In this document: positions 1 to 64,000 of the stretch, in pieces
Layout of the letters: each line of letters opens with the position of its first letter
How positions within the stretch are numbered: the first letter of the stretch is position 1
NCBI GenBank assembly: GCA_037951105.1
Contig: JBAMJV010007179.1
Span: 17,130 to 81,129 of the forward strand
Direction of reading: 5' to 3'
From: Echinarachnius parma
Lineage: Eukaryota > Echinodermata > Echinoidea > Clypeasteroida > Echinarachniidae
Length of the DNA: 64,000 nt
Program-made: the position numbers and the translations under genes
Notes under the pieces: model-generated
The model's input: the letters and a program-made list of their open reading frames with translations, nothing else
Databases searched by the model: none
What the model was told of the DNA's origin: nothing

Positions 1-511
1 ATCACATTTTGTCATTCACCATGTTCACAGTCACAACTCAGTCTCAGATCAGTCACACTTTCACTGCCCTAATGTTATGAACATCAGTAACATTGCATGC
101 AGCAACATAAAAGAGGCCATGAAAACGATAGATTTGTTGATCTAGCACTACCAGCAACACAGCACAGCTCAGTTACAGGCTTACACTCAAGTTACAGCAT
201 GCACCAATGAATGTCTTTCATTGTCATCTGGTCATACTGTCAGACACGAGTTATCGAGTTGAGTCGACCATACCTATGCAATGACAACACAGACACAGTC
301 GACAGATGATCGATTGCTCAGCCTCTGAAAATCTTATCAATATCTACCCTGACGAAGGGTAGCAGATGCGCCCGAAACGTTGTACGTTCTTTCGTTCGTT
401 TACTTCGCGAGACAAGTGATTATTCTGTATATTATCGTTATAGTTCATCTGCGATGAATAACATCTTTCGTAATAATATCATTATTGTTCACCAACTGAC
501 CTAACTGTGAT

Positions 512-536
512 CAGCGCCGTCCGTAGGACGGCGCTG
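512..536. repeat. Perfect GC hairpin, 11-bp arms
   Basis: A perfect inverted repeat with arms CAGCGCCGTCC and a 3-base GTA loop in otherwise AT-rich DNA. It starts with CAG and ends with CTG, like ends of hAT-type elements, but no target duplication flanks it. A similar hairpin lies at 1135-1163; the pair may be remnants of one element. Confidence 0.6.
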
Positions 537-701
537 TGAAGACGAAACGTTAAAAAATTTGTAGGAAATTTGCCGACGGGTGGTTTCAAGAACTTTCCAT
601 CTATTATTATTATTATTTTTTTAGTTCTAGACATTAATTAAACATTCAACCTACCTTGCTTGCTATTTAAATTGTTGCAAAAGAATGATAACTTAGCTCA
701 A

Positions 702-723
702 ATTGATGATGATGATGATGATG
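702..723. repeat. (GAT)n microsatellite
   Basis: Seven consecutive GAT/ATG triplets. Reading frames through it give artificial Met or His runs and are not evidence of a gene. Confidence 0.85.
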
Positions 724-744
724 ACTATTATTTCCTTCGTCTTT

Positions 745-884
745 GTTCGCTGCATGCAATGTCAGGTGACCGAAAACTCGTCGGCAATGCATAGCGCATG
801 CGCGGGGCGATCGGTTGATCGGGTACAGGGGGTGCATGATTGCCGACAAGTTTTTGATCACCTGATATTGCTTGCAGCGAACAA
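745..884. repeat. Long imperfect inverted repeat (foldback)
   Basis: The left arm (about 745-792, beginning TTGTTCGCTGCATGCAATGT) is matched in inverted orientation by the right arm (about 836-884, ending GCTTGCAGCGAACAA). Arms of about 46 bp pair with a few mismatches around a ~43-base GC-rich loop. The transcript would fold into a long hairpin. A small foldback transposon is the simplest reading. Open frames on both strands across it mirror each other, as expected for an inverted repeat, so I do not call a gene. Confidence 0.65.
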
Positions 885-1134
885 ATTCGGATACCATTTT
901 CGTCACTTCTGTAATCTTGCCAGTTTTATAGTAAATTTCAGGATAAATCAAACGAATGGAGCATCAGACGTTTTTCAATTTGGATCATTGATGTCCGTGC
1001 ATAACATAATTCGTAAGTATGAACCGAGATATGTTATTTAAAGTATGATATATATATATTTGTTATAAGTGTGTTTGCCGTTAAAGCCTATCAAGACTCA
1101 AGTGTTACCATCACGGTATACACACCTCAGTATG

Positions 1135-1163
1135 CCAGGCGCCGTACTACGTACGGCGCCTGG
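1135..1163. repeat. Perfect GC hairpin, 13-bp arms
   Basis: Arms CCAGGCGCCGTAC around a 3-base TAC loop, perfect match. It resembles the hairpin at 512-536 in design (CAG start, GGCGCC core). Confidence 0.6.
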
Positions 1164-1674
1164 TTAGGTTACAACTGACCATGGGCATCGTCCATGCTGA
1201 CCGAGTGTATGATGGGGGCATCGAAGTTCGCACACATAACTTTTAATGCAACATTTTGGAATGAAATATTCTGATGACATGTTTATCATGATTCTCATTT
1301 TCGTTTTGAGATTGCGCAGAATCAGTGACAGTGTATTCGATCTAAGTATTTCGGTCCAGTTTTTCGAAACCCTTTCATTTTAATCGGTAAAAAAAAGGGG
1401 CATCGAAGGTCGCCCGCAAATTTTCCCATTCATTCATTTTTTGCAGCCGTTGTACATGCTTTCTTTTTTTGCATTTTACAGCAAAGTTTACAGACAGGCA
1501 TTTTCACAATTTCAAACACGCGCAAAGCCAATAGGAAATTAACTGCGCGAACTTACAATCATTAGATGGCCCTGACCATACTAATTAATAAATTAGTGTT
1601 GTCTGTTGACTTGAAATATTATTGCAACTCTAAATTGGTAAAACTAAAACTCAAGTTAAAGTAAAACTAGATCA

Positions 1675-1924
1675 GGGCCCCGTTGGCGTTGCCATGCCTA
1701 TGGGCATGCCATGGTTGCAGAAAGAGATACAATCGATTGCAAGCGCAAGTAATTTACGATTAATTGACTATGACATGTCAACTGATGTAAGTCTGATCAC
1801 GTGTTCTACATGCAGAAATCTGATTGGTTGAAACTCCAAATTTTCTGACTTACGATCAATTGTAACCCGACAATCGATTATATCTCTGATCTCTTTCTGC
1901 AACGCCAACGGGCAACGGGCCCCT
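1675..1924. mobile_element. MITE with GGGCCCGTTG terminal inverted repeats
   Basis: About 250 bp. The left end reads GGGCCCCGTTGGCGTTGC, then GCAGAAAGAGATACAATCGA. The right end, inverted, reads GGGGCCCGTTGCCCGTTG, then GCAGAAAGAGATCAGAGA and ATAATCGATTG. The whole element is nearly a palindrome and has no coding capacity. No clear target duplication was found. The superfamily is not assignable from ends alone. Confidence 0.7.
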
Positions 1925-2901
1925 TTTCATTTTCAAATTCAAGTCGTGGTTTGTTGACATCTTTGACTTTGATTTTGAAACTAGAACTAGAAGTAGAATA
2001 GATCATTAAAAAACAATGCTAGGCCAAAAAATAGCTTCATAAACTGGACCAGGTCCATGAATGATAGACTAGTAGTCAAGCCCAAAACTAAAACTAAAAG
2101 GCAAAGCCAAAGGCCGCCTACGCTTTTGCGAAGCCATACCCCGATACCCGTCGCTTCCGCTCCGCAGCGCGGCAGCTCACCTCAAGCCGCGGTCGTGCCG
2201 TTGGCGTTTGCATGCATATACAGCGAGTCGTTGATCTTTCCCCACCTTCATCACTGAAATATGGGTGGGACTGAACAAAATAATTGTGACGAGAAAATCA
2301 TAACAAATCATAAGAGTTAACTATTTGATTCAGCTGAAATTTACACAACATAATATTAGATAGAGTATCATACTTACGATGTACACAATGTTAGATTATC
2401 GGATGCATTTGAACAGATTTCGTAGTAGTTTTTATGTCACTCTAAATTCCACCGTGAATCGTTGACTCAGCTGTCAAATTTTTCGTAGCGTATATTTTGG
2501 CGCGGCGCGCGATTACTCACCCAAATTTAGCCAAACAAAGGAGACTTCAAGAAAACGAGTTTTTCATATCAACCGCATTTAGAGTCACAGAGTGATCGTA
2601 GACCGAGTTCGTGGCTAGGACTGGCTGCTCTTGAGATCAATCATCACCAAATTAATCATAATCATAGATGATAGGGGCACATTTTCTCAGGAGGCTGAGG
2701 TCTCTTGCCAAAATAATTATCCTTCCCGTTTTCATCTGACAAGCAAGAAAAAAAAAGTCTTCTCCTTCGTTGATGCGTAACAATCGGTAATGTTTCTTGA
2801 CGGTTTAGTAAAAAAAAATAACCGTGACGACTTTGCCTAAATATGACGTTAATTATTTTCCTAAACTGACATGATTTTGCCCGAATGTATTGCCCGAATC
2901 C

Positions 2902-3070
2902 CGCCCCCCCGCCCCCCCCCCCCCCCACTCAGTATTATTTAGGGTACGCGTATGCTCGTTCCCTCCCTTTGCCGCACCCCCTATCTCAGGACTGCCAAAA
3001 TGTCTGAACCCCCCTTTCGCGGGCTTTTCGCAGGGTTTTCCTGCCTGGAGAACCCCCTAAATTACACTGC
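2902..3070. repeat. Poly-C and dispersed repeat, inverted partner at 25.75-25.93 kb
   Basis: A poly-C run followed by ACTCAGTATTATTTAGGGTA and a segment containing CCCCCTATCTCAGGACTGCC. The same blocks occur in inverted orientation and reverse order near 25,780-25,930, so both are copies of one dispersed repeat. The short open frames here are repeat-derived. Confidence 0.65.
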
Positions 3071-3093
3071 TCGAATGTCATCGGACATGAGTT

Positions 3094-3275
3094 TGCCCGA
3101 ATATGACATTATTTTGCCTGAATATGACATTGATTTGCCCGAGTAAGTGGATAAACCCGAATATGACATTGATTTGCCCGAGTAAGTGGATAAGCCCGAA
3201 TAATGACATTGATTTGCCCGAGTAAGTGGATAAGCCCGAATATGACATTGATTTGCTCGAGTGGATAAGCCCTAC
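3094..3275. repeat. 46-bp minisatellite, about four copies
   Basis: Tandem units containing GAATATGACATTGATTTGCC then CGAGTAAGTGGATAAGCC repeat with a period near 46 bases; one copy carries an extra A and the last is shortened. Each unit contains a donor-like AGTAAGTGG, but no coding sequence was recognised nearby. Confidence 0.8.
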
Positions 3276-3383
3276 ATGACTTTATTCACCCGAATGGTTG
3301 ACTAATAAAGTTTAGGAAAGACCAAAACTATGATTATGGTCTCTTTGATCCTAAAAGAAAAGTACAAAATGCACATTTTGAAA

Positions 3384-3450
3384 TAATAATAATAATATAT
3401 TCGATTTATATAGCGCCTAATATAAAATTATCTCTAGGCGCTTTACAAAT
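3384..3450 (-). mobile_element. SINE 3'-tail fragment
   Basis: An (AAT)n run, then TTTATATAGCGCC, and after a short gap AGGCGCTTTACAA. This is the 3' tail signature of the tRNA-derived SINE at 46.8 and 51.2 kb, on the minus strand. The tRNA-like head is absent. Confidence 0.6.
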
Positions 3451-5398
3451 TGTTTCACTTTACAATGGTTATCTTATTCTAAAATTAATGATTTACAAAA
3501 GGCGAAGAAAATTAACTACATAGGCGTAATTCATTAAAATAAAAGCCTAATAACAAATCGATTAAACACTGACTTCTACAGATTACATAATTTACATATT
3601 AAAGAGATGGGTTTTCAGTGCACTTTTATATAATTCAAAGGAGGTCATGGATCGAATGTGCATGGGTGCAGTGACGCTGAGTGACCGGTTTCCATGCATA
3701 GTGCTGTGTTTTGAATTAGAATACATTATGTTAAAAAATTATATAAGTATGTGATGGTGTGATATTAAATTCGCAATTGTATATATTGCCGGCCAAGCCT
3801 CCACGGTTTTCCTAACTGGCCATTTCGGGCAAGTAAAATCATACCTTTTCACATTTTGGCTTGCCCGAACATCAGAAAGTGTACTTGCCTGCTTACTTCT
3901 AGATGAGATATAAACCTAACAAATTACATTATATGCTCTCATATTTGACCAATAATTTAGATGCCCAATAATAGGGCAACATGCAAGCTAGGCCATTTAT
4001 GCAATTTTACTTGCCCCGCGGGCAATAGGGCAAGTGCTATGTCGAGCCTGGAATGATTATATTCTGTACATATTTAGCTGTGTTTTTAGAGTGTATACTA
4101 TACATAAATTATATAAATAATGTACATAATCGTTCTATAGGTTGTATACACGGCGCAAATTCAATAATAAGACTCGCTGGCAGCCTTCAGGGAAGCATTT
4201 CCCGCTCTCATTATATAGGCCAAGACTCCGACACGCAATTAGTTTATTTGTAATTTTTTGCCATGTTTGTTTTGTTAAATTCGTTCGGCTCGGCGTTATA
4301 TCCGGACTTATGGTTCATGCTGAGTAGCCTACCGACATATAAGCAAAAGTTATACAACATCAAAAGTTCGGTAAAACGGGGGTAAAACCAATATTTGGCA
4401 AATTTGTATTTGCGCAACTGTTTTGACCAATAAAATAATGATTTCACTTATGATAGTAGCATAGTTTCACTAATTCGTAGCCAAATGCATGATAAAGTAT
4501 AATTTCAAAACACACCTATGAATTATTTGCCCTTATCATATGAAAGGTAATAATGATTAATAAAATACTTAATTATTCTTAATAATCTTATAATTATGCT
4601 ACTCTTGGATATAATAAACAAACTTATATGAATGGTTGTAATGATGAATAAAATACACTTTAATTATGAGATATAAAATGAAATATAAACTGTAGGTTAA
4701 TTATTATTAATGATACACACATTGTTTAGTTGTTGTTGTTGTTGATTGAATAATATTATAATTATGCTCCTTAACTTCTTGGATAAAAATCAAATAAACG
4801 AAGGTTTAAATGATTAATGAAATAAAAGTGAATAAGACTTTGTTTGATATCATATATATTATAAAAGTATCTTGTAATGTTTGTATGTGTTATGTATTTG
4901 TGAACTATTCCAGTTATTGTTTATTGGTATTATCCTGTTCATCCTGCCAATTGCAGAATGCGAATTTATGTTTAACTTCTACCACCCTTCTTTGTAACAT
5001 TTGAATAAAGTTACTATAATAACATCGGCTAGATGCAGGGTGGTCCCAAACCATGTTGTAATCGCATTCGCGTGGAAGATAGTGGCTGTGTTTTGTTTGT
5101 GTCGCGTCGGTCGAGTGCGATTTGTTACTACAGCATACACCCAGCATACACCCGGTACCCCATTCATTGTGAGTACACATAATATTAATGAAGCCGTACT
5201 TTGGATAGAAGCCAAACTAAATAGAATCGGGGCAGTTTTAATTGGATGGCGTACCTGTATGAAACCATTCGTGGTTTTAAAGACAAGGAATGTGAATTGC
5301 CTACACTATAATACAGCCTTATGTTAAAAAAAAGCTAAAGTATTAGTTAGCAAAATCCAACTCGCTATGGATTCTCCTTTAATATTATGACGTCATAC
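3451..5398. other. No gene recognised
   Basis: AT-rich DNA. 3.78-4.05 kb has repeated words with TTGCCCG and GGCCA (GGCAAGTAAAATCATACC, TTACTTGCCCCGCGGGCAAT), seen again in style at 31.57-31.83 kb and 52.73-52.83 kb, so it is probably a dispersed repeat. The rest shows nothing I can support. Confidence 0.4.
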
Positions 5399-6174
5399 TA
5401 TACAGGGTGGCCCAAACAAAACGGAACGGGGCACTTCCCAAAATAAAGTAACAAAATGAACATGTCCATCAGCTAGGGTGTCCTTTCCAATGAACAACGA
5501 TGCCAAGAAAAGTAACTTGGGACGTGTAGTTTTTGTTTTAAGCCCCTTTGAGTGAAACCATGTCAGGTTCCTATTTTTGTCAATTTTTACCAAGTCAGTG
5601 TCAAGGTTTCAAGGTTTCATTTTATTTCTTCCTTTCACATTTGAACATGACATAATACAACAAAACAACATGAGAACATTTTTTTGTTTAAAGCTTCACA
5701 TTCAATCAATATGCAATCTAAAAAACAAACACAAGTTATGAAAGAAAGAGGAGACCTTAGAGAAGCTAAGCTTGTATAAGAAAGGTCCCCCAGAATAAAA
5801 TACATAAATGAATCACTTTTTTATAAGTTTCAAAGTATCTAAACTATGAACGATTAAACATTGGAAAAATATTTACAAAAGGGATAGCTTGAATATTGAA
5901 AAGGAGAGGAGGTAGGATAGAGAAGGAAAAGAGCAATATGGAACAAGACAAACAAAACAGACAGAGAAAAGCAGAGAAAGAAAATGAGTGTTAAGAGAAG
6001 AAAAATAGGAGAGAGAGAGAATGTGGTCAGCAAAACATTTACAACATTATTTTTACTGAACATACGAAAAAAAAAAAAAAAAAAACAATGCGTGTTATCA
6101 ATACATTTTTTTAAGAATAAATGATTACTTAATATAATTTCTAGTGATATCACTTTCACGTTAATTTTCGACAT

Positions 6175-6355
6175 AGTTACTCAATAAATGTCTGATAAAT
6201 GAGACTTACTGCCCGTCATACTATTGACCAATTAATATGGCTATGCCCATTATCTCGGCAGCACTCGGCACACAGTTGAATGCACACTAACAATGCCGCG
6301 CGGTATACTCGCGTGTTCAGTGGTATGTCGGGCAGTAAGTCTCATTTATCAGGCA
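6175..6355. repeat. Inverted repeat nested in the mariner-like element
   Basis: CTGATAAATGAGACTTACTG at about 6191 is matched by the inverted CAGTAAGTCTCATTTATCAG at about 6333. The two arms enclose about 120 bases with a GCGCGGTATACTCGCG core. It is probably the core of the host element or a small nested MITE. Confidence 0.6.
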
Positions 6356-6399
6356 CTGACTTGGTAAAAATTTTCAAAATAGGGAACCTGACATGGTGT

Positions 6400-6445
6400 T
6401 CTAGTTCTAGTTCTAGTTCTAGTTCTAGTTCTAGTTCTAGTTCTA
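6400..6445. repeat. (GTTCTA)n hexanucleotide repeat
   Basis: About seven TTCTAG units abut the 3' side of the minus-strand reverse-transcriptase fragment. This is where a non-LTR element's short-repeat tail would lie. Confidence 0.8.
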
Positions 6446-6540
6446 TGGTAATACTCATCAACGCCTGTTCAGCATCTAGATGAGGGAAAAGCATAGAGTT
6501 GTTATATATACAGCTCTATGCGGTACAGTTCCTGTAAAGG

Positions 6541-7098
6541 GAACTAAATTGTTTCAACAGCCACCTTGAACTGCTCCAAAGAAGGCAGTTCGACGATGTT
6601 CTGAGGTAGCTCGTCCCAGTCCTTTAGTGTCCTGGGGAAATAACTAAATTTGTAAGTGTCCATTGAAGAGCCTAGTCTCATATATCGTTGTTGTTGACTC
6701 CTCCTTGTAGTTCGCTCCCTCGGTTTGATGTAATCCGGTATTGGAATCGCAATGTTGTTATTTGCTATCTTGTAGAACATTGACAATCGTGCCCGTTTTC
6801 TTCTTTCTTCAAGAGTATGGAGATTAAGTTGTTCTCGCATGGATGTTACACTGGCATCACGCTGGTAGTTTCCACAAATGAAACGAAGTGCACGTCTTTG
6901 GATCTTCTCTAGTTGGTCTATCTGGTTCTGCTTGTTGGGGTCCCATACTACCGAAGCATACTCTAGCTGGGACCGTACGAGAGAGATGTATGCCAGTTTT
7001 TTCACTTCTGTTGGACATTGTCTTCCAAGATTTCTCCGAATGAATCCAAGGGTCCTCGAGGCCTTGTTTGTGACCGCATCTACATGAGATTTCACAGC
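6541..7098 (-). pseudogene. Non-LTR retrotransposon ORF2, C-terminal fragment
   Basis: An open frame of about 183 aa on the minus strand. It carries family signatures downstream of the reverse-transcriptase catalytic core: LRSQLEYASVVWDP (thumb region), QLEKIQRRALRFI, and near the end TLKDWDELPQNIV. The catalytic YADD-type box and everything upstream are missing, as expected for a 5'-truncated copy. A tandem hexamer lies at its 3' side. Jockey/CR1-type elements have this C-terminal pattern; the exact clade is not assignable. It sits inside the right arm of the mariner-like element, so it inserted later. Confidence 0.85.
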
Positions 7099-7517
7099 GC
7101 CCTAAAACAAAAACTACACGACCAAAATGACTGTTCTTGGTATCATTTTTCATTGGAAAAGACACTCTATCATATTATGGACATAATTATTTTGTTACTT
7201 TATTTTGGGAAGTGCCCCGTTGCGTTTTTTGGGGGGGGCCACCCAGTATAGTGGGTGTCTTCGTGAAACAACCCTCGAAACATTGGCTGATGTGTCGGAC
7301 TACCAAAGATGCATAGCCAATATTAGGCTATGTGCATCAAAGTGTTTCATTTGCCACCCACATACGCCGGCCTGCTAGGATGTTCATAAGATATATATAT
7401 GCCCTAAAAAGAAATTGTTGCAGTAACCATTATGATAAATGGTGTATCATCTGTTCATGATCTACTAAAAATTCCACCTCAGAAACGTGATGTTTGCTAT
7501 AAAAATGTAGTGAATAT

Positions 7518-8573
7518 TAAAGGGATCTATAGTAACTTTGTTGACAAGTGCAAAAAGTGATGCGTGGTCACAAAATGTGTATTAGTGTGATCTGATATGT
7601 CCAGAAAGTGAAATGTTCAAATTAATTGAATGCCTTGTATATTTGGCCAATAAATAAGCAAAAATGCAAAGTGACATTCACTTATCTCATTGCACTTATT
7701 TATACACGGCTGAAAAATTCCCGTAGATAATTTCATATCTGAACACTTCAATCGTAAGTATATAGTTTAGTTTTGGTAAAGAGAGTACAGTAGTTTGGTC
7801 AAACTGAATTTTATAGATAGATAGATAGATAGATAGATATCGGTTTTGATTGAACACATAATAAACAAGACTGTAGTCCGAGGACTAAAGTGCCTTGCGT
7901 ACAACACAAATATACATTCATGAATAAATATATTACAACACAATACAAATATTACTTAACATCAAATTACAACAAATCTGAGCCAAACCTGCAACAAACT
8001 GATAATAATAACTCCACCATGCTCGAAAGGAATATAAAATTACAAAAGACTAAGTAAAAAAAGACTGTTATCATTCAAAAAGAGTAAACTCAAAAGGGAG
8101 CTCTCTAAAAACTCATTGGTTTCAACCATTTTAAATAAAATATTGTGCATGTGATGTTTTGTTGAAATAGTGATTAGATAGAGAGATAATCAACAACTAT
8201 TTAAAAACCTCTTTCGTAAATTTTTGAAAAGAGGAAGCATTTTTTTTTTTTTTCAACGACTGGTTCAATTATCGAATATTTGTGGGGCCCCATAATTATT
8301 ACAAATGGTTATGTTTATGGATATTTCAGCCATTTCTGAACCGATTTCATAAAATAAAGTTTATTCTGTCATAAAAATTGTATGCTCTTTCAAATTTGAC
8401 ACTCCGTTTTTCATTATCTCACAACAAAATTATTATGTGTAACGCCCTTTATACCAAAACTCAATTTGAAAAACCGAAACCTGTCACATGCTTTTACGAC
8501 GAATACAACAAGGTATGAGGGAACCGCAAGAATTCCAATTGGATTTTGAACAATGTTACTAAGTCCCTTTAAA
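7518..8573 (-). mobile_element. TIR element (AAAGGGAtcTAGTAAC ends), interrupted by another
   Basis: The left end AAAGGGATCTATAGTAACTT and the right end, inverted, AAAGGGACTTAGTAACATTG define the termini. The interior matches, inverted, the sequences at 12,246-12,640 and 14,915-15,172, including the shared block GTTTCGGTTTTTCAAAT. Between about 7781 and 8463 a second element has been inserted. No coding capacity. Confidence 0.65.
7781..8463 (+). mobile_element. Nested TIR element (ACAGTTTTGGTC ends), copy 1
   Basis: It begins AGTACAGTAGTTTGGTC and ends ACCAAAACTCAA. It is collinear with the copies at 13,672-14,218 and 26,168-26,440, with shared interior words AACTCCACCATGC, CTGAACCGATTT and GGGCCCCATAATTATTAC. 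This copy has gained a (GATA)n run and about 200 bp at 7815-8000. Confidence 0.65.
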
Positions 8574-8814
8574 GGGTTTCTAAATTTACTTTATGATCTA
8601 AATTATCTTAACCATGAAAATAAATCGATGAAAGGATTATATCAACAGATGTGGCTCATATATTTCTATAAGGAAAATATATTATGTGACGTGGCAAGAT
8701 CACAAACCATAACTATAACCTAACATGAGTTATACACATCACTGATGCGGTATAATTGTGACCGGCTAACCGGCACTTGTCGGTAATTCACGTTTTGAAG
8801 AAATGGGCATTCTA

Positions 8815-9631
8815 AGTTCACACAGGGGCGTAGACAACGGGGGGGATGAGGGGGATGCATCCCCCCCCCAGCTCACAAGGTGGGGGGGATGCCATGTACA
8901 ATCATCCCCCCCAGGTTATAGGGAAGGATATAATATTTTTTGTGTGTATCTGTATACGATTGGGGAAAGAACATTAGTTGTATGAGCAAAGACCTGTTAA
9001 TTCTACCGTTAAAAAAGTAATTTGTACATCCACATTCCTTTTTCGCTGCGCGATACGCGCGCGACCAGATAATCTCAGTTTGTTGTGTAATTTGCGTATG
9101 GTCAGGGGTGAGTATTTATTTTCTGTATACCGGGCCACGTAGCTCCAGTTTAGGCTGGCATTGCTCTGGCTACTTGTGTGGTGTGGTTCAAGTATATAAA
9201 TGCAAAATCTTCTCCGTGGGAGGGGATCCCCCCTTCCAAACCCTCCATATTTGACCCTGCCCCAGCCCTCGGTAGCTTCACCCCTCGGGACTCATTCTTG
9301 GCGATAGGGTAAGTTGTCGGATCATATAATGCGGCATAATGGTTAAGTTAGAACTGTGTATGATGCTCCATATAAATACAATATTTGTGTTGGGGTCCAT
9401 ATTTGTCAACTATTTGTTTTCTCCGTGAAAATGTATTTAACATTTCTGGTCGATCAAATCATGACACCCTTTCCCAGATACAGTCAATGTAGAGCCCGAA
9501 TTTCCTCTCTTGGTAAGCACCAGATTGCACTATTTCAAGTCCAAAAATGCAAAATCTCCCTTGCATGGGAGCCCTCCCGCCGCTCAGTCACTTCGCTCCC
9601 TGTGTTGAGGTGCATATCAGTGACAGATCTA

Positions 9632-9665
<34 letters not shown>

Positions 9666-10121
9666 CAAAATAGCAAAAAAAAAATCGCCGCTTCCTATCT
9701 AGGTAAGCACCAGAATGCACAATTTCAAGTCCAAAAATGCAAAATCTCTCTAGCGTAGGAGGGGGACACACCCTCCCCCCCCCCCCCCGCATAGTCACTT
9801 CTCTCCCACAGTGGCGGATCTACGGGGGGGGGGGGGGGGGTTAGGGGGTTTAACCCCCCCCCCCCCCTTGGGCTGCCAAAAAACGCAAAAAACGCAAAAA
9901 ATGCCAAAAAATTTCGCCGCTTCGCGGCTTGGGCTACCAACAACGCTCAAAATGTCAAAATTTTTCCCCGCTTCGCGGCTAGGGCTGCCAAAAAACTCCA
10001 AAAACGCCCCACTGAGACGACTTTCAAGCAATTGTCTTGGTCTCGAAAAATTGGTCTTGGTCCGGTGAACGGCAAATCATCCCCCCAGGTGTAAGAACCT
10101 GTCTACGCCACTGAGTTCACA
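8815..10121. mobile_element. hAT-type non-autonomous element, perfect 8-bp target duplication
   Basis: The element proper is 8823-10113. Its left end is CAGGGGCGTAGACA; its right end TGTCTACGCCACTG inverts to CAGTGGCGTAGACA. The flanks 8815-8822 and 10114-10121 are both AGTTCACA. An 8-bp duplication plus CAG...CTG ends is the hAT hallmark. The interior has no transposase; it is filled with poly-G/poly-C runs and a duplicated block (about 9480-9660 and 9690-9830) containing AAGTCCAAAAATGCAAAATC and a second CAGTGGCGGATCTACGGG start, so it has grown by nested insertion or duplication of related ends. Confidence 0.85.
9633..9663. repeat. Poly-G run of 31
   Basis: An unbroken guanine run, the longest in the window. 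Similar runs lie at about 9824-9841, 25750-25777, 25909-25928, 27819-27835 (C), 27990-28007 (C), 39942-39956 (C), 53337-53352 and 53387-53407. Run lengths are likely unreliable in an assembly. Confidence 0.9.
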
Positions 10122-12245
10122 CAATGTGTGTAAAAGACCTATGATTGTAAAATTGAAACAATCATATCTTCGTTAAATATTGACCAATTAGTTACAACAA
10201 AGCATCAAATGAAAATGAATTAGATATATAAACATGTATAATTGGTAATTGAATGTATAATAATGGAAGGTGGGATAGTAGGCTATCGGCCTATCGTGTA
10301 ATAACTAATTATGGTAAGTCATTATTTTGAAAAAATATACACAATTTATCCGCCATCTATTTACAGGAAATTTGATATTATTAGTTGCTTATGATTATGA
10401 ATGTGTTATTACTGTATGTAATGTATTTACTTCAAGGCTACGAATGATATGGGCTGTCCAACTTAAATTCAAAGGTTTACTTAGATTTGTTGTTGTCTTG
10501 TTGTGAGTCTTGTTGTAGTAAAAATCTTTGTTATTTTCCATTATGCGAATGAAACAAATTACCTTTGTATTTTACAATTGGATTAATATATCAAATGAAT
10601 GAATGAAAAAACACCAAACAGGAAGTTTTGTTCTGATATATTTTAGCACCTAAGAAAATATTTATAAAAAATGCACAAATTTCACCCAAAGTCGATTGGG
10701 ATTGAAGTACCCTCGTCAACCAAAGCGTCGGTACGCCATCTACGTCTGGCAATGTATAGCGATGCATGGGATTTCCCCATTTTGTAAACGTAATTCGACG
10801 CATGCGCAATCTCGGATACCATGTTGCTTACTTGCTTTCCACGCTGGACTGCTGTTGTGCATGTAGAGAGTAATTCCGTTTTATTTCGTCCGACTTTTAA
10901 ACAATTTCTTTAGGTGAAGAAAGTGGCATATCAGGTGAGACTGCCAACAAAACGTAAGTGATATAAAAGATGTGTGACGGGTGTGTGACATGCCAAACGA
11001 AACTTATTAACAAACAAAAGGCGCCAGTATCGGCGGCCCCTTGGCCTTGTCCTTGACTGTTTTGCAAGTTGCAGCATGCATGCGCTGGTCGATACAGACA
11101 CAGGGCCCGGCCCGGCGCGGCAGGGGTGGCGGGGCGGCGTAGCCGACGGCCAACCGAGTGTCCTGATTAGAGACTTTTCCATGTATTCATGTGTAATTTG
11201 ATGTATATTGCCATTGTAATCTAAATCATACTCGCTCATTGACTTGTACACAATTCTGTAAAATTTTGTAGAGAACCAGGTCCAGGCCTCGTCTTTTTTT
11301 TCCGTAACCTTAAAGGGACTTAGTCTTATAGGGAGAACGACCGAATACCGCAATCACGCATTTGTATCTGCTAACACGCAAAACTTTGCTACAAAAAACC
11401 TAGGGTAGAATTCATATTTTTCAATATTTTACCATGAAATTGGTATCCTCTTGAAGCTTAATCCTTCCCTGATCTGGATATAGCATTAGTTGTTCCTAAA
11501 TCGATGTTTTAACACCCGAAAAAACAATCTGAATGCGCAGTGAGTTAGGAGACTTCGCGGTAGTCCCGGTAGCGACTGCACTTGAAAACTTCATTTTGCT
11601 ACCACAGTGCATAAATTTTCCCAACTTCCATGCCAGAGTAGGGGGTTCGTAAACTCCCTCTACGTTGAATTTGAGGCCATTGTCATGTAGAGCAGAATCT
11701 GATCTTTCGAATGACACCAAATTCGCCGGAATTTTTTTGAATTTTCACCTTGCAAATTGATTTTTTTGAAGGATTGTTTTGCTGACATTTTTGCATCGAT
11801 TTTCGGCACAAAAATTCGACGAAAAATCGTTTAAAACTGGAGGAAGGAATCTGAAAAAGGTATGGAAAAGTAGTATTTTATGAAAGTGTGTTGATTTCTC
11901 TACACATTGAAATACATTACTATGGGAGTAGTAATAGCGCTAAGCTGCGATCATCCAATGTAAACAAATTGCCCAGTACTGATTTTGATATTTTTAGCCA
12001 TGTTGAGGCATGCGTTTTCTATTTATAGCGCTGGGGCACGCGCAGAGCATAGTTACCGTCCATCGGCTGAAACTGGCAGAACCAAACTTTGTACCTTCTA
12101 CCTCTAAAATTGGAATATCTCCACTAATATTGAAGCTAATAAGTTGATTTAAGCACCATTATTTTTCTCACTTTACAAGCTTTCCAATGATATTACGTTT
12201 GTTGAGGTTCCTTCAACAAATCCAAAAGTCACCGAACTCCCTAGT
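10122..12245. other. No gene recognised
   Basis: Mixed AT-rich and moderately GC-rich DNA between elements. CTTAAAGGGACTTAGTCTTA at about 11,308 resembles the TAGTAAC-element end, so part of 11.3-12.25 kb may be an extended or nested copy. The ~140-aa minus-strand frame at 10.9-11.35 kb resembles no known protein. Confidence 0.4.
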
Positions 12246-12643
12246 CTTAGACTTAGTAACATTGTCCAAGACCAAATCCTCAAAATAAAATTTTAATTCT
12301 AGCGGTTCCCTCATACCTTGTTGTATTCATATTAACAATAAAATCATGGGACAGGTTTCGGTTTTTCAAATTTCCCTTTCGTTACAAAGATATGTACGAT
12401 CAAAGTATTCAGATAAGAAAAACTCCGGGCGAGTTTTTCATCCCTGTACAAACTGAATGCAGTGAGTTAGTGAATATCACCCAATATCACTTTGCATTTT
12501 CGCTCATTACTTGGCCATGCAATGTCCATTTGACTTGAAATTTTCTCACAATACCCTGTGGACATATGAGATAACAGCACTATACATTGCATCAACCATT
12601 CATCACTTTTTGCACATGCCAACAAAGTTACTAGATCCCTTTA
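12246..12643 (+). mobile_element. TIR element (TAGTAAC ends), copy 2
   Basis: It starts near GACTTAGTAACATTGTCC and ends CAACAAAGTTACTAGATCCC. It contains the shared words CTCATACCTTGTTGTATTC and CGGTTTTTCAAATTTCC and is collinear with the inverse of 7518-8573. Its right end abuts a later TTAA-targeting insertion. Confidence 0.65.
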
Positions 12644-12993
12644 ATGCGTCGCAACTCGTGAAAGCGCGCTGGAAAGCCAAGACTAGCTCGCGGTGTTGAT
12701 TTACACGCAAGCCTAGCTATTTTCTCAATAAAATCGTGGCTTCACACACCATGATGACTGTGAGTGTGATAGTTATACGCCTAGATGAATCATAATGTTC
12801 CTAGTCTCATTGTCGTGGTCGTAGTCCGCATCGAGATCGGACACTAATTAAATAATGGTCACCCTTGCCCTTGGACTTGTCTTATCTAGTTCGATGTCGC
12901 AGAGCCGCAGATTTTGATGCATAATAGCAGCGGGGGCTAGTCTTGGCTTACCAGCGCGCTTTTACGAGTTTTTGAGGAAAAGCGACGCATTAA
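12641..12993. mobile_element. TTAA-flanked MITE
   Basis: The element is 12645-12989 (345 bp) with ends TGCGTCGC...GCGACGCA, flanked on both sides by TTAA. The arms continue with AAGCGCGCTGG then AAGCCAAGACTAGC on the left, mirrored at 12,933-12,965 on the right. TTAA targets fit piggyBac-like or Kolobok-like elements. No coding sequence. Confidence 0.75.
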
Positions 12994-13092
12994 CTAAGGT
13001 TACGGAAAAAAAAGACGCGTCCAGGCCAAGCTAGTCTCACTCTCAGTCTCACTCTCACTTCTCAGAATTTTTTTTTTTATTTTAAAGGGATA

Positions 13093-13616
13093 CCAGGGAA
13101 CTCGGCCAGTCACACACAGCACCATGAGCACAGCGCCGTTGACTTTGTACACGCGCCGTGCGCTGTGGCCGAGTTCACCTACACTGCGATAAATTGAACC
13201 TTCGTACATAAAATCGCACCTTGCGGAAACCCGCTTTGCCGTTGATCAATAAATTTTGATCGAGCGAAGGCACCGCCATATTGCGATCCAAGTGGTGTAA
13301 GTTTCTATCAAAATGAACTACTGAGCGTAGATCTACAAAAGCGAGAATCAAGATTCTAAAAATTGAAATCTCAAATTATCTTGAACAAAATAAAAAATAA
13401 CACATTTCGGATTGTAAAGACTAGACTTTCAAGCGATTTTCTAGATAACCAGGAGGAATTATAGAACAGCAAGATACACATATTTGATGAGCAATATGCA
13501 GATATATCGTTTGATATAAGTTTCGAATCACATGTTCAGTGCATTCTCGGCAAATCTAATTTCAAAGTCGGCCCTGTCCTTTTTCTGGCTAGGTTCTCCC
13601 CCGGCCGAGTTCCCTG
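13093..13616. mobile_element. TIR element CAGGGAACTCGGCC
   Basis: CAGGGAACTCGGCC at the left and GGCCGAGTTCCCTG at the right are exact inverted repeats about 520 bp apart. The CAGGG start suggests hAT, but the flanking eight bases do not match, so the superfamily is open. A further internal GGCCGAGTTCACC at about 13,168 repeats the end motif. Confidence 0.6.
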
Positions 13617-13671
13617 GCCACTACGGTAGTTGAGTTCTGGTATTTCGTAAAGACTAAAAGTAAAACTAAAA

Positions 13672-14218
13672 GATAGTAGGTACAGTTTTGGTCAAACTGA
13701 ATTTTAGTAACTAAAACCTGCACCATTACATTACAAACTAATAGTTATAACTCCACCATGCCCGAAATGAATACAAAATTACAAATGACTAAGTAAAAAG
13801 CCTGTACTCATTCAAAAAGAGCTGTTAAAACTCAAGAGGGTGCTCTCTTAACACTCATCGGTTTCAACCATTTTGTATAAAATATTGTGCATGTGATGTT
13901 TTGTTGAAATAGTAATTAGATGGAGAGATAATCAACAACTATTTAAATACCTCTTTTGTAAATTTTTGAAAAGAGGAAGTATTTTTTTGTTTTTTAACTG
14001 CTTGTTCAAAATTATTGAATAATTGTGGGGCCCCACAATTATTACAAATGGTTATGTTTATGGATATTTCAACCATTTCTGAACCGATTTTGATAAAATA
14101 AAGTTCATTCTGTCATTAAAATTGTATGCTCTTTCAAATTTGACACTCAGTTTTTCAATATCTCACAAAAAAATAATTTTGTGTAGCGCCCTCTATACCA
14201 AAACTCAACTATCCCTTT
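13672..14218 (+). mobile_element. TIR element (ACAGTTTTGGTC ends), copy 2
   Basis: It begins GTACAGTTTTGGTCAAACTG and ends ACCAAAACTCAACTATCCC. It shares its interior with 7781-8463 almost base for base over GGGCCCCACAATTATTAC and CCATTTCTGAACCGATTTT. Confidence 0.7.
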
Positions 14219-14628
14219 AAAACAATTTAAACCAAGTTTTGCATTAATTTGAAATATTGAATAATATAAACTGGAGTGTAAATTAATTTGCCTACATGAT
14301 TCTTCTGAAATAATATGGGGGGGAGGGTGTCTGTGTCTGTAAATAAAAGAGTAAAATTTGGCATTCTCCACCAAAGCCAAAGCCAAAGCGTGCCCACGAC
14401 TTGGCATGCATGACAAAAAGAGACGATGCGCTATGCAATTTGTTTAGAGCATCGGTTCTTTTAGTCAAGCATATTACCAAGTCATGGGCACGCTTTGGTG
14501 GAGAATGCCTAGAATTGCTGTTAAAAATATGAATGATCAATGTAATTATCTAACTTTTCTTTACTGGTAAATATGTCCATCTTCAGGTTTGTGAACCTGT
14601 TGAAGAATAGTGTTCCCCAGCGGCAGCC

Positions 14629-14805
14629 ATGAGGGTGCTTGTGACAGGAGCGTCGGGCCTGATGGGCAGGACACTGATGAGGGAATTTGAGAGTGCAGCC
14701 TCGTGCGAGGTCCTGGGATTGGCCTTCAGCAGAGCCAAGGGGGCGCTGCGCAAAGTGGACATTCGGGATGAGGGGGAGGTCAGGCAGGTCATGCAAGAAT
14801 TCAAG
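14629..14805 (+). CDS. MAT2B: MAT2B coding exon 1
   Basis: It runs from the ATG in CAGCCATGAGGGTG to AAG before donor GTAACT and encodes the Rossmann start [11 protein letters not shown] through RQVMQEFK. Phase 0 exit. Confidence 0.92.
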
Positions 14806-17800
14806 GTAACTTCATTCATAGAAATGTTACCATACTATTGTGTGGGGTAGGTATGATGTTCTGGGAAAAAATGGGTATTCGGGTGACACCATGCACCTGT
14901 TCTGTCATGTGTAAAAGCACGGGACAGGTTTTGGTTGTTCAAATTTCCATTTCGTTCAAAAGATATTTACGATTGAAGTGTTCGGATATGAAATTATCTA
15001 CAGGACCTTTTCAGCCTTGTACAAAGTAAGTGCAATGAGTAGGTGAATATCACTGCATTTTCGCTCATTTCTCTGCAAAATAACATCCAATTAACTTTTT
15101 CACACATTACAAATGTACTTTCTGGACATATCAGATCACACCAATACACAATCTCCCTTTAAAGGTAAGCTTGCAATGGTTTGTATCCTTGTTCTTTGTG
15201 AGCAGCCTGATGCAGTGGTACATGCTGCGGTGGAAAGGAGGCCGGATGTGGTGGAAGTCAACGAGGAGCGGGCAAAGAAGGTCAACTGTGGAGCCACAGA
15301 GACTCTGGCAAAGATAAGTGGTGAGTAGCCAGTAAAAAAAAAATACATGGGGGCTAAATGCCAAAAAGAGTCCCCGAAAATCATAAAAGAGACTAAGGCT
15401 GAGTCATGTCGGTAATTGTCGGAACCGGGTCCCGATAAACTTTTACCGGTCGGGAACCGGTATCCTGATAAATTTTTACCGTCGAAACTCGGACCGGTAA
15501 AATCACGCAATCGTGCACGCATCGGCAAAATGCACTGTTTGTGGCTTATATTGCTCTTTTTATATGCAAATAACATAATAAATACTGAGGCTTTAATGGA
15601 TTTACATATCAATCGTTACGGGAAAATAGTTACAGTATCCAGAATTAACTCAGTTTCGGATGAAAAGTTTTTTTTTTTTAGAAGTAAATTCATCGTTTGT
15701 TCACCATTGCCCATCGCAACACGGTTCACAGAAACTTAGCCCGCTAGTCTGGGGGAAACATCACATGTACGATCGCTTGTGACTGTGAGCCACTGCATGC
15801 CCTTAAAAAGTGGCTATAAATTAGCCTTTTCGCAATCAACACCATTTTGATATTCTACTTACATGATTTCGAATGGCGTTTGACAGCCGAACAGAAAAAA
15901 AAAGAGCCCCGAAACAATGGAAACAACTACTCAAAACATCGATAAAAAACGACTACATCGCTCCAATTCGCTTGTATACCCTGTGTGCAAGTTACGGGGT
16001 CTCTTTTCTTGCGCAAGATCCATCCGCCGGGGACTTCCCCAATTCCTGGCGGATGGATCTTGCCGATAGAGGGCGGACTGGAACATAGTTCCACCGGCCC
16101 AGCGTATGAATCTCGCGGAAGAAAAAGAGACCCGTAACTTGCACACAGGGTATACGAGCGAATGGGAGCGATGTAGTCGTTTTTTATCGATGTTTTGAGT
16201 AGTTGTTTTCATTGTTTTGGGGCTCATTTTTCTTTCTGTTCGGCTGTCAAACGCCATGAAATCATGTAAGTAGAATATCAAAACATTTTTAAATGGTGCA
16301 AATGACCAAAAAACGTATTTTGAGCCACTTTTTGAATGCACTGGCTCATCAGCTGGATCATACAAAGATCCATCAGACAACTCCCCTGGAGTATCGGACT
16401 AACATTGTGTGCACATCCGCCGACAATATCGTTCAAATGACTAGCAATTTTGCGCTTCCTGTTCAATTTCTGACTGTCAAACGAAGTAATGAACCAAGAA
16501 TTTCTCGAAAATAACCACTCTTTAAAGTAAATGATATCAATTGCCCCGTTTTTATTTGAATTCCGCTACATTATTGTGATAATCTTAATTTCTTTTTTAA
16601 CATTTTATTTTTTAAATTTTTTTTTCGGGGCACTGTTTCCCGATATACCGAACCGGGTCCCGATTGAAACGGTCGGTAACCGGTGTGATCGACCGAACCG
16701 ACTCAGCCTTAAAAGAGACCCTAAAAATTTGGATCTATAGAGTTCAATGCAATTCAAATTTTGGAGTGTCATTGTCATGCATGCTGCAAGCTTAAAAAGT
16801 AGCCCTCCGAAAAATAGTTTTTTTTTCCCCCCACTGAGTAGCTCTTTATTGCATACTTAGTAAGAATCAAACCAACAATTTAACCATTAGTAAATTTCAG
16901 TACAGTGTATGTATCATTGCAATTGATTTGTTTAAACTTAAACACAAACAAAATAAATGGGACTTGTAACTTCAATCAGGAAAAGTTGACTCTATTTATG
17001 CCTCCGCGAAGAAGTGGCCGGAGGCATTATCTTTGACTGTATGCAGTCAAACTACTCTAGTTTCTCTCTTTTTGATGAATGCCAACATGATCTAAATACC
17101 GATGTCTTTGACAAAAGGACACATGATGACACACGCAGTACCCCGGGGTACCGTAGTAACCCGGGGTACTGCGTTGTGTAGTGCCATCTTGCGTTCAACC
17201 GTATCGCAGCTATTGCGTTGTGCATGCAGTGCAGCGCGCACTTGTATGCATGCTATACCCAGAGTACAGCCCTAAAAAAAAAAAAAAAATTAAACAAAAT
17301 GGGGGATTTTCGTTTGGTACCCCAGGGTACCATTTATGTCATCACATGTACATAATTTATTTGTTTAATTGGAATAACAAGCTTGAAATATTATTCTTTT
17401 AGTCCTTGGGCCAAGACCTCAAATATCACGTATTGGTACCATCTGGAGGGACAAATTGAAGTTGCTTTATTGGAAACACTATACATGCCTAGATTATGTT
17501 TTGATGTGATAGCCTGTGCAGAGTGGCAGCTTTATAGTGGATATCACTAAATTATATATGCAAATTAATGCAGAAATCCTCTTTTTGTCTATAAATCACA
17601 AATTATTGCTCAGAATATGCTCATTCCTTGCATGAATATTCTATCTGACTTAAATAACAAGTTACAAACATTGAAAATTGCGGCAGCCAACATTTGCCTT
17701 ATTTATTTCCTTGTTTGGGGAATTTGTTATGTATTTCACTGTTTTTTTCGACTTATGTATTTTATTGTTTGTATTCTATTTGTATAACAAGCTTTAAATT

Positions 17801-19295
17801 GTACCCTTTTATGCAGGGTGCTGATCAAAGTTAACTCCCCCCCCCCCTCCCCTTATTTAGCTGAGATGGGTGTATACCTGATTACATCAGCACAGACAAT
17901 GTCTTTGACAAGCTTCACATTGCACACATGGTGCTGATAAAAGTTAACTCCTTTTCCCCCATATTTAGCTGAGATGGGTGTGTACCTGATCTACATCAGT
18001 ACAGACTATGTCTTTGATGGTGCGTCTCCCCCCTACAAGCCTGCCGACCAAACAAACCCCCTCAACAAGTACGGACAGCAGAAGCTGGAGGGAGAGAAAC
18101 TTGCGCTGGCAAATAATTCAAGTGAGTTGTTAATACTCATTATTTTGTTTGAGCCAGTTATTTATTGAAACATGGAGCAAATATTGAGAGAGAAGATTAT
18201 GTGATGATATATTATTCAGTTTCAAGTTTCTCCATCAACCCAAATTGTTAAACTCATTTATACTCCAATGTTGATAATGCCTTGGTAATGTTGTATTTAT
18301 GCCTCCGCCAACGAAGTGGCCGGAGGCATTATGTTTTCGGGTTGTCCGTCCGTCCGTCCGTACGTACGTCCGTACGTACGTCCGTCCGTCCGTCCGTCCG
18401 TACGTACGTCCCGTTTTCGTTCTCGCGATATCTCAAGAACCAGTTGACGGATCAATTTCAAACTTGGTATGAGTGTACATATTGGGGTGACAATGATCTG
18501 ATTAGATTTTAGGGGTCATGAGGTCAAAGGTCAAGGTCACAGGACTCAATATATATACAAAAATGCCTCGTTCTCGCGATATCTCAAAAACTGGTTGACG
18601 GATTAAATTCAAACTTGGTATTAGTGTAGATATTGGGGTGGCAATGATCTGATTAGATTTTGGGGTTCATGAGGTCAAAGGTCAAGGTCACAGTACTCAA
18701 TGTATGTGTAAAAAAGCCTCGTTCTTGCGATATCTCAAGAACCGGTTGACGGATCAATTTCAAACTTGGTATGAGTGTACATATCGGGGTGTCACTGATC
18801 TGATTAGATTTAGGGGGTCATGCGGTCAAAGGTCAAGGTCACAGGACTCAATATGTATGCGAAAATGGCTTGTAATGGCAAAATTTCAAGAACTGAATGT
18901 CGGATTTCAATCAAACTCGGTACCTGATTGTATCATAAAGAGTTAAAGTAGCCATAAAATGTTGGAGTCATGAGATTGAGGTCAAGGTCACGGGACTCAT
19001 TATGCATGCAAAAAAGCTTGTAATGCCAAAATCTCAAGAACTAAATGTCAGATTTCAATCAAACTTGGTACCTGAATGTTTTTTAGGGAGCCATCAAAGA
19101 TTAGGATCAGATGGTTAAGGTCACAGGACTCCAAATATATGAAAAATATTTTAAAAAATGAAATCAGTGCATGTTAATTTGGGCTTGATATTAAAATCAC
19201 GTGATAGCGGAGGCATAATTTTTGATTGCGCGCAATCGAAGATCCATCTAGTTTATCCTATCATCACATCACCATCCTTCTAATCACAAATCTTG

Positions 19296-19348
<53 letters not shown>

Positions 19349-20934
19349 GTCACCATCATGGAGCCTTATGTTGCATTATCTTGCATAATAATGTATATTT
19401 TTGTTTGTAACTGAGACATGTTATCCCCAAACTCGATCATTTCCAGAGAGTGCTGTTCTGCGTGTGCCAATCCTCTACGGTCAGATAGAGACGTTGGGTG
19501 AGAGTGCAATCACGTGTCTGGTCAACATCATCAGGAATCCTGAGAAGGAAGAGCTGGTTGACGACTGCTGCATCCGCTGTCCCACTCACGTCCAGGATAT
19601 CGCCGTTGTCTGCAGGCAGCTCTGCGAGAGGTGGAAAACAGTAAGAAATTTCTGTTATGAATTGCTTTATGATTACTTTTGTTTTGCTTTTGCAGCAAAT
19701 GAGCTAGGGGCATTATACGTGTGCAGCCAAACCTGTATTAGCGACCACCTTTCTATACTATAGCAAAGGTCATGGGTTTCTTTTATATGCAAAAATAGCT
19801 TTTAATCACAATATCTCAAGAACTGGTTTGACAAATTTTCATCAAACTCGGTACCTGAATTTATCTTGGGGAGCCAAAGTAGCTGTCCGATGTTGGGGTC
19901 ATGAGATCAAAGGTCATAGAGCTCATCATATATGCAAAAATAACTTGTTATTGAGATGTCTCAAGAATCTGATAGTACAGTTCCACCAATCTTGGTAACT
20001 AAGTTTCTTATGGATCCAAACCTGCTAGATTTTCGGAGGCATGAAGTCAAATGTCACAGGACTAAATGCAAAATAACTTGTAATCCTACTATCTTGAAAA
20101 CTGGTTGACATAACAATCAAACTTGAATTAAAAGAATTTATATAAAAATCGCACATTGACAGAGGCATTCTTTTTTTACTACATGCAGTGAAAGATCAAT
20201 CTAGTTTAGTCTTGTATCATTTTAGGATCATTACTCAGTCACCAAGACTTACCAAGTGCTGTTTTTGATATGAGCCATATCTATCTATTATCAGATCTTA
20301 TCAAGTCTTATCTATGTTCTTTTCCGTGTCATTTTAGGATCATTACTCAGTCACCAAGACTTACCAAGTGCTGTTTTGATATGAGCCATATCTATCTATT
20401 ATCAGATCTTATCAAGTCTTATCTATGTTCTTTTCCGTGTCATTTTAGGATCATTACTCAGTCACCAATACTTACCAAGTGCTGTTTTGATATGAGCCAT
20501 ATCTATCTATTATCAGATCTTATCAAGTCTTATCTATGTTCTTTTCCGTGTCATTTTAGGATCATTACTCAGTCACCAAGACTTACCAAGTGCTGTTTTG
20601 ATATGAGCCATATCTATCTAAGATCAGATCTTATCAAGTCTTATCTATGTTCTTTTCCGTGTCATTTTAGGATCCTTCCTCTGTCACCAAGATCTTCCAC
20701 TGGTGTGGAGGGGAGTTCATGACAAAGTATGCCATGGTGAGGACAATGGCAGAGCTTTTCGGTCTTCCGTGTGACCACTTGCGACCGAATCCCGTGCAGC
20801 CGTCAGGAGGAACGCGTCGCCCCAAGGACTGCTCCATGGATCGGTCTGATCTGGAGCAGCTGGGAATAGGTCAGACAACTCCATTTAGGGAAGGAATCAA
20901 ACAGGTACTGGAGCCTTTCATGCAGCAAGAATGA
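14629..20934 (+). CDS. MAT2B: Methionine adenosyltransferase 2 subunit beta (five exons, 300 aa)
   Basis: Exons 14629-14805, 15206-15320, 17969-18121, 19447-19640 and 20671-20934 join in frame (903 bases with stop). The product is an extended short-chain dehydrogenase/reductase of the dTDP-rhamnose reductase type; in animals it is the non-catalytic beta subunit that binds and tunes MAT2A, which makes S-adenosylmethionine. Visible signs: nucleotide-binding [11 protein letters not shown] at residues 3-13, [11 protein letters not shown], the [10 protein letters not shown] strand, the N-KYG-Q--LEGE segment at the SDR YxxxK position (YGQQK), [23 protein letters not shown], and a C-terminal [12 protein letters not shown]. 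All junctions are GT-AG and phases match. An acceptor-like CCCCAG sits 8 bases before the ATG, so a further 5' exon is possible; the vertebrate protein is about 30 residues longer at its N-terminus. No frame breaks. Confidence 0.93.
14915..15172 (+). mobile_element. TIR element (TAGTAAC family), partial copy 3 in MAT2B intron 1
   Basis: It shares GGGACAGGTTTTGGTTGTTC, GCATTTTCGCTCATTTC and the CTCCCTTTAAAGG end with the copies at 7.5 and 12.2 kb. The left terminus is missing. Confidence 0.6.
15206..15320 (+). CDS. MAT2B: MAT2B coding exon 2
   Basis: The acceptor is GTGAGCAG and the donor GTGAGT. It encodes [17 protein letters not shown] and TETLAKIS; the [10 protein letters not shown] segment is a family hallmark. 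Enters phase 0, exits phase 1. Confidence 0.93.
15386..16719 (+). mobile_element. Non-autonomous element with 8-bp duplication AAAGAGAC (copy A)
   Basis: The element is 15394-16711 (1318 bp), starting TAAGGCTGAGTCATGTC and ending GACTCAGCCTTA. It is flanked by identical AAAGAGAC. Near-terminal blocks rich in ACCGGGTCCCGAT occur at both ends. At 15,846-16,285 it carries an internal inverted repeat with arms near 170-200 bp (for example GATATTCTACTTACATGATT and its inverse). A second, shorter copy in opposite orientation is at 37,385-38,393. The 8-bp duplication suggests hAT or a P-like superfamily; the TAAGG ends are not typical hAT ends. No transposase was recognised. Confidence 0.85.
16988..17062 (+). 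mobile_element. Short copy of the GCCTCCG repeat
   Basis: TTTATGCCTCCGCGAAGAAG then GTGGCCGGAGGCATTAT, ending TTTGACTGTATGCAGTCAAA and CTCTAGTTTC. The two ends match those of the 18.3-19.25 kb element with the interior absent. Confidence 0.6.
17137..17177. repeat. GC hairpin around GTACCCCGGGGTAC
   Basis: CGCAGTACCCCGGG on the left is mirrored by CCCGGGGTACTGCG on the right, in MAT2B intron 2. A related GGTACCCCAGGGTACC is at 17,317. Confidence 0.6.
17812..17935 (+). pseudogene. Ghost copy of MAT2B exon 3 start with its acceptor
   Basis: GGTGCTGATCAAAGTTAACTCC, a pyrimidine tract, TTTAG and then CTGAGATGGGTGTATACCTG repeat the sequence found again at 17,931-18,015 as the real acceptor and first ~45 bases of exon 3. 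One base is lost after CCTGAT, so splicing to the ghost acceptor would shift the frame. This is a tandem duplication of about 120 bp with one breakpoint inside the exon. Confidence 0.8.
17969..18121 (+). CDS. MAT2B: MAT2B coding exon 3
   Basis: The acceptor is ATATTTAG and the donor GTGAGT. It encodes [18 protein letters not shown] and [15 protein letters not shown]. Phase 1 at both ends. Confidence 0.93.
18295..19255 (+). mobile_element. GCCTCCG repeat with five ~150-bp internal units
   Basis: It begins TTTATGCCTCCGCC, carries a (CGTC)n/(CGTA)n run at 18,343-18,412, and ends GCGGAGGCATAATTTTTGAT with CATCTAGTTTA; the first and last parts form a short inverted repeat TTATGCCTCCG. Inside, a unit with CTCAAGAACCGGTTGACGGA, then CAAACTTGGTA, GGTCATGAGGTCAAAGGTCA and AGGTCACAGGACTC, repeats about five times with a period near 150. 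Open frames across it mirror the repetition and are not host genes. Confidence 0.75.
19294..19350. repeat. (ATC)n microsatellite
   Basis: About 18 consecutive CAT/ATC triplets in MAT2B intron 3. Confidence 0.9.
19447..19640 (+). CDS. MAT2B: MAT2B coding exon 4
   Basis: The acceptor is CATTTCCAG and the donor GTAAGA. It encodes [19 protein letters not shown] and [19 protein letters not shown]. Enters phase 1, exits phase 0. Confidence 0.93.
19785..20210 (+). mobile_element. Degenerate copy of the GCCTCCG repeat
   Basis: Units with ATCTCAAGAACTGG, CAAACTCGGTACCTGA and GGGGTCATGAGATCAAAGGT match the internal units at 18.3-19.2 kb. The end CAGAGGCATTC, then GATCAATCTAGTTTAG, matches its right end. 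The left end is missing. Confidence 0.65.
20217..20665 (+). repeat. Four 111-bp ghost copies of MAT2B exon 5 acceptor and start
   Basis: Each unit ends TCTATGTTCTTTTCCGTGTC then ATTTTAG, a good acceptor, and is followed by GATCATTACTCAGTCACCAAGAC. This aligns with the true exon start GATCCTTCCTCTGTCACCAAGATC (reported here in parts, sharing GTCACCAAGA). Units are 111-112 bases, nearly identical to each other but diverged from the real exon. In the exon frame each unit reads [13 protein letters not shown] then stop (the first has one extra T), against [11 protein letters not shown] in the real exon. The 150-aa open frame through the array is in another frame and is an artefact of the 37-codon period. 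Confidence 0.88.
20671..20934 (+). CDS. MAT2B: MAT2B coding exon 5 and stop
   Basis: The acceptor is GTGTCATTTTAG. It encodes [20 protein letters not shown], then [18 protein letters not shown] and [20 protein letters not shown], stopping at TGA. The NADP-binding-fold C-terminal region ends at the length usual for the family. Phase 0 entry. Confidence 0.93.
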   Translation, partial: DPSSVTKIFHWCGGEFMTKYAMVRTMAELFGLPCDHLRPNPVQPSGGTRRPKDCSMDRSDLEQLGIGQTTPFREGIKQVLEPFMQQE

Positions 20935-21235
20935 GATGGGGAGATTGAGTATGAAAAGAAGGAGTAGTCTGCTTAATGGGGTAACTTTTATAGGGGTACG
21001 TACACCTGTTAGAAGAATGAGATGGTTAGATATAGTATGAAAATGCTGAGGATTGGTCAGACATCTCCATCTAGGCAAGGGATCAGAGAGGCACTGGTGC
21101 CTTTCATGCTGCAAGAATAAGACGGGGAGATCGAGTATGGAAAGAAGGAGTACACTTGTTAGAGGGGTTGGATTTGACCTTACATTTTCACCACTTAATC
21201 TGTACTTAATCTTAAATGTACCTTGCAAAAGCCTT
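20935..21235 (+). pseudogene. 3' UTR with ghost copy of the MAT2B C-terminal coding end
   Basis: From 21,051 the sequence GGTCAGACATCTCCATCTAG onward repeats the last ~75 coding bases (20,871 on) plus the first ~45 UTR bases, with about 15% change. In frame it reads IGQTSPSRQGIREALVPFML, then QE and stop, against [20 protein letters not shown] and QE. A still weaker repeat of the UTR part (GATTGATTGGATAATGAAAA) lies at about 21,630. Confidence 0.75.
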
Positions 21236-21467
21236 CCCAGTTAAACAGAGACTACTGTATTAGCTAGACTGGGCATAGGTGCTAGGAAGAACAGGGAAAT
21301 GAGGGTGCAATAATCAGGTCTAGTAACTAACATCGGCCCAAATTCTCATCAGTGGCTTAGTCCAGGCTAAACAGAAATTACCAGGAGCTGTTCAAACCAT
21401 GTTGTACGTCTGAAATTTGTCTTCGCCATTTTCTTTCATAATCAAATGTAGTACAATTACATCAGCA

Positions 21468-22047
21468 AAGGCATCCACAAAAAAATGTCTCTTGACATTC
21501 CAGTCATAGTTTAGCTGGTCACCAGTAATATCGCATCCTAGATCATCCAGGACATTATATAACCGGTGACTGGTTATACTATGACTGGAATGTCAAGCAG
21601 CAACCCTTTGCCCTGATGCCTAAGCAGAACGAGATGGATTGATTGGATAATGAAAAGAAGCCATCAATGGGCTAGTAAATACCACAGGAGTAACATGGTT
21701 TAACAGGTTTTTTTTTTGTAATTTCTTTCTTTTAAGCCCAGACTGATGTTGTGTCAATGATATGAATTTGCGCCATAATGTCTGCTATTGTGTAGGTGCC
21801 TTTAGGAACAGCCAAAGCTGTTTAAGGAAGTGGTCTGACAAATGCTTGAGCCTTCCTTGCAGCAAATTCGAAGAACAGCTTTTTTAAAGAAAAATAATAC
21901 TGTAATAATAGTACTGTAATTACCATACTAGAAGCCTTTAGTTTGGATTATTTTTGTCAGACTATCAGCTTCAATATTACCTGTGACCACCCAAACTATG
22001 ACTGGAATGTCAAGAGACATTTTGTCTGGATGCCTTTGCAACAAATC
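21468..22047. repeat. Inverted-repeat element with 60-70 bp arms
   Basis: The left arm GCAAAGGCATCC, then TCTCTTGACATTCCAGTCAT, is mirrored at 21,985-22,047 by ATGACTGGAATGTCAAGAGA, then GGATGCCTTTGC. A third copy of the arm, CTATGACTGGAATGTCAAG, lies between them at about 21,577. It is consistent with a MITE. Confidence 0.6.
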
Positions 22048-22529
22048 TGAGGTGTGCAACACCTGCAGGTGTCGTTCCTCGCGCCTCTATTTTATTCTTT
22101 GAATTGTGCTGGTTTTAAATGAATATGAAAACTTTTGACTTTACCAGTTGTCTTTATTGATAGTAGTGATTAATTAATTATTCTTACTTTTTTCCATTTA
22201 ATGAACAGTAGATTTTTTTGTTTTGTTTCAAATTTGTGTCTTTTAGCTTTTAATGAATATGTCAATGGTTACATGTCTTTTTAATAATTATATTCATGCT
22301 TTGTAAAATTGTCACTTTTTAATATGCTCTTTGACTATTTAATGCATGTGCAAGTCAGTTTGAATACCGTCAGACGTGCAATAATTAAACCATTAAAACA
22401 AATTCTTACCCACATAAATATACAAGGAAAAAACCCTGAAAGGAGGCCTTCTACTTCTCATTGTTGTCCTGTATAGCTATTTTGGTTCTCTCTATTTGAG
22501 CCCTTTGCCTACGGGGAACCTGGTGAGTG

Positions 22530-22865
22530 AATTGTAATAATAATAATTCTTTTATTGAGCATTTCCAATTATCAACTGTTCAGTTCCCTTTACAACTGAG
22601 CAACAAATGAATGATAAAAAAATTATATGAAAAAGTATCTTTTAAATATTTATGCTGTGGGAGACAAATGTCAATTCAACAAGCAAACTATTCCACGCCG
22701 TAGGGATAGCAAAATGAAAACAACGTTCCACACGACTATGTACAAAGTATATGGGTTCTTTAGAAACTGGTTGGGAACAGGTTAAGAAGTTACATGAACA
22801 CTGATAAAGACATGGCAAGTTGAATTTTTGCAACACAAAGGTCATATCTGTCCAGATCATGATTG
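22530..22865 (-). pseudogene. Non-LTR retrotransposon 3' end fragment
   Basis: The minus-strand open frame of about 70 aa contains RVERCFHFAIPTAWNSLLVE, which matches the 'A.P..WNSLP' signature near the C-terminus of Jockey/CR1-type ORF2. It is followed on the 3' side by an (AAT)n tail at 22,535-22,549. Only this tail end remains. Confidence 0.6.
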
Positions 22866-24190
22866 GCGGGTGAGAATGAGAAGGGCCTTAAGCCCATATT
22901 TTTGCTGAAGGAGTTATGAATACCATCTTGCAGGATGCAGCCTTATTTTTGTGAAGTCAAATTTTCAGATGATCATTATTCATAATTTGGGAAATATTAA
23001 TGGAAACTTTCCAAAGGAAAGAAGAGGGATTTATTTGGTTCATGCAAGTCCCCAAAACTTTAAATATGATTATCTCGAACTACTGGTAAACAAAACTTAC
23101 TAAGTGCCCTTCTTTTTGTCATTCGGTGACATTGCAGTACAGAAATGAAAGGAGTAAGTGAATTATTATCGCATGAAGGTCATTCCTTTCCAGTTTAGGA
23201 TGGGTTACCAAACATAGAACATTGACTCAGGGAATGAAATCAGAAAGAAGAAATTAACCCGTCACTGGAACCAAGTGGGCTATGTACAAAGCCTATGGGA
23301 TTTTCAGGATATCGAAGGAAACGGACTAACCAAGTTATTCTATAAACACGAAGGTCATTTTTTCCAGCTCATGATTATGGGCTACATAACGTATTACATT
23401 TCTAAGTATGACAACAAGATATGTACAAGTTCTTGCAACAACAATGGCATAACTAGGTTCAAACAAAACTAGGGGAGGGGAGAGGGATGTTTGTAAATGT
23501 ATGTTTACGGTATTTTCACCCTGCAGTATGTGTAAATTGAAATTTAAATTGCAATAATGTTGGGGGGGGGGGGGGGATGGGGGCTGTCAATAGTTCTTAA
23601 ATGCCCCCATTACTCATTACTGTGCCACTGAGTAAGAACACATGGGTAGGCTACAGCCAAGTCAGCATTTAAAACCTGATATGTGGTGACCCACATACCT
23701 AGGTCGATCAGGAGACGGGAGTTTAAGAGAGAAAAGGACTGCATGTCCGTATGGAATTACAGGCTCCTATAATTAAAAAATTGTCATTACTATTAGAGAA
23801 GTGTCTCATATCATGCTGTAGGGCACAGTAATACATACATGTACACTTGGATGACAATAGAGATATTAAGAACACATACCCATGCAGACACATGGTAACG
23901 TAATAGAGGAAGGCCGGAAAAACATGTTGCCGTTGGGAATGTAATGAACTCTTTTATTTGATTACAATATAGTTACAACAGAATGTTGCCTAAAATGATG
24001 GGTTACATGTCTATGGGCAATTGAAATGTGTTAAAATGATAGTTATAATGCTGTCTGTGGTCTATTTTTGGTATATAGGCCTGTAATGATATCTGCACAC
24101 TCTCTTTGTCTAGTATGTGTTATATTGGCATGTAATGATATCTCAGACTTCCTTTGTACATGGTCTATTTTTGTTGGTATCTGAGCAAGC

Positions 24191-24515
24191 ATAACAAATT
24201 GTCTTGGTGTAAGGTGTAGGGAGTAAAGCAGAGTAGGGTGCACTGTTGTTACATACTGAAATATGTTAATGTCACATGACTGAGGTTAGCCAATCAGTGA
24301 CTCGTATTTGACCAAGTCAGATAACATAACAAATTGTTCTGGTGTAAGGTGTAGGGAGTAAAGCCGAGTAGGGTGCACTGTTGTTACATACTGAAATATG
24401 TTAATGTCACATGACTGAGGTTAGCCAATCAGTGACTCGTATTTGACCAAGTCAGATAACATAACAAATTGTTCTGGTGTAAGGTGTAGCGAGTAAAGCC
24501 GAGTAGGGAGCAGTG
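24191..24515. repeat. 135-bp tandem repeat, about 2.4 copies
   Basis: ATAACAAATTGTTCTGGTGT then AAGGTGTAGGGAGTAAAGC starts at 24,191, 24,326 and 24,461. Units differ at only a few positions. No coding content. Confidence 0.85.
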
Positions 24516-24631
24516 TTTTAATCTGGTCCAGCTTGATGAGCCCATTTATCAGCGGACTCGGACTTGGGGACTTAGATCCGAGGCCGAATGTAAAACGAAT
24601 GGGAAGATGATGTTTGATGGCAGCCTCCGAC

Positions 24632-24792
24632 CAGGCCCTGTTGCATAAAACTTGTCCAATTGTTGTAAACGTCAAAGTATTGTAACTACTGTGCATACAG
24701 CCAATCAACATTGAGCATTATAGCTGAGCTGTTGCCATAGTAATACTAATTGGTCACTTGTAACATTGACAACAATTTATGAAACGGGCACA
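24632..24792. mobile_element. MITE, GGGCCCGTTTCATAAAAC family, copy 1
   Basis: The left end is GGCCCTGTTGCATAAAACTT and the right end TTTATGAAACGGGC. The interior has CAATTGTTGTAA and AGCCAATCAACATTGAGCA. Two further copies are at 38.8 and 41.5 kb. Confidence 0.75.
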
Positions 24793-25479
24793 GGGAGTGT
24801 TGTGGTTTATTGGTTTAAGCCTTTTGTCTTTGAGGAGTTTTTGTAAAGCCCTTCTGCGTAATGTTGAGTCTTTCCTCAAGATACGTTGCCATCATTTGCT
24901 GCTCTCTACACAGGTGTCAAACAGAGACCTGGGGGGAGTTTCACAAAGATTCTAAGTTGAACTGAACTCCAAGTTGGACCTTACTATTATGGAAAGTCTT
25001 TTATAGCCTTGGAATAAAACATAATTTAAAAGCAAAAAAATGCAATAATTTGAGACTTTTGTATATTTGTATATCAATAACTTAGGCTTTTGGATAAAAA
25101 CAAATATTACTGTTTTCATCAAAATTTCAGCTTTTAAGAAGAACTGTTTTGTTTAACAAAGAAACTAACGGCTTTACATAATAGTTGGTACATGTGCAAG
25201 CCTGTGTGTACTGCAGTGTGCACCTTCATGTGGCGGTCAGAATGAAATGCTATACCAAAGAAGTAATGAAATAAAATGAGATCTAAAGAAATTAAATGTA
25301 TTTGCTGTCAATATTAATTACCAATCTTTTCAATATTTACATTATTACCAAAAAACACATATTAAGATACTTAAGATTGTTATTATACAATGTGTAAATT
25401 CTTATTTAAGTGTTATTTTTCTATGAAACCACATTATTTTGGTAAAAACATTCTGAATTTCTAACCCACTCCGGGGTCG

Positions 25480-25932
25480 GAGGGACCGCATGCGTGTTCC
25501 CAAATCTCCTGTAAAGGGGTACTTTTTGCGCGATAAAGTCCGGCCAGAGAATTGTAAAAAAAAAGGGGGTGTATTTGACTTTTCACCCAGAGAATTCTTT
25601 AAAAATGGGGGTGTTTTTTTTCTTTCTCTCTCTCTTTGGACTCCTGAGAAATGTAAAAAGGGGGTTATGAAATATATTTGTTTACATTATTTGAAAATCA
25701 TAGAAAAATTGATCAAATCCCGGGATGAAATTCCTGATAGCTCACCTGAGATGGGGGGGGGGGGGGGGGGGGGGGGGTCTCCAAGGCAGGAAAAGCCTGC
25801 GAAAAGCCAGCGAAAGGGGGGTTCAGAAATGTTGGCAGTCCTGAGATAGGGGGGGTGCTTTCAAAGGGAGGAAATGAGTATACACGTACCCTAAATAATA
25901 CTGAGTGTTGGGGGGGGGGGGGGGGGGGCGTT
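25480..25932. repeat. Poly-G-rich dispersed repeat
   Basis: It contains runs of about 28 and 20 G and blocks shared in inverted order with 2.9-3.07 kb (GGCAGTCCTGAGATAGGGGG, TACCCTAAATAATACTGAGT). The 119-aa open frame crossing it is repeat-derived, not a gene. Confidence 0.6.
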
Positions 25933-25967
25933 AGTGGACCACTTTGAAGAACAAACCAATAGATCCT

Positions 25968-26088
25968 AATCTGTGAGTTGTACTTATTCTATGATTTGTA
26001 CTCATTAGATGAGTTGTACTCATTCTATGAGTTGTACTCATTCTATGAGTTGTACTCATTCTATGAGTTGTACTATTCCATGAGGTGT
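25968..26088. repeat. 18-bp tandem repeat
   Basis: GAGTTGTACTCATTCTAT repeats about five to six times with drift at both edges. Confidence 0.8.
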
Positions 26089-26167
26089 ATGACTTGAGTT
26101 GTCCATGGCACTTAGAGGGTTGAGTCCAAAACAGGTTACAATGTGCCCATGAATGATGTCACATGTT

Positions 26168-26440
26168 GAGGGATGTTACAGTTTCTGGTCAAACTGAATT
26201 TTAGTAATGAAAGTGAACCACCACCCAAAAATGTTATTCTTATAAGTAGAAGGTAACGTTATATTTTCTGAAATATGGAATAAATGTTGGTCTTTCAGCT
26301 GTTTCCGAACCGATTTTGATCAAACTTAGTTAATCTTTGAAATCATGTATTTCTTCAAATATTTTACTTAGGTTTTCATTACCTCACGAATAAATGATTC
26401 CCTGAAGCGCCCTCCAAACAAAAACTGTACTATCCCTTTA
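26168..26440 (+). mobile_element. TIR element (ACAGTTTTGGTC ends), copy 3
   Basis: It begins GAGGGATGTTACAGTTTCTG and ends AAAACTGTACTATCCCTTT. The interior shares TCAAACTGAATTTTAGTAA and CCGAACCGATTTTGATCAAA. This short copy defines both ends best: an imperfect inverted AGGGATAGTACAGTTTTTG. Confidence 0.7.
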
Positions 26441-26907
26441 ATTTGCCATAATGATTATAATACAGTCACATTATTATTTTTTTTTAAATTTTGCTTAAAA
26501 GTACCTTTTACTCATCTTCCAGTATAGATTAGAATGGTAAGACCTAGGGTAAGTTTTACTTGAAAATATTTATTTATATTCTGTATATTTGCAAGCCATT
26601 TTTTCTTTGAAGATCTAAAGCAGCTGCAGTACTAGAGTTATCATGTAATGGGCAGTGTTTAGTTTTTTTTTAAAGGCCTTAATTTTTAAGTTCTTTTTTA
26701 TAACGGGAATTGTTGTTAGTTTTATAATAATAATATGATTGATTTTGTTATCGTTATTATACTTACCTAAAGTGTGTGCATATATTTCATGAATGTGTTT
26801 TTAGATTATTTCTTGTGATATGAGAAAAATAAAGATTGTATTAGTAAGTTAAATAACTGCATTTACTAAATGTTTTGTTTTATGAGTATGCCTTTTCATA
26901 GCACCCT

Positions 26908-28554
26908 GTTGCACCACAAATTGTCGTACCTGCACAAATTGTCGTATGCGACAATTTGTGCAAAATGTTGACACCACAAATTGTCGCTTTCTGCACAAAT
27001 TGTCGTTTGCGACAATTTGTGGAGGCGACAGCGACAATTTGTGCTGGTAGCTGGCACCACAAATTGTCGCCACACCTACGGTCCTGTTCAAAGCCATGAT
27101 GACATACATTTTGGATTAAAATGATCATTCTTGACATACGGATATATACCAACGCACCAACATTATAGGTCATGTGAGGTTTGTGTATAGTGTGTGAGTG
27201 TGTGTATTTGTGTATGTGTGTGTGCGTGCGTGTGCACACGTGGTATGTGAAGGATTAAGGATGGGTGTATGTGTGAATGTAGGGTGTGTGTGTGTGTGTG
27301 TGTGTTTATGGGTGTGTGTGTGGAGGAGTGACGGTAGCTTGCGACATAATCTACAAGATTACATTGTTATGTTTTTGAAAATAATACAGATTGAATATTC
27401 ACATTTATGCTGAAATCCCCTTTTTGTCTGTAAATCGCTAAATAATCACTGAACATTAATATATTTGTTTGCCTAAATTAACCGGTTTCGAACGTTAGAA
27501 ATTGCGACAGCGCAGATTTTCTTTATGTAGGCTATTTCTTTGTTTTTTGGAATTACTTATTATTTGTTTTTTAGATTTATGTTTTTTTTTTCAATGGAAA
27601 AAATTATTTACCATTTCCATCTAGAATTTGTACACCAAACACACAATTTAGTGATTTTGGGGCCGACGCTCACTTACAAACGGTCACTGCATGACTTCGG
27701 AATAGTATACCCGGTCGTCGCAAATTTGGTCTCAAAAGACTTCAATACAAAAAAAGACCCCATGAAGTCACGCGGCGATACCTGCGTGCGTTGCGGAGAG
27801 TCACACGAAAGGTCGAGCCCCCCCCCCCCCCCCCCAGGCCTGGTTGAATACAAATTTCTTTTGACATCGAATAAAAAAACATAACCATTTTAATTATTAC
27901 AAAGACAGCACGAATAAATAAACCATGTATTCACAAACGAAAATACAAAAAAGACAAGAAATTTTAAAAAGGGGACAATTCATTGCCGCCCCCCCCCCCC
28001 CCCCCCCAGCTCAGAAACACCCATGAAAGGTACCTAGCTAGAAACTGTAGGAAAAGCAGAAATACAACCGAAAATCACATAAAAACGAATATTAACACAT
28101 GCTCACACATGGCTTGTTTTTTGTTTTTTGTTTTTTAAGTTGTCTCGAGGCCAATATGTAGTGTTCTTTAATGGTCTCGGCCCCCAAAACCAAATAGTCT
28201 CGGTCTCGGCCTCGAGATTTGTTGACGGATCTCAGTCTCTGCTTCGTAAAAATCTTCCACTGGTGTCGACGCCGAGGCCGGCTTCGAGTCACCAACACTG
28301 ATTATTATTATTATCATCATCATCATCTTTGTAGCTTGAAGACAGCGACTGACGACAATTTGTGCAATATGCGACAATTTGTGGTGTGAGGTTTTACGTG
28401 ATTTCACAAATTGTCGCCGGGTATGGGGACGGCGAGAGCAACACAAATTGCCGCAAACGACAATTTGTGCAGGAGGCGACAATTTGTGGCGTGAAATTTT
28501 GCACAAATTGTCGCCTACGACAATTTGTGCAGGTACGACAATTTGTGGTGCAAC
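26908..28554. mobile_element. Element with terminal arrays of the 12-mer CGACAATTTGTG
   Basis: It is bounded by GTTGCACCACAAATTGTCG and its exact inverse CGACAATTTGTGGTGCAAC. The first ~110 bases and the last ~110 bases are inverted repeats of each other. Within 26,912-27,070 the word CGACAATTTGTG appears eight times in alternating orientation, and within 28,349-28,549 another eight times plus one variant (AATTGCCG). The middle ~1.3 kb holds a (GT)n tract, poly-C runs and no recognised coding sequence. No exact target duplication is visible (CACCCTG left, CACCCCC right). Such iterated subterminal words are typical transposase-binding arrays; the superfamily is unknown. Confidence 0.8.
27180..27330. 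repeat. (GT)n-rich microsatellite
   Basis: An interrupted GT repeat within the 26.9-28.55 kb element. The Cys/Val-rich frames over it are artefacts. Confidence 0.85.
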
Positions 28555-28611
28555 ACCCCCATCCCCCCCCGTGATCGACGCCCCTGCTAGTAACCTTTAA
28601 TCAACATTCGA

Positions 28612-30360
28612 TATAAATTTTTTTCCATCTCCCTTCAAGGGGAAATTTGTTTGGCAAGTTGCTTATAATACATTCAAATTACAAACACATCTCAAATGTA
28701 CAAAGCAATAACAATGATATACAAATCTATGAATTAATAAAATCTTCATCTATACCAGGATTTAAAAACATTACATACAATATACAAAGATCAGCATTTA
28801 AAAGTACATAAATATAAAACAACAATAACTATCACATACAAGAACAACTGATAAAGGAACAATAAACAAAAACGAAAACAATAAGCCAATAAAGTTGACG
28901 ACTCTTTCTAATATATGTGTGGATCAAGTAAAGCACGTAGGCCAAGCATACCTGTTAATCTTGGAAGTTCTACACAATAAATGCCCGACTAGTTGCATGG
29001 GAGATGAAGAAAAACGTCAACTCCAATCAGGATGATTTTAGCCCAACAGAAAATTCTTATAGTGGTCAAATCTCAAACTGGCATATTGTTGACAAATTAT
29101 TGGCCTAAGCAAGAATGAGCCAATGGCTCCACAAAGCTTTCAGATAACTAAGCATTTAGGCCAAGTTTAACCCCTTCAGGACTGGTCCTGAAAATACTCT
29201 GGCTGGGGTCTATGGAAAATACCAAAATTAATCAGTCTTAGTTCTAACTAGTAGTCTGACTTAAGTATTTAAACAAAGTCCCATTCATAACGTATGTATT
29301 GACCGTTAGTCCAATGAGATATTCTGGCAAATAGAACATAAGTACTATGCACAATTGTGTTGTTGCTTAGCAACTGTATGCCAACCTCCTGACAAGTCTG
29401 TCACAGAAATGAGAGCGTTGAGGCCAAGTACGTATTCTTGAAATTGAATGCAAATAGAAATATTGATTGAGCATTTGGTTTATATCTTGCCTTGTGGGAA
29501 CAAGTAAGATCGTTCTCAGCATTCAGCAGTGCACCATTCTTTCCAAACGAAGGACACACTTTTTGAATGCAGTGGATTACACTGCCCAAGTTAGGACCTT
29601 TTCCTTTTGAATGAGGTAGAAGGACATTAAAAGTTCAGGAGAAGAAATGAATCCAGACTTTGGTTTAAACCAAAACAAAAATCAATTTTAATACAGTTTC
29701 ATTTATAAGCTCTTGGACCTTAAAAATATTTTCATCCATAGCTACCTCAATCAATTGCTAGTTACCATCATGAACTTAGAAACTGATTCTCAGAGTCAGA
29801 TGATAGTGGAATTTAGGTAACATCGATGTGAACATTTTGTTAGCATTACAGCTTTACTTGTGTGTGAATTGCTGCTTCAGAATTAACTCATAGTACTTGA
29901 GTGATAAATATGTATTCCCAAAGCTTGTAAATTGCTCCTTTTGCCTTTTGATTCGTGGACTTTTGAGCATACCAAGTGAGCCTTGCAGGAACTATGTACC
30001 CTTCGGATTACATTCATACAAGTGAATAGCGTGTGTTCCTTTTTCTTGTAATCATTGTGGAGCGAACTTTCTCTGGACCTTTGTGATGGTCAGATTTTGG
30101 TCTGGCTTCTCCTTTTTCTTCTTTTTGCAAGAAAGCAAACATGTATTCGGCATGATCAGAGAGACCCTGACAACAAGTCCTAGCTAGTAGTTCCCATCAT
30201 CTGTCCATTTTTTAGAGAGGATCCCACACAAGTACCTCTTTCATGGGAGAACCAAACACAAGTGAACAATATTAGCTGTGAAGACCTCTAAGTGTTGGCT
30301 GTAAACCTAAGAATTATTAGAAGTACTTAACAATCTTTGACCATTGCTATTTTAGGATAT
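28612..30360. other. No gene recognised
   Basis: AT-rich DNA. The first ~400 bases (ATTTGTTTGGCAAGTTGCTT, then A-rich ACAAA-type sequence) resemble the 3' untranslated end of a minus-strand non-LTR element, but no protein signature is present. The remainder, 29.0-30.36 kb, shows no repeat or coding feature I can support. Confidence 0.4.
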
Positions 30361-30718
30361 TTTTCAGTAACAACAGAACTTTATCTTTCAGCTTCTACTG
30401 AAAGTCCATGGATGCATGTGGCAGATATGTCTTGTTTCTGGTCAATACATCATGATATTGTGAAATTTGCTTTGAGGTAGGGAATGTTAATAGATAATGA
30501 GGACTTAGATGATACATCATTGGAAACAATATACTTATTTTACTTTGAGTTATTGTTTGAAAAATATGGTCTATGAGAAACTTTGTGAGTTCATTACAGC
30601 CAGTTCCTTTCAAACTTTGTAGAGACATCTGAACCTCTCATACAATAGCAAATTTGGTTCACTTCTGGATAAAGTGTGATATTTTGAGATATTGGTCAGT
30701 TTCTACTGTAAGTGAGAG

Positions 30719-30869
30719 ATGGAGGGTGCGCCAACGAAAGTCGGAAGGAGACACACTGTCATTTTGGGAAGTGGAAACTTTCCTTCCAGGGTGAAAGCGT
30801 CGCTTAATTCGGGGAGACGAAGAACCCTCAACACTGGATCCATTGCCCAAGATCAGGATACGCTATTTA
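30719..30869 (+). CDS. Candidate alternative first exon 1a
   Basis: An ATG opens 50 codons (MEGAPTKVGRRHTVILGSGN..., ending AQDQDTLF) and stops at the strong donor A|GTAAGTAAT in phase 1. Composition rises to balanced GC with no stop, unlike the surrounding AT-rich sequence. It resembles the exon at 34,877: both start MEG, share RR-(H/Y)-(T/S)-V, then (G)RR(K/R)T and (L/A)QDQ(E/D). It would splice in phase to the MYCBPAP exon at 49,726. The assignment to that gene is inference; a separate gene lying within 30-48 kb cannot be excluded. Confidence 0.55.
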
Positions 30870-31339
30870 GTAAGTAATAGTAATATAGTCCTCTAAGTTT
30901 GCACAGGTGCGATTGCTCGGGTCCACCAAAAAGTTTTACTTGTAAAGCGGGCAACACAAATTTAGATACTTGTTTAAATGTTTATCTTTGTTTTAGGTCA
31001 CTCAATTCTGATTTAGGGCCAGCAAAATTTGATAACACTATTTTACTTACCCAACTGGACCACTAAGAAAAAACAAACAATTTCTAGCATTGTGATCCCC
31101 CCCTCCCCGGAGGGGGGATGGGTATTCAAATTATTATTATTTGCAGGGATGTGCTGCAGTCAACTAAACAAAACTAGGGGCTTGGGAACTGAAGTATATA
31201 GAATAAATAAGGGCCTTCGAAACTGATGGGAAATACAGGTCGAGTGGAAAATTTCCCTGAGTTTATTACTTATCCCTACATGTTTGTCTCGAGTTTATCT
31301 GACAAGCACAAGCATTGGAAAGGGCTTCTGAGAAGTACC

Positions 31340-31418
31340 ACCATTAATTAGTCGTTGTAGCTCAATGTTTAGACTACCTGTCTAGCAATTTGGATGTCTT
31401 GATTATGGGTTTGATTCC
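31340..31418 (+). mobile_element. Degenerate tRNA-like (SINE head) sequence
   Basis: GTTGTAGCTCAATGTTTAGA resembles a tRNA A box and GGGTTTGATTCCTTTT a B box, about 50 bases apart, as in the RNA polymerase III promoter of tRNA-derived SINEs. It does not fold into a good cloverleaf, so it is not called as a tRNA gene. Confidence 0.4.
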
Positions 31419-32375
31419 TTTTGAATATAATGTTTTATTCCAAGGCTACACATGGCCTACCATAAGTCGTACTTGGAAATTAATTTCAACTAAAAATCTT
31501 TGTAAAATACCCCCATGTCATCAGGAAGATATGCATATATCATGGCTCCACACTTACTTTTTTGTCAGTGGCCCAGTTGGGCCAGTGAAATATGGCCTGA
31601 AAATTCATGAGAAAACTTTAAAATATCACTCTTTCCTATTTAAACCTGTGATTATAAATGAAGCATGACATGGAAGAAAACAAGTTTTTTTCTAATTTTG
31701 TCAATGTCGGGTTGAAAATGTGCTTGCCCGATCAGGCCACCAAAATATGACTTTTATACATTTTTGCTGGCCAAAAGTGCAATTTCACTGGCCCCGGTCC
31801 AGCGGGCCAATGCGAGTGTCAAGCCCTGCATATATGTTTAGGAACTGTAGTGAAAAGTTGTTGTGTCATCTACTGAAGACAGCACAAAAAAATAGATCTC
31901 TTTCATTTTGTCCCAACTATAAGTTGGATTGATTGGGTCTAAAAATTCAGCTTGTACTCGTAATCTATGATATATTTACAAAAGAAGAAGAAACACTCAA
32001 AAGAGTAATTAATGATTGATAGATGGAGAAATGAATCAAATTAAACGTGATAAAAGACATGGATAGATATAGAACTGATTGGTCACTTTGTACAGGTGAA
32101 TAAAAGACCAAAGAGAGAACAAAGAAGAGCATTAAAGCATGATGAAACTTTGTAAAAAAAACCTTGACATTGTTTATGAATATTTTGTACAAAACTCAAT
32201 CGAAGGGGAGACATATTGAGAACATTGAAAATTTGAATTGTTTTCTTATTTAAAACATACATGTGAACTTGTCCACAGATTTGCCAGAGTGTATTGCCAT
32301 TTTAAGTCACCCATAGAAATAAGTGGCTATCTTCAAAAAGCATACATTCAGACATTATTCCTCCTGTTCATTCTC

Positions 32376-33698
32376 TTAAACCCCTTTTTAATTGAGGAAA
32401 ATAGTCGCGGTAACGTCCGGACGTTGTCAGGAAGACATTCTACCGCGTTTGTATTAAAAAGGTCCAATCGCGGTAACGTCCTGACAACAGCGCGGTAGGA
32501 TTCAACCTAGTCGGGCTAGGGTAATAGCGAGGTAACGTCAGGATGTTGTCAGGATGTTAAGCTGATAAACATTGTATTAAAAAGCGCGCAGAACGTTACC
32601 CGGGTAGATGACGTCATGGCCGTAAAAAATGTAAACATTGCAGCGATCGCGTTTTGGATCGGGAACATGTGGTACTCTTGTAAACAAGGTTGCCAATTTA
32701 AACTGCTGTAAGTTCACACACAAACACTATTCCACATACTCCTAATTTTAGACTTAAATTTGCCCAAATAATACAAGTTATAATACTATGAATATAACAA
32801 TTGGAAGTTTAAAGGGTACCACCACCCCAAAATAATAATCTTTTTATAGAAAGGTAACATCTTTAGTATTCCATTCCTTCAATAAGTTCACAAAAATATG
32901 TTTTAAGAAAGAAAAAAAATGGAAAACGCATCACCATTCTCAGCCATGCGGTCATGCGGTCTGAATGCGCAGACTATTATGCGAGCAGATCCAGCGGCGC
33001 TCTGTGCAGAGCGAACGAATCATCCGGGATTCTATTGACGTACGCGTGAATTGCATTGGCGCACTCGCAAATGCCTGGCCTGTGTGGAACCACGAGATAG
33101 CCGTGGTTCCGTAAGTGGTGGAAATTAATTGCTTTGTTTATTAATTACACAACCCTTTGCAAAATGTTGGGTATCTATTTGATATCACAAAACGGTACCA
33201 AAACATATAATAATGTGTTGTCCTTTGCCTGGTGGTCCCCTTTAACAAATCTAAAATTTGATAAGTACAACAGCTCACTCCAGGGTACATAGATCTACGT
33301 GTGCGCATTATTCATCGCTGATCATAAAATTATCTTCAGCTCATGCAATATCCCAACACGTGTATCAGCGAGATTTAACTAGAATTATTTGTTCCTGAAT
33401 TCTACTCTACCGTGCGCTCCCGATCCGATTGCCTGTTGTATACCCGATATGAATTGACCGTCAAAATGTCCCGCGCTAACGTATACCAGCGCGCGCCGAT
33501 TAGCAGCCGGTCGCACGATGAGAGAGGTGCGGTTGCTATAGTAACCTACCCGGGTGACTCGGAGAAAAACTTTTGATTAAAAACCTGCACAACCTCTCGC
33601 TGCGTGTTTTACGACCTGACCTCCTACTGTTTTTATCGAAATCTCACTCGGGTAAAAGCGAGGTAGAAAACACGTTCTCCAATTAAAAAGGGGTTTTA
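32376..33698. mobile_element. TIR element with TTA duplication
   Basis: The element is 32379-33695 (1317 bp) with ends AACCCCTTTTTAATTG and the exact inverse CAATTAAAAAGGGGTT. It is flanked by TTA on both sides. The subterminal parts are GC-rich with repeated CGCGGTAACGTCC-like words at 32,406, 32,466 and 32,528. A TTA 3-bp target fits PIF/Harbinger. Internally a segment (ACCACCCCAAAATAATAATC) resembles the ACAGTTTTGGTC family. No transposase. Confidence 0.75.
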
Positions 33699-34477
33699 TA
33701 ATGCAAACCACTGTTTGCCCAGGTTTTATTGCCCATCAAAGTGATCCATTAACTTTATAATACTTTTGCAAAAGTGATACTTGAGACCTCAATCATAAAT
33801 CAATATCATAGTATGATTCTTTTGAATGATATCTGATATTTGCATAGAAAAGGAATGTTTACTTAGAAGCTAAAGCAAAAAGGAAAAATCGATGTCAGAT
33901 TTTATCCCTGATTGTTTGTGCGAAGTACTAGAATTCCGATACTGTGAACGATAAAAGTATCCAAATTCTGATCATTTTGACTAAAATTTAAAAAGTGTTC
34001 CGAAATGCTTTTCAATTAAATCTTAATTTTAAATACATGTATCTCCATAACCCGAGACATTTGACTAATCAGAACCCATTTAATTATTATGTTACTATTA
34101 GCCCAACAAAAAGGTACAAGAGAAGTGTGAAAGCTCCAAGTTATTTGGTTGAATTTGACAAAGTTAATGGGTCACTTTAATGTTTGATTCCCTTCTGAAT
34201 TAAAAACAAAATCAAGAAGTCAGTCTGGAGAATGAGATGAAACCAAAGACTAAGAGTATGTGCCTTGCAGATTAACTTCTCTCCTTTGTACTTTCATTCA
34301 GAGTGCTGGTCTTACATTCAATGCATTAGACTTGCAACAGAAAAGTCAACATCTAACTTCTATTAGCGAGCAAACGTTCTGAAATTTCTGAATTCCTGTC
34401 AATAAACGGAAAGTTCTGAGTGCGCTCGCCTCCACCCTTTCTCTTTGGTACATGTATCTACGTGAATAAAACCAAGA

Positions 34478-34762
34478 ATTTTTGCCACAAGATGAATTCA
34501 AAGTAAAGAGTAACAGAAGTGAGATTTAAGTAGAGATTTTTAGCCAAATTTGGATTCAAGTGGATAATTTTGGTGAGAGATTTTATTCAGGTAGGGAATT
34601 TTCACCACAAGTTGAATGCAGGAGGATCATTTCTTTTTGCCAGAAGTAGAATTCAAGATGATACTTTAGCCACAAGTTGATTTCAAGTAGAGGAATTTAG
34701 GCAAGAAGTGTATATTCATGCAGACAACTCTAGTCACAAGTTGAATTCAAGTGGGATATAGG
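34478..34762. repeat. Degenerate ~48-bp tandem repeat upstream of candidate exon 1b
   Basis: CCACAAGATGAATTCAAAGT, CACAAGTTGAATGCAGGAGG, CCACAAGTTGATTTCAAGTA and CACAAGTTGAATTCAAGTGG recur with a period near 48-50 bases, about six copies with heavy drift. The array ends about 115 bases before the ATG at 34,877. Confidence 0.65.
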
Positions 34763-34876
34763 GTACAATATTGAAATCTGGCGTAGTGTTTAATCCATAC
34801 TCCATAAAAATAAGGGAAATATATTGAACTGTTACTGGGAGGAGAACGATATACTTGTGTGATTTTTTGGGGGAAA

Positions 34877-35018
34877 ATGGAAGGCTCTCCACGAAGTTCT
34901 CGCAGATACTCTGTTGCATTCAACACGATACCTAAGGCAAAATCAGCTGGGACGCCAAATGGTAGGAGAAAGACTTTCTTTTCTACTGTGATGTTGCAAG
35001 ACCAAGAAATGTTACTAA
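34877..35018 (+). CDS. Candidate alternative first exon 1b
   Basis: An ATG opens 47 codons (MEGSPRSSRRYSVAFNTIPK..., then GRRKTFFST and LQDQEMLL) up to donor A|GTAAGTGAA in phase 1. It is clearly related to the exon at 30,719 but much diverged, so the pair is an old duplication kept open. RRYS fits the RRxS pattern of basophilic kinases; that is only a motif match. It is spliceable in phase to 49,726. Confidence 0.55.
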
Positions 35019-36599
35019 GTAAGTGAAACTTTGAAAGTTACAAATAATTACTTATGAATCGTGAAAATTGTACAAATTGAGATGTAGTTGACATAAATTC
35101 TTGGTATTGTGAAAGTTTTTGTACAATCAGGTAAGACTCAGAGTGAGCTGTAATGCTGCAAGACTCAAGACCAAGAAATGTTGGAAAAACGTTTTGAGTT
35201 TACAAGTTAGTGCTTCATGGTGGAAATTATGTGAGAATCGTTGGGGAATTTGAAAGCAATAAATAGTAGATGGTTATCAGAATTACTAGTATATTAAATG
35301 TGCTATAGCAAGAAGGTCTACTACTACCAAAAAAGTAAAACAATACAAAGTAGCAGAAATAACCTTTAAATATGGACAAAATACAAACAAAGATTAATTT
35401 TTTTTCTTCTCTTTTACAGCTATATTTTGCAAGACTTGGCAATTTTTGCATCAGACCTATTTTTTTTCTTTCAAATTTAATACTTGAACTGTTCAAAGCA
35501 AAATTGCAAATACCATTTTACACTTAGCATATTGTATTGTTCCCAAGGAGACAGTGAATGCATGAATGCATGCATTTGCCACAATAGCACCAGTCAAAAA
35601 CAATTCCACATCACTCATTACAGTTGGCTTTTCATAAGTTCAAAATCGATTTTTGTAGTGATGCATTCATAATATATTATGTGCAATAATGAAATAATCT
35701 ATTTGCTTCCCCCATCATTGCACGGGTCTGCACACTCAAGGTCTTTTTGGAATTATAATGGGTCTGATATTGATCTTGTCAATTGGTCTGGACATTGTTG
35801 TTAATTACTGATATGCGATGTCAAGTGGCCTCAAGTGATAATTTTTACAACCATTAATCATGTTTTTGGAAGATAGCACAGTACCTTTCTTCAATAATGT
35901 CCATCCTAGCCCAGTTATTAAAGCGCAAATGTATATATTACCAAGAGAATTATCACTAGTTGGTTATTGGTTTAGTCGCTCAGTTTCTTTGTTGTGTGTT
36001 TACAGAAAACAGTTTTCAAACTTGGACTTTGCTGTGTTATACCGTGGTCAATTCGGTCATTTGCTAGGTTAATGAGTCTTGTGACTTCTTGACCAAACAT
36101 CATTTTTAATTTTTTGGATAAGAGAAAATCAATTTTGGTTCTCATAAAGTTTGCAGTTTTGTTGATAGCAACTAGGCATGATACTTTATTGGAGCAGTTC
36201 TTTTGATACCTTGGAAATATTTATAGCATTTTACCTCCAATCCTTTTAGAGTAGCAGTTCATTTTTTGGATCATTATATTTCTAGCATAAAATGTATAGT
36301 TATTGGCACAATCAATGCTGCCGTTCTGTGATTAAAATCTAGAAGTTTCATTTTCTCACGACTCGCTCGAGAGATCACTTGCTGATAATTTTATAGGCTG
36401 AACAAAATGATACATCAATTAATTTGCTCTTTGGGTTTCAGTACCTGTACTGAATGGACTGAAAGATATCAGTTTGTGATATTTAGGTTATCCAAACCTC
36501 TCAGAGATTAAGAGTTGACTCTGTATAATCTAGCCGTATAGCAGATTTTCATGGAATCCTACAAGCTCTTGGAGTAATTTTTTTGAGTGGAATCTACCT

Positions 36600-36920
36600 C
36601 AAAGGTTTATTGATATCGTTGTGCCAGCAAACTTATTGTTCTGTGAGTTGCAAATTTGAAGGAATCATACAAATTGATGGAGTAACATTTATACATATTG
36701 ATTGAACAGGGTTCTAGAAACCACCTTGTTCTGCGCATTGCAAATTTGATGGAATCGTTCAACATGTCACGGAGTAAAATTTGTGTAGAATCGACCTCTT
36801 AGCGTATACAAATCTTAATCTAGCCCTATAGTAAATTTGAAGGAATATCCTACCTCTTAGCATACATTGATTGAAATTTTTGCCAGCAACGGCATTGTTC
36901 TGTTGAGTTGCAAACTCATA
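36600..36920. repeat. Degenerate repeats upstream of candidate exon 1c
   Basis: TTGTTCTGTGAGTTGCAAAT (36,636), TTGTTCTGCGCATTGCAAAT (36,727) and TTGTTCTGTTGAGTTGCAAA (36,894) each precede related sequence (TTGAAGGAATC, GGAGTAA). The last copy runs straight into the ATG at 36,926, so the first exon's leader lies in the repeat. Confidence 0.6.
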
Positions 36921-36925
36921 ATACA

Positions 36926-37124
36926 ATGAGGGATAATTCACCCAACAAACTGTCCTCCGGGGACAATTCCAATCGCGCTGCGGAACCCACGTCGCCAAGA
37001 ATGTCCGCAACAAGAAGGCGAGGCCAGTCCTTCAACAAACCGCCATCGGCCAAATCTAAATCACGACTTGAAAGGCGTCCTCACACTGTGTCCGCTAGGA
37101 TCAGAAATAGCTCTGGCAGATCAG
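36926..37124 (+). CDS. Candidate alternative first exon 1c
   Basis: An ATG opens 66 codons (MRDNSPNKLSSGDNSNRAAE..., then ATRRRGQSFNKPPSAKSKSR and RRPHTVSARIRNSSGRS) to donor G|GTGAGATTC in phase 1. It is Ser/Arg/Pro-rich and GC-rich, with no stop. It shares RR-x-H-T-V with exon 1a. It joins in phase to 49,726. It is predicted to be disordered; no domain was recognised. Confidence 0.55.
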
Positions 37125-37384
37125 GTGAGATTCTGTGAAATGCGTTGACTATAGTCAGTGTAAGAAATAACAAATATTTCTTTCTTCTGTTTTGTTGTTG
37201 TTGAGGAGTCCTATGCATAACATCAAACCTGACTGTATAGCACTAATCGTTTCCCTTTTATTCAAGGGCTATACCAGCCCTAGTACCCTCTTAGGTTTGC
37301 ATTTTGATATGGTCTTGTGTTATTTCAAACTTTCTGGTGCTGTTTCCTTACATTTTGATTGTGGACCTCAAGACCTGATAGGAG

Positions 37385-38393
37385 TAGGTGATTAAGGCTG
37401 AGTCGGTTCGGTCGATCACACCGGTTACCGACCGTTTCAATCGGGACCCGGTTTCGTTATATCGGTAACGGTGCCCCGAAAAAAAAAAGAAATAAAAAAA
37501 AAAAAATGTTAAAAAAGAAATTAAGATTATCACTTAATGTAGCGGAATTCAAGTAAAAACGGGGCAATTGTTATCATTTACTTTAAAGAGTGGTTATTTT
37601 CGAGAAATTCTTGGTTCGTTACTTCGTTTGACAGTCAGAAATTGAACAGGAAGCGCAAAATTGCTAGTCATTTGAACGATATTATTGGCGGATGTGCACA
37701 CAAAGTTAGTCCGATACTCCAGGGGAGTTGTCTGATGGATCTTCGTATGATCCAGCTGATGAGCCAGTGCATTCAAAAGTGGCTCAAAATACGTATTTTG
37801 GTCATTTGCAACATTTTAAAATGTTTTGATATTCTACTTACAGGATTTCATGGCGTTAGCTGAACAGAAACAAAAATGAGCCCCAAAACAATGAAAACAA
37901 TTACGCAAAATATCGATAAAAAACGGCTACATGTATAACGTATGGCGGATGAATTAACATAGCTCCGTCGCGGAAGGATCTCGCGTAAGAAAAAAAAGAC
38001 CCGTAACCTGCACGCAAAGTATACGAGCGATATGCATGAAACAGCGGCTTGAAAACTTGCTGCTAGCTAGCTACAACCGATCGATTTCTAGGTCCAATTT
38101 ACTTCGGAAAAAATACTTTTCTTGCAAAACTGAGTTAATTCTGGATAGTCTGTAACTATTTTCCCGTAAAGATTGATATGTAAAGTCATAAAAGCCTCAG
38201 TATGTTATTTGCATATAAAAAGAGCAATATAAGCCCCAAACAGTGCATTTTTGCCGATGCTTGCACGATTGCGTGATTTTACCCATCCGAGTTTCGACGG
38301 TGAAAATTTATCGGGATACCGGTTCCCGACCGGTAAAAGTTTATCGGGACCCGGTTCCGAATATATCCGACATGACTCAGGCTTATAGGTGAT
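37385..38393 (-). mobile_element. Non-autonomous element with 8-bp duplication TAGGTGAT (copy B)
   Basis: The element is 37393-38385 (993 bp), flanked by identical TAGGTGAT. It begins TAAGGCTGAGTCGGTTCGGT and ends CATGACTCAGGCTTA. It is the inverse of copy A at 15,394-16,711, sharing its ends and the block GAACGATATTATTGGCGGAT, but lacking one arm of copy A's internal foldback. The 60-aa open frame shared by both copies matches no family I know. Confidence 0.85.
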
Positions 38394-38786
38394 TAAACAT
38401 TGCTCAGATTAGAAGAGGAAAGATGATGATTAAAACTATTCATGAAAGACAACCAATATTGTTCTTTTATCTTTAGTTTGCTTATTTTGAAGCTCTAGAA
38501 GGGAGTAAACATACTTGAGACATACTTGTGTAATTGTTCAGTTCTCTAGAAGTAGTTTCCTTACTGTTTACATTTTGATTGTGGATCTCAAGACATTAGT
38601 GGAGTTCTTAGTGATGATTTTAGTTCTCAAATATTAATGTGATGTATTTGCTTTTATTTCTGTATGTTCTGGAATTGAAGGCAGATCATATAATTGTTTA
38701 TTGCTAACTAGGATTGGCTAAGTACACCTACGGCTAAACCAGGTAACCACAGTTTGGAACCAAATGCAATGTCATGAATATGAACC

Positions 38787-38936
38787 CAGGGCCCGTTTCA
38801 TAAACCTTTTCAAATTATTCTAATACTCCAATTATTGTAATGACCATGGCAACAACTATAATGCACCAAGCTGAGTGGTTGTTGGCAGAGTAGTTACAAT
38901 GATTGGAATTTATTACGAAAATGATAATTAAATTCC
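38787..38936. mobile_element. MITE, GGGCCCGTTTCATAAAAC family, copy 2
   Basis: The left end is GGGCCCGTTTCATAAACC. The interior GACCATGGCAACAACTATAA is the inverse of the GTTGCCATGGTAG part of copy 3. The right end is degenerate. Confidence 0.7.
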
Positions 38937-39142
38937 TTGTCTCCCATCTGGTTTCCTGGGGGAAAAAACATATTACAACCTTGCTCAAAACTCTATTCCC
39001 GGTAATGTTGGTGGTCCCAGCTTTTTAAATTCTTTTGTTTTTTAACCCTCATATAATAAGATACTTGGTATAAAAACTAAAAAGGTTATTTTCATGGTCG
39101 CTAGGTCTTCGTTATAATGAGGCCCTATTAAACTGAATATGT

Positions 39143-39643
39143 CCCAGCGTGTTCACACTCAAACATTTTCATCCCTTAATCATGACTAAAGAATCATGAC
39201 TAACGATACGACGTATCGTTAGTCATGATTAAACCAAACTAACTCTTACGTTCACACACAAAGCCAATATTCCACAACAGCTGGCTTCCAGGTGCACCGA
39301 ACATCGTATAAGTGTGCAGTTCGCTACTGCGCAGTGTGTTGTCCTGTTCGCGCGAACGTTCACGTTAAGCCACGCCCATTAGTTACGAGTCGTATAGCTA
39401 ATCATGATTAAAGCGAGCGACCGTCGTTCACACACGAACAGAGCGTGATTCTATAGTCAGCTCTCGTACGAAACGACGATAAAACCTGTGTTTCGTTAGT
39501 CATGACTAACGATACGTCGTTTCGTTAATCAGCGTTCAGACACACAAATTTCATCGTATAGCTAATCAGCAGCTGATTCTATAGTCAGCTGCTGATTCTT
39601 TAGTCATGATTAAGGGATGAAATTTTTGTGTGTGAACACGGGG
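39143..39643. mobile_element. TIR element with iterated ATCATGACTAA words
   Basis: The left end CCCAGCGTGTTCACACTC, then TTTCATCCCTTAATCATGAC, is mirrored on the right by GTCATGATTAAGGGATGAAA, then GTGTGTGAACACGGGG. Palindromic words of the form TTAGTCATGACTAA and TATCGTTAGTC recur at least eight times near both ends. No coding sequence; target duplication not certain. Confidence 0.7.
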
Positions 39644-40875
39644 TTAGTGCCTATTTTGGTTAGGGTCCTGTCCAGTTTGTGTTTCCCTTTAGGCTAAGCA
39701 TGCCCATATAGCATGCCCATTGTATTGAACCTCGATAGACATTGTATTTTCTGGTATATGCCCTAATTGAAATATTAAAAATTACTCTTTTGAAATTGAT
39801 GGACATTTTACCCCCTGTAAAGGGAACCATTTGTTGTTCCCTGAAATTATATGGATATGCTTTAAAAGCTAAAATATGAAGTATTAATTGGTACATCATT
39901 TTTCTTCATATAAATTATACCATAACCAGAACACAATTACCCCCCCCCCCCCCCCCTCTTTTTAATTTTATTTCAAGCTTTAAAAAATAATCACTAAAGT
40001 GTGACTATTGACAAGTGTTTTTGTTAATCTTTGAATACAAATCTGTGTATGGTATCGATCGGCTTTAGCAGCCTATAAAAATGAATTTGTTGTACTCTTT
40101 TATAGTGACACCCTCCCCTTTCATAAATCATCGTTCAACAGACTGCTCCAGGATAAAAGAAATATGGTGATGATAGGTCATTACTTCTTTGTGATCCATT
40201 TATCGCATTTAGCATCTGCGTCAATAAGAGTGTCAATACCTGTGTTACCATAGCAACGGTCACTAGACTGTCATCTGTCGCCTGCCCTCTATCTATCTCA
40301 TTTTCTTTCGTTGAATGGTTTTCAAATATTAATGATGAAACTTGATGCGCCTTTTTTTTTTTGCCACCCTTCTATAGAAACTTCCCCCCAGTGGCAAGCT
40401 GGTTGTCTCTTTTTGTCCATGTACAAGGTCATACATAGTGTATACACCCATCTTTCATTTGCCAAACTTGCAGCCTGTTTGGAGGGAATTACTGTGGATT
40501 TATGGGATTATTTTGTCAATTGTAGACCAAGCTGATGGTAGACCACACATTTGCAAGAGGAATAATTACAGTTTTACTTCGATGATCAGAATTTTCACTG
40601 TGATCTACAATCATCAGATACTGATCTGATCTGATATCTGATTTGCTAAAAATCTGATACTGAAATGACACAGATTATTGACTTGTTTGCCCCCAGCGCA
40701 ATATTTGCAAAAAGATTGGACACTCAAGGATTATTTACTTCAGGAAAGCTTTTCATCATCGCTAATCATAATTTTCTTAAAGCGTTACTAAAAATCTGAT
40801 AATTAGAATACTCATTAATTTGGAGAAAGCTTTTAATCATTGATGATCTATAATATTTGCTAAAAGTTGGTTACA

Positions 40876-40971
40876 ATGAGTAGAGTCGGAAGGGCAGTGT
40901 TATTCATGGTTTAGGAGGACGTAAGCTGTCGGTCAAACCTGACGATTCAAGTTCAAGACATGGCTCTAGCT
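40876..40971 (+). pseudogene. Possible alternative first exon 1d with a frame break
   Basis: ATG opens MSRVGR and, after an apparent one-base loss near 40,895, the reading continues SVIHGLGGRKLSVKPDDSSS, then RHGSS, to donor T|GTAAGT. The pattern VGR-(x)-S-V-I parallels VGRRHTVI of exon 1a. With the missing base restored in count only, the exit phase would be 1. Without it the ATG frame meets TAG after 12 codons. The similarity is short and could be chance. Confidence 0.3.
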
Positions 40972-41473
40972 GTAAGTTTATTGAATTTTCAAATTATTTA
41001 TTTAGGCTATCCTAGCATGATCAATCGATTAACAAAATAGCTAATATCTGTATTAGTTTTGTCAAGTTGCATTTATCTCAGAAATTTCATATTATAGTGA
41101 ATAAAGTACAGAATGTTAAATGTTAAGGCATATTAACCAGCAAAACTGGTTTTGCATTAAGTTTATTTGTTTTGTTTTATTAGTTACAGTACAACAAATA
41201 TGAAGTGTAAATGACTTAAGTGAAATTCAATTTCCATGGTCATAAGAATCCCAAAGCTTCAACAAAATCTTGTTTATGAAAATGGAAACACAATGCAGCC
41301 ATAAAGTTACTTTTGATATATACACAAACAAAGGGGAGTAAGGAGAAGGAAAATGAAAAAGAAGAGGAAATACAATTAGGAGAAAGATAACACATGAAGA
41401 TGAAGCAGCTGACAAAGAAGGAAATATTAAACCATTCAGGACTGGTCCGGCAAATACTCGGGCTTGGGTCACT

Positions 41474-41616
41474 GGGCCCCGTTTCATAAAACCTTTGCAA
41501 TTGTTGTAAGTGTCCAGTTATTGTAACTAGTTGGTTAACAGCCAATCAGCATTGAGCATTGCAGCTGTTGCCATGGTAGTTACAACAATTGCAAACGTTT
41601 TATGAAAAGGGAGCCG
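41474..41616. mobile_element. MITE, GGGCCCGTTTCATAAAAC family, copy 3
   Basis: The left end GGGCCCCGTTTCATAAAACC, then TTTGCAATTGTTGTAA, is mirrored by TTACAACAATTGCAAACGTT, then TTATGAAAAGGG. It is the best-preserved copy of the three. Confidence 0.8.
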
Positions 41617-43437
41617 AACGGGTTAAAAGGCGATTATGAAAAGTATATAGATAAGTAGAAAACAAGTTTATTGGGAGGGGGGGGGCACTACTTTTCAAGC
41701 TTGCCTGCATCAAAGTAGCACTCTAAAAAAAAATTTGCATTGAATTCTATGCAAATTTAAGGGGGTTTGGGGCATTTGCGGGGGCTAAATCGCCCAAAAC
41801 CCATGTTTTGTTTTTTTTATTGAAGAGAAGGCATAACAATAAGAAGAAAAACAAATTTATGATGGAGTAGAAAAAAGAGAAGTGGAGAAGATGATTAAAT
41901 TGCTTCTAAAAGAAAAAAGGAGTAGATGATAATAAAACTATCCCAAAAGACAATACAAATTGATCTGCTTCTATCCATCTTTAGTTTGTGTAGGTGAAGC
42001 TCTACGTAGCAACTATAGAATATTTTGAAGCGCTTGAAGAGAGTAAACATACTTGAGATGGTAGTGGGCCGGGGGTACATGAAGATTCTGTCAACAAATT
42101 AAATAATGACATCATGTTTCTCTGTTTTTCTCTCTTTCAACTAAATCTTTGCCGCAAACCAAATGTCCAAGTGTGGCTTCAAATTATTTTTTGGTACGAT
42201 ATATACCTTGTCACTCCTTGACGTGCTAATCATTGGTTTAAAAAAGACAAAGAAAATGTAGAAAACAACCAAAAAGAAGGATAAGTTATTCAATAAAAAT
42301 TCCACCTTTGACAATAGCTGTGCACATTTATGGTTTTCTAATCTTATTGTATTTGATTTTGTTCTACATGTACTTCAGTTATTGATTTTCCAAACCTACA
42401 TAATTAATATGTTTAGTTAAGATGGACTGCTTAGGGACCAGAATGCACAGGCAAGAGAGGTTGGGGAGAGAGAGCGAGATAGAAAAATAGAAGAGAAAGA
42501 GAGAGAGGAAAGGAAATATATGAAGGTAAAGTTTCTAGGTATATGAAACACTTGTATTTCATAGGAAGTGAAAGGATGCATGATTTGTTTGATTTTAGTT
42601 TTGCCACAACCATTCTGAACATTTTGTTTAACAGTAATCTTCTGCATCGTCTGTTCCAAAGGAACTACTAAAGAAAGAAAATATTGTTGGATTATAAAAT
42701 GGACTAGCATATTCGGCTACGGATGCTACTTTCAAGTACATGTGTTATAAATTATATTTTCTTATAATTGATGATGTTTGATTAATGTTCTGTGTTCATG
42801 GTTTACCAAATTTGTGTGGATCACTGATGGCTGAATTGAGAAATGTGCATTTCAGCAAACCTGTGCAGTTGGGTAAGCATGTCAAAGAGTACTTACAACT
42901 TACTATTCTCACTATAACTGCCCTGAATATAAAATTGGCAAAATCATAATATCACTCACTGGCAGAATTTGAGCATCTTGTCTTCTTCATTTTATTTGTA
43001 GACTGCTGAACAGAAGTCAGTTCACTTAAACTTCTTTCCAGTCAGGGATATGTTTGTTACCATTTTATGCAGATTCTCAAAACTTGATTCCTTAATCAGA
43101 TAAAGGTACATGTCAAATGTGAAAACCATATATAATGTCTGACGTACTCCCCAGCAGTCACCATAGTTTGAACTGCCATATTTGAACAAGTTCCTGTTTT
43201 ATTTGTAGATTGAAGAGCAGAAGTCAGTTATTTCCAAATGGCAGGCACAGTAATTGAAGTAAATTTACTCTTAGCAAACCCGTATAAAAACTTGCAAACA
43301 AATGAAAACTGGCCTTTATTGTATTTGGCTGTTCAATATTTGCTTGAGAGTTCTTGGTCTAGTGACAAAATTACAGAGCAGTGTTCTAAAAAGAGAATGA
43401 TCTCTTTGGTATCTAAGGACACATTTGTTGTTTTCAT

Positions 43438-43528
43438 GGGCGTCGATCTCTCATTGATACCCATTCATCGGGGCGGGATGATCTATTCATTCATCCCCCC
43501 TGATGAATAGGTATTACGTAAGTATCGA
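43438..43528. mobile_element. 90-bp palindromic MITE, GGGCGTCGAT ends
   Basis: CATGGGCGTCGATC at the left and GTATCGACGCCCATG at the right, with a hairpin interior (CATTCATCGGGGCGGGATGA against CATCCCCCCTGATGAATAG). It is related by its end motif to the element at 61,723. Flanks are similar but not identical (GTTGTTTT and TTGTTCTT). Confidence 0.6.
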
Positions 43529-45347
43529 CGCCCATGTTGTTCTTTCATTATAATTGTTTATTTCAATCAAGGAAATGAAACCTGATATTCCAAAATATTA
43601 CAATTATTAACTTTGAAAATAAACAATTTGTTAACAAAATACACTCTTGACATATTATTGTATTTTTTTGCTAAATATATATTTTTTATGAACAATTAAG
43701 AAGAGAAGAAATATATTCTCCTTGTCTCCTGTCAAACTTGAAAACTACTCTAAAAAGTGTGTAAATTAAACAAGTTGTATTTTTACCGCCTCCCTTTTGA
43801 GAAATAAAGTACTGTGGAGTACACTAGGGTGACTCAATATTTGCTCAATTGACAATTTCTCTGAGTGTTTATATCGTAAATACTGCTGAAAACTGCACAA
43901 TCTACTGTTAATTGCCAATGTAATAAAATGAGAGTGAGTAAGAAGCCTAGCTTTCAATCCTAGCAGAATCTTTGTCAGGGCAGACATGTATTTGAGTGAA
44001 AAGTTATGGTTACATTAGACTTAGTGTTACAGTTTTGGTTAGGGTTAGAAAATCTGCTTTAAAATTGGTTTGTGATAAATTGATGGTGAAGCAATAGTCG
44101 CCTCAGAAGCAAGAAATCGCGGAACCGGTTTTATAAAGGCTCAGCAGATCAAAGCAGAGTCAATTATTGATAGATCATAATGATAAAGAAGAGAATGGAT
44201 ACACACACACAAATCAATAAATCTAATCAGTTGATTCAAGTGATGTAGACCGATAATCAGATAAGATCAGTCTGAGGGAGCATTAATCTTACTTACATAG
44301 GGCAGGGGGGGGGGGGAATAGCCTGAAACATGTTTTGGAATGTTTTTTTTTATTTATGAACAACAGTTCTAGAACTAATTGTGCATGCCAAATAGAAAAG
44401 ATTAATTGAAGCATTGCATATAGTTTTAAGCAAGATACATGTATGTGAATACTCATTTAATATACTACACATAAGTGTTTTTTATGACAATCAATTATCC
44501 GGCAATACAAATCCATACCATAATCAAGAATTGTAACATTTCATCTTTTAAGAGATAACATCAAATCTTACCTGCAAACATTTAATATATTGTCTTACCT
44601 TGTGGGTGATGAGAACCCTTTTCCCCGATACAGTCTGGTAAGAACAAATAATACATGTTGTGCTTGTAGCATGGTGAACAGATATAATCTGTGTTTTTGA
44701 ATTTAAAACAAAATATAAATTTGTTCTGTTGGAAGAAATATATGTGGCCATGAAAGAAGAGAACATGGTAGGATTAGTAACACAACAGAAGTGTACTGTA
44801 TAACTGTTATGCTTTAAATATATAACAGATATAACAATAAAAATAATTTACTTTATATTCCTGTACATATGGCCTTGAGTGGTTAAAATTAATTAGGTTT
44901 TTGAAAAACAATACAGTGTTTACAACTGTTTTTGTTTTAGACGTGAAATAAATGTGACCATGACTTTAATAGTTCATTGCCAATATTATATTTTTAACCA
45001 AATCATTTGTCGGCAGAGGAAAACAAATTTGATTCGGCCATGAGAGATTAGAAATCCATTTAGATTATTAATTGAAATGATTATGAATTATTAAAATTTC
45101 ATTTTACGTCCCAATTAAAATGGCGATAAATTACTGACACGAATTGTAAAGCTAAATTTAGGGAGTGAAGTTGAAAAATATATATGTATGTGTTGTGTGT
45201 ATGCAGTAGATGTGCATATAATATATATTTATTGAATTTCTCTATTGCATGTAATTTAGTTCAGTTGGTATTGAATTTCTTTGGAAATGTATGCTTTTGA
45301 TGGTAGCTGGTGATTGATTGGTTATCTGATGTACTTTTGTATCAAGC

Positions 45348-45384
45348 ATGAAGTCAAGGAAGTGGAAAGTTATTGCAGCAGCAA
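45348..45384 (+). CDS. Candidate alternative first exon 1e (12 codons)
   Basis: ATG-AAG-TCA-AGG... encodes MKSRKWKVIAAA and meets a consensus donor A|GTGAGT in phase 1. Very short, so weak on its own. It is kept because the phase matches the other candidates and the exon at 49,726. Confidence 0.3.
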
Positions 45385-45744
45385 GTGAGTTAGCTATTTC
45401 ATTTTTTATTGAAAATAAGATACAAGAATTGTTTTCTTTTTGTGTTTTTGAAGTTATTCATCCGTTTGTTTATCCAACCCGTTTTCGTTCTCCTTTTTTT
45501 TTCTTCAATTTGTGTAACTCACTTTTTGTAATGTCTGGTTTTGTGTCATGAAATGATGTGGCATGAATGACATTTATTTTTTGCCCTAGGTATGAAATGA
45601 ATGATGTTTGCATTGAGTTTTTTTCTTCTTGTTTTCAAATACCGGAAAGAAAAAGAAGCTCTATATTGTTTATTAGAGCTCAGAAGTTCTTATGATTCTT
45701 AAAAGCTCTTTAAAGGTGTGATAAATCTTGAACTTACCTTCCTA

Positions 45745-46240
45745 TACTGTATACGCCAATATTTTCGCGAATGAGAGGGTAAAGGACATTTTCGCACATT
45801 GTTGATTTCGCGATCGGCAAGTCACGCCGCTGGGAAAACAGTTCACTCAAAAGTAGTGACAAAATGCAGCACATTTATGACAATAAATCATCATATAATA
45901 TACAGCAAATTCGTAAATCAATTACAGTTTTATCATTTCTGACATGATTTTTATGGAAATATGGTAACATACTGTTCAGATTTACCTCGATAACAAAATT
46001 TCCGACGTATCTATATTGAGCTTTGACAGCTGCTTTCTTTTTATGCGGTAGCTACCACTACTAGACCACTACTTGATGTTTGCCGGGGGACTGGCCGACC
46101 AATTGTATGCTCGCAAATGCCTGCTTTAAGATTTTACAAATGACTGGCAATATGTTGGCGTGTTGTTATTACGCGTCTCTCTACTGATACGCGAAATTCG
46201 CGAAAATAAAAGCCTCGCGAAATTAACAGCTTATACAGTA
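45745..46240. mobile_element. MITE with TA duplication, CTGTATA ends
   Basis: The element is 45747-46238, flanked by TA. The left end is CTGTATACGCCAATATTTTC, then GCGAA; the right end inverts to CTGTATAAGCTGTTAATTTC, then GCGA. AATTTCGCGA-type words recur inside both ends. It is consistent with a Tc1/mariner-type MITE. Confidence 0.65.
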
Positions 46241-46781
46241 TTAGAAATTGTCACTGCCTTTTTTCCTTTTAAACCCTACAAATCCCTTGAAAGTTGAAAT
46301 GTAATGACGGTGAGATCAACCAGTGACTGAACTACTCTTGTTTGCTTCACTCATAAAAAAACAACTGAACATGTACTACTTATCCCTATAGAGTACCAAA
46401 GTGTGATGCCAGAGCTATGCATTGCCAAAGGTATTGGTTCTACACAATGTCAGGCAAGCCAGACATTTCTGACCTAGCAGTTAAACTGTTAAGAAGGCAA
46501 TCATGCAGCATCAACCCAATACCAAAAGCTGAATAATAGGACAAGTTGTTAAGAACCTTTACCATGCTTTAACAAAAGAATGTGACGTCGGGTACTTCGG
46601 TACTAGGTCTATAGAGCTCTACAATGCGTTTAAATAGCTCTTGATGAGTTGCTTTTTTATTTCCAATATTTTTATGTCATACATCATAGAAAATCTAGTT
46701 ACTATAAACTCTAGTTACATGTAAATCTAGCTGGTTTCATAATTCCAAATATAAATGAAAATGGAGTTAAATTGTTTCTAG

Positions 46782-47133
46782 TAATAATAATAATATCCAA
46801 TTTTTATATAGCGCTTATCACGATTGATAATCATCTCTAAGCGCTTTACAATTTTATTATTACCCCGGTCATAGGATACGATGCGAACCAGCACACATTG
46901 TGTGCACCATCTCCACTCCCTGGGGAGTATTCCTTCCAAGCGCTCAGTGGGCTCAAGAAGATCGTTCACATAAAGGCTTTCACCTCCTACCGGTCCCCAT
47001 TTATACACCTGGGTAGAGAGCAGCAATAGTGGATAAATTGTCTTGCTGAAGGACAAACGCGTTGGGCAGGGTTCGAACTCGGGATCTCATGATCGGAAAG
47101 CGCGCGCTCTACCAATCTTGCCACACCACATCC
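46782..47133 (-). mobile_element. tRNA-derived SINE, full length
   Basis: On the minus strand it reads, 5' to 3': a tRNA-like head (GTGGCAAGATTGGTAGAGCG, then GAGTTCGAACCCTGCCCA, the A and B boxes of an RNA polymerase III promoter); a ~250-bp body (TCCTTCAGCAAGACAATTTA, then GAAGGAATACTCCCCAGGGA); and the tail AAGCGCTATATAAAAATTGG with (ATT)n. The 92-aa frame across it is not a gene. Its near twin is at 51.2 kb, and degenerate copies are at 49.3 and 57.2 kb. Confidence 0.85.
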
Positions 47134-47368
47134 ATGGATATTGCCAAGTGTCATAACTCATACAACTCTGAGTTAAATCCCTTACTCATCATCACCTATT
47201 ATGAGTTTGCCACCTCCATTGTTCCTTTTAATTCCTAACAACCACTTGAAACATTACGAGGGTAAGATGAGCTGGTGTCCAAATTGTTCTTGTTTACCTT
47301 CCTCCTTTATGAATAAAAGAGAGAAAAGAGAGAATGCTATAGCCTGATAGGCATAGTGATAAGGCACC

Positions 47369-47645
47369 TACCCCCTCCGTAACATTTGTTCTTGCATTCA
47401 AGATGCAACATTTGCTTTTATCTATGGAAAGGATACTGTACTGTACATTGTTTACTCTATAACCACTCTCTTAGAAAGAAAGACATAACATTGTATAGTA
47501 ATATCACCTACCCCGTCTGTAAGATTTGTTCTTGTATTCACGATGTAACACTCATTCTGACAAGAACCAGTTAATGGGATACTGGACCCTGTTTACTCTG
47601 GTCTGTGAACACATCTTAGAAACAAAAGACATACAAAGCTTGGAT
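47369..47645. repeat. 140-bp direct duplication
   Basis: CTACCCCCTCCGTAACATTT at 47,369 and CTACCCCGTCTGTAAGATTT at 47,509 begin two diverged copies, with shared GTTCTTG(C/T)ATTCA and CATTGTTTACTCT / CCTGTTTACTCT. No coding content. Confidence 0.65.
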
Positions 47646-48797
47646 GACAAGTTTTGCTTCATCATGCATATATATGCTATGAAAGGTCCAGATGCAGTTT
47701 TAGCCTGAGACTCGAGTTCTGTTTGTGTCTTCTACTAAAATTTCAAGGTTTCTGGTCTTTAAAGCCAGAGCATAGTATCTTGCACGAAGAGTATTACTTA
47801 CCACTTTATTTAAGGTCTCTCATCTTGCTTAAAGTTGTGATTTTAGATGCTTATTTCGATAGCAACGTGACACTTCAGACTGCGTGATATACCACTCCGT
47901 TGGCCGTTCCATTTGATAGCCCTTTCATATGGACCTTTGGAACCCTCATGTTTTAGTGACCCTCTGACCAACTGTTCCATGGACACACCATCCGCATTCA
48001 AATATTTGACCAGTTTTATGTGTTTGTATACCTACATGTGTACCAAATCCTGACAACAAGATAAGAACTATGCTTTACATCAGGATTAAAGCTGGAAAGA
48101 TATATGCGTAACCATGAGAGAAGTTAATTACCAGTTAGTCATTTTGGTTCCATCTTCTTGATTGAAAACTAATTGGTTCCTGACTCTTTGTTACTATCCA
48201 GTGTAAATTGAAGTCACTATAAAGAAACAAGCTGAGGTTGTTCTCCTGTGTTCAGTTGGGAATATACTCTTGTTCATCACACTCTAATAATACGCCATTT
48301 GGAAGGAAATACTGGAGTTTTAACACTTTGATTTTCATATTAACTACATGCTGTTTGCCAGAGTTGCAATATTTCATTCATGGCTGAAGGATTCAATTCA
48401 TTCATTGAATTATTTATGTCTATTCTTTGAATGAATATCTTGGACAGGATGCGAAACATGCTCTGAATTTATAACATCAATATTTGTAAAAGAGAGAATT
48501 ATAAATGCTGAAGCTTCTTCAACACCTGCACTTGCATGCAATATATTGAATGTATAATTGCTATTCCTAAGGAGAGTTTTTGCTATATACATACTAGCAG
48601 AGCGACAAATCTTGTGGTATTATAGAACATCAGTTGAATTTCATATTGCTGATGCATACAGTGTATGTTAACACGTGTATCTTGGCCCACAACAACATTG
48701 AACTAGTATGCAATCAACAAGCTATCAACTATTGAATTATTGATCCTGACCTTACAGTAAAAACATAATACTTAGCATCCCAACAAAAGCTTCTAAA

Positions 48798-48957
48798 ATG
48801 TCAGAGAAGAGCCGATCAGAGTCAAGGACAGATCGTTCGGTGCGGCGCCAGAAATCACCTGTTCGCCGCAGCTCATCACGATCCTCATCCATCAACAGCA
48901 TCGCATCCAGCAACACCGGTGTCAGTGGCCCCACCACCAAGAAAAATCGCAGCATCG
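48798..48957 (+). CDS. MYCBPAP: MYCBPAP first exon, proximal (1f)
   Basis: It encodes MSEKSRSESRTDRSVRRQKS, then a Ser/Arg-rich stretch ending TKKNRSI. The donor G|GTTTTA is weak, but the phase-1 exit matches the next exon at 49,726. A disordered N-terminus is expected. Confidence 0.6.
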
Positions 48958-51900
48958 GTTTTAATTTAACCACACTACAGTTCCTGGGATCACGTCAGTA
49001 TTCTGGGATCGGAAGAATGTGTACCATGAATAATAAATGCCAGGAAATATGATAGAACATTTACTCTTAAACTGGAAAAATTGATTATTCTTGTATTTCA
49101 AAAATATTTGATGATGCATTGGTGCTTTGAATAGTTGATACCTGATTTGCACAGCTGCCAAGTCTCCCTGATTCTACAGGAGGCTCCCTGAAAATGTACA
49201 GATCTTTCCAAATCCTAATTGACACAGACAATTTATGTGAAAAACTTCCTGGCTAAGAGAATTATCTTTCCCCATTGTGGTGTATGGATTTCATAATCAT
49301 ATCCCTGCACTGCTATGTGAAACCTCCCTGATTTTTCAATTTCAATATTCATCTCTAAGCGCTTTATATTTTTACCCCAGTTAATTGGACACACATTTGC
49401 AATCAATGTGATGTGCACTTTCTGCTTACTTTGGATCAATGCATTCTGGCAGACATGAGGTGCATTTAATTAAACGGTATACCAGTACAATTGCATACAT
49501 GTACATGTTCCACTCCTACTCCTCATTTGTACACCTTGGTAGAGAGAAGCATTAGTGGATAAATTGTCTTGCTGAAGAACAAAAACGCACAAACAATGCA
49601 CTGGTTTGAAACTCTGGATCTCACTGATTGATTGGAGAGCGGGAGCTCTTAATTGCCACGCTACGTCCATTAGACATATATGGCAGTTCTGTTAACATGT
49701 CTTCTTTCTTCTTTACTCTCAACAGATAAGCTGAGGAAGAAGCGTGATGGCACCCCTGAGAAGCCTGTCAGCCCCAACAACTCCCAGAGCCTGATCGAGG
49801 AAGAGGTGGTCCCTCCTAGCAAGCAGGTCATCAATGGAGATGACATCCAGGCAATGGCCATTGACCTCCAGGAGCTCGCAAAGGTCAGTTTCTGGCGGTG
49901 TCTCGGTTATAAATCGTTTTTGCACTCATTCTGGGCCCAAGGCCCTTAAGTATTTAGTGGGGTAGATGATGTTTTGTCAGGAAAGGGAGAATTTGAAATA
50001 AAGAATAGGTTGTTCCCCCAGCAAGCAGGTCATCAATGGAGTCGACATCCAGGCAATGGCCATCGACCTGCAGGAGCTCGCAAAGGTCAGTTTCTGGCTA
50101 AAGTGTCTCGGTTATAAATAGTTTTTGGACTCTCTCATTCTAGGCCCATGTCCCTTAAGCATTAAGTGGGTAGATGATGTTTTGTCAGGAAAGGGAGAAT
50201 TTGAAATAAAGAATAGGTTGTTCCCCCAGCAAGCAGGTCATCAATGGAGACGACATCCAGGCAATGGCCATTGACCTGCAGGAGCTCGCAAAGGTCGGTC
50301 AAGAATAGTTTCTGTGGATTCAAAGAATATGAGGAACATTGATGTATTTTCAGTAAAAAGATTGAGGAGAAAAAGTGAATATAGATAGAGGTTGTTTCTC
50401 CCAGCAAGCAGGTCCTCAACGGAGAGGACATCCAATCACTGGCCATTGGTAAAATGTTATTAGGGAATTTAAGTAAATGCATCAGGATTTTTTGTAATTC
50501 CCCATCTAGATGCGAACATCAGATGAAACATCAGTCAGTGTTGGACAAACACTAGACTAAAACTCAATCCCAACCAGTCCTAAAGTTTATATGGCTATTG
50601 AAATATATTAAGAGAATTGAAAATAATGTGGATTTTCTTTGTTCCCCATCTAGTTGCGAGCTCCAAAGCCTCCCCAGTCCCCCAAGAGTCGGACGACAGC
50701 CAAGCTGGTGACAGTGAGGAAGATGAAACCACAGTCAGAGCTGGACAAGCCCAAGACCAAGCCCATTCTGATCGCCAGGCCAGCTCCACCCAGCGCACCT
50801 CTCATGAAGGAGGACTACACTGGTATGATAGATCAATTTTTAGACATTTTAGATACAGTCAAACTTGTATATAAAGATTATCCAAGGGAGACACAAAGAG
50901 TATCCTTTTTGATCAGGTGGTCTTTACACACAGGTTCATTTGCATGTAAATTGTTTATACACAGTTTATATTTGTAGTCAGTTGGTCACCTAGAGCAGGT
51001 TTGACTGTACAATGATTATAAATTTGTAAAATGATTTTGAGGCTTATGAAATACTGACAGTCTTCTTTCACTTGAATTGAAATAACTAATAAATAATGCT
51101 GAAGATGAATCTGTGAGACCTATACTTGATGTTTAAATTATGTTCAATATTTATTCCTAAAATGATGCCAAACACTATCATTTTCACATACTGCTGCTTA
51201 TAAATGCATGATTCCCATAATAATATCTATTATTTATATAGCGCCTATCACGATTGATAATCATCTCTAAGCGCTTTACAATTTTTATTATTACCCCGGT
51301 CATAGGATACAATGCAAACCAGCACACATTGTGTGCACCATCTCCACTCCCTGGGGAGTATTCCTTCCAAGCGCTCAGTGGGCTCAAGAAGATCGTTCAC
51401 ATAAAGGCTTTCACCTCCTACCGGTACCCATTTATACACCTGGGTAGAGAGCAGCAATAGTGGATAAATTGTCTTGCTGAAAGACAAACGCAGTGGGCAG
51501 GGTTCGAACTATGTTTTTGAGACCACTGGAGGCTGCCATGGATGTTTTTTCTATGGTTCTGCATGTCATCAGAGCATGCAATTACAATAATGCGTTACGT
51601 AATAATGCGTACCCGCAGTTACTGGACCTGCTATGTTTTAAAAAGACTTTATGGATTTATTTCTGACATTAATAATACTAATAAATTGCTTTTTAGAAGT
51701 GCATAAGACATATATGATTTTAAGTGCTGTAAAAATGAATATATAAGAAGAATAACAACATTATGCATTGCCTGTTGTAACTATTGTCCTTGTTGTTGCT
51801 TCAGGTGCTGCGGGACCACGCTTTGATTCCACGGGGAACATCATGCCGCACAGCATTCTGGGATCAGTGGATGCATTCAAGATGGAAGCTGTACAGAGGG

Positions 51901-54900
51901 GACACTTGGAGGTAAGGACTAGAAGCCACCAACTAGGGGCTTCTGTAGCTCAGTTGGTTCCAGACTCAGGAATATTGGCATTTTGAACCACAGTCATTTT
52001 GAGATCCAAATTAAAAATACTTTCTCTCAGAATTGAAACAAAAAAGCAATCATTAGCATAATCAATAATCAGTACTCAAGTTTATGTACATCACTTTTGT
52101 CAGAGTTCATACATGGCCTGGATCACCTTGAAAGTCATGTTTTCTAGGCCTTGAAAGTCAGGGTAAATTGTAAAATATTCTCCTGGGTCATGGAAAGTCA
52201 TGGAATTTCATTTTATCTGCATTTTTTCAGTGCTGATTAATGCACATAAATATTTGAAAACTTAGTTTTAAAAAAAACATTATTTACTGTGGTGAAAAGG
52301 CATGGAAAAGTCAAGGAATTCTTGCTGTTAAGGTCATGGAAAGTCATGGAATTTGACTTGAAACAAGTGAATAACACTGTTTTTACCATGATATGAATGC
52401 AGATGGCCGATGATCATCCAGTGGAGGCACGACCTTTGACCCCATCCGTCAAGCCCGAGCTGAGCAGAAAGGTGGAACCCAAACCACGCGATCCGTTCAT
52501 GGATGAGAACAGAGCCCTGCTCAACTGGCAGCAGAAGATGATTGAGAGGAAGAAGACACAGGGATACATATCAAGTGAGTCTCCAAGCAAAGCTCAATTT
52601 CATTTTCAATTTTAATACCATTAACCTGTTCCCTACCAGATTTTGCAATCCCCATAGAGTTAATACAATGCCCATCCGGTTCCCTTGGGCAATGGGTTGA
52701 TATGCTTAATTCCACTGGCCTGAATGGGTAACCAAATTTGTTTTTTCTTTGTTTGGGGCCACCAGATTCAGGTTTTGGGCCACTAAAATTTGAAAAATCT
52801 TTTTTTTAAAACTTGCCCAACTGTGGCCATATTCATAAAAGCCCGATAGCCTATCTGTCAGCTAGGCCTTATCTCCTTGCCAAAATGCCAGTTTGGACGA
52901 TAACTAGCGGGGAACTCACACAACTCGCTTGGGTGATCACCTTTGTTTTCACAAACCAGTGCACAACACACACGTGCATGGATATGTCTTTTGTAATGTG
53001 TGTAGATTTTGCACGCTGTCTATGTCCTTACCATATCGACCAATCAACGAGCGTCTAAGCCCTGTAATACAATAGCCATTTAAAATCTTCGTAGCGGGTT
53101 GCTAAATCGTAATTCAAGAAGCACTGCTAACCATACCGATAACAAGCTAACAACTCGGATGATCTAATTTATTCATCCTGGCTGTCATGGTAACATTCCA
53201 TCTGTTGCAAGTTTGTTTGACATCGCATAAAAGCGCAGTTTACTCGAACGTGTGAATGAACGAATTGTTCCTTATTGTTCCAATCATAAAAGCGTCTTAT
53301 TGAGTTTGTTATGTGTTCTACAACGTTATACAGTAAGGGGGGGGGGGGGGGGTAGTAGAACATAATTGTCTTATCTGGGGTAAATGGGGGGGGGGGGGGG
53401 GGGGGGGAGGGCGGTAACTTGTGTCCAAAACAAAAAGCTTGCTATAATTCCTAAATGTAAGGGTGTTACTGTAGATATGAGCGTGAGTAGGAATGATGTT
53501 TTTTTTTCGGGGCGGGGGGGGTGGGGGGGGGGGAGGGATCACGCGTAAGCACATGTTTTCATAGCCAATGAAGTAAAACCAAATACATCATCTCCCTCCT
53601 CATTACGATCAAGCTCCGCCACGCTTATAATATGATAGCATGACAAGGGAAACTATTCAATTGCAGTGAAAACAGAAACGAAATTGCATTAAATAGTATT
53701 ATATAGATAGATTCATCAAAACAGAATTGAAATCACATAAAATCAATCTGAACTGCAAAAGTAAGCTAATATGTCACAAAAAGGACAAATAAAGGCAAAT
53801 TACTCTCCAGATAAAAACATGTAATTTAAGCTGATAAAAGATGTTATTGCTGAAGTACAAGGATGCTAGGACAAACACGGAAAAGTATGTTTATTTGGGG
53901 AACTATTTTGAACTAACATCACGCTATCATAAAAAAATCTCTAATATCCCTTATTCGAATATTTTCCTTGACATGTTCACGATCGCGCCACACGCATATA
54001 CACACAAAAACCGGGCAGATTGTTACTTGCTAGCAATTTAGAGGTGCATCAGAGTACCTCTAAATTTAAATTTTTGGTCCAGTGTCGCTAAAATTTGTCC
54101 TATCTGGCTTTGGTGAATAAGAAAAAATTAGCTGGGTGTTAGGTCGTCATTCAACTTCACGCCTTTGTTGTAAGTCCAACAAAGCTCTATTCAGAACGTC
54201 CGCATAAATAGATTTCAATGCATTTAGTCGGCACCGCAGATCTATTGTTGTAACTGTTCGCATTTCGACTAACAATGTATGTTTGAAACAGATTTAATAT
54301 GTAATTGAACAGGTTTATTCATATATTTTGTTTTTTTCCCCCATTTTTCAATTGCAGAGCGTGCTTCAGAAGCCCCCTGAGACACTGGTGATGAACCCAG
54401 GCTGAGGAGTACAGACAGACTCAGGAGCAGCGATACCTGATCGACAGGGCTATCCCTGCTGTGGACTATGGCAAAGGATGTAAGTATAGAAGAACATTAT
54501 GATAATGATGTGGTGATGGAGGTGATAATTGTGATGGTGATTGTGATCATGATGGTGATATATGATGATGATGATACTATCGGGGGCAGCACTACCTGAT
54601 CTAACCCTAACCCTTATCTGATAGATAGGGCTATCACTGCTGCAGACTATGGCAAAGGACGTAAGTGTGGAAGAAAAAATATGATGATGGTGTAGTAATG
54701 GTGATTGTATGATAATAATAATGACTATAACCGATTGACAGGTCTAACCCTGCTGTGGCTGTGGCATTGGGCAGTGGGGGTTGGTGATGGCGGGGGATGG
54801 TGATGGCAATTGAGATGGAGATGGCGATGCTACTGGTAGTGATGGTTGTATTGCTGGTGGTGGCTCATTTTGGAAGCCAAATTCAAAGTACTTTCACAAT

Positions 54901-57900
54901 CTGAAAGAACCCATATTGGAGTATCTTTTGTATGTGTTTTTTTCTTTCTTTCTCTTTTTGCACAGACCGTGTTGGCAGTGAGTTTTGGAAGCAGCAGGAG
55001 AGGATTGGAGATAATCTGTCTGGCATGCAGTAAGTTTATCATCAAGTATTTTAGATTTTGTGTACAGATGTTTCAACAAGTTTTGAGTTCTGTTGCATCA
55101 AAAATAATAAGGCTGAATATCCCTTTTCTCAATTTTTAGTGGTCAGCAGTTTTTGGGACCAATTGCAATATACTACTACAAATATTGATTAGATTGCATA
55201 AACAATCAAACCTGCTAAAGCAACCATCTATAAGAACACTATTTATAACTCCCTTCAGCCAGAGCATTTTACATGTAAATGAACCTGTCTATAGAGACCA
55301 ATTGCTCAAACCACAGATTTGACTGTAGTTGACTGTGAATCATGAAATAGAAATGCACCCAACATTATTTTCAATTGTTCAGCTACATTGTGACCGGTGA
55401 CCTTCTGCTTCATTAGGAGTAAATTCCAGTTGTTTTTACTTGAAAGTGACTAGAGTTTTTATTAAACACTCTGTATCTAATGCTAATGAACACTATACTA
55501 AATGTAATTCTCCCTTTCCCCCCTTCCATTGTGTATGTAGCATGACATTGTCCAAGACGGAGCAAGGCTACCCTCCCCCAATGGAGCACATTGGATACTC
55601 CAACACAGTCAGAATGAGATGGGTAGGTATAATCGCATATAAAGAAGGTGATGATAGTTGTGGTTGTGAAAATGATGTTGATGATGATGAGACAATTATG
55701 ATAAAAATCGTGATGATAATGATGATGACGACGATAATTACAAGACGACAACAATGATGCTTGTGATGGTAAGGAATATTCCCCCTTGAATTGGTTAACG
55801 CTGTTGTTTTGTTCCTTTGCTAGGCATGGCTTGGGGTCCAGGGAGAGCCTCCCCAGTCAACTACCCCTGAAGCAATCCCAGTACCTGCAGGAGGGAAGAG
55901 GCAGCTACAACATGTCATTGATGATCTGGACCCATGCAAACCTGCTGTGAGTACTCCATTACAAATGGGTTTTTTAAAGCAAAGTTGGGGATGTCAGTTT
56001 TCAGGCAGAAGGCTGATATTCAGGCCTGTTCCAATTTCGTTTTAGGCTCATTTTAATAATTTTACACACACAATAAGGTATCTTGTTGGCTTGTATCTTG
56101 CTGGGCATCCCTGTAAAAGCATCTTTACTTTGTGTTTGGTTTGTTTGTTTGTTTGTTTGTTTGTTGAATAAAGATAGAAAGAGACAGCTTAAGCTGTAAA
56201 TTTGATTGGACCCATAGTCATTCGTGTTTTATTCACTCAAACTTCTTATAAGATGATCTCCTTTCTATACCCTGTAAATGAACAAATGTAATGAATGGAG
56301 GATTGTGATTGTCTAAAGAACTGGGTCAACTACATGTAGATTCTTGGACTCAAAATTGTCACCTAAAGGGTGATTCGTTTTGGTTGGGATGCCAGATTCT
56401 GATTCAAGTATTATTCAAGTATCCTTTCTAAGAGGCACATCTTACTTGATGATTACAGAACATGGAGGATCTTCAAGTGATTGGTTCCAACCAGCCCAAG
56501 GAGAAGAAGCTTGATATGTGGACACGCTCCCCTACACCGGATGCTGGGACATTCAAGGTGGGGAAGGGAGGAGACGCAAACATGTGAGTATCTACTACAC
56601 CAATGCTAAAAATATATACATGTACTATACCATGGTCATACTAAAATTAAGTAGTTCTTCAAGACAATTGGTATGTGCTGCCTTCTAGCCAGGCACTCGA
56701 CAAAAGTCAAATGCACAAAGTTACCAGATTGATTTGCCCCTGTTTGTAGCATCTTTACTTACAGTAATAATAGAATTAACTTGTTTGCCTTGTGGCCCAG
56801 TCTGGCAAGTCAAAATAGTATTTTTCAAAATTTTAGTGGCCTGCAGCCTGGATCTTGTAGTCCCAAATAGAGAAAAACATAGACAATTATGTTATATTTG
56901 GTTGCCCATTTGAGCCAGTGGCTTAAATAATTACTCCTTTTGAATTTATTCTCCTCTAGGACTATTGATGACAGTGCCATGCCAGAGGAGACCATTCCAG
57001 AGCCGATTGTAGGCCCAGCCCTGCAGTTCAATGGCTACCCAGCCCGCTGGGACCGGGGACAGTTCTAGCCACAAGGGCCAGATTGCCTGCAGCTCCAGGG
57101 TCACCTTTGAGGCCTTTGCAGAAGTGAGGACCACGTCTCATCTGGAACTAGTCAATAATGGGACTACCACTATCTACTATGACTGGAAAGGTGAGAATTA
57201 TTTCTGTTAATAATTATTATTTGCCTAATTTATATAGCGCCTTATGTGATTGATCATCACTCTTAGCGCTTTACAATTATATTATTACCCCAGTTGAGGG
57301 ACACACTCACAATCGATCCGCACATGACGTTCACTTTACCAAAATCACCTATGTTCTACAGATGCTAATGAGTGTAAACCTTAATTTGTTCCTTTCCTTT
57401 ATTAATTTTGCTCAGGACTACCAACATCCACTATGACTGTAAGGTACTTTTTGAAATCGTTACAATGTTCTCATTTTGGTAAAACGCTTTTTGCCACATT
57501 GAGCGAAAGCAATGCTAGAACAAAACTTAACAGATTACATCTGCAATACTATAATTCTCTCTCTACCTATGATACAGAAATTAGCAATGTTGAACTTTTT
57601 AAACATTTAAATTGATGACACCAAGACAAAATGCGAGTTATCCATATGACATAAATCTATCATTACAGAAAATCGCAAAGGCCAGTCCCTTTGAGGGTTA
57701 TTCTAACCCATACATCTCCAAGGCGATAGTCTCTTTTTCGCTATTCAAGATCTGGAAAACCATGCATCAGAAAAAATCTGCTTTATCCCAAATTACTTTT
57801 ATGCATAAACCATCACCAACAATTGCTTTGACATTTTTAATTTCAGAAAATCCCGAAGGCCAATCCCTTTGAGGGTTGCTCCACCCCGCGCATCCAACGC

Positions 57901-60900
57901 TTCTACTTCAACACAAGCAGCGGTGTTCTCCTCCCAGGGGAGAGTCTCCGCTTCCCATTTGTCTTCAGTTCTCCCAACGCAGGCATCTTCTCTGAGACCT
58001 GGCAGCTGGATACGCGCCCCTCCCTGTGTGGGGGCGGAGTGCCCTGCAGGTCACTCTGAGGGGCGTAGCCCTCCAGGAGGACAAGAATCTGAAGCAGAGA
58101 CAGGATATTGAGTATGTGTTTATGGTCTCTATGTTTTCATGGGTAGCATATGTAGTAATTATAATGATGATAATTAAGAATGAGGGCATATCCCTGTGCA
58201 CTGTAGACGACAAAAAGACAAGGAACTCATTAAAAGAGCCTTCTGTTTTCCTATTAAACCAATACATGAAATGAAAGAAATGAAAAAATGAAATGAAATG
58301 AAATGAAATGAAATGAAATGAAAGAAAATGAAATGAAATGAAATGAAATTTATTTACCAATTGAAAAACATATAATACAAAGATTCCGCAAAATTAAATC
58401 TTCTTGGTAAAAAAGGAACTAGTTATAGCACAAAATGCTAGTTGGTCTAGCCCTTATAAAAATATGCATTAAAATAGTATTGGAATTATAAGCACAATAG
58501 ACAACGCAGTTCATAAAGTACGTGCTCATACAAAATACAGAATCAAGAATGCCGAACATAATGTATATACAAATGGAAAAGAATCATTTCAATCTAACAA
58601 ATAACCTTATCAACAATTTACCGAAACGTGTGTCTTGACATTTTACTTTTTAAATTATTTGGAAGTTCATTCCATATTTTTGGGTCCGATATATATGAAA
58701 TGGATTGTTTTTGCTAATTCTAATTTTACTGGATCTATTTTGAATTTATCATCATTTTTACTTCTAGTATCATAACAATGATCAACTGCGAGTACAATAA
58801 GTAACTATACTTTGTGAGAGTTTATCGTTAATTATCAAATCAAACATCACTGGTTCCTATGACATATTTGTATAACTCATAAAATATTAAGGACAGATAA
58901 TGCCATAAATAATGGAGCTGTGTGCTCCCTTGGATTCTTGAAACATATTGCACGCATGGCTCTCTTTTGAAGCAAACATATCTTCATTAGATACGACGGA
59001 TAAGTTCCACCCCCCAGACTTCTAGGCCATATGTAATGTGTGGTTCAACAAGTGTAAAGTACAACAATTTTAACATTCTTTTAGGCACAAAATTTCGTAT
59101 TCTAATATAATACACCTATGTTCTTTCTCAAGGAGACACAAACAGAATCAACTTGTTTCTTCCATGTTACATTTTCATCAATATCGACTCCAACAAATGA
59201 AGTATAAGGAACTTTTTCAATTGTTTCATTATTCATTACAATATTACCAAGAACATCAATTTTCCTGCACCTACTTTTAAATATGATGTACTTAGTTTTC
59301 ATAGTATTAATAGTAAGTTTATTTTCTTTACACCAGGTAATATCATTTTCCATCTCAATCAAATTAATAGCATCTCCTACACCCTGAAAAGTATGAAATA
59401 AGCTAGAATCGTCTGCAAAGAGACGGAAATTAAAAATAATCGGACGAGTTAGGAGATCATTTATATAAATAAGGAATAACGTTGGACCTAACACAGATCC
59501 CTGGGGAGCTCCACAAGTTATTGGTAGTTTGTCTGAATGAATATTATCATAATCAACAATTGAAATCTATTAAATAAATAATTCCTCATCACAATTAGAG
59601 GCATTCCTCTCACTCCGTAATGCTCTAATTTATATATAATATATTGTGATTTATAGTGTCGAACGCTTTAGCAAAGTCTAAAAAGAGTCCAACCGTTGTA
59701 TTACCCTGATCAATATCATGACAAATTTGCTTTAAACAGATTTATTAATGATAATTTAGTCCTATTAACCAGAACGAAATCCATATTGGTAGGTAGGTAG
59801 GTAGGGTTTGTGTCTTATGTGGGCTTTGGAAAGATATAGCAGGATTTTCTATGATAACCAACAAAAAAGAGAGAATGACAATACTACAATTTTGAAAAGT
59901 TCTTGTCAATTAAATTATACAATCTGTAATTCAAAAAACATTGGTATTTAACCCCTTGCGTACGAGAACCTGGTGAGCTATGTACACAATCTATATGAGG
60001 AATCGTTGATATAAAATTATTGGCTTCCTTTGTCTCCTTATCTTCACAGAAAGAGCTGTTCGTCAAGCAGGCGCAGGTTGCTGTACGTCGCATCCTGGAT
60101 GAACTGGTTGACCGGGGTTCGTACCCCTGAGCGTGTGCCTTCCCCTGTGGATGCATACCTCACTGATGAGGAGATCTTGAGAGACTTAACCCAGGGGTAT
60201 GTTGCATCAGCTAACAATTTGTTCACATCAAATCAGAAAATATATTTTCTAAATAGTGTAGGAACATTGCCTAGAGTTGTAATTACAGCAATCATCTTGT
60301 TTATATCTATTTTATATCTATATTATATCCACTAAAACATCAAGGAAATTCCTTCCAGTGGTAAATTACCAATGAAATATTTGTTTGTAGAAAACGACTG
60401 GTGAAAAAAAACTCTTTACTCTTTGCTGACAGGTTGCCGTTTTGGGAAATAAACAGAATTAATCCCCACTAGTATCAATAAATGTTTGTGTTGTGAGATT
60501 TTGGAAGGATAATGACATTTGTTATGAGTGATTTGATTTGCATTTCTCTAATGAGTTTGTGAGTCAGTTGAAGCAACTTGAACAAGTTGTTTTGGAAACA
60601 AGAATGATTAAATCAATGTATGATTTATTATTCTTTATAGCGCTTGGTTGTATAATGATGTGATTGTCAATTCATTGTTGTTTGTCTTCTCTTACGCAGA
60701 TGCATTTCTCCAATGAGGTTGTGAGTCAGCTGAAGCAGCTGTATGTGGAGCAGTTTGATGAGAGGAGAGAGATGGGGTGGACTGGGATCTCAATGTCTCA
60801 AGATGAAAGAGGTTTGTTGCAATAGTTTTGTTATATACCACTGTAGCATGATCATACCAATGACTGGTACTTGCAGGGATCTAGTAACTTTGTCTCAATT

Positions 60901-62160
60901 GACCAAACAGTCACTTGCATTTCTAGCATTCCTGGTAATGCCTGGTTTTTCATCCTTTAAAGACGAATGCATGGTATCAATTACCCTCTCTAGCCAGACA
61001 CTCAACATCCATTGAATAGAGAAGGGAAAGGCAAATGCACAGATTTACCAGAGGATTTGCCCTGTCTGTAACTTTCACTACTTTACACTACACTACTGTG
61101 TGTCCTAGGGCTGCAGTATTAGTGATAGACCCCACCCTATGTGACTCTCTATAATAAAAAAACAAAATTTAAATGCAAACAAAAACAACTACAAAAGTTT
61201 GCCTGTTGGCTCTAGGTTTCCAGACTTTTAGACATCAGAATGGTAACAAAATAATAGCATAAAATAAAGGGAGAATTAGAAAAGCAATTATATTTGAATA
61301 GAAATGGTTAATGAGTTCAGTGAGATTTTTTCAATATTTATTTTTGAATAATGGTATTTTTTTATTCAGGAATTCTTGTCTTTGGAAGATGAAGAGTTGA
61401 GAGAAGATCTACTGAACCAGATGAACAAAGCTGTGGTGTCTCTGTACTTCCCTCCCTTCACACCGATACAACATGAAATGTACAGAGTGGCGTAAGTACT
61501 TTGATCATTTTCCTGTGAATAAGTTGAATAATCAGCATCATGAATAATACAAAACATACAAATATTATATCTATATTAAAATGGGCTCTCAGTTTCTTAG
61601 ACAAAATCACAGATATGTTCTGTTTGATGATGAAAATGTACATGTAGACGAATAAGTGGCACAGGCCAATATGATCAATATAACATGGTTTAATTGTCAC
61701 TGACTTATTTTTAAGGTTATGACAGGGCGTCGATCTGTTCGGGAAAACACAATACATTGGTGGGGCGAGCTATTGTTCACTAAAAACAATGCTCGCCCCC
61801 ACAATGCATTGTGTTTTCCGAACAGATCGACGGCCCCTGGGTTATGATAGCAGTAAATACAGTGGCCACCTACATGTATCTATAGTGGCTATCAAAAAAG
61901 CAATGTTATGGAACCTGTCTACAGAGGTTAGGTGGTCACTATACACTCGTGTGACTGTATTTTAAAAAAGTGTGTTAAACTTAGTAGATTTGAAAGTTGC
62001 ACCTAATATTTATCTGTAATGATTGCTCAAAATGTTGTTTGATGAATTAGGTACCAACTGATGATGGAGAACGTTGATAACATAGTGACGCAAGCCAACA
62101 CAATCAGAGTCAACATGGGCATTGCTGAGAAGGTGGAAGAACTACCAGATACTGCCGAAA
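48798..62160 (+). CDS. MYCBPAP: MYCBP-associated protein homologue (about 16 exons, frame breaks, 3' end open)
   Basis: Exons from 48,798 to 62,160 encode, in order, the conserved blocks of the MYCBPAP family: INGDDIQAMAIDLQELAK, DYTGAAGPRFDSTGN...PHSILGSVDAFK, LLNWQQKMIERKK, YRQTQEQRYLIDRAIP, EFWKQQERIGDNLSGM, an ASH/MSP-like beta region (SRVTFEAFAEVRTTSHLELV, NNGTTTIYYDWK, RFYFNTSSGVLLPGESLRFP, then ETWQLDTRP), VRTPERVPSPVDAYLTDEEI, and a C-terminal helical part (EDLLNQMNKAVVSLYFPP, MENVDNIVTQANTIRVNMG). In mammals the protein binds MYCBP (AMY-1) and is found in testis and sperm. Junction phases agree between exons, but at least five single-base breaks lie inside exons. The last exon ends in a donor, so the gene continues or the end is lost. 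Confidence 0.85.
49345..49678 (-). mobile_element. Degenerate SINE copy just upstream of exon 2
   Basis: ATCTCTAAGCGCTTTATATT (tail side), then GGTAGAGAGAAGCATTAGTG, AATTGTCTTGCTGAAGAACA and a decayed head GAGCGGGAGCTCTTAATTGC match the 46.8 kb SINE in order. It ends about 50 bases before the exon 2 acceptor. Confidence 0.7.
49726..49883 (+). CDS. MYCBPAP: MYCBPAP exon 2
   Basis: The acceptor is CTCTCAACAG and the donor GTCAGT. It encodes (D/N)KLRKKRDGTPEKPVSPNN... to INGDDIQAMAIDLQELAK. Enters phase 1, exits phase 0. It is the common target proposed for all the alternative first exons. Confidence 0.85.
50026..50085 (+). CDS. MYCBPAP: Duplicate of the exon 2 core (2b)
   Basis: After TTCCCCCAGCAAG, a 60-base open segment encodes QVINGVDIQAMAIDLQELAK and is followed by GTCAGT. 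Using the second AG of CAGCAAG the segment is 20 codons, phase 0 to 0, so it could be included without shifting frame. Using the first AG it is 64 bases and would shift. The flanking intron is also duplicated (GTCAGTTTCTGGC, GGGAGAATTTGAAATAAAGA). A recent tandem duplication. Confidence 0.55.
50234..50293 (+). CDS. MYCBPAP: Duplicate of the exon 2 core (2c)
   Basis: It encodes QVINGDDIQAMAIDLQELAK between CCCCCAGCAAG and GTCGGT, phase 0 to 0, 60 bases. It is identical in protein to the exon 2 core; base changes are silent. Confidence 0.55.
50409..50448 (+). pseudogene. Partial duplicate of the exon 2 core (2d)
   Basis: CAGGTCCTCAACGGAGAGGA and following encode QVLNGEDIQSLAI, then end at GTAAAA after 13 codons plus one base. 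Inclusion would shift the frame. It is older and more diverged than 2b and 2c. Confidence 0.55.
50654..50822 (+). CDS. MYCBPAP: MYCBPAP exon 3
   Basis: The acceptor is CCCATCTAG and the donor G|GTATGA. It encodes LRAPKPPQSPKSRTTAKLVT, then VRKMKPQSELDKPKTKPILI and ARPAPPSAP...KEDYT. Phase 0 in, phase 1 out. Confidence 0.85.
51218..51513 (-). mobile_element. tRNA-derived SINE, head truncated
   Basis: It matches the 46.8 kb SINE nearly base for base from the (ATA)n/TTTATATAGCGCC tail to GGGCAGGGTTCGAACT, where it stops within the B box, so the 5' head is missing. Confidence 0.85.
51805..51911 (+). CDS. MYCBPAP: MYCBPAP exon 4
   Basis: The acceptor is GTTGCTTCAG and the donor GTAAGG. It encodes AAGPRFDSTGNIMPHSILGS, then VDAFKMEAVQRGHLE. 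The (P)HSILGS..DFK block is strongly family-like. Phase 1 in, 0 out. Confidence 0.88.
52403..52574 (+). CDS. MYCBPAP: MYCBPAP exon 5
   Basis: The acceptor is GAATGCAG and the donor A|GTGAGT. It encodes MADDHPVEARPLTPSVKPEL, then KPRDPFMDENRALLNWQQKM and IERKKTQGYIS. Phase 0 in, 1 out. Confidence 0.88.
53330..53540. repeat. Cluster of long poly-G runs in intron 5
   Basis: Runs of about 16, 21 and several shorter G stretches, with GTAACTTGTGTCC between. The Pro-rich minus-strand frames are artefacts. Confidence 0.85.
54358..54479 (+). CDS. MYCBPAP: MYCBPAP exon 6, two apparent 1-base insertions
   Basis: The acceptor is CAATTGCAG and the donor T|GTAAGT. Read piecewise it gives K-R, LQKPPETLVMNPG, EEYRQTQEQRYLIDRAIPAV, then DYGKG. 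Continuous reading fails: an extra base lies near 54,362 (CGTGCTT) and another at 54,403 (GGCTGAG). Its length of 122 minus 2 restores the phases expected from both neighbours. Confidence 0.75.
54600..54770 (+). pseudogene. Two ghost copies of exon 6's 3' end
   Basis: GATAGGGCTATCACTGCTGC, then AGACTATGGCAAAGGAC|GTAAGTG at 54,625-54,668, repeats the exon end (AGGGCTATCCCTGCTGTGGA, then CTATGGCAAAGGAT|GTAAGT) and keeps a donor. A weaker third version, CCGATTGACAGGTCTAACCC and following, is at 54,731. Confidence 0.7.
54966..55029 (+). CDS. MYCBPAP: MYCBPAP exon 7
   Basis: The acceptor is TTTTTGCACAG and the donor GTAAGT. It encodes YRVGSEFWKQQERIGDNLSG, then M. Phase 1 in, 2 out. Confidence 0.85.
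55541..55622 (+). CDS. MYCBPAP: MYCBPAP exon 8
   Basis: The acceptor is GTGTATGTAG and the donor GTAGGT. It encodes HMTLSKTEQGYPPPMEHIGY, then SNTVRMRW. Phase 2 in, 0 out. Confidence 0.85.
55824..55946 (+). CDS. MYCBPAP: MYCBPAP exon 9
   Basis: The acceptor is CCTTTGCTAG and the donor GTGAGT. It encodes AWLGVQGEPPQSTTPEAIPV, then GGKRQLQHVIDDLDPCKPA. Phase 0 at both ends. Confidence 0.83.
56459..56583 (+). CDS. MYCBPAP: MYCBPAP exon 10
   Basis: The acceptor is ATGATTACAG and the donor GTGAGT. It encodes NMEDLQVIGSNQPKEKKLDM, then WTRSPTPDAGTFKVGKGGDA. Phase 0 in, 2 out. Confidence 0.83.
56960..57190 (+). CDS. MYCBPAP: MYCBPAP exon 11, frame break at the stop at 57,066
   Basis: It encodes TIDDSAMPEETIPEPIVGPA, then LQFNGYPARWDRGQ, then a TAG at 57,066-57,068. 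Skipping one T in CAGTTCTAG restores SSHKGQIACSSRVTFEAFAE, then VRTTSHLELVNNGTTTIYYD and WK. The strong family match continues across the break, so this is one exon with an insertion. The exit phase does not suit the next exon unless one more base near GGAAAGG is extra. Confidence 0.8.
57207..57335 (-). mobile_element. SINE tail fragment in intron 11
   Basis: TTTATATAGCGCCTTATGTG, then ATCACTCTTAGCGCTTTACA and TTACCCCAGTTGAGGGACAC match the 3' part of the minus-strand SINEs. The head is missing. Confidence 0.65.
57414..57445 (+). pseudogene. Ghost copy of exon 11's 3' end
   Basis: GGACTACCAACATCCACTAT, then GACTGTAAG|GTAC parallels the exon end GGACTACCACTATCTACTAT, then GACTGGAAAG|GTGAG. 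It reads TTNIHYDCK against TTTIYYDWK. Confidence 0.6.
57661..57735 (+). pseudogene. Ghost copy of exon 12's start
   Basis: ATTACAG|AAAATCGCAAAGGCCAGTCC then CTTTGAGGGTTATTCTAACC repeats, about 185 bases upstream, the exon 12 start TTTCAG|AAAATCCCGAAGGCCAATCC. It reads KIAKASPFEGYSNPYI against KIPKANPFEGCSTPRI and keeps an acceptor and an open frame for over 20 codons. Confidence 0.7.
57847..58111 (+). CDS. MYCBPAP: MYCBPAP exon 12, frame break near 58,035
   Basis: The acceptor is TTTTAATTTCAG and the donor GTATGT. It encodes KIPKANPFEGCSTPRIQRFY, then FNTSSGVLLPGESLRFPFVF and ETWQLDTRPSLCGG. After the G-rich GTGTGGGGGCGGAGTGCCC the frame shifts to LQVTLRGVALQEDKNLKQRQ, then DIE. The (L)GG..LQV.L.GV.L block is a family hallmark, so the shift is a local one-base loss or equivalent. 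Confidence 0.8.
58255..59770 (-). pseudogene. Non-LTR retrotransposon, 5'-truncated, in MYCBPAP intron 12
   Basis: On the minus strand, from 59,770 down: GLFLDFAKAFDTINH (RT box with catalytic D), TCGAPQGSVLGPTLFLIYIN, then FRLFADDSSLF (FADD catalytic box), NKLTINTMKTKYIIF, YTSFVGVDIDENVTWKKQVD, then LYFTLVEPHITYGLEVWG, CFKRAMRAICF and PKIWNELPNNLKSKMSRHTF. These are the RT fingers-palm-thumb blocks of a Jockey/CR1-like ORF2. Several frame breaks occur (one in a ~390-base open stretch's upstream part). It ends 3' in a (CATTT)n tail at 58,263-58,350, the expected poly-repeat end. Dead copy. Confidence 0.9.
58263..58350. repeat. (AAATG)n microsatellite, tail of the retrotransposon
   Basis: About 17 pentamer units, twice interrupted. 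Position and orientation fit the 3' tail of the minus-strand non-LTR element. Confidence 0.85.
60050..60196 (+). CDS. MYCBPAP: MYCBPAP exon 13, frame break near 60,112
   Basis: The acceptor is TATCTTCACAG and the donor GTATGT. It encodes KELFVKQAQVAVRRILDELV, then D. An extra base in GACCGGGGTT shifts the frame; the shifted frame gives GVRTPERVPSPVDAYLTDEE, then ILRDLTQ. The TPER.PSPVDAYLT(D/E)E block is diagnostic of MYCBPAP. Its entry phase does not match exon 12's exit, so a further indel or a missed exon lies between. Confidence 0.82.
60537..60595 (+). pseudogene. Ghost copy of exon 14's start
   Basis: TTGCATTTCTCTAATGAGTT, then TGTGAGTCAGTTGAAGCAAC repeats the exon 14 start ATGCATTTCTCCAATGAGGT, then TGTGAGTCAGCTGAAGCAGC 163 bases upstream of it. 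It reads LHFSNEFVSQLKQL against MHFSNEVVSQLKQL; most changes are silent. The acceptor is not preserved. Confidence 0.7.
60700..60811 (+). CDS. MYCBPAP: MYCBPAP exon 14, probable frame breaks
   Basis: The acceptor is TCTTACGCAG and the donor G|GTTTGT. It encodes MHFSNEVVSQLKQLYVEQFD, then ERREMG. After that the alternative frame VDWDLNVS looks more family-like than WTGISMSQDER, suggesting an indel near 60,775 and another near 60,800. Confidence 0.65.
61370..61491 (+). CDS. MYCBPAP: MYCBPAP exon 15
   Basis: The acceptor is TTTTATTCAG and the donor GTAAGT. It encodes EFLSLEDEELREDLLNQMNK, then AVVSLYFPPFTPIQHEMYRV. Exits phase 2. Confidence 0.85.
61715..61847. mobile_element. 117-bp hAT-type MITE with perfect 8-bp duplication
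   Basis: The element is 61723-61839 with ends CAGGGCGTCGATCTGTTCGG and CCGAACAGATCGACGGCCCC then TG. It is flanked by GGTTATGA on both sides. Nearly the whole element is a hairpin (AACACAATACATTG...CAATGCATTGTGTT). A clean, recent-looking insertion in intron 15. Confidence 0.88.
62051..62160 (+). CDS. MYCBPAP: MYCBPAP exon 16 (last recognised)
   Basis: The acceptor is GATGAATTAG and the donor A|GTAAGT. It encodes YQLMMENVDNIVTQANTIRV, then NMGIAEKVEELPDTAE. Phase 2 in, 1 out. It ends at a donor without a stop, so at least one more exon is expected downstream. Confidence 0.83.
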
Positions 62161-64000
62161 GTAAGTATATTCAGTTCAGTTTGGTTAAAAAGCTAATGGA
62201 AATATAATTTTATGAAGACGAAAGATCCTAGAAACTCACTGTTTATTGTGAGTTGTATCAGAAAATAAACTCCAGATGTACAGTCATTCTGTTGCAAACC
62301 TCATATCTTGTTAAAAATAAACCCCCAGAATACCATAGTTGACCGCTAGTCAAAATACTCACAGTATTAGATACCGTATGTTGATTTTTCCTAAAAGCAC
62401 ACAATAGAAAACTGGGTCTAGTGGATTATTTCAATTCAATTTTTGCACTCAAAGGGTTAAAAGGTAAAGTGAGAATTAGGCCTGACACAATGCACACATA
62501 TGTATATCTTTGGGCAATATTAGCTCACAAGCGCAGTCAATACTTTGACTTGGTGCCAAACGTCAAAGCAAATCATGTTTATCTTAGAAGTCCTATATTA
62601 TGGAATTTAAAGAAATAAAAACACTAACAAAAAAACATCAAAATTAAAAGAGAAAAACAAACTTTAATGACAAGAGACAGTATTTCACTAATTCAGATAA
62701 ATAAACAATAACCCTAGCGCTATAGTTGACATTTAAAATCAACCATGGCTACAAGACCTAGTCAACAAAACACAGTAGATAAATTTGAAATAACATATTA
62801 TACTGATATTATGTTGAATTTTATTACGTAAGTTCTCCAGATCGGACTACATCTCGATTGGACTATATAAGAGATCCCACTTGCGCGGCTATGTTGTCAA
62901 TTTCCGTTTGGCGCTGTGTGAAGAGTCGGGAGGTGCTCTCTGACCGCTGGAGAAAATAACTTAGAATTTCGTGGAAATTCTACTGATATAATTATTCAGG
63001 AGAGTAAATCAAAACGTTCCAAAATGATTTCATCCTATCCGAGATCATGGATTTTGGTATAACTGGATGCAAAATCATCCGATGGCGTGGCCTCGGAAAT
63101 GGGAATTTGCTGACCACGCAGTGTATCGAACGCAGATTCAACTTCACCAACCCGCAGTGGCTGGCACAGCCCGACTGCAACGGGCGGGGCCAACCTCCGA
63201 GCGGCCGCGCCACTGTATAGCCCCAATGCTGTCCACGCAGTGGCAGCGAATCTCACCTCAGTGATACCCCACAGCAGTGGCTAGCTTAGCCAGACTGAAC
63301 GGCGGTCCACGAGGAGAGGTGGCCTCGAAGGCAGTGCAAGACAACACTACTGTACTACCATGCACCCAGAATCGAGGTAAAACAGTTCCCGCAGCTATAA
63401 TGATCATCGTAACGATGCAGCGCCACACCATGTGTAATAAACGGAAACGTTGTTCGTTGATTAGCCGGCCAATCATGGCTCATCACATTAGAGCTCTGAG
63501 GGAAATTCAGCGCTCTCTTAGATGACGAGCCGAGGAATTACAGAATCAACGAGATTAAATCAGAGCCATGCCTAACCTACCATTGTACATGTGAATACTC
63601 TGTGTGTATACTATTTTGATACACGCGTGGCCGTATTATAGCTGGTTGAGGAAACTGCATACAGTTTCAGGCAAGTTATGCCAACTCGATTTCTCACATC
63701 AATATACTAACAAACTAGCATGTCGTGCTAGGCCAATGATAACAAGCGGAGCATGGCGTTGTGGACGCCAAAATTTCCGCTGTCCGAACCCAAGATATCT
63801 GAACAAGCGGTCATGTTTCAGTTGTAATTGTCGGTTCACATAAGTAGGCTAGGCCCTATGTTATTGATGAATTGAATCACATATATATGAATCCTCTCAA
63901 GGAATAACAAGTGCTTGCTTAGATTGAAGGGCCATATTTACTCGACAATCAAATCACTGAGGTTAGGAAATTTGCCGAGTTAGATGGCAAATAATAAATA
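62161..64000. other. No gene recognised; MYCBPAP 3' end not found
   Basis: Open frames here are short and match no family I know. A TATATAAG at about 62,863 followed by a more GC-rich block (62,880-63,520) could be a promoter and leader of a neighbouring gene, or repeat DNA; neither is supported further. Confidence 0.35.

Follow-up and report, generated by a model that had tools for sequence, protein, structure and literature searches.

Probable multiple variable first exons giving interchangeable N-termini to MYCBPAP in the echinoid Echinarachnius parma

How many different beginnings can a single gene for a ciliary protein have? The window analyzed here, a stretch of 64,000 nucleotides from Echinarachnius parma, raises this question because short ATG-bearing open segments are scattered along some 18 kb of its + strand upstream of a shared exon. 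From 49,726 onward the gene is, by homology, MYCBPAP, which encodes a protein of motile cilia. Two common exons match the Pfam family PF14646 above its cutoff (E = 3e-17 and 3e-8), and two more match it with scores under that cutoff. Together with an exon map built by tblastn, these matches place the constant core exons at 50,654 to 62,159 on the + strand, the last exons lying beyond the mapped part. Exon 2 (49,726 to 49,883, + strand), which begins KLRKKRDGTPEK, is 70% identical to its S. purpuratus counterpart and 76% identical to that of Diadema. Its first two bases, AT, finish a codon begun upstream, so that it is entered in phase 1, and it is left in phase 0; the sequence-only reading had assigned this exon to MYCBPAP and given it the same phase requirement, and was right on both points. 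The protein chain 9ijj_v of the PDB aligns with residues 48–657 of S. purpuratus MYCBPAP, and exons of the gene occur at just two places in the whole assembly (E <= 0.01). Our preferred reading, which we consider quite likely to be correct from the comparisons below, is that MYCBPAP in this echinoid has multiple variable first exons that provide interchangeable N-termini on one core. We also considered tandem repeats of the exon-2 end as cassettes and rejected them, since by our reading of the sequence their entry is in phase 2 and their exit in phase 0, which does not fit.

Which of the upstream segments have counterparts in other MYCBPAP proteins? Alignment shows homology to the MYCBPAP N-termini of other echinoids for four of them, at 30,719, 34,877, 40,876, and 48,798, where the named homologues are database protein models with one representative per 90% cluster. 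The first two, 30,719 to 30,869 (MEG...RRHTV...RRRTL...QDQ, phase-1 donor TTA/GTAAGT) and 34,877 to 35,018 (MEG...RRYSV...RRKTF...QDQ, phase-1 donor TAA/GTAAGT), are paralogous exons by their similarity to each other (shuffle p = 0.001), and both share homology with MYCBPAP N-termini in Strongylocentrotus and Lytechinus. The S. purpuratus N-terminus finds 30,719 by tblastn at E = 7e-11 with 51% identity, the L. variegatus N-terminus finds 34,877 at E = 1e-6, and the protein models of both species carry this type directly ahead of the exon-2 sequence. For 30,719 the shuffle p was 0.002, the floor of 500 shuffles. Neither exon differs between the two haplotypes of the assembly: 0 of 151 positions changed in 30,719, with 400-base flanks diverging by 2.3 and 4.6%, and 0 of 142 in 34,877, with flanks at 3.5 and 1.0%. 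Motif sharing had been proposed more broadly along the array; it holds for this pair, while the lowest values among the other 14 pairs, and the only two below 0.01, are p = 0.003 (36,926 with 34,877) and p = 0.008 (40,884 with 45,348), both uncorrected.

The second haplotype, on contig C4176 of the same assembly, has one alternative first exon of the array intact and adds another. The segment at 40,876 to 40,971 (+ strand; RKGSV/RKLSV type, phase-1 donor GTAAGT) is one base short in the window, where the frame break is real; C4176 has one base more and the exon is open there, as had been foreseen for a segment usable but for one missing base. The peptide read from C4176 aligns with the beginning of the Diadema protein (p = 0.0005). 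Because it is intact on the other haplotype and has this match, 40,876 is a true exon; three synonymous changes and one nonsynonymous change separate its two copies. At C4176:330,813 there is also an ancestral first exon, MSSRLSTKPSKKDRPRSS/G, again in phase 1, which agrees with its starfish counterpart at 17 of 18 residues. This exon was seen on the one haplotype only and was not found in the window, which at 28,587 has either a true structural difference or a misjoin; in homologous protein models an N-terminus of its type is joined to the core. Several exons with their own ATG could therefore be spliced to the common exon in phase 1: 30,719 and 34,877 in the window, and 40,876 and the ancestral exon on C4176. 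Homologous protein models join the 30,719/34,877 type, the 40,876 + 48,798 type, and the ancestral type to the MYCBPAP core, and none was seen that does so for 36,926 or 45,348. The idea that the exons form a separate gene was rejected because homologues join them to this core.

Is 48,798 a first exon or an internal one? This Ser/Arg-rich N-terminal exon (48,798 to 48,993, + strand) is, by homology, real, and may be internal rather than first. The Diadema N-terminus matches it by tblastn at E = 9e-14, and the match continues beyond 48,957, the end proposed earlier. The donor at 48,957 (GTTTTA) is very poor (score -4.1), and that at 48,993 (CAC/GTCAGT) scores 4.5 with phase 1 kept. The latter is the likely donor because the Diadema homology reaches that point. 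A single synonymous change separates the haplotypes. The exon may serve as a first exon or, through a weak acceptor AG at 48,788–48,789, as a symmetric phase 1-1 internal exon.

This ambiguity feeds the strongest alternative, a narrower array in which the first exons are the ancestral one, 30,719/34,877, and 40,876, the segment 48,790–48,993 is an optional symmetric phase-1 internal exon, and 36,926 and 45,348 are chance; we regard it as a serious possibility that nevertheless falls somewhat short of an even chance. The Diadema model begins like 40,876 and goes on like 48,798, placing the two types directly ahead of the exon-2 sequence, and a composite of 40,876 and 48,798, spliced through the in-phase AG ending at 48,789, aligns with it end to end (score 174). 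Diadema also has no Met at the position aligned to the 48,798 ATG. However, the in-phase acceptor before 48,798 (caacaaaag/CT) lacks a pyrimidine tract, and a holothurian model (P0009) begins inside a segment of the 48,798 type.

The same alternative turns on the two unproven candidates, for which we found neither a homologue nor a selection signal of their own. The first, 36,926 to 37,124 (+ strand, 66 codons), is open in both haplotypes, with one synonymous and two nonsynonymous changes; it found no homologue in the protein search or among known N-termini (p = 0.65), which favors chance, yet its donor is strong (CAG/GTGAGA, score 11.5, phase 1) and its codon use resembles that of the core. 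The second, 45,348 to 45,384 (+ strand, 12 codons, phase-1 donor CAA/GTGAGT), differs between haplotypes by one synonymous change and is most like the N-terminus of P0016 (Paralvinella), at p = 0.066. A protein search with the 36,926, 40,876, and 45,348 peptides gave 138 candidates and none at E <= 10, missing 40,876 even though it is real. The codon-use table (630 codons in frame, no stops) was compared with null segments, and the fraction scoring as high was 283/2,887 for 30,719, 403/3,409 for 34,877, 34/1,143 for 36,926, 3,177/9,423 for 40,884, 3,859/26,070 for 45,348, and 42/1,208 for 48,798; because the null segments overlap, these are weak hints at most.

Could all six be chance open segments, the array being a selection effect? 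All five ATG segments of the sequence-only reading are present, stop-free, and of length 1 mod 3 at their proposed ends, but the accompanying estimate of 1 in 81 for their common phase does not survive. Segments of this kind are often in phase 1: counting those that start with ATG, reach 12 codons, and end in GTRAG, it is found in 28/53 on the whole + strand, 13/34 on the - strand, and 8/13 within 21.5–49.7 kb. When donors scoring at least 4 and at least 45 codons are required, it is found in 5/9 within that stretch (binomial P ~0.15) and in 7/26 on the - strand of the whole window. Phase agreement by itself is not significant. Chance suits 36,926 and 45,348 well, and the - strand holds many such segments; against it stand the homology of the other four to MYCBPAP N-termini and the constraint between haplotypes. 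The six segments carry more synonymous change than expected (6 synonymous versus 3 nonsynonymous, nine changes in all; p = 0.009), as they do without 36,926 (5 versus 1; p = 0.004). In our view the chance reading is refuted for four of the six segments, and as an account of the whole array we consider it improbable.

Still less probable is that the gene copy in the window is a pseudogene in decay with a functionless array, which could explain the frame shifts at six places in its core exons and the one in 40,876 but not that C4176 is continuous at all six places or that exons 2, 3, and 4 differ between haplotypes by 15 synonymous changes against 1 nonsynonymous (8/8 synonymous in exon 2, and a synonymous, in-frame change in exon 4). 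The frame breaks in the window fit sequence error or an allele.

How do the N-termini compare across animals? A TPEK-like mark delimits the N-terminus in 74 of 120 proteins among the matches listed of 169 (two of the 74, P0107 and P0116, badly). In 69 of 74 proteins the residue just ahead of exon 2 is one with an xAY codon (N, D, H, or Y); this set was marked by eye, differs slightly from the TPEK-marked 74, and is partly related by descent. R-R-x-S/T-hydrophobic is the consensus of protein kinase A (PKA). This pattern occurs in 21 of 43 nonancestral N-termini versus 0.8 in shuffles and in none of 19 ancestral ones, as their composition predicts (0.1 expected). The count leaves out the near-duplicates P0034, P0035, P0045, and P0073; P0023, P0063, P0064, and P0069, of an ancestral type missed by the first pattern, are in neither group, and P0106, P0107, P0110, and P0116 lie outside the set. 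In the window, four PKA-type motifs fall in two of the six segments (0.17 in shuffles). It thus appears, from motifs, that some N-terminal variants have likely kinase sites and some do not. Similarity to nonechinoid N-termini is weak (p = 0.10 for 30,719, 0.35 for 34,877, 0.65 for 36,926, 0.054 for 40,876, and 0.07 for 45,348; p = 0.02 for 48,798 is the best of six). Profile HMMs of four N-terminal classes reached at best E ~0.1 in the window, and a short-fragment search with 295 candidates gave one match, a 144-residue fragment that aligns with exon 3 rather than with an N-terminal exon.

What might such an array do? Under the multiple-first-exon reading, the short exons, spread over ~28 kb on the other haplotype once the ancestral one is included, would each end at a phase-1 donor, the last exonic base making a junction codon with the AT of exon 2; whichever was used, the core would be unchanged and a basic, Ser-rich N-terminus swapped, with 48,798 possibly included behind another first exon. 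The variable exons would presumably mark separate transcription starts, each with its own promoter and cell type. Less certainly, the choice of N-terminus may decide whether a C2a-projection protein of motile cilia has PKA-type sites, and sperm and other ciliated cells could then differ in cAMP-regulated beating. How one animal obtains sperm flagella and various cilia that beat differently, with axonemes built mostly from shared parts, is an open question. A central-apparatus protein whose N-termini can be exchanged, several of them bearing PKA-type sites and one lacking them, would offer a direct route to it. RFX X-box-like sites gave no support for promoters: 24 were found against ~17 expected, one with one mismatch (40,244, GTTACCATAGCAAC; 0.95 expected) and 23 with two (16.1 expected), and we rejected them as evidence.

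The core corresponds to FAP147, the Chlamydomonas MYCBPAP and a C2a-projection protein of the central apparatus, whose predicted place is the C2a stalk; mouse MYCBP is a C2a component (PMC13345628), and the Chlamydomonas MYCBP orthologue binds AKAP240 (PMC4901443). We can imagine, though we doubt it, an old animal cell-type switch in which an ancestral first exon free of kinase sites, found from cnidarians to starfish and kept here, is joined by lineage-specific exons with PKA sites, so that on a C2a protein adjoining a partner whose algal orthologue binds an AKAP, promoter choice would set the cAMP response of the central apparatus.

Multiple variable first exons are an architecture of a known kind, and among the titles and abstracts listed for MYCBPAP/FAP147 there was no report of alternative first exons. 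The variable part is a large domain in UGT1, GCNT2, and the clustered protocadherins, whereas here it is a short tail of 12–66 residues, and just 30,719 and 34,877 are clear duplicates. In those systems several variable first exons are described ahead of common downstream exons (PMC1885805, PMC3325998), and MYCBPAP here appears to be built likewise. The sequence-only reading holds in its idea of alternative phase-1 N-terminal exons on a constant core, which homologous models support; duplication as the source of the whole array is a less supported part of it. In oyster protein models, isoforms diverge where a phase-1 junction fits, as in the echinoid: the Crassostrea virginica X1 and X3 cores are identical at 852/852 residues and those of C. 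gigas models at 687/712, with unrelated N-termini in both species.

Do the candidate first exons upstream of exon 2 (49,726-49,883), the first common exon of MYCBPAP, resemble known N-termini of this protein? The gene runs on the plus strand from 49,726 (Pfam PF14646), and its closest proteins are the MYCBPAP of Lytechinus variegatus, Strongylocentrotus purpuratus, and Diadema antillarum (73-76% identity), which points to an echinoid genome. From the 120 MYCBPAP proteins listed, we delimited 74 N-termini. Searched against the window, that of S. purpuratus matched the segment starting at 30,719 (E = 7e-11), that of L. variegatus the segment at 34,877 (E = 1e-6), and that of Diadema positions 48,765-48,998 (E = 9e-14). 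When likeness to the N-termini was compared with that of composition-preserving shuffles, segments 30,719, 34,877, and 48,798 each reached the floor of the test (P = 0.002), and the in-frame part of 40,876 gave P = 0.006; the value was 0.066 for 45,348 and 0.65 for 36,926. Segments 30,719 and 34,877 also resemble each other (P = 0.001) and are, judged by sequence, paralogues; a repeat search of the window found no direct DNA repeat of at least 30 bases between them.

All five ATG segments proposed in the sequence-only reading (30,719; 34,877; 36,926; 45,348; 48,798) are present, open, and end in phase 1. Its argument that such agreement has a chance of about 1 in 81 fails, because phase 1 is common among comparable segments on both strands (28/53 on the plus strand and 13/34 on the minus strand). 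Within the array stretch it accounts for 8 of 13 segments, or 5 of 9 once a donor-score filter is applied. The donor at 48,957 assigned to 48,798 is also unlikely: it scores poorly, and homology to Diadema extends to about 48,993|GTCAGT.

Is 48,798 a first exon or an internal one? The Diadema protein starts like 40,876 (P = 0.0005) and then continues as the 48,798 type. Joined to an in-phase AG at 48,789, segment 40,876 yields a composite peptide whose alignment with Diadema covers the whole length (score 174), so 48,798 may be an optional internal exon. Counting against that reading, the acceptor at 48,789 is weak, and one holothurian MYCBPAP model begins within the 48,798-type segment.

We next asked how the array compares between haplotypes. 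The S. purpuratus protein had 36 matches in the assembly at E <= 0.01, confined to the window's own contig (the window being C7170:17130-81129) and a second contig, C4176; we read these two loci as two haplotypes. The alignment spans window 28,587-62,823 in gapped pieces of 83-97% identity. In the C4176 copy of 40,876, which is longer than the window's by a single base, the frame stays open up to the same donor. Segments 30,719 and 34,877 are unchanged (0/151 and 0/142), with 400-base flanks 1-5% different; 48,798 and 45,348 each carry a single change, synonymous in both cases; 36,926 differs at one synonymous and two nonsynonymous sites, and 40,876 at three synonymous and one nonsynonymous. 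Pooled, the six segments give 6 synonymous to 3 nonsynonymous changes where 24.7% synonymous sites are expected (P = 0.009), or 5 to 1 without 36,926 (P = 0.004); exons 2, 3, and 4 give 15 to 1. Six frame shifts interrupt conserved core exons in the window (~54,396; 55,870-55,896; 57,051; 58,030; 60,115; 60,770), and since C4176 is unbroken at all six places, they are errors or allele-specific.

Beyond 28,587, the compared parts of the two contigs share only scattered, repeat-like matches (C4176:326,520-360,563 region). There the window leads to a plus-strand epimerase-type gene that we take to be MAT2B-like (exons between 14.6 and 20.9 kb; Pfam Epimerase and RmlD_sub_bind, with part of the RmlD matches below the cutoff), and C4176 leads to a seventh start, the ancestral (starfish/cnidarian-type) MYCBPAP first exon. 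The break is either a structural variant or an assembly misjoin. The ancestral exon, on the minus strand at C4176:330,867, codes for MSSRLSTKPSKKDRPRSS; the phase-1 donor after it is weak (GTG|GTTCGT, score 3.05). It sits 28.1 kb away from exon 2, 6.5 kb further out than the C4176 counterpart of 30,719. Its peptide is 94% identical to the Patiria N-terminus over 18 residues and 61-83% identical to several others, cnidarian, molluscan, and lancelet among them. A search for this exon on C7170 did not find it.

Does the same design occur in other animals? As proposed for the window gene, Crassostrea virginica combines a constant core with differing N-termini: isoforms X1 and X3 are identical over 852/852 core residues, and their N-termini are unrelated. 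A C. gigas pair has 687/712 core residues in common, and scallop and mussel pairs, whose members come from different species or an unspecified source, diverge at the junction too. With junctions marked by eye in 74 proteins, many related by descent, 69 have N, D, H, or Y immediately before the exon-2 Lys/Arg (35 D, 20 N, 12 H, 2 Y; exceptions 3 E, 1 G, 1 Q), residues that make up 13.7% of the N-terminal background. All four are encoded by xAY codons, which is what the junction should give if the variable exon supplies the first base and exon 2 starts with AT or AC. In kind, the array would belong with UGT1, GCNT2, and the protocadherins, known genes with multiple variable first exons (PMC1885805, PMC3325998). 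Among the MYCBPAP/FAP147 papers listed from a collection with few subscription papers, none has a title or abstract describing alternative MYCBPAP first exons.

RRx[S/T] followed by a hydrophobic residue (V/I/L/M/F) is the PKA consensus. Of 43 non-ancestral N-termini, 21 contain it, with 0.8 expected from shuffles; among the window's six segments it appears four times, in two of them. Its absence from ancestral N-termini (0/19) is not itself evidence, because only 0.1 was expected. Chlamydomonas FAP147 (MYCBPAP) is predicted to form the C2a stalk; in mouse, the MYCBPAP N-terminus binds CCDC108, and MYCBP is another C2a component (PMC13345628). The Chlamydomonas MYCBP orthologue binds the central-pair protein AKAP240 (PMC4901443), PKA is more abundant in sperm flagella than in branchial cilia of Ciona (PMC4427456), and mammalian radial spoke 3 carries PKA (PMC11779644). 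We infer that the variable N-termini could act as a PKA-site switch on central-apparatus MYCBPAP.

Several repeats lie among these features. Between exons of the MAT2B-like gene, a 111-base tandem unit (20217-20692; 4.3 copies, 97% match) has one frame open over 170 codons. Positions 39194-39606 hold a palindromic TCATGACTAACGATACGACGTATCGTTAGTCATGA stretch and, 306 bases further along, a diverged copy of it, which looks like a small inverted-repeat element. An intron of MYCBPAP contains a reverse transcriptase fragment (Pfam RVT_1, E = 3.7e-10, minus strand, 59102-59566). The 3' half of exon 2 and its donor are tandemly repeated at 49818-50296 (208-base unit, 2.3 copies, 92% match), with an additional copy near 50,400 (50388-50444); as we read the sequence, their entry phase differs from that of exon 2, and they look like partial duplicates.
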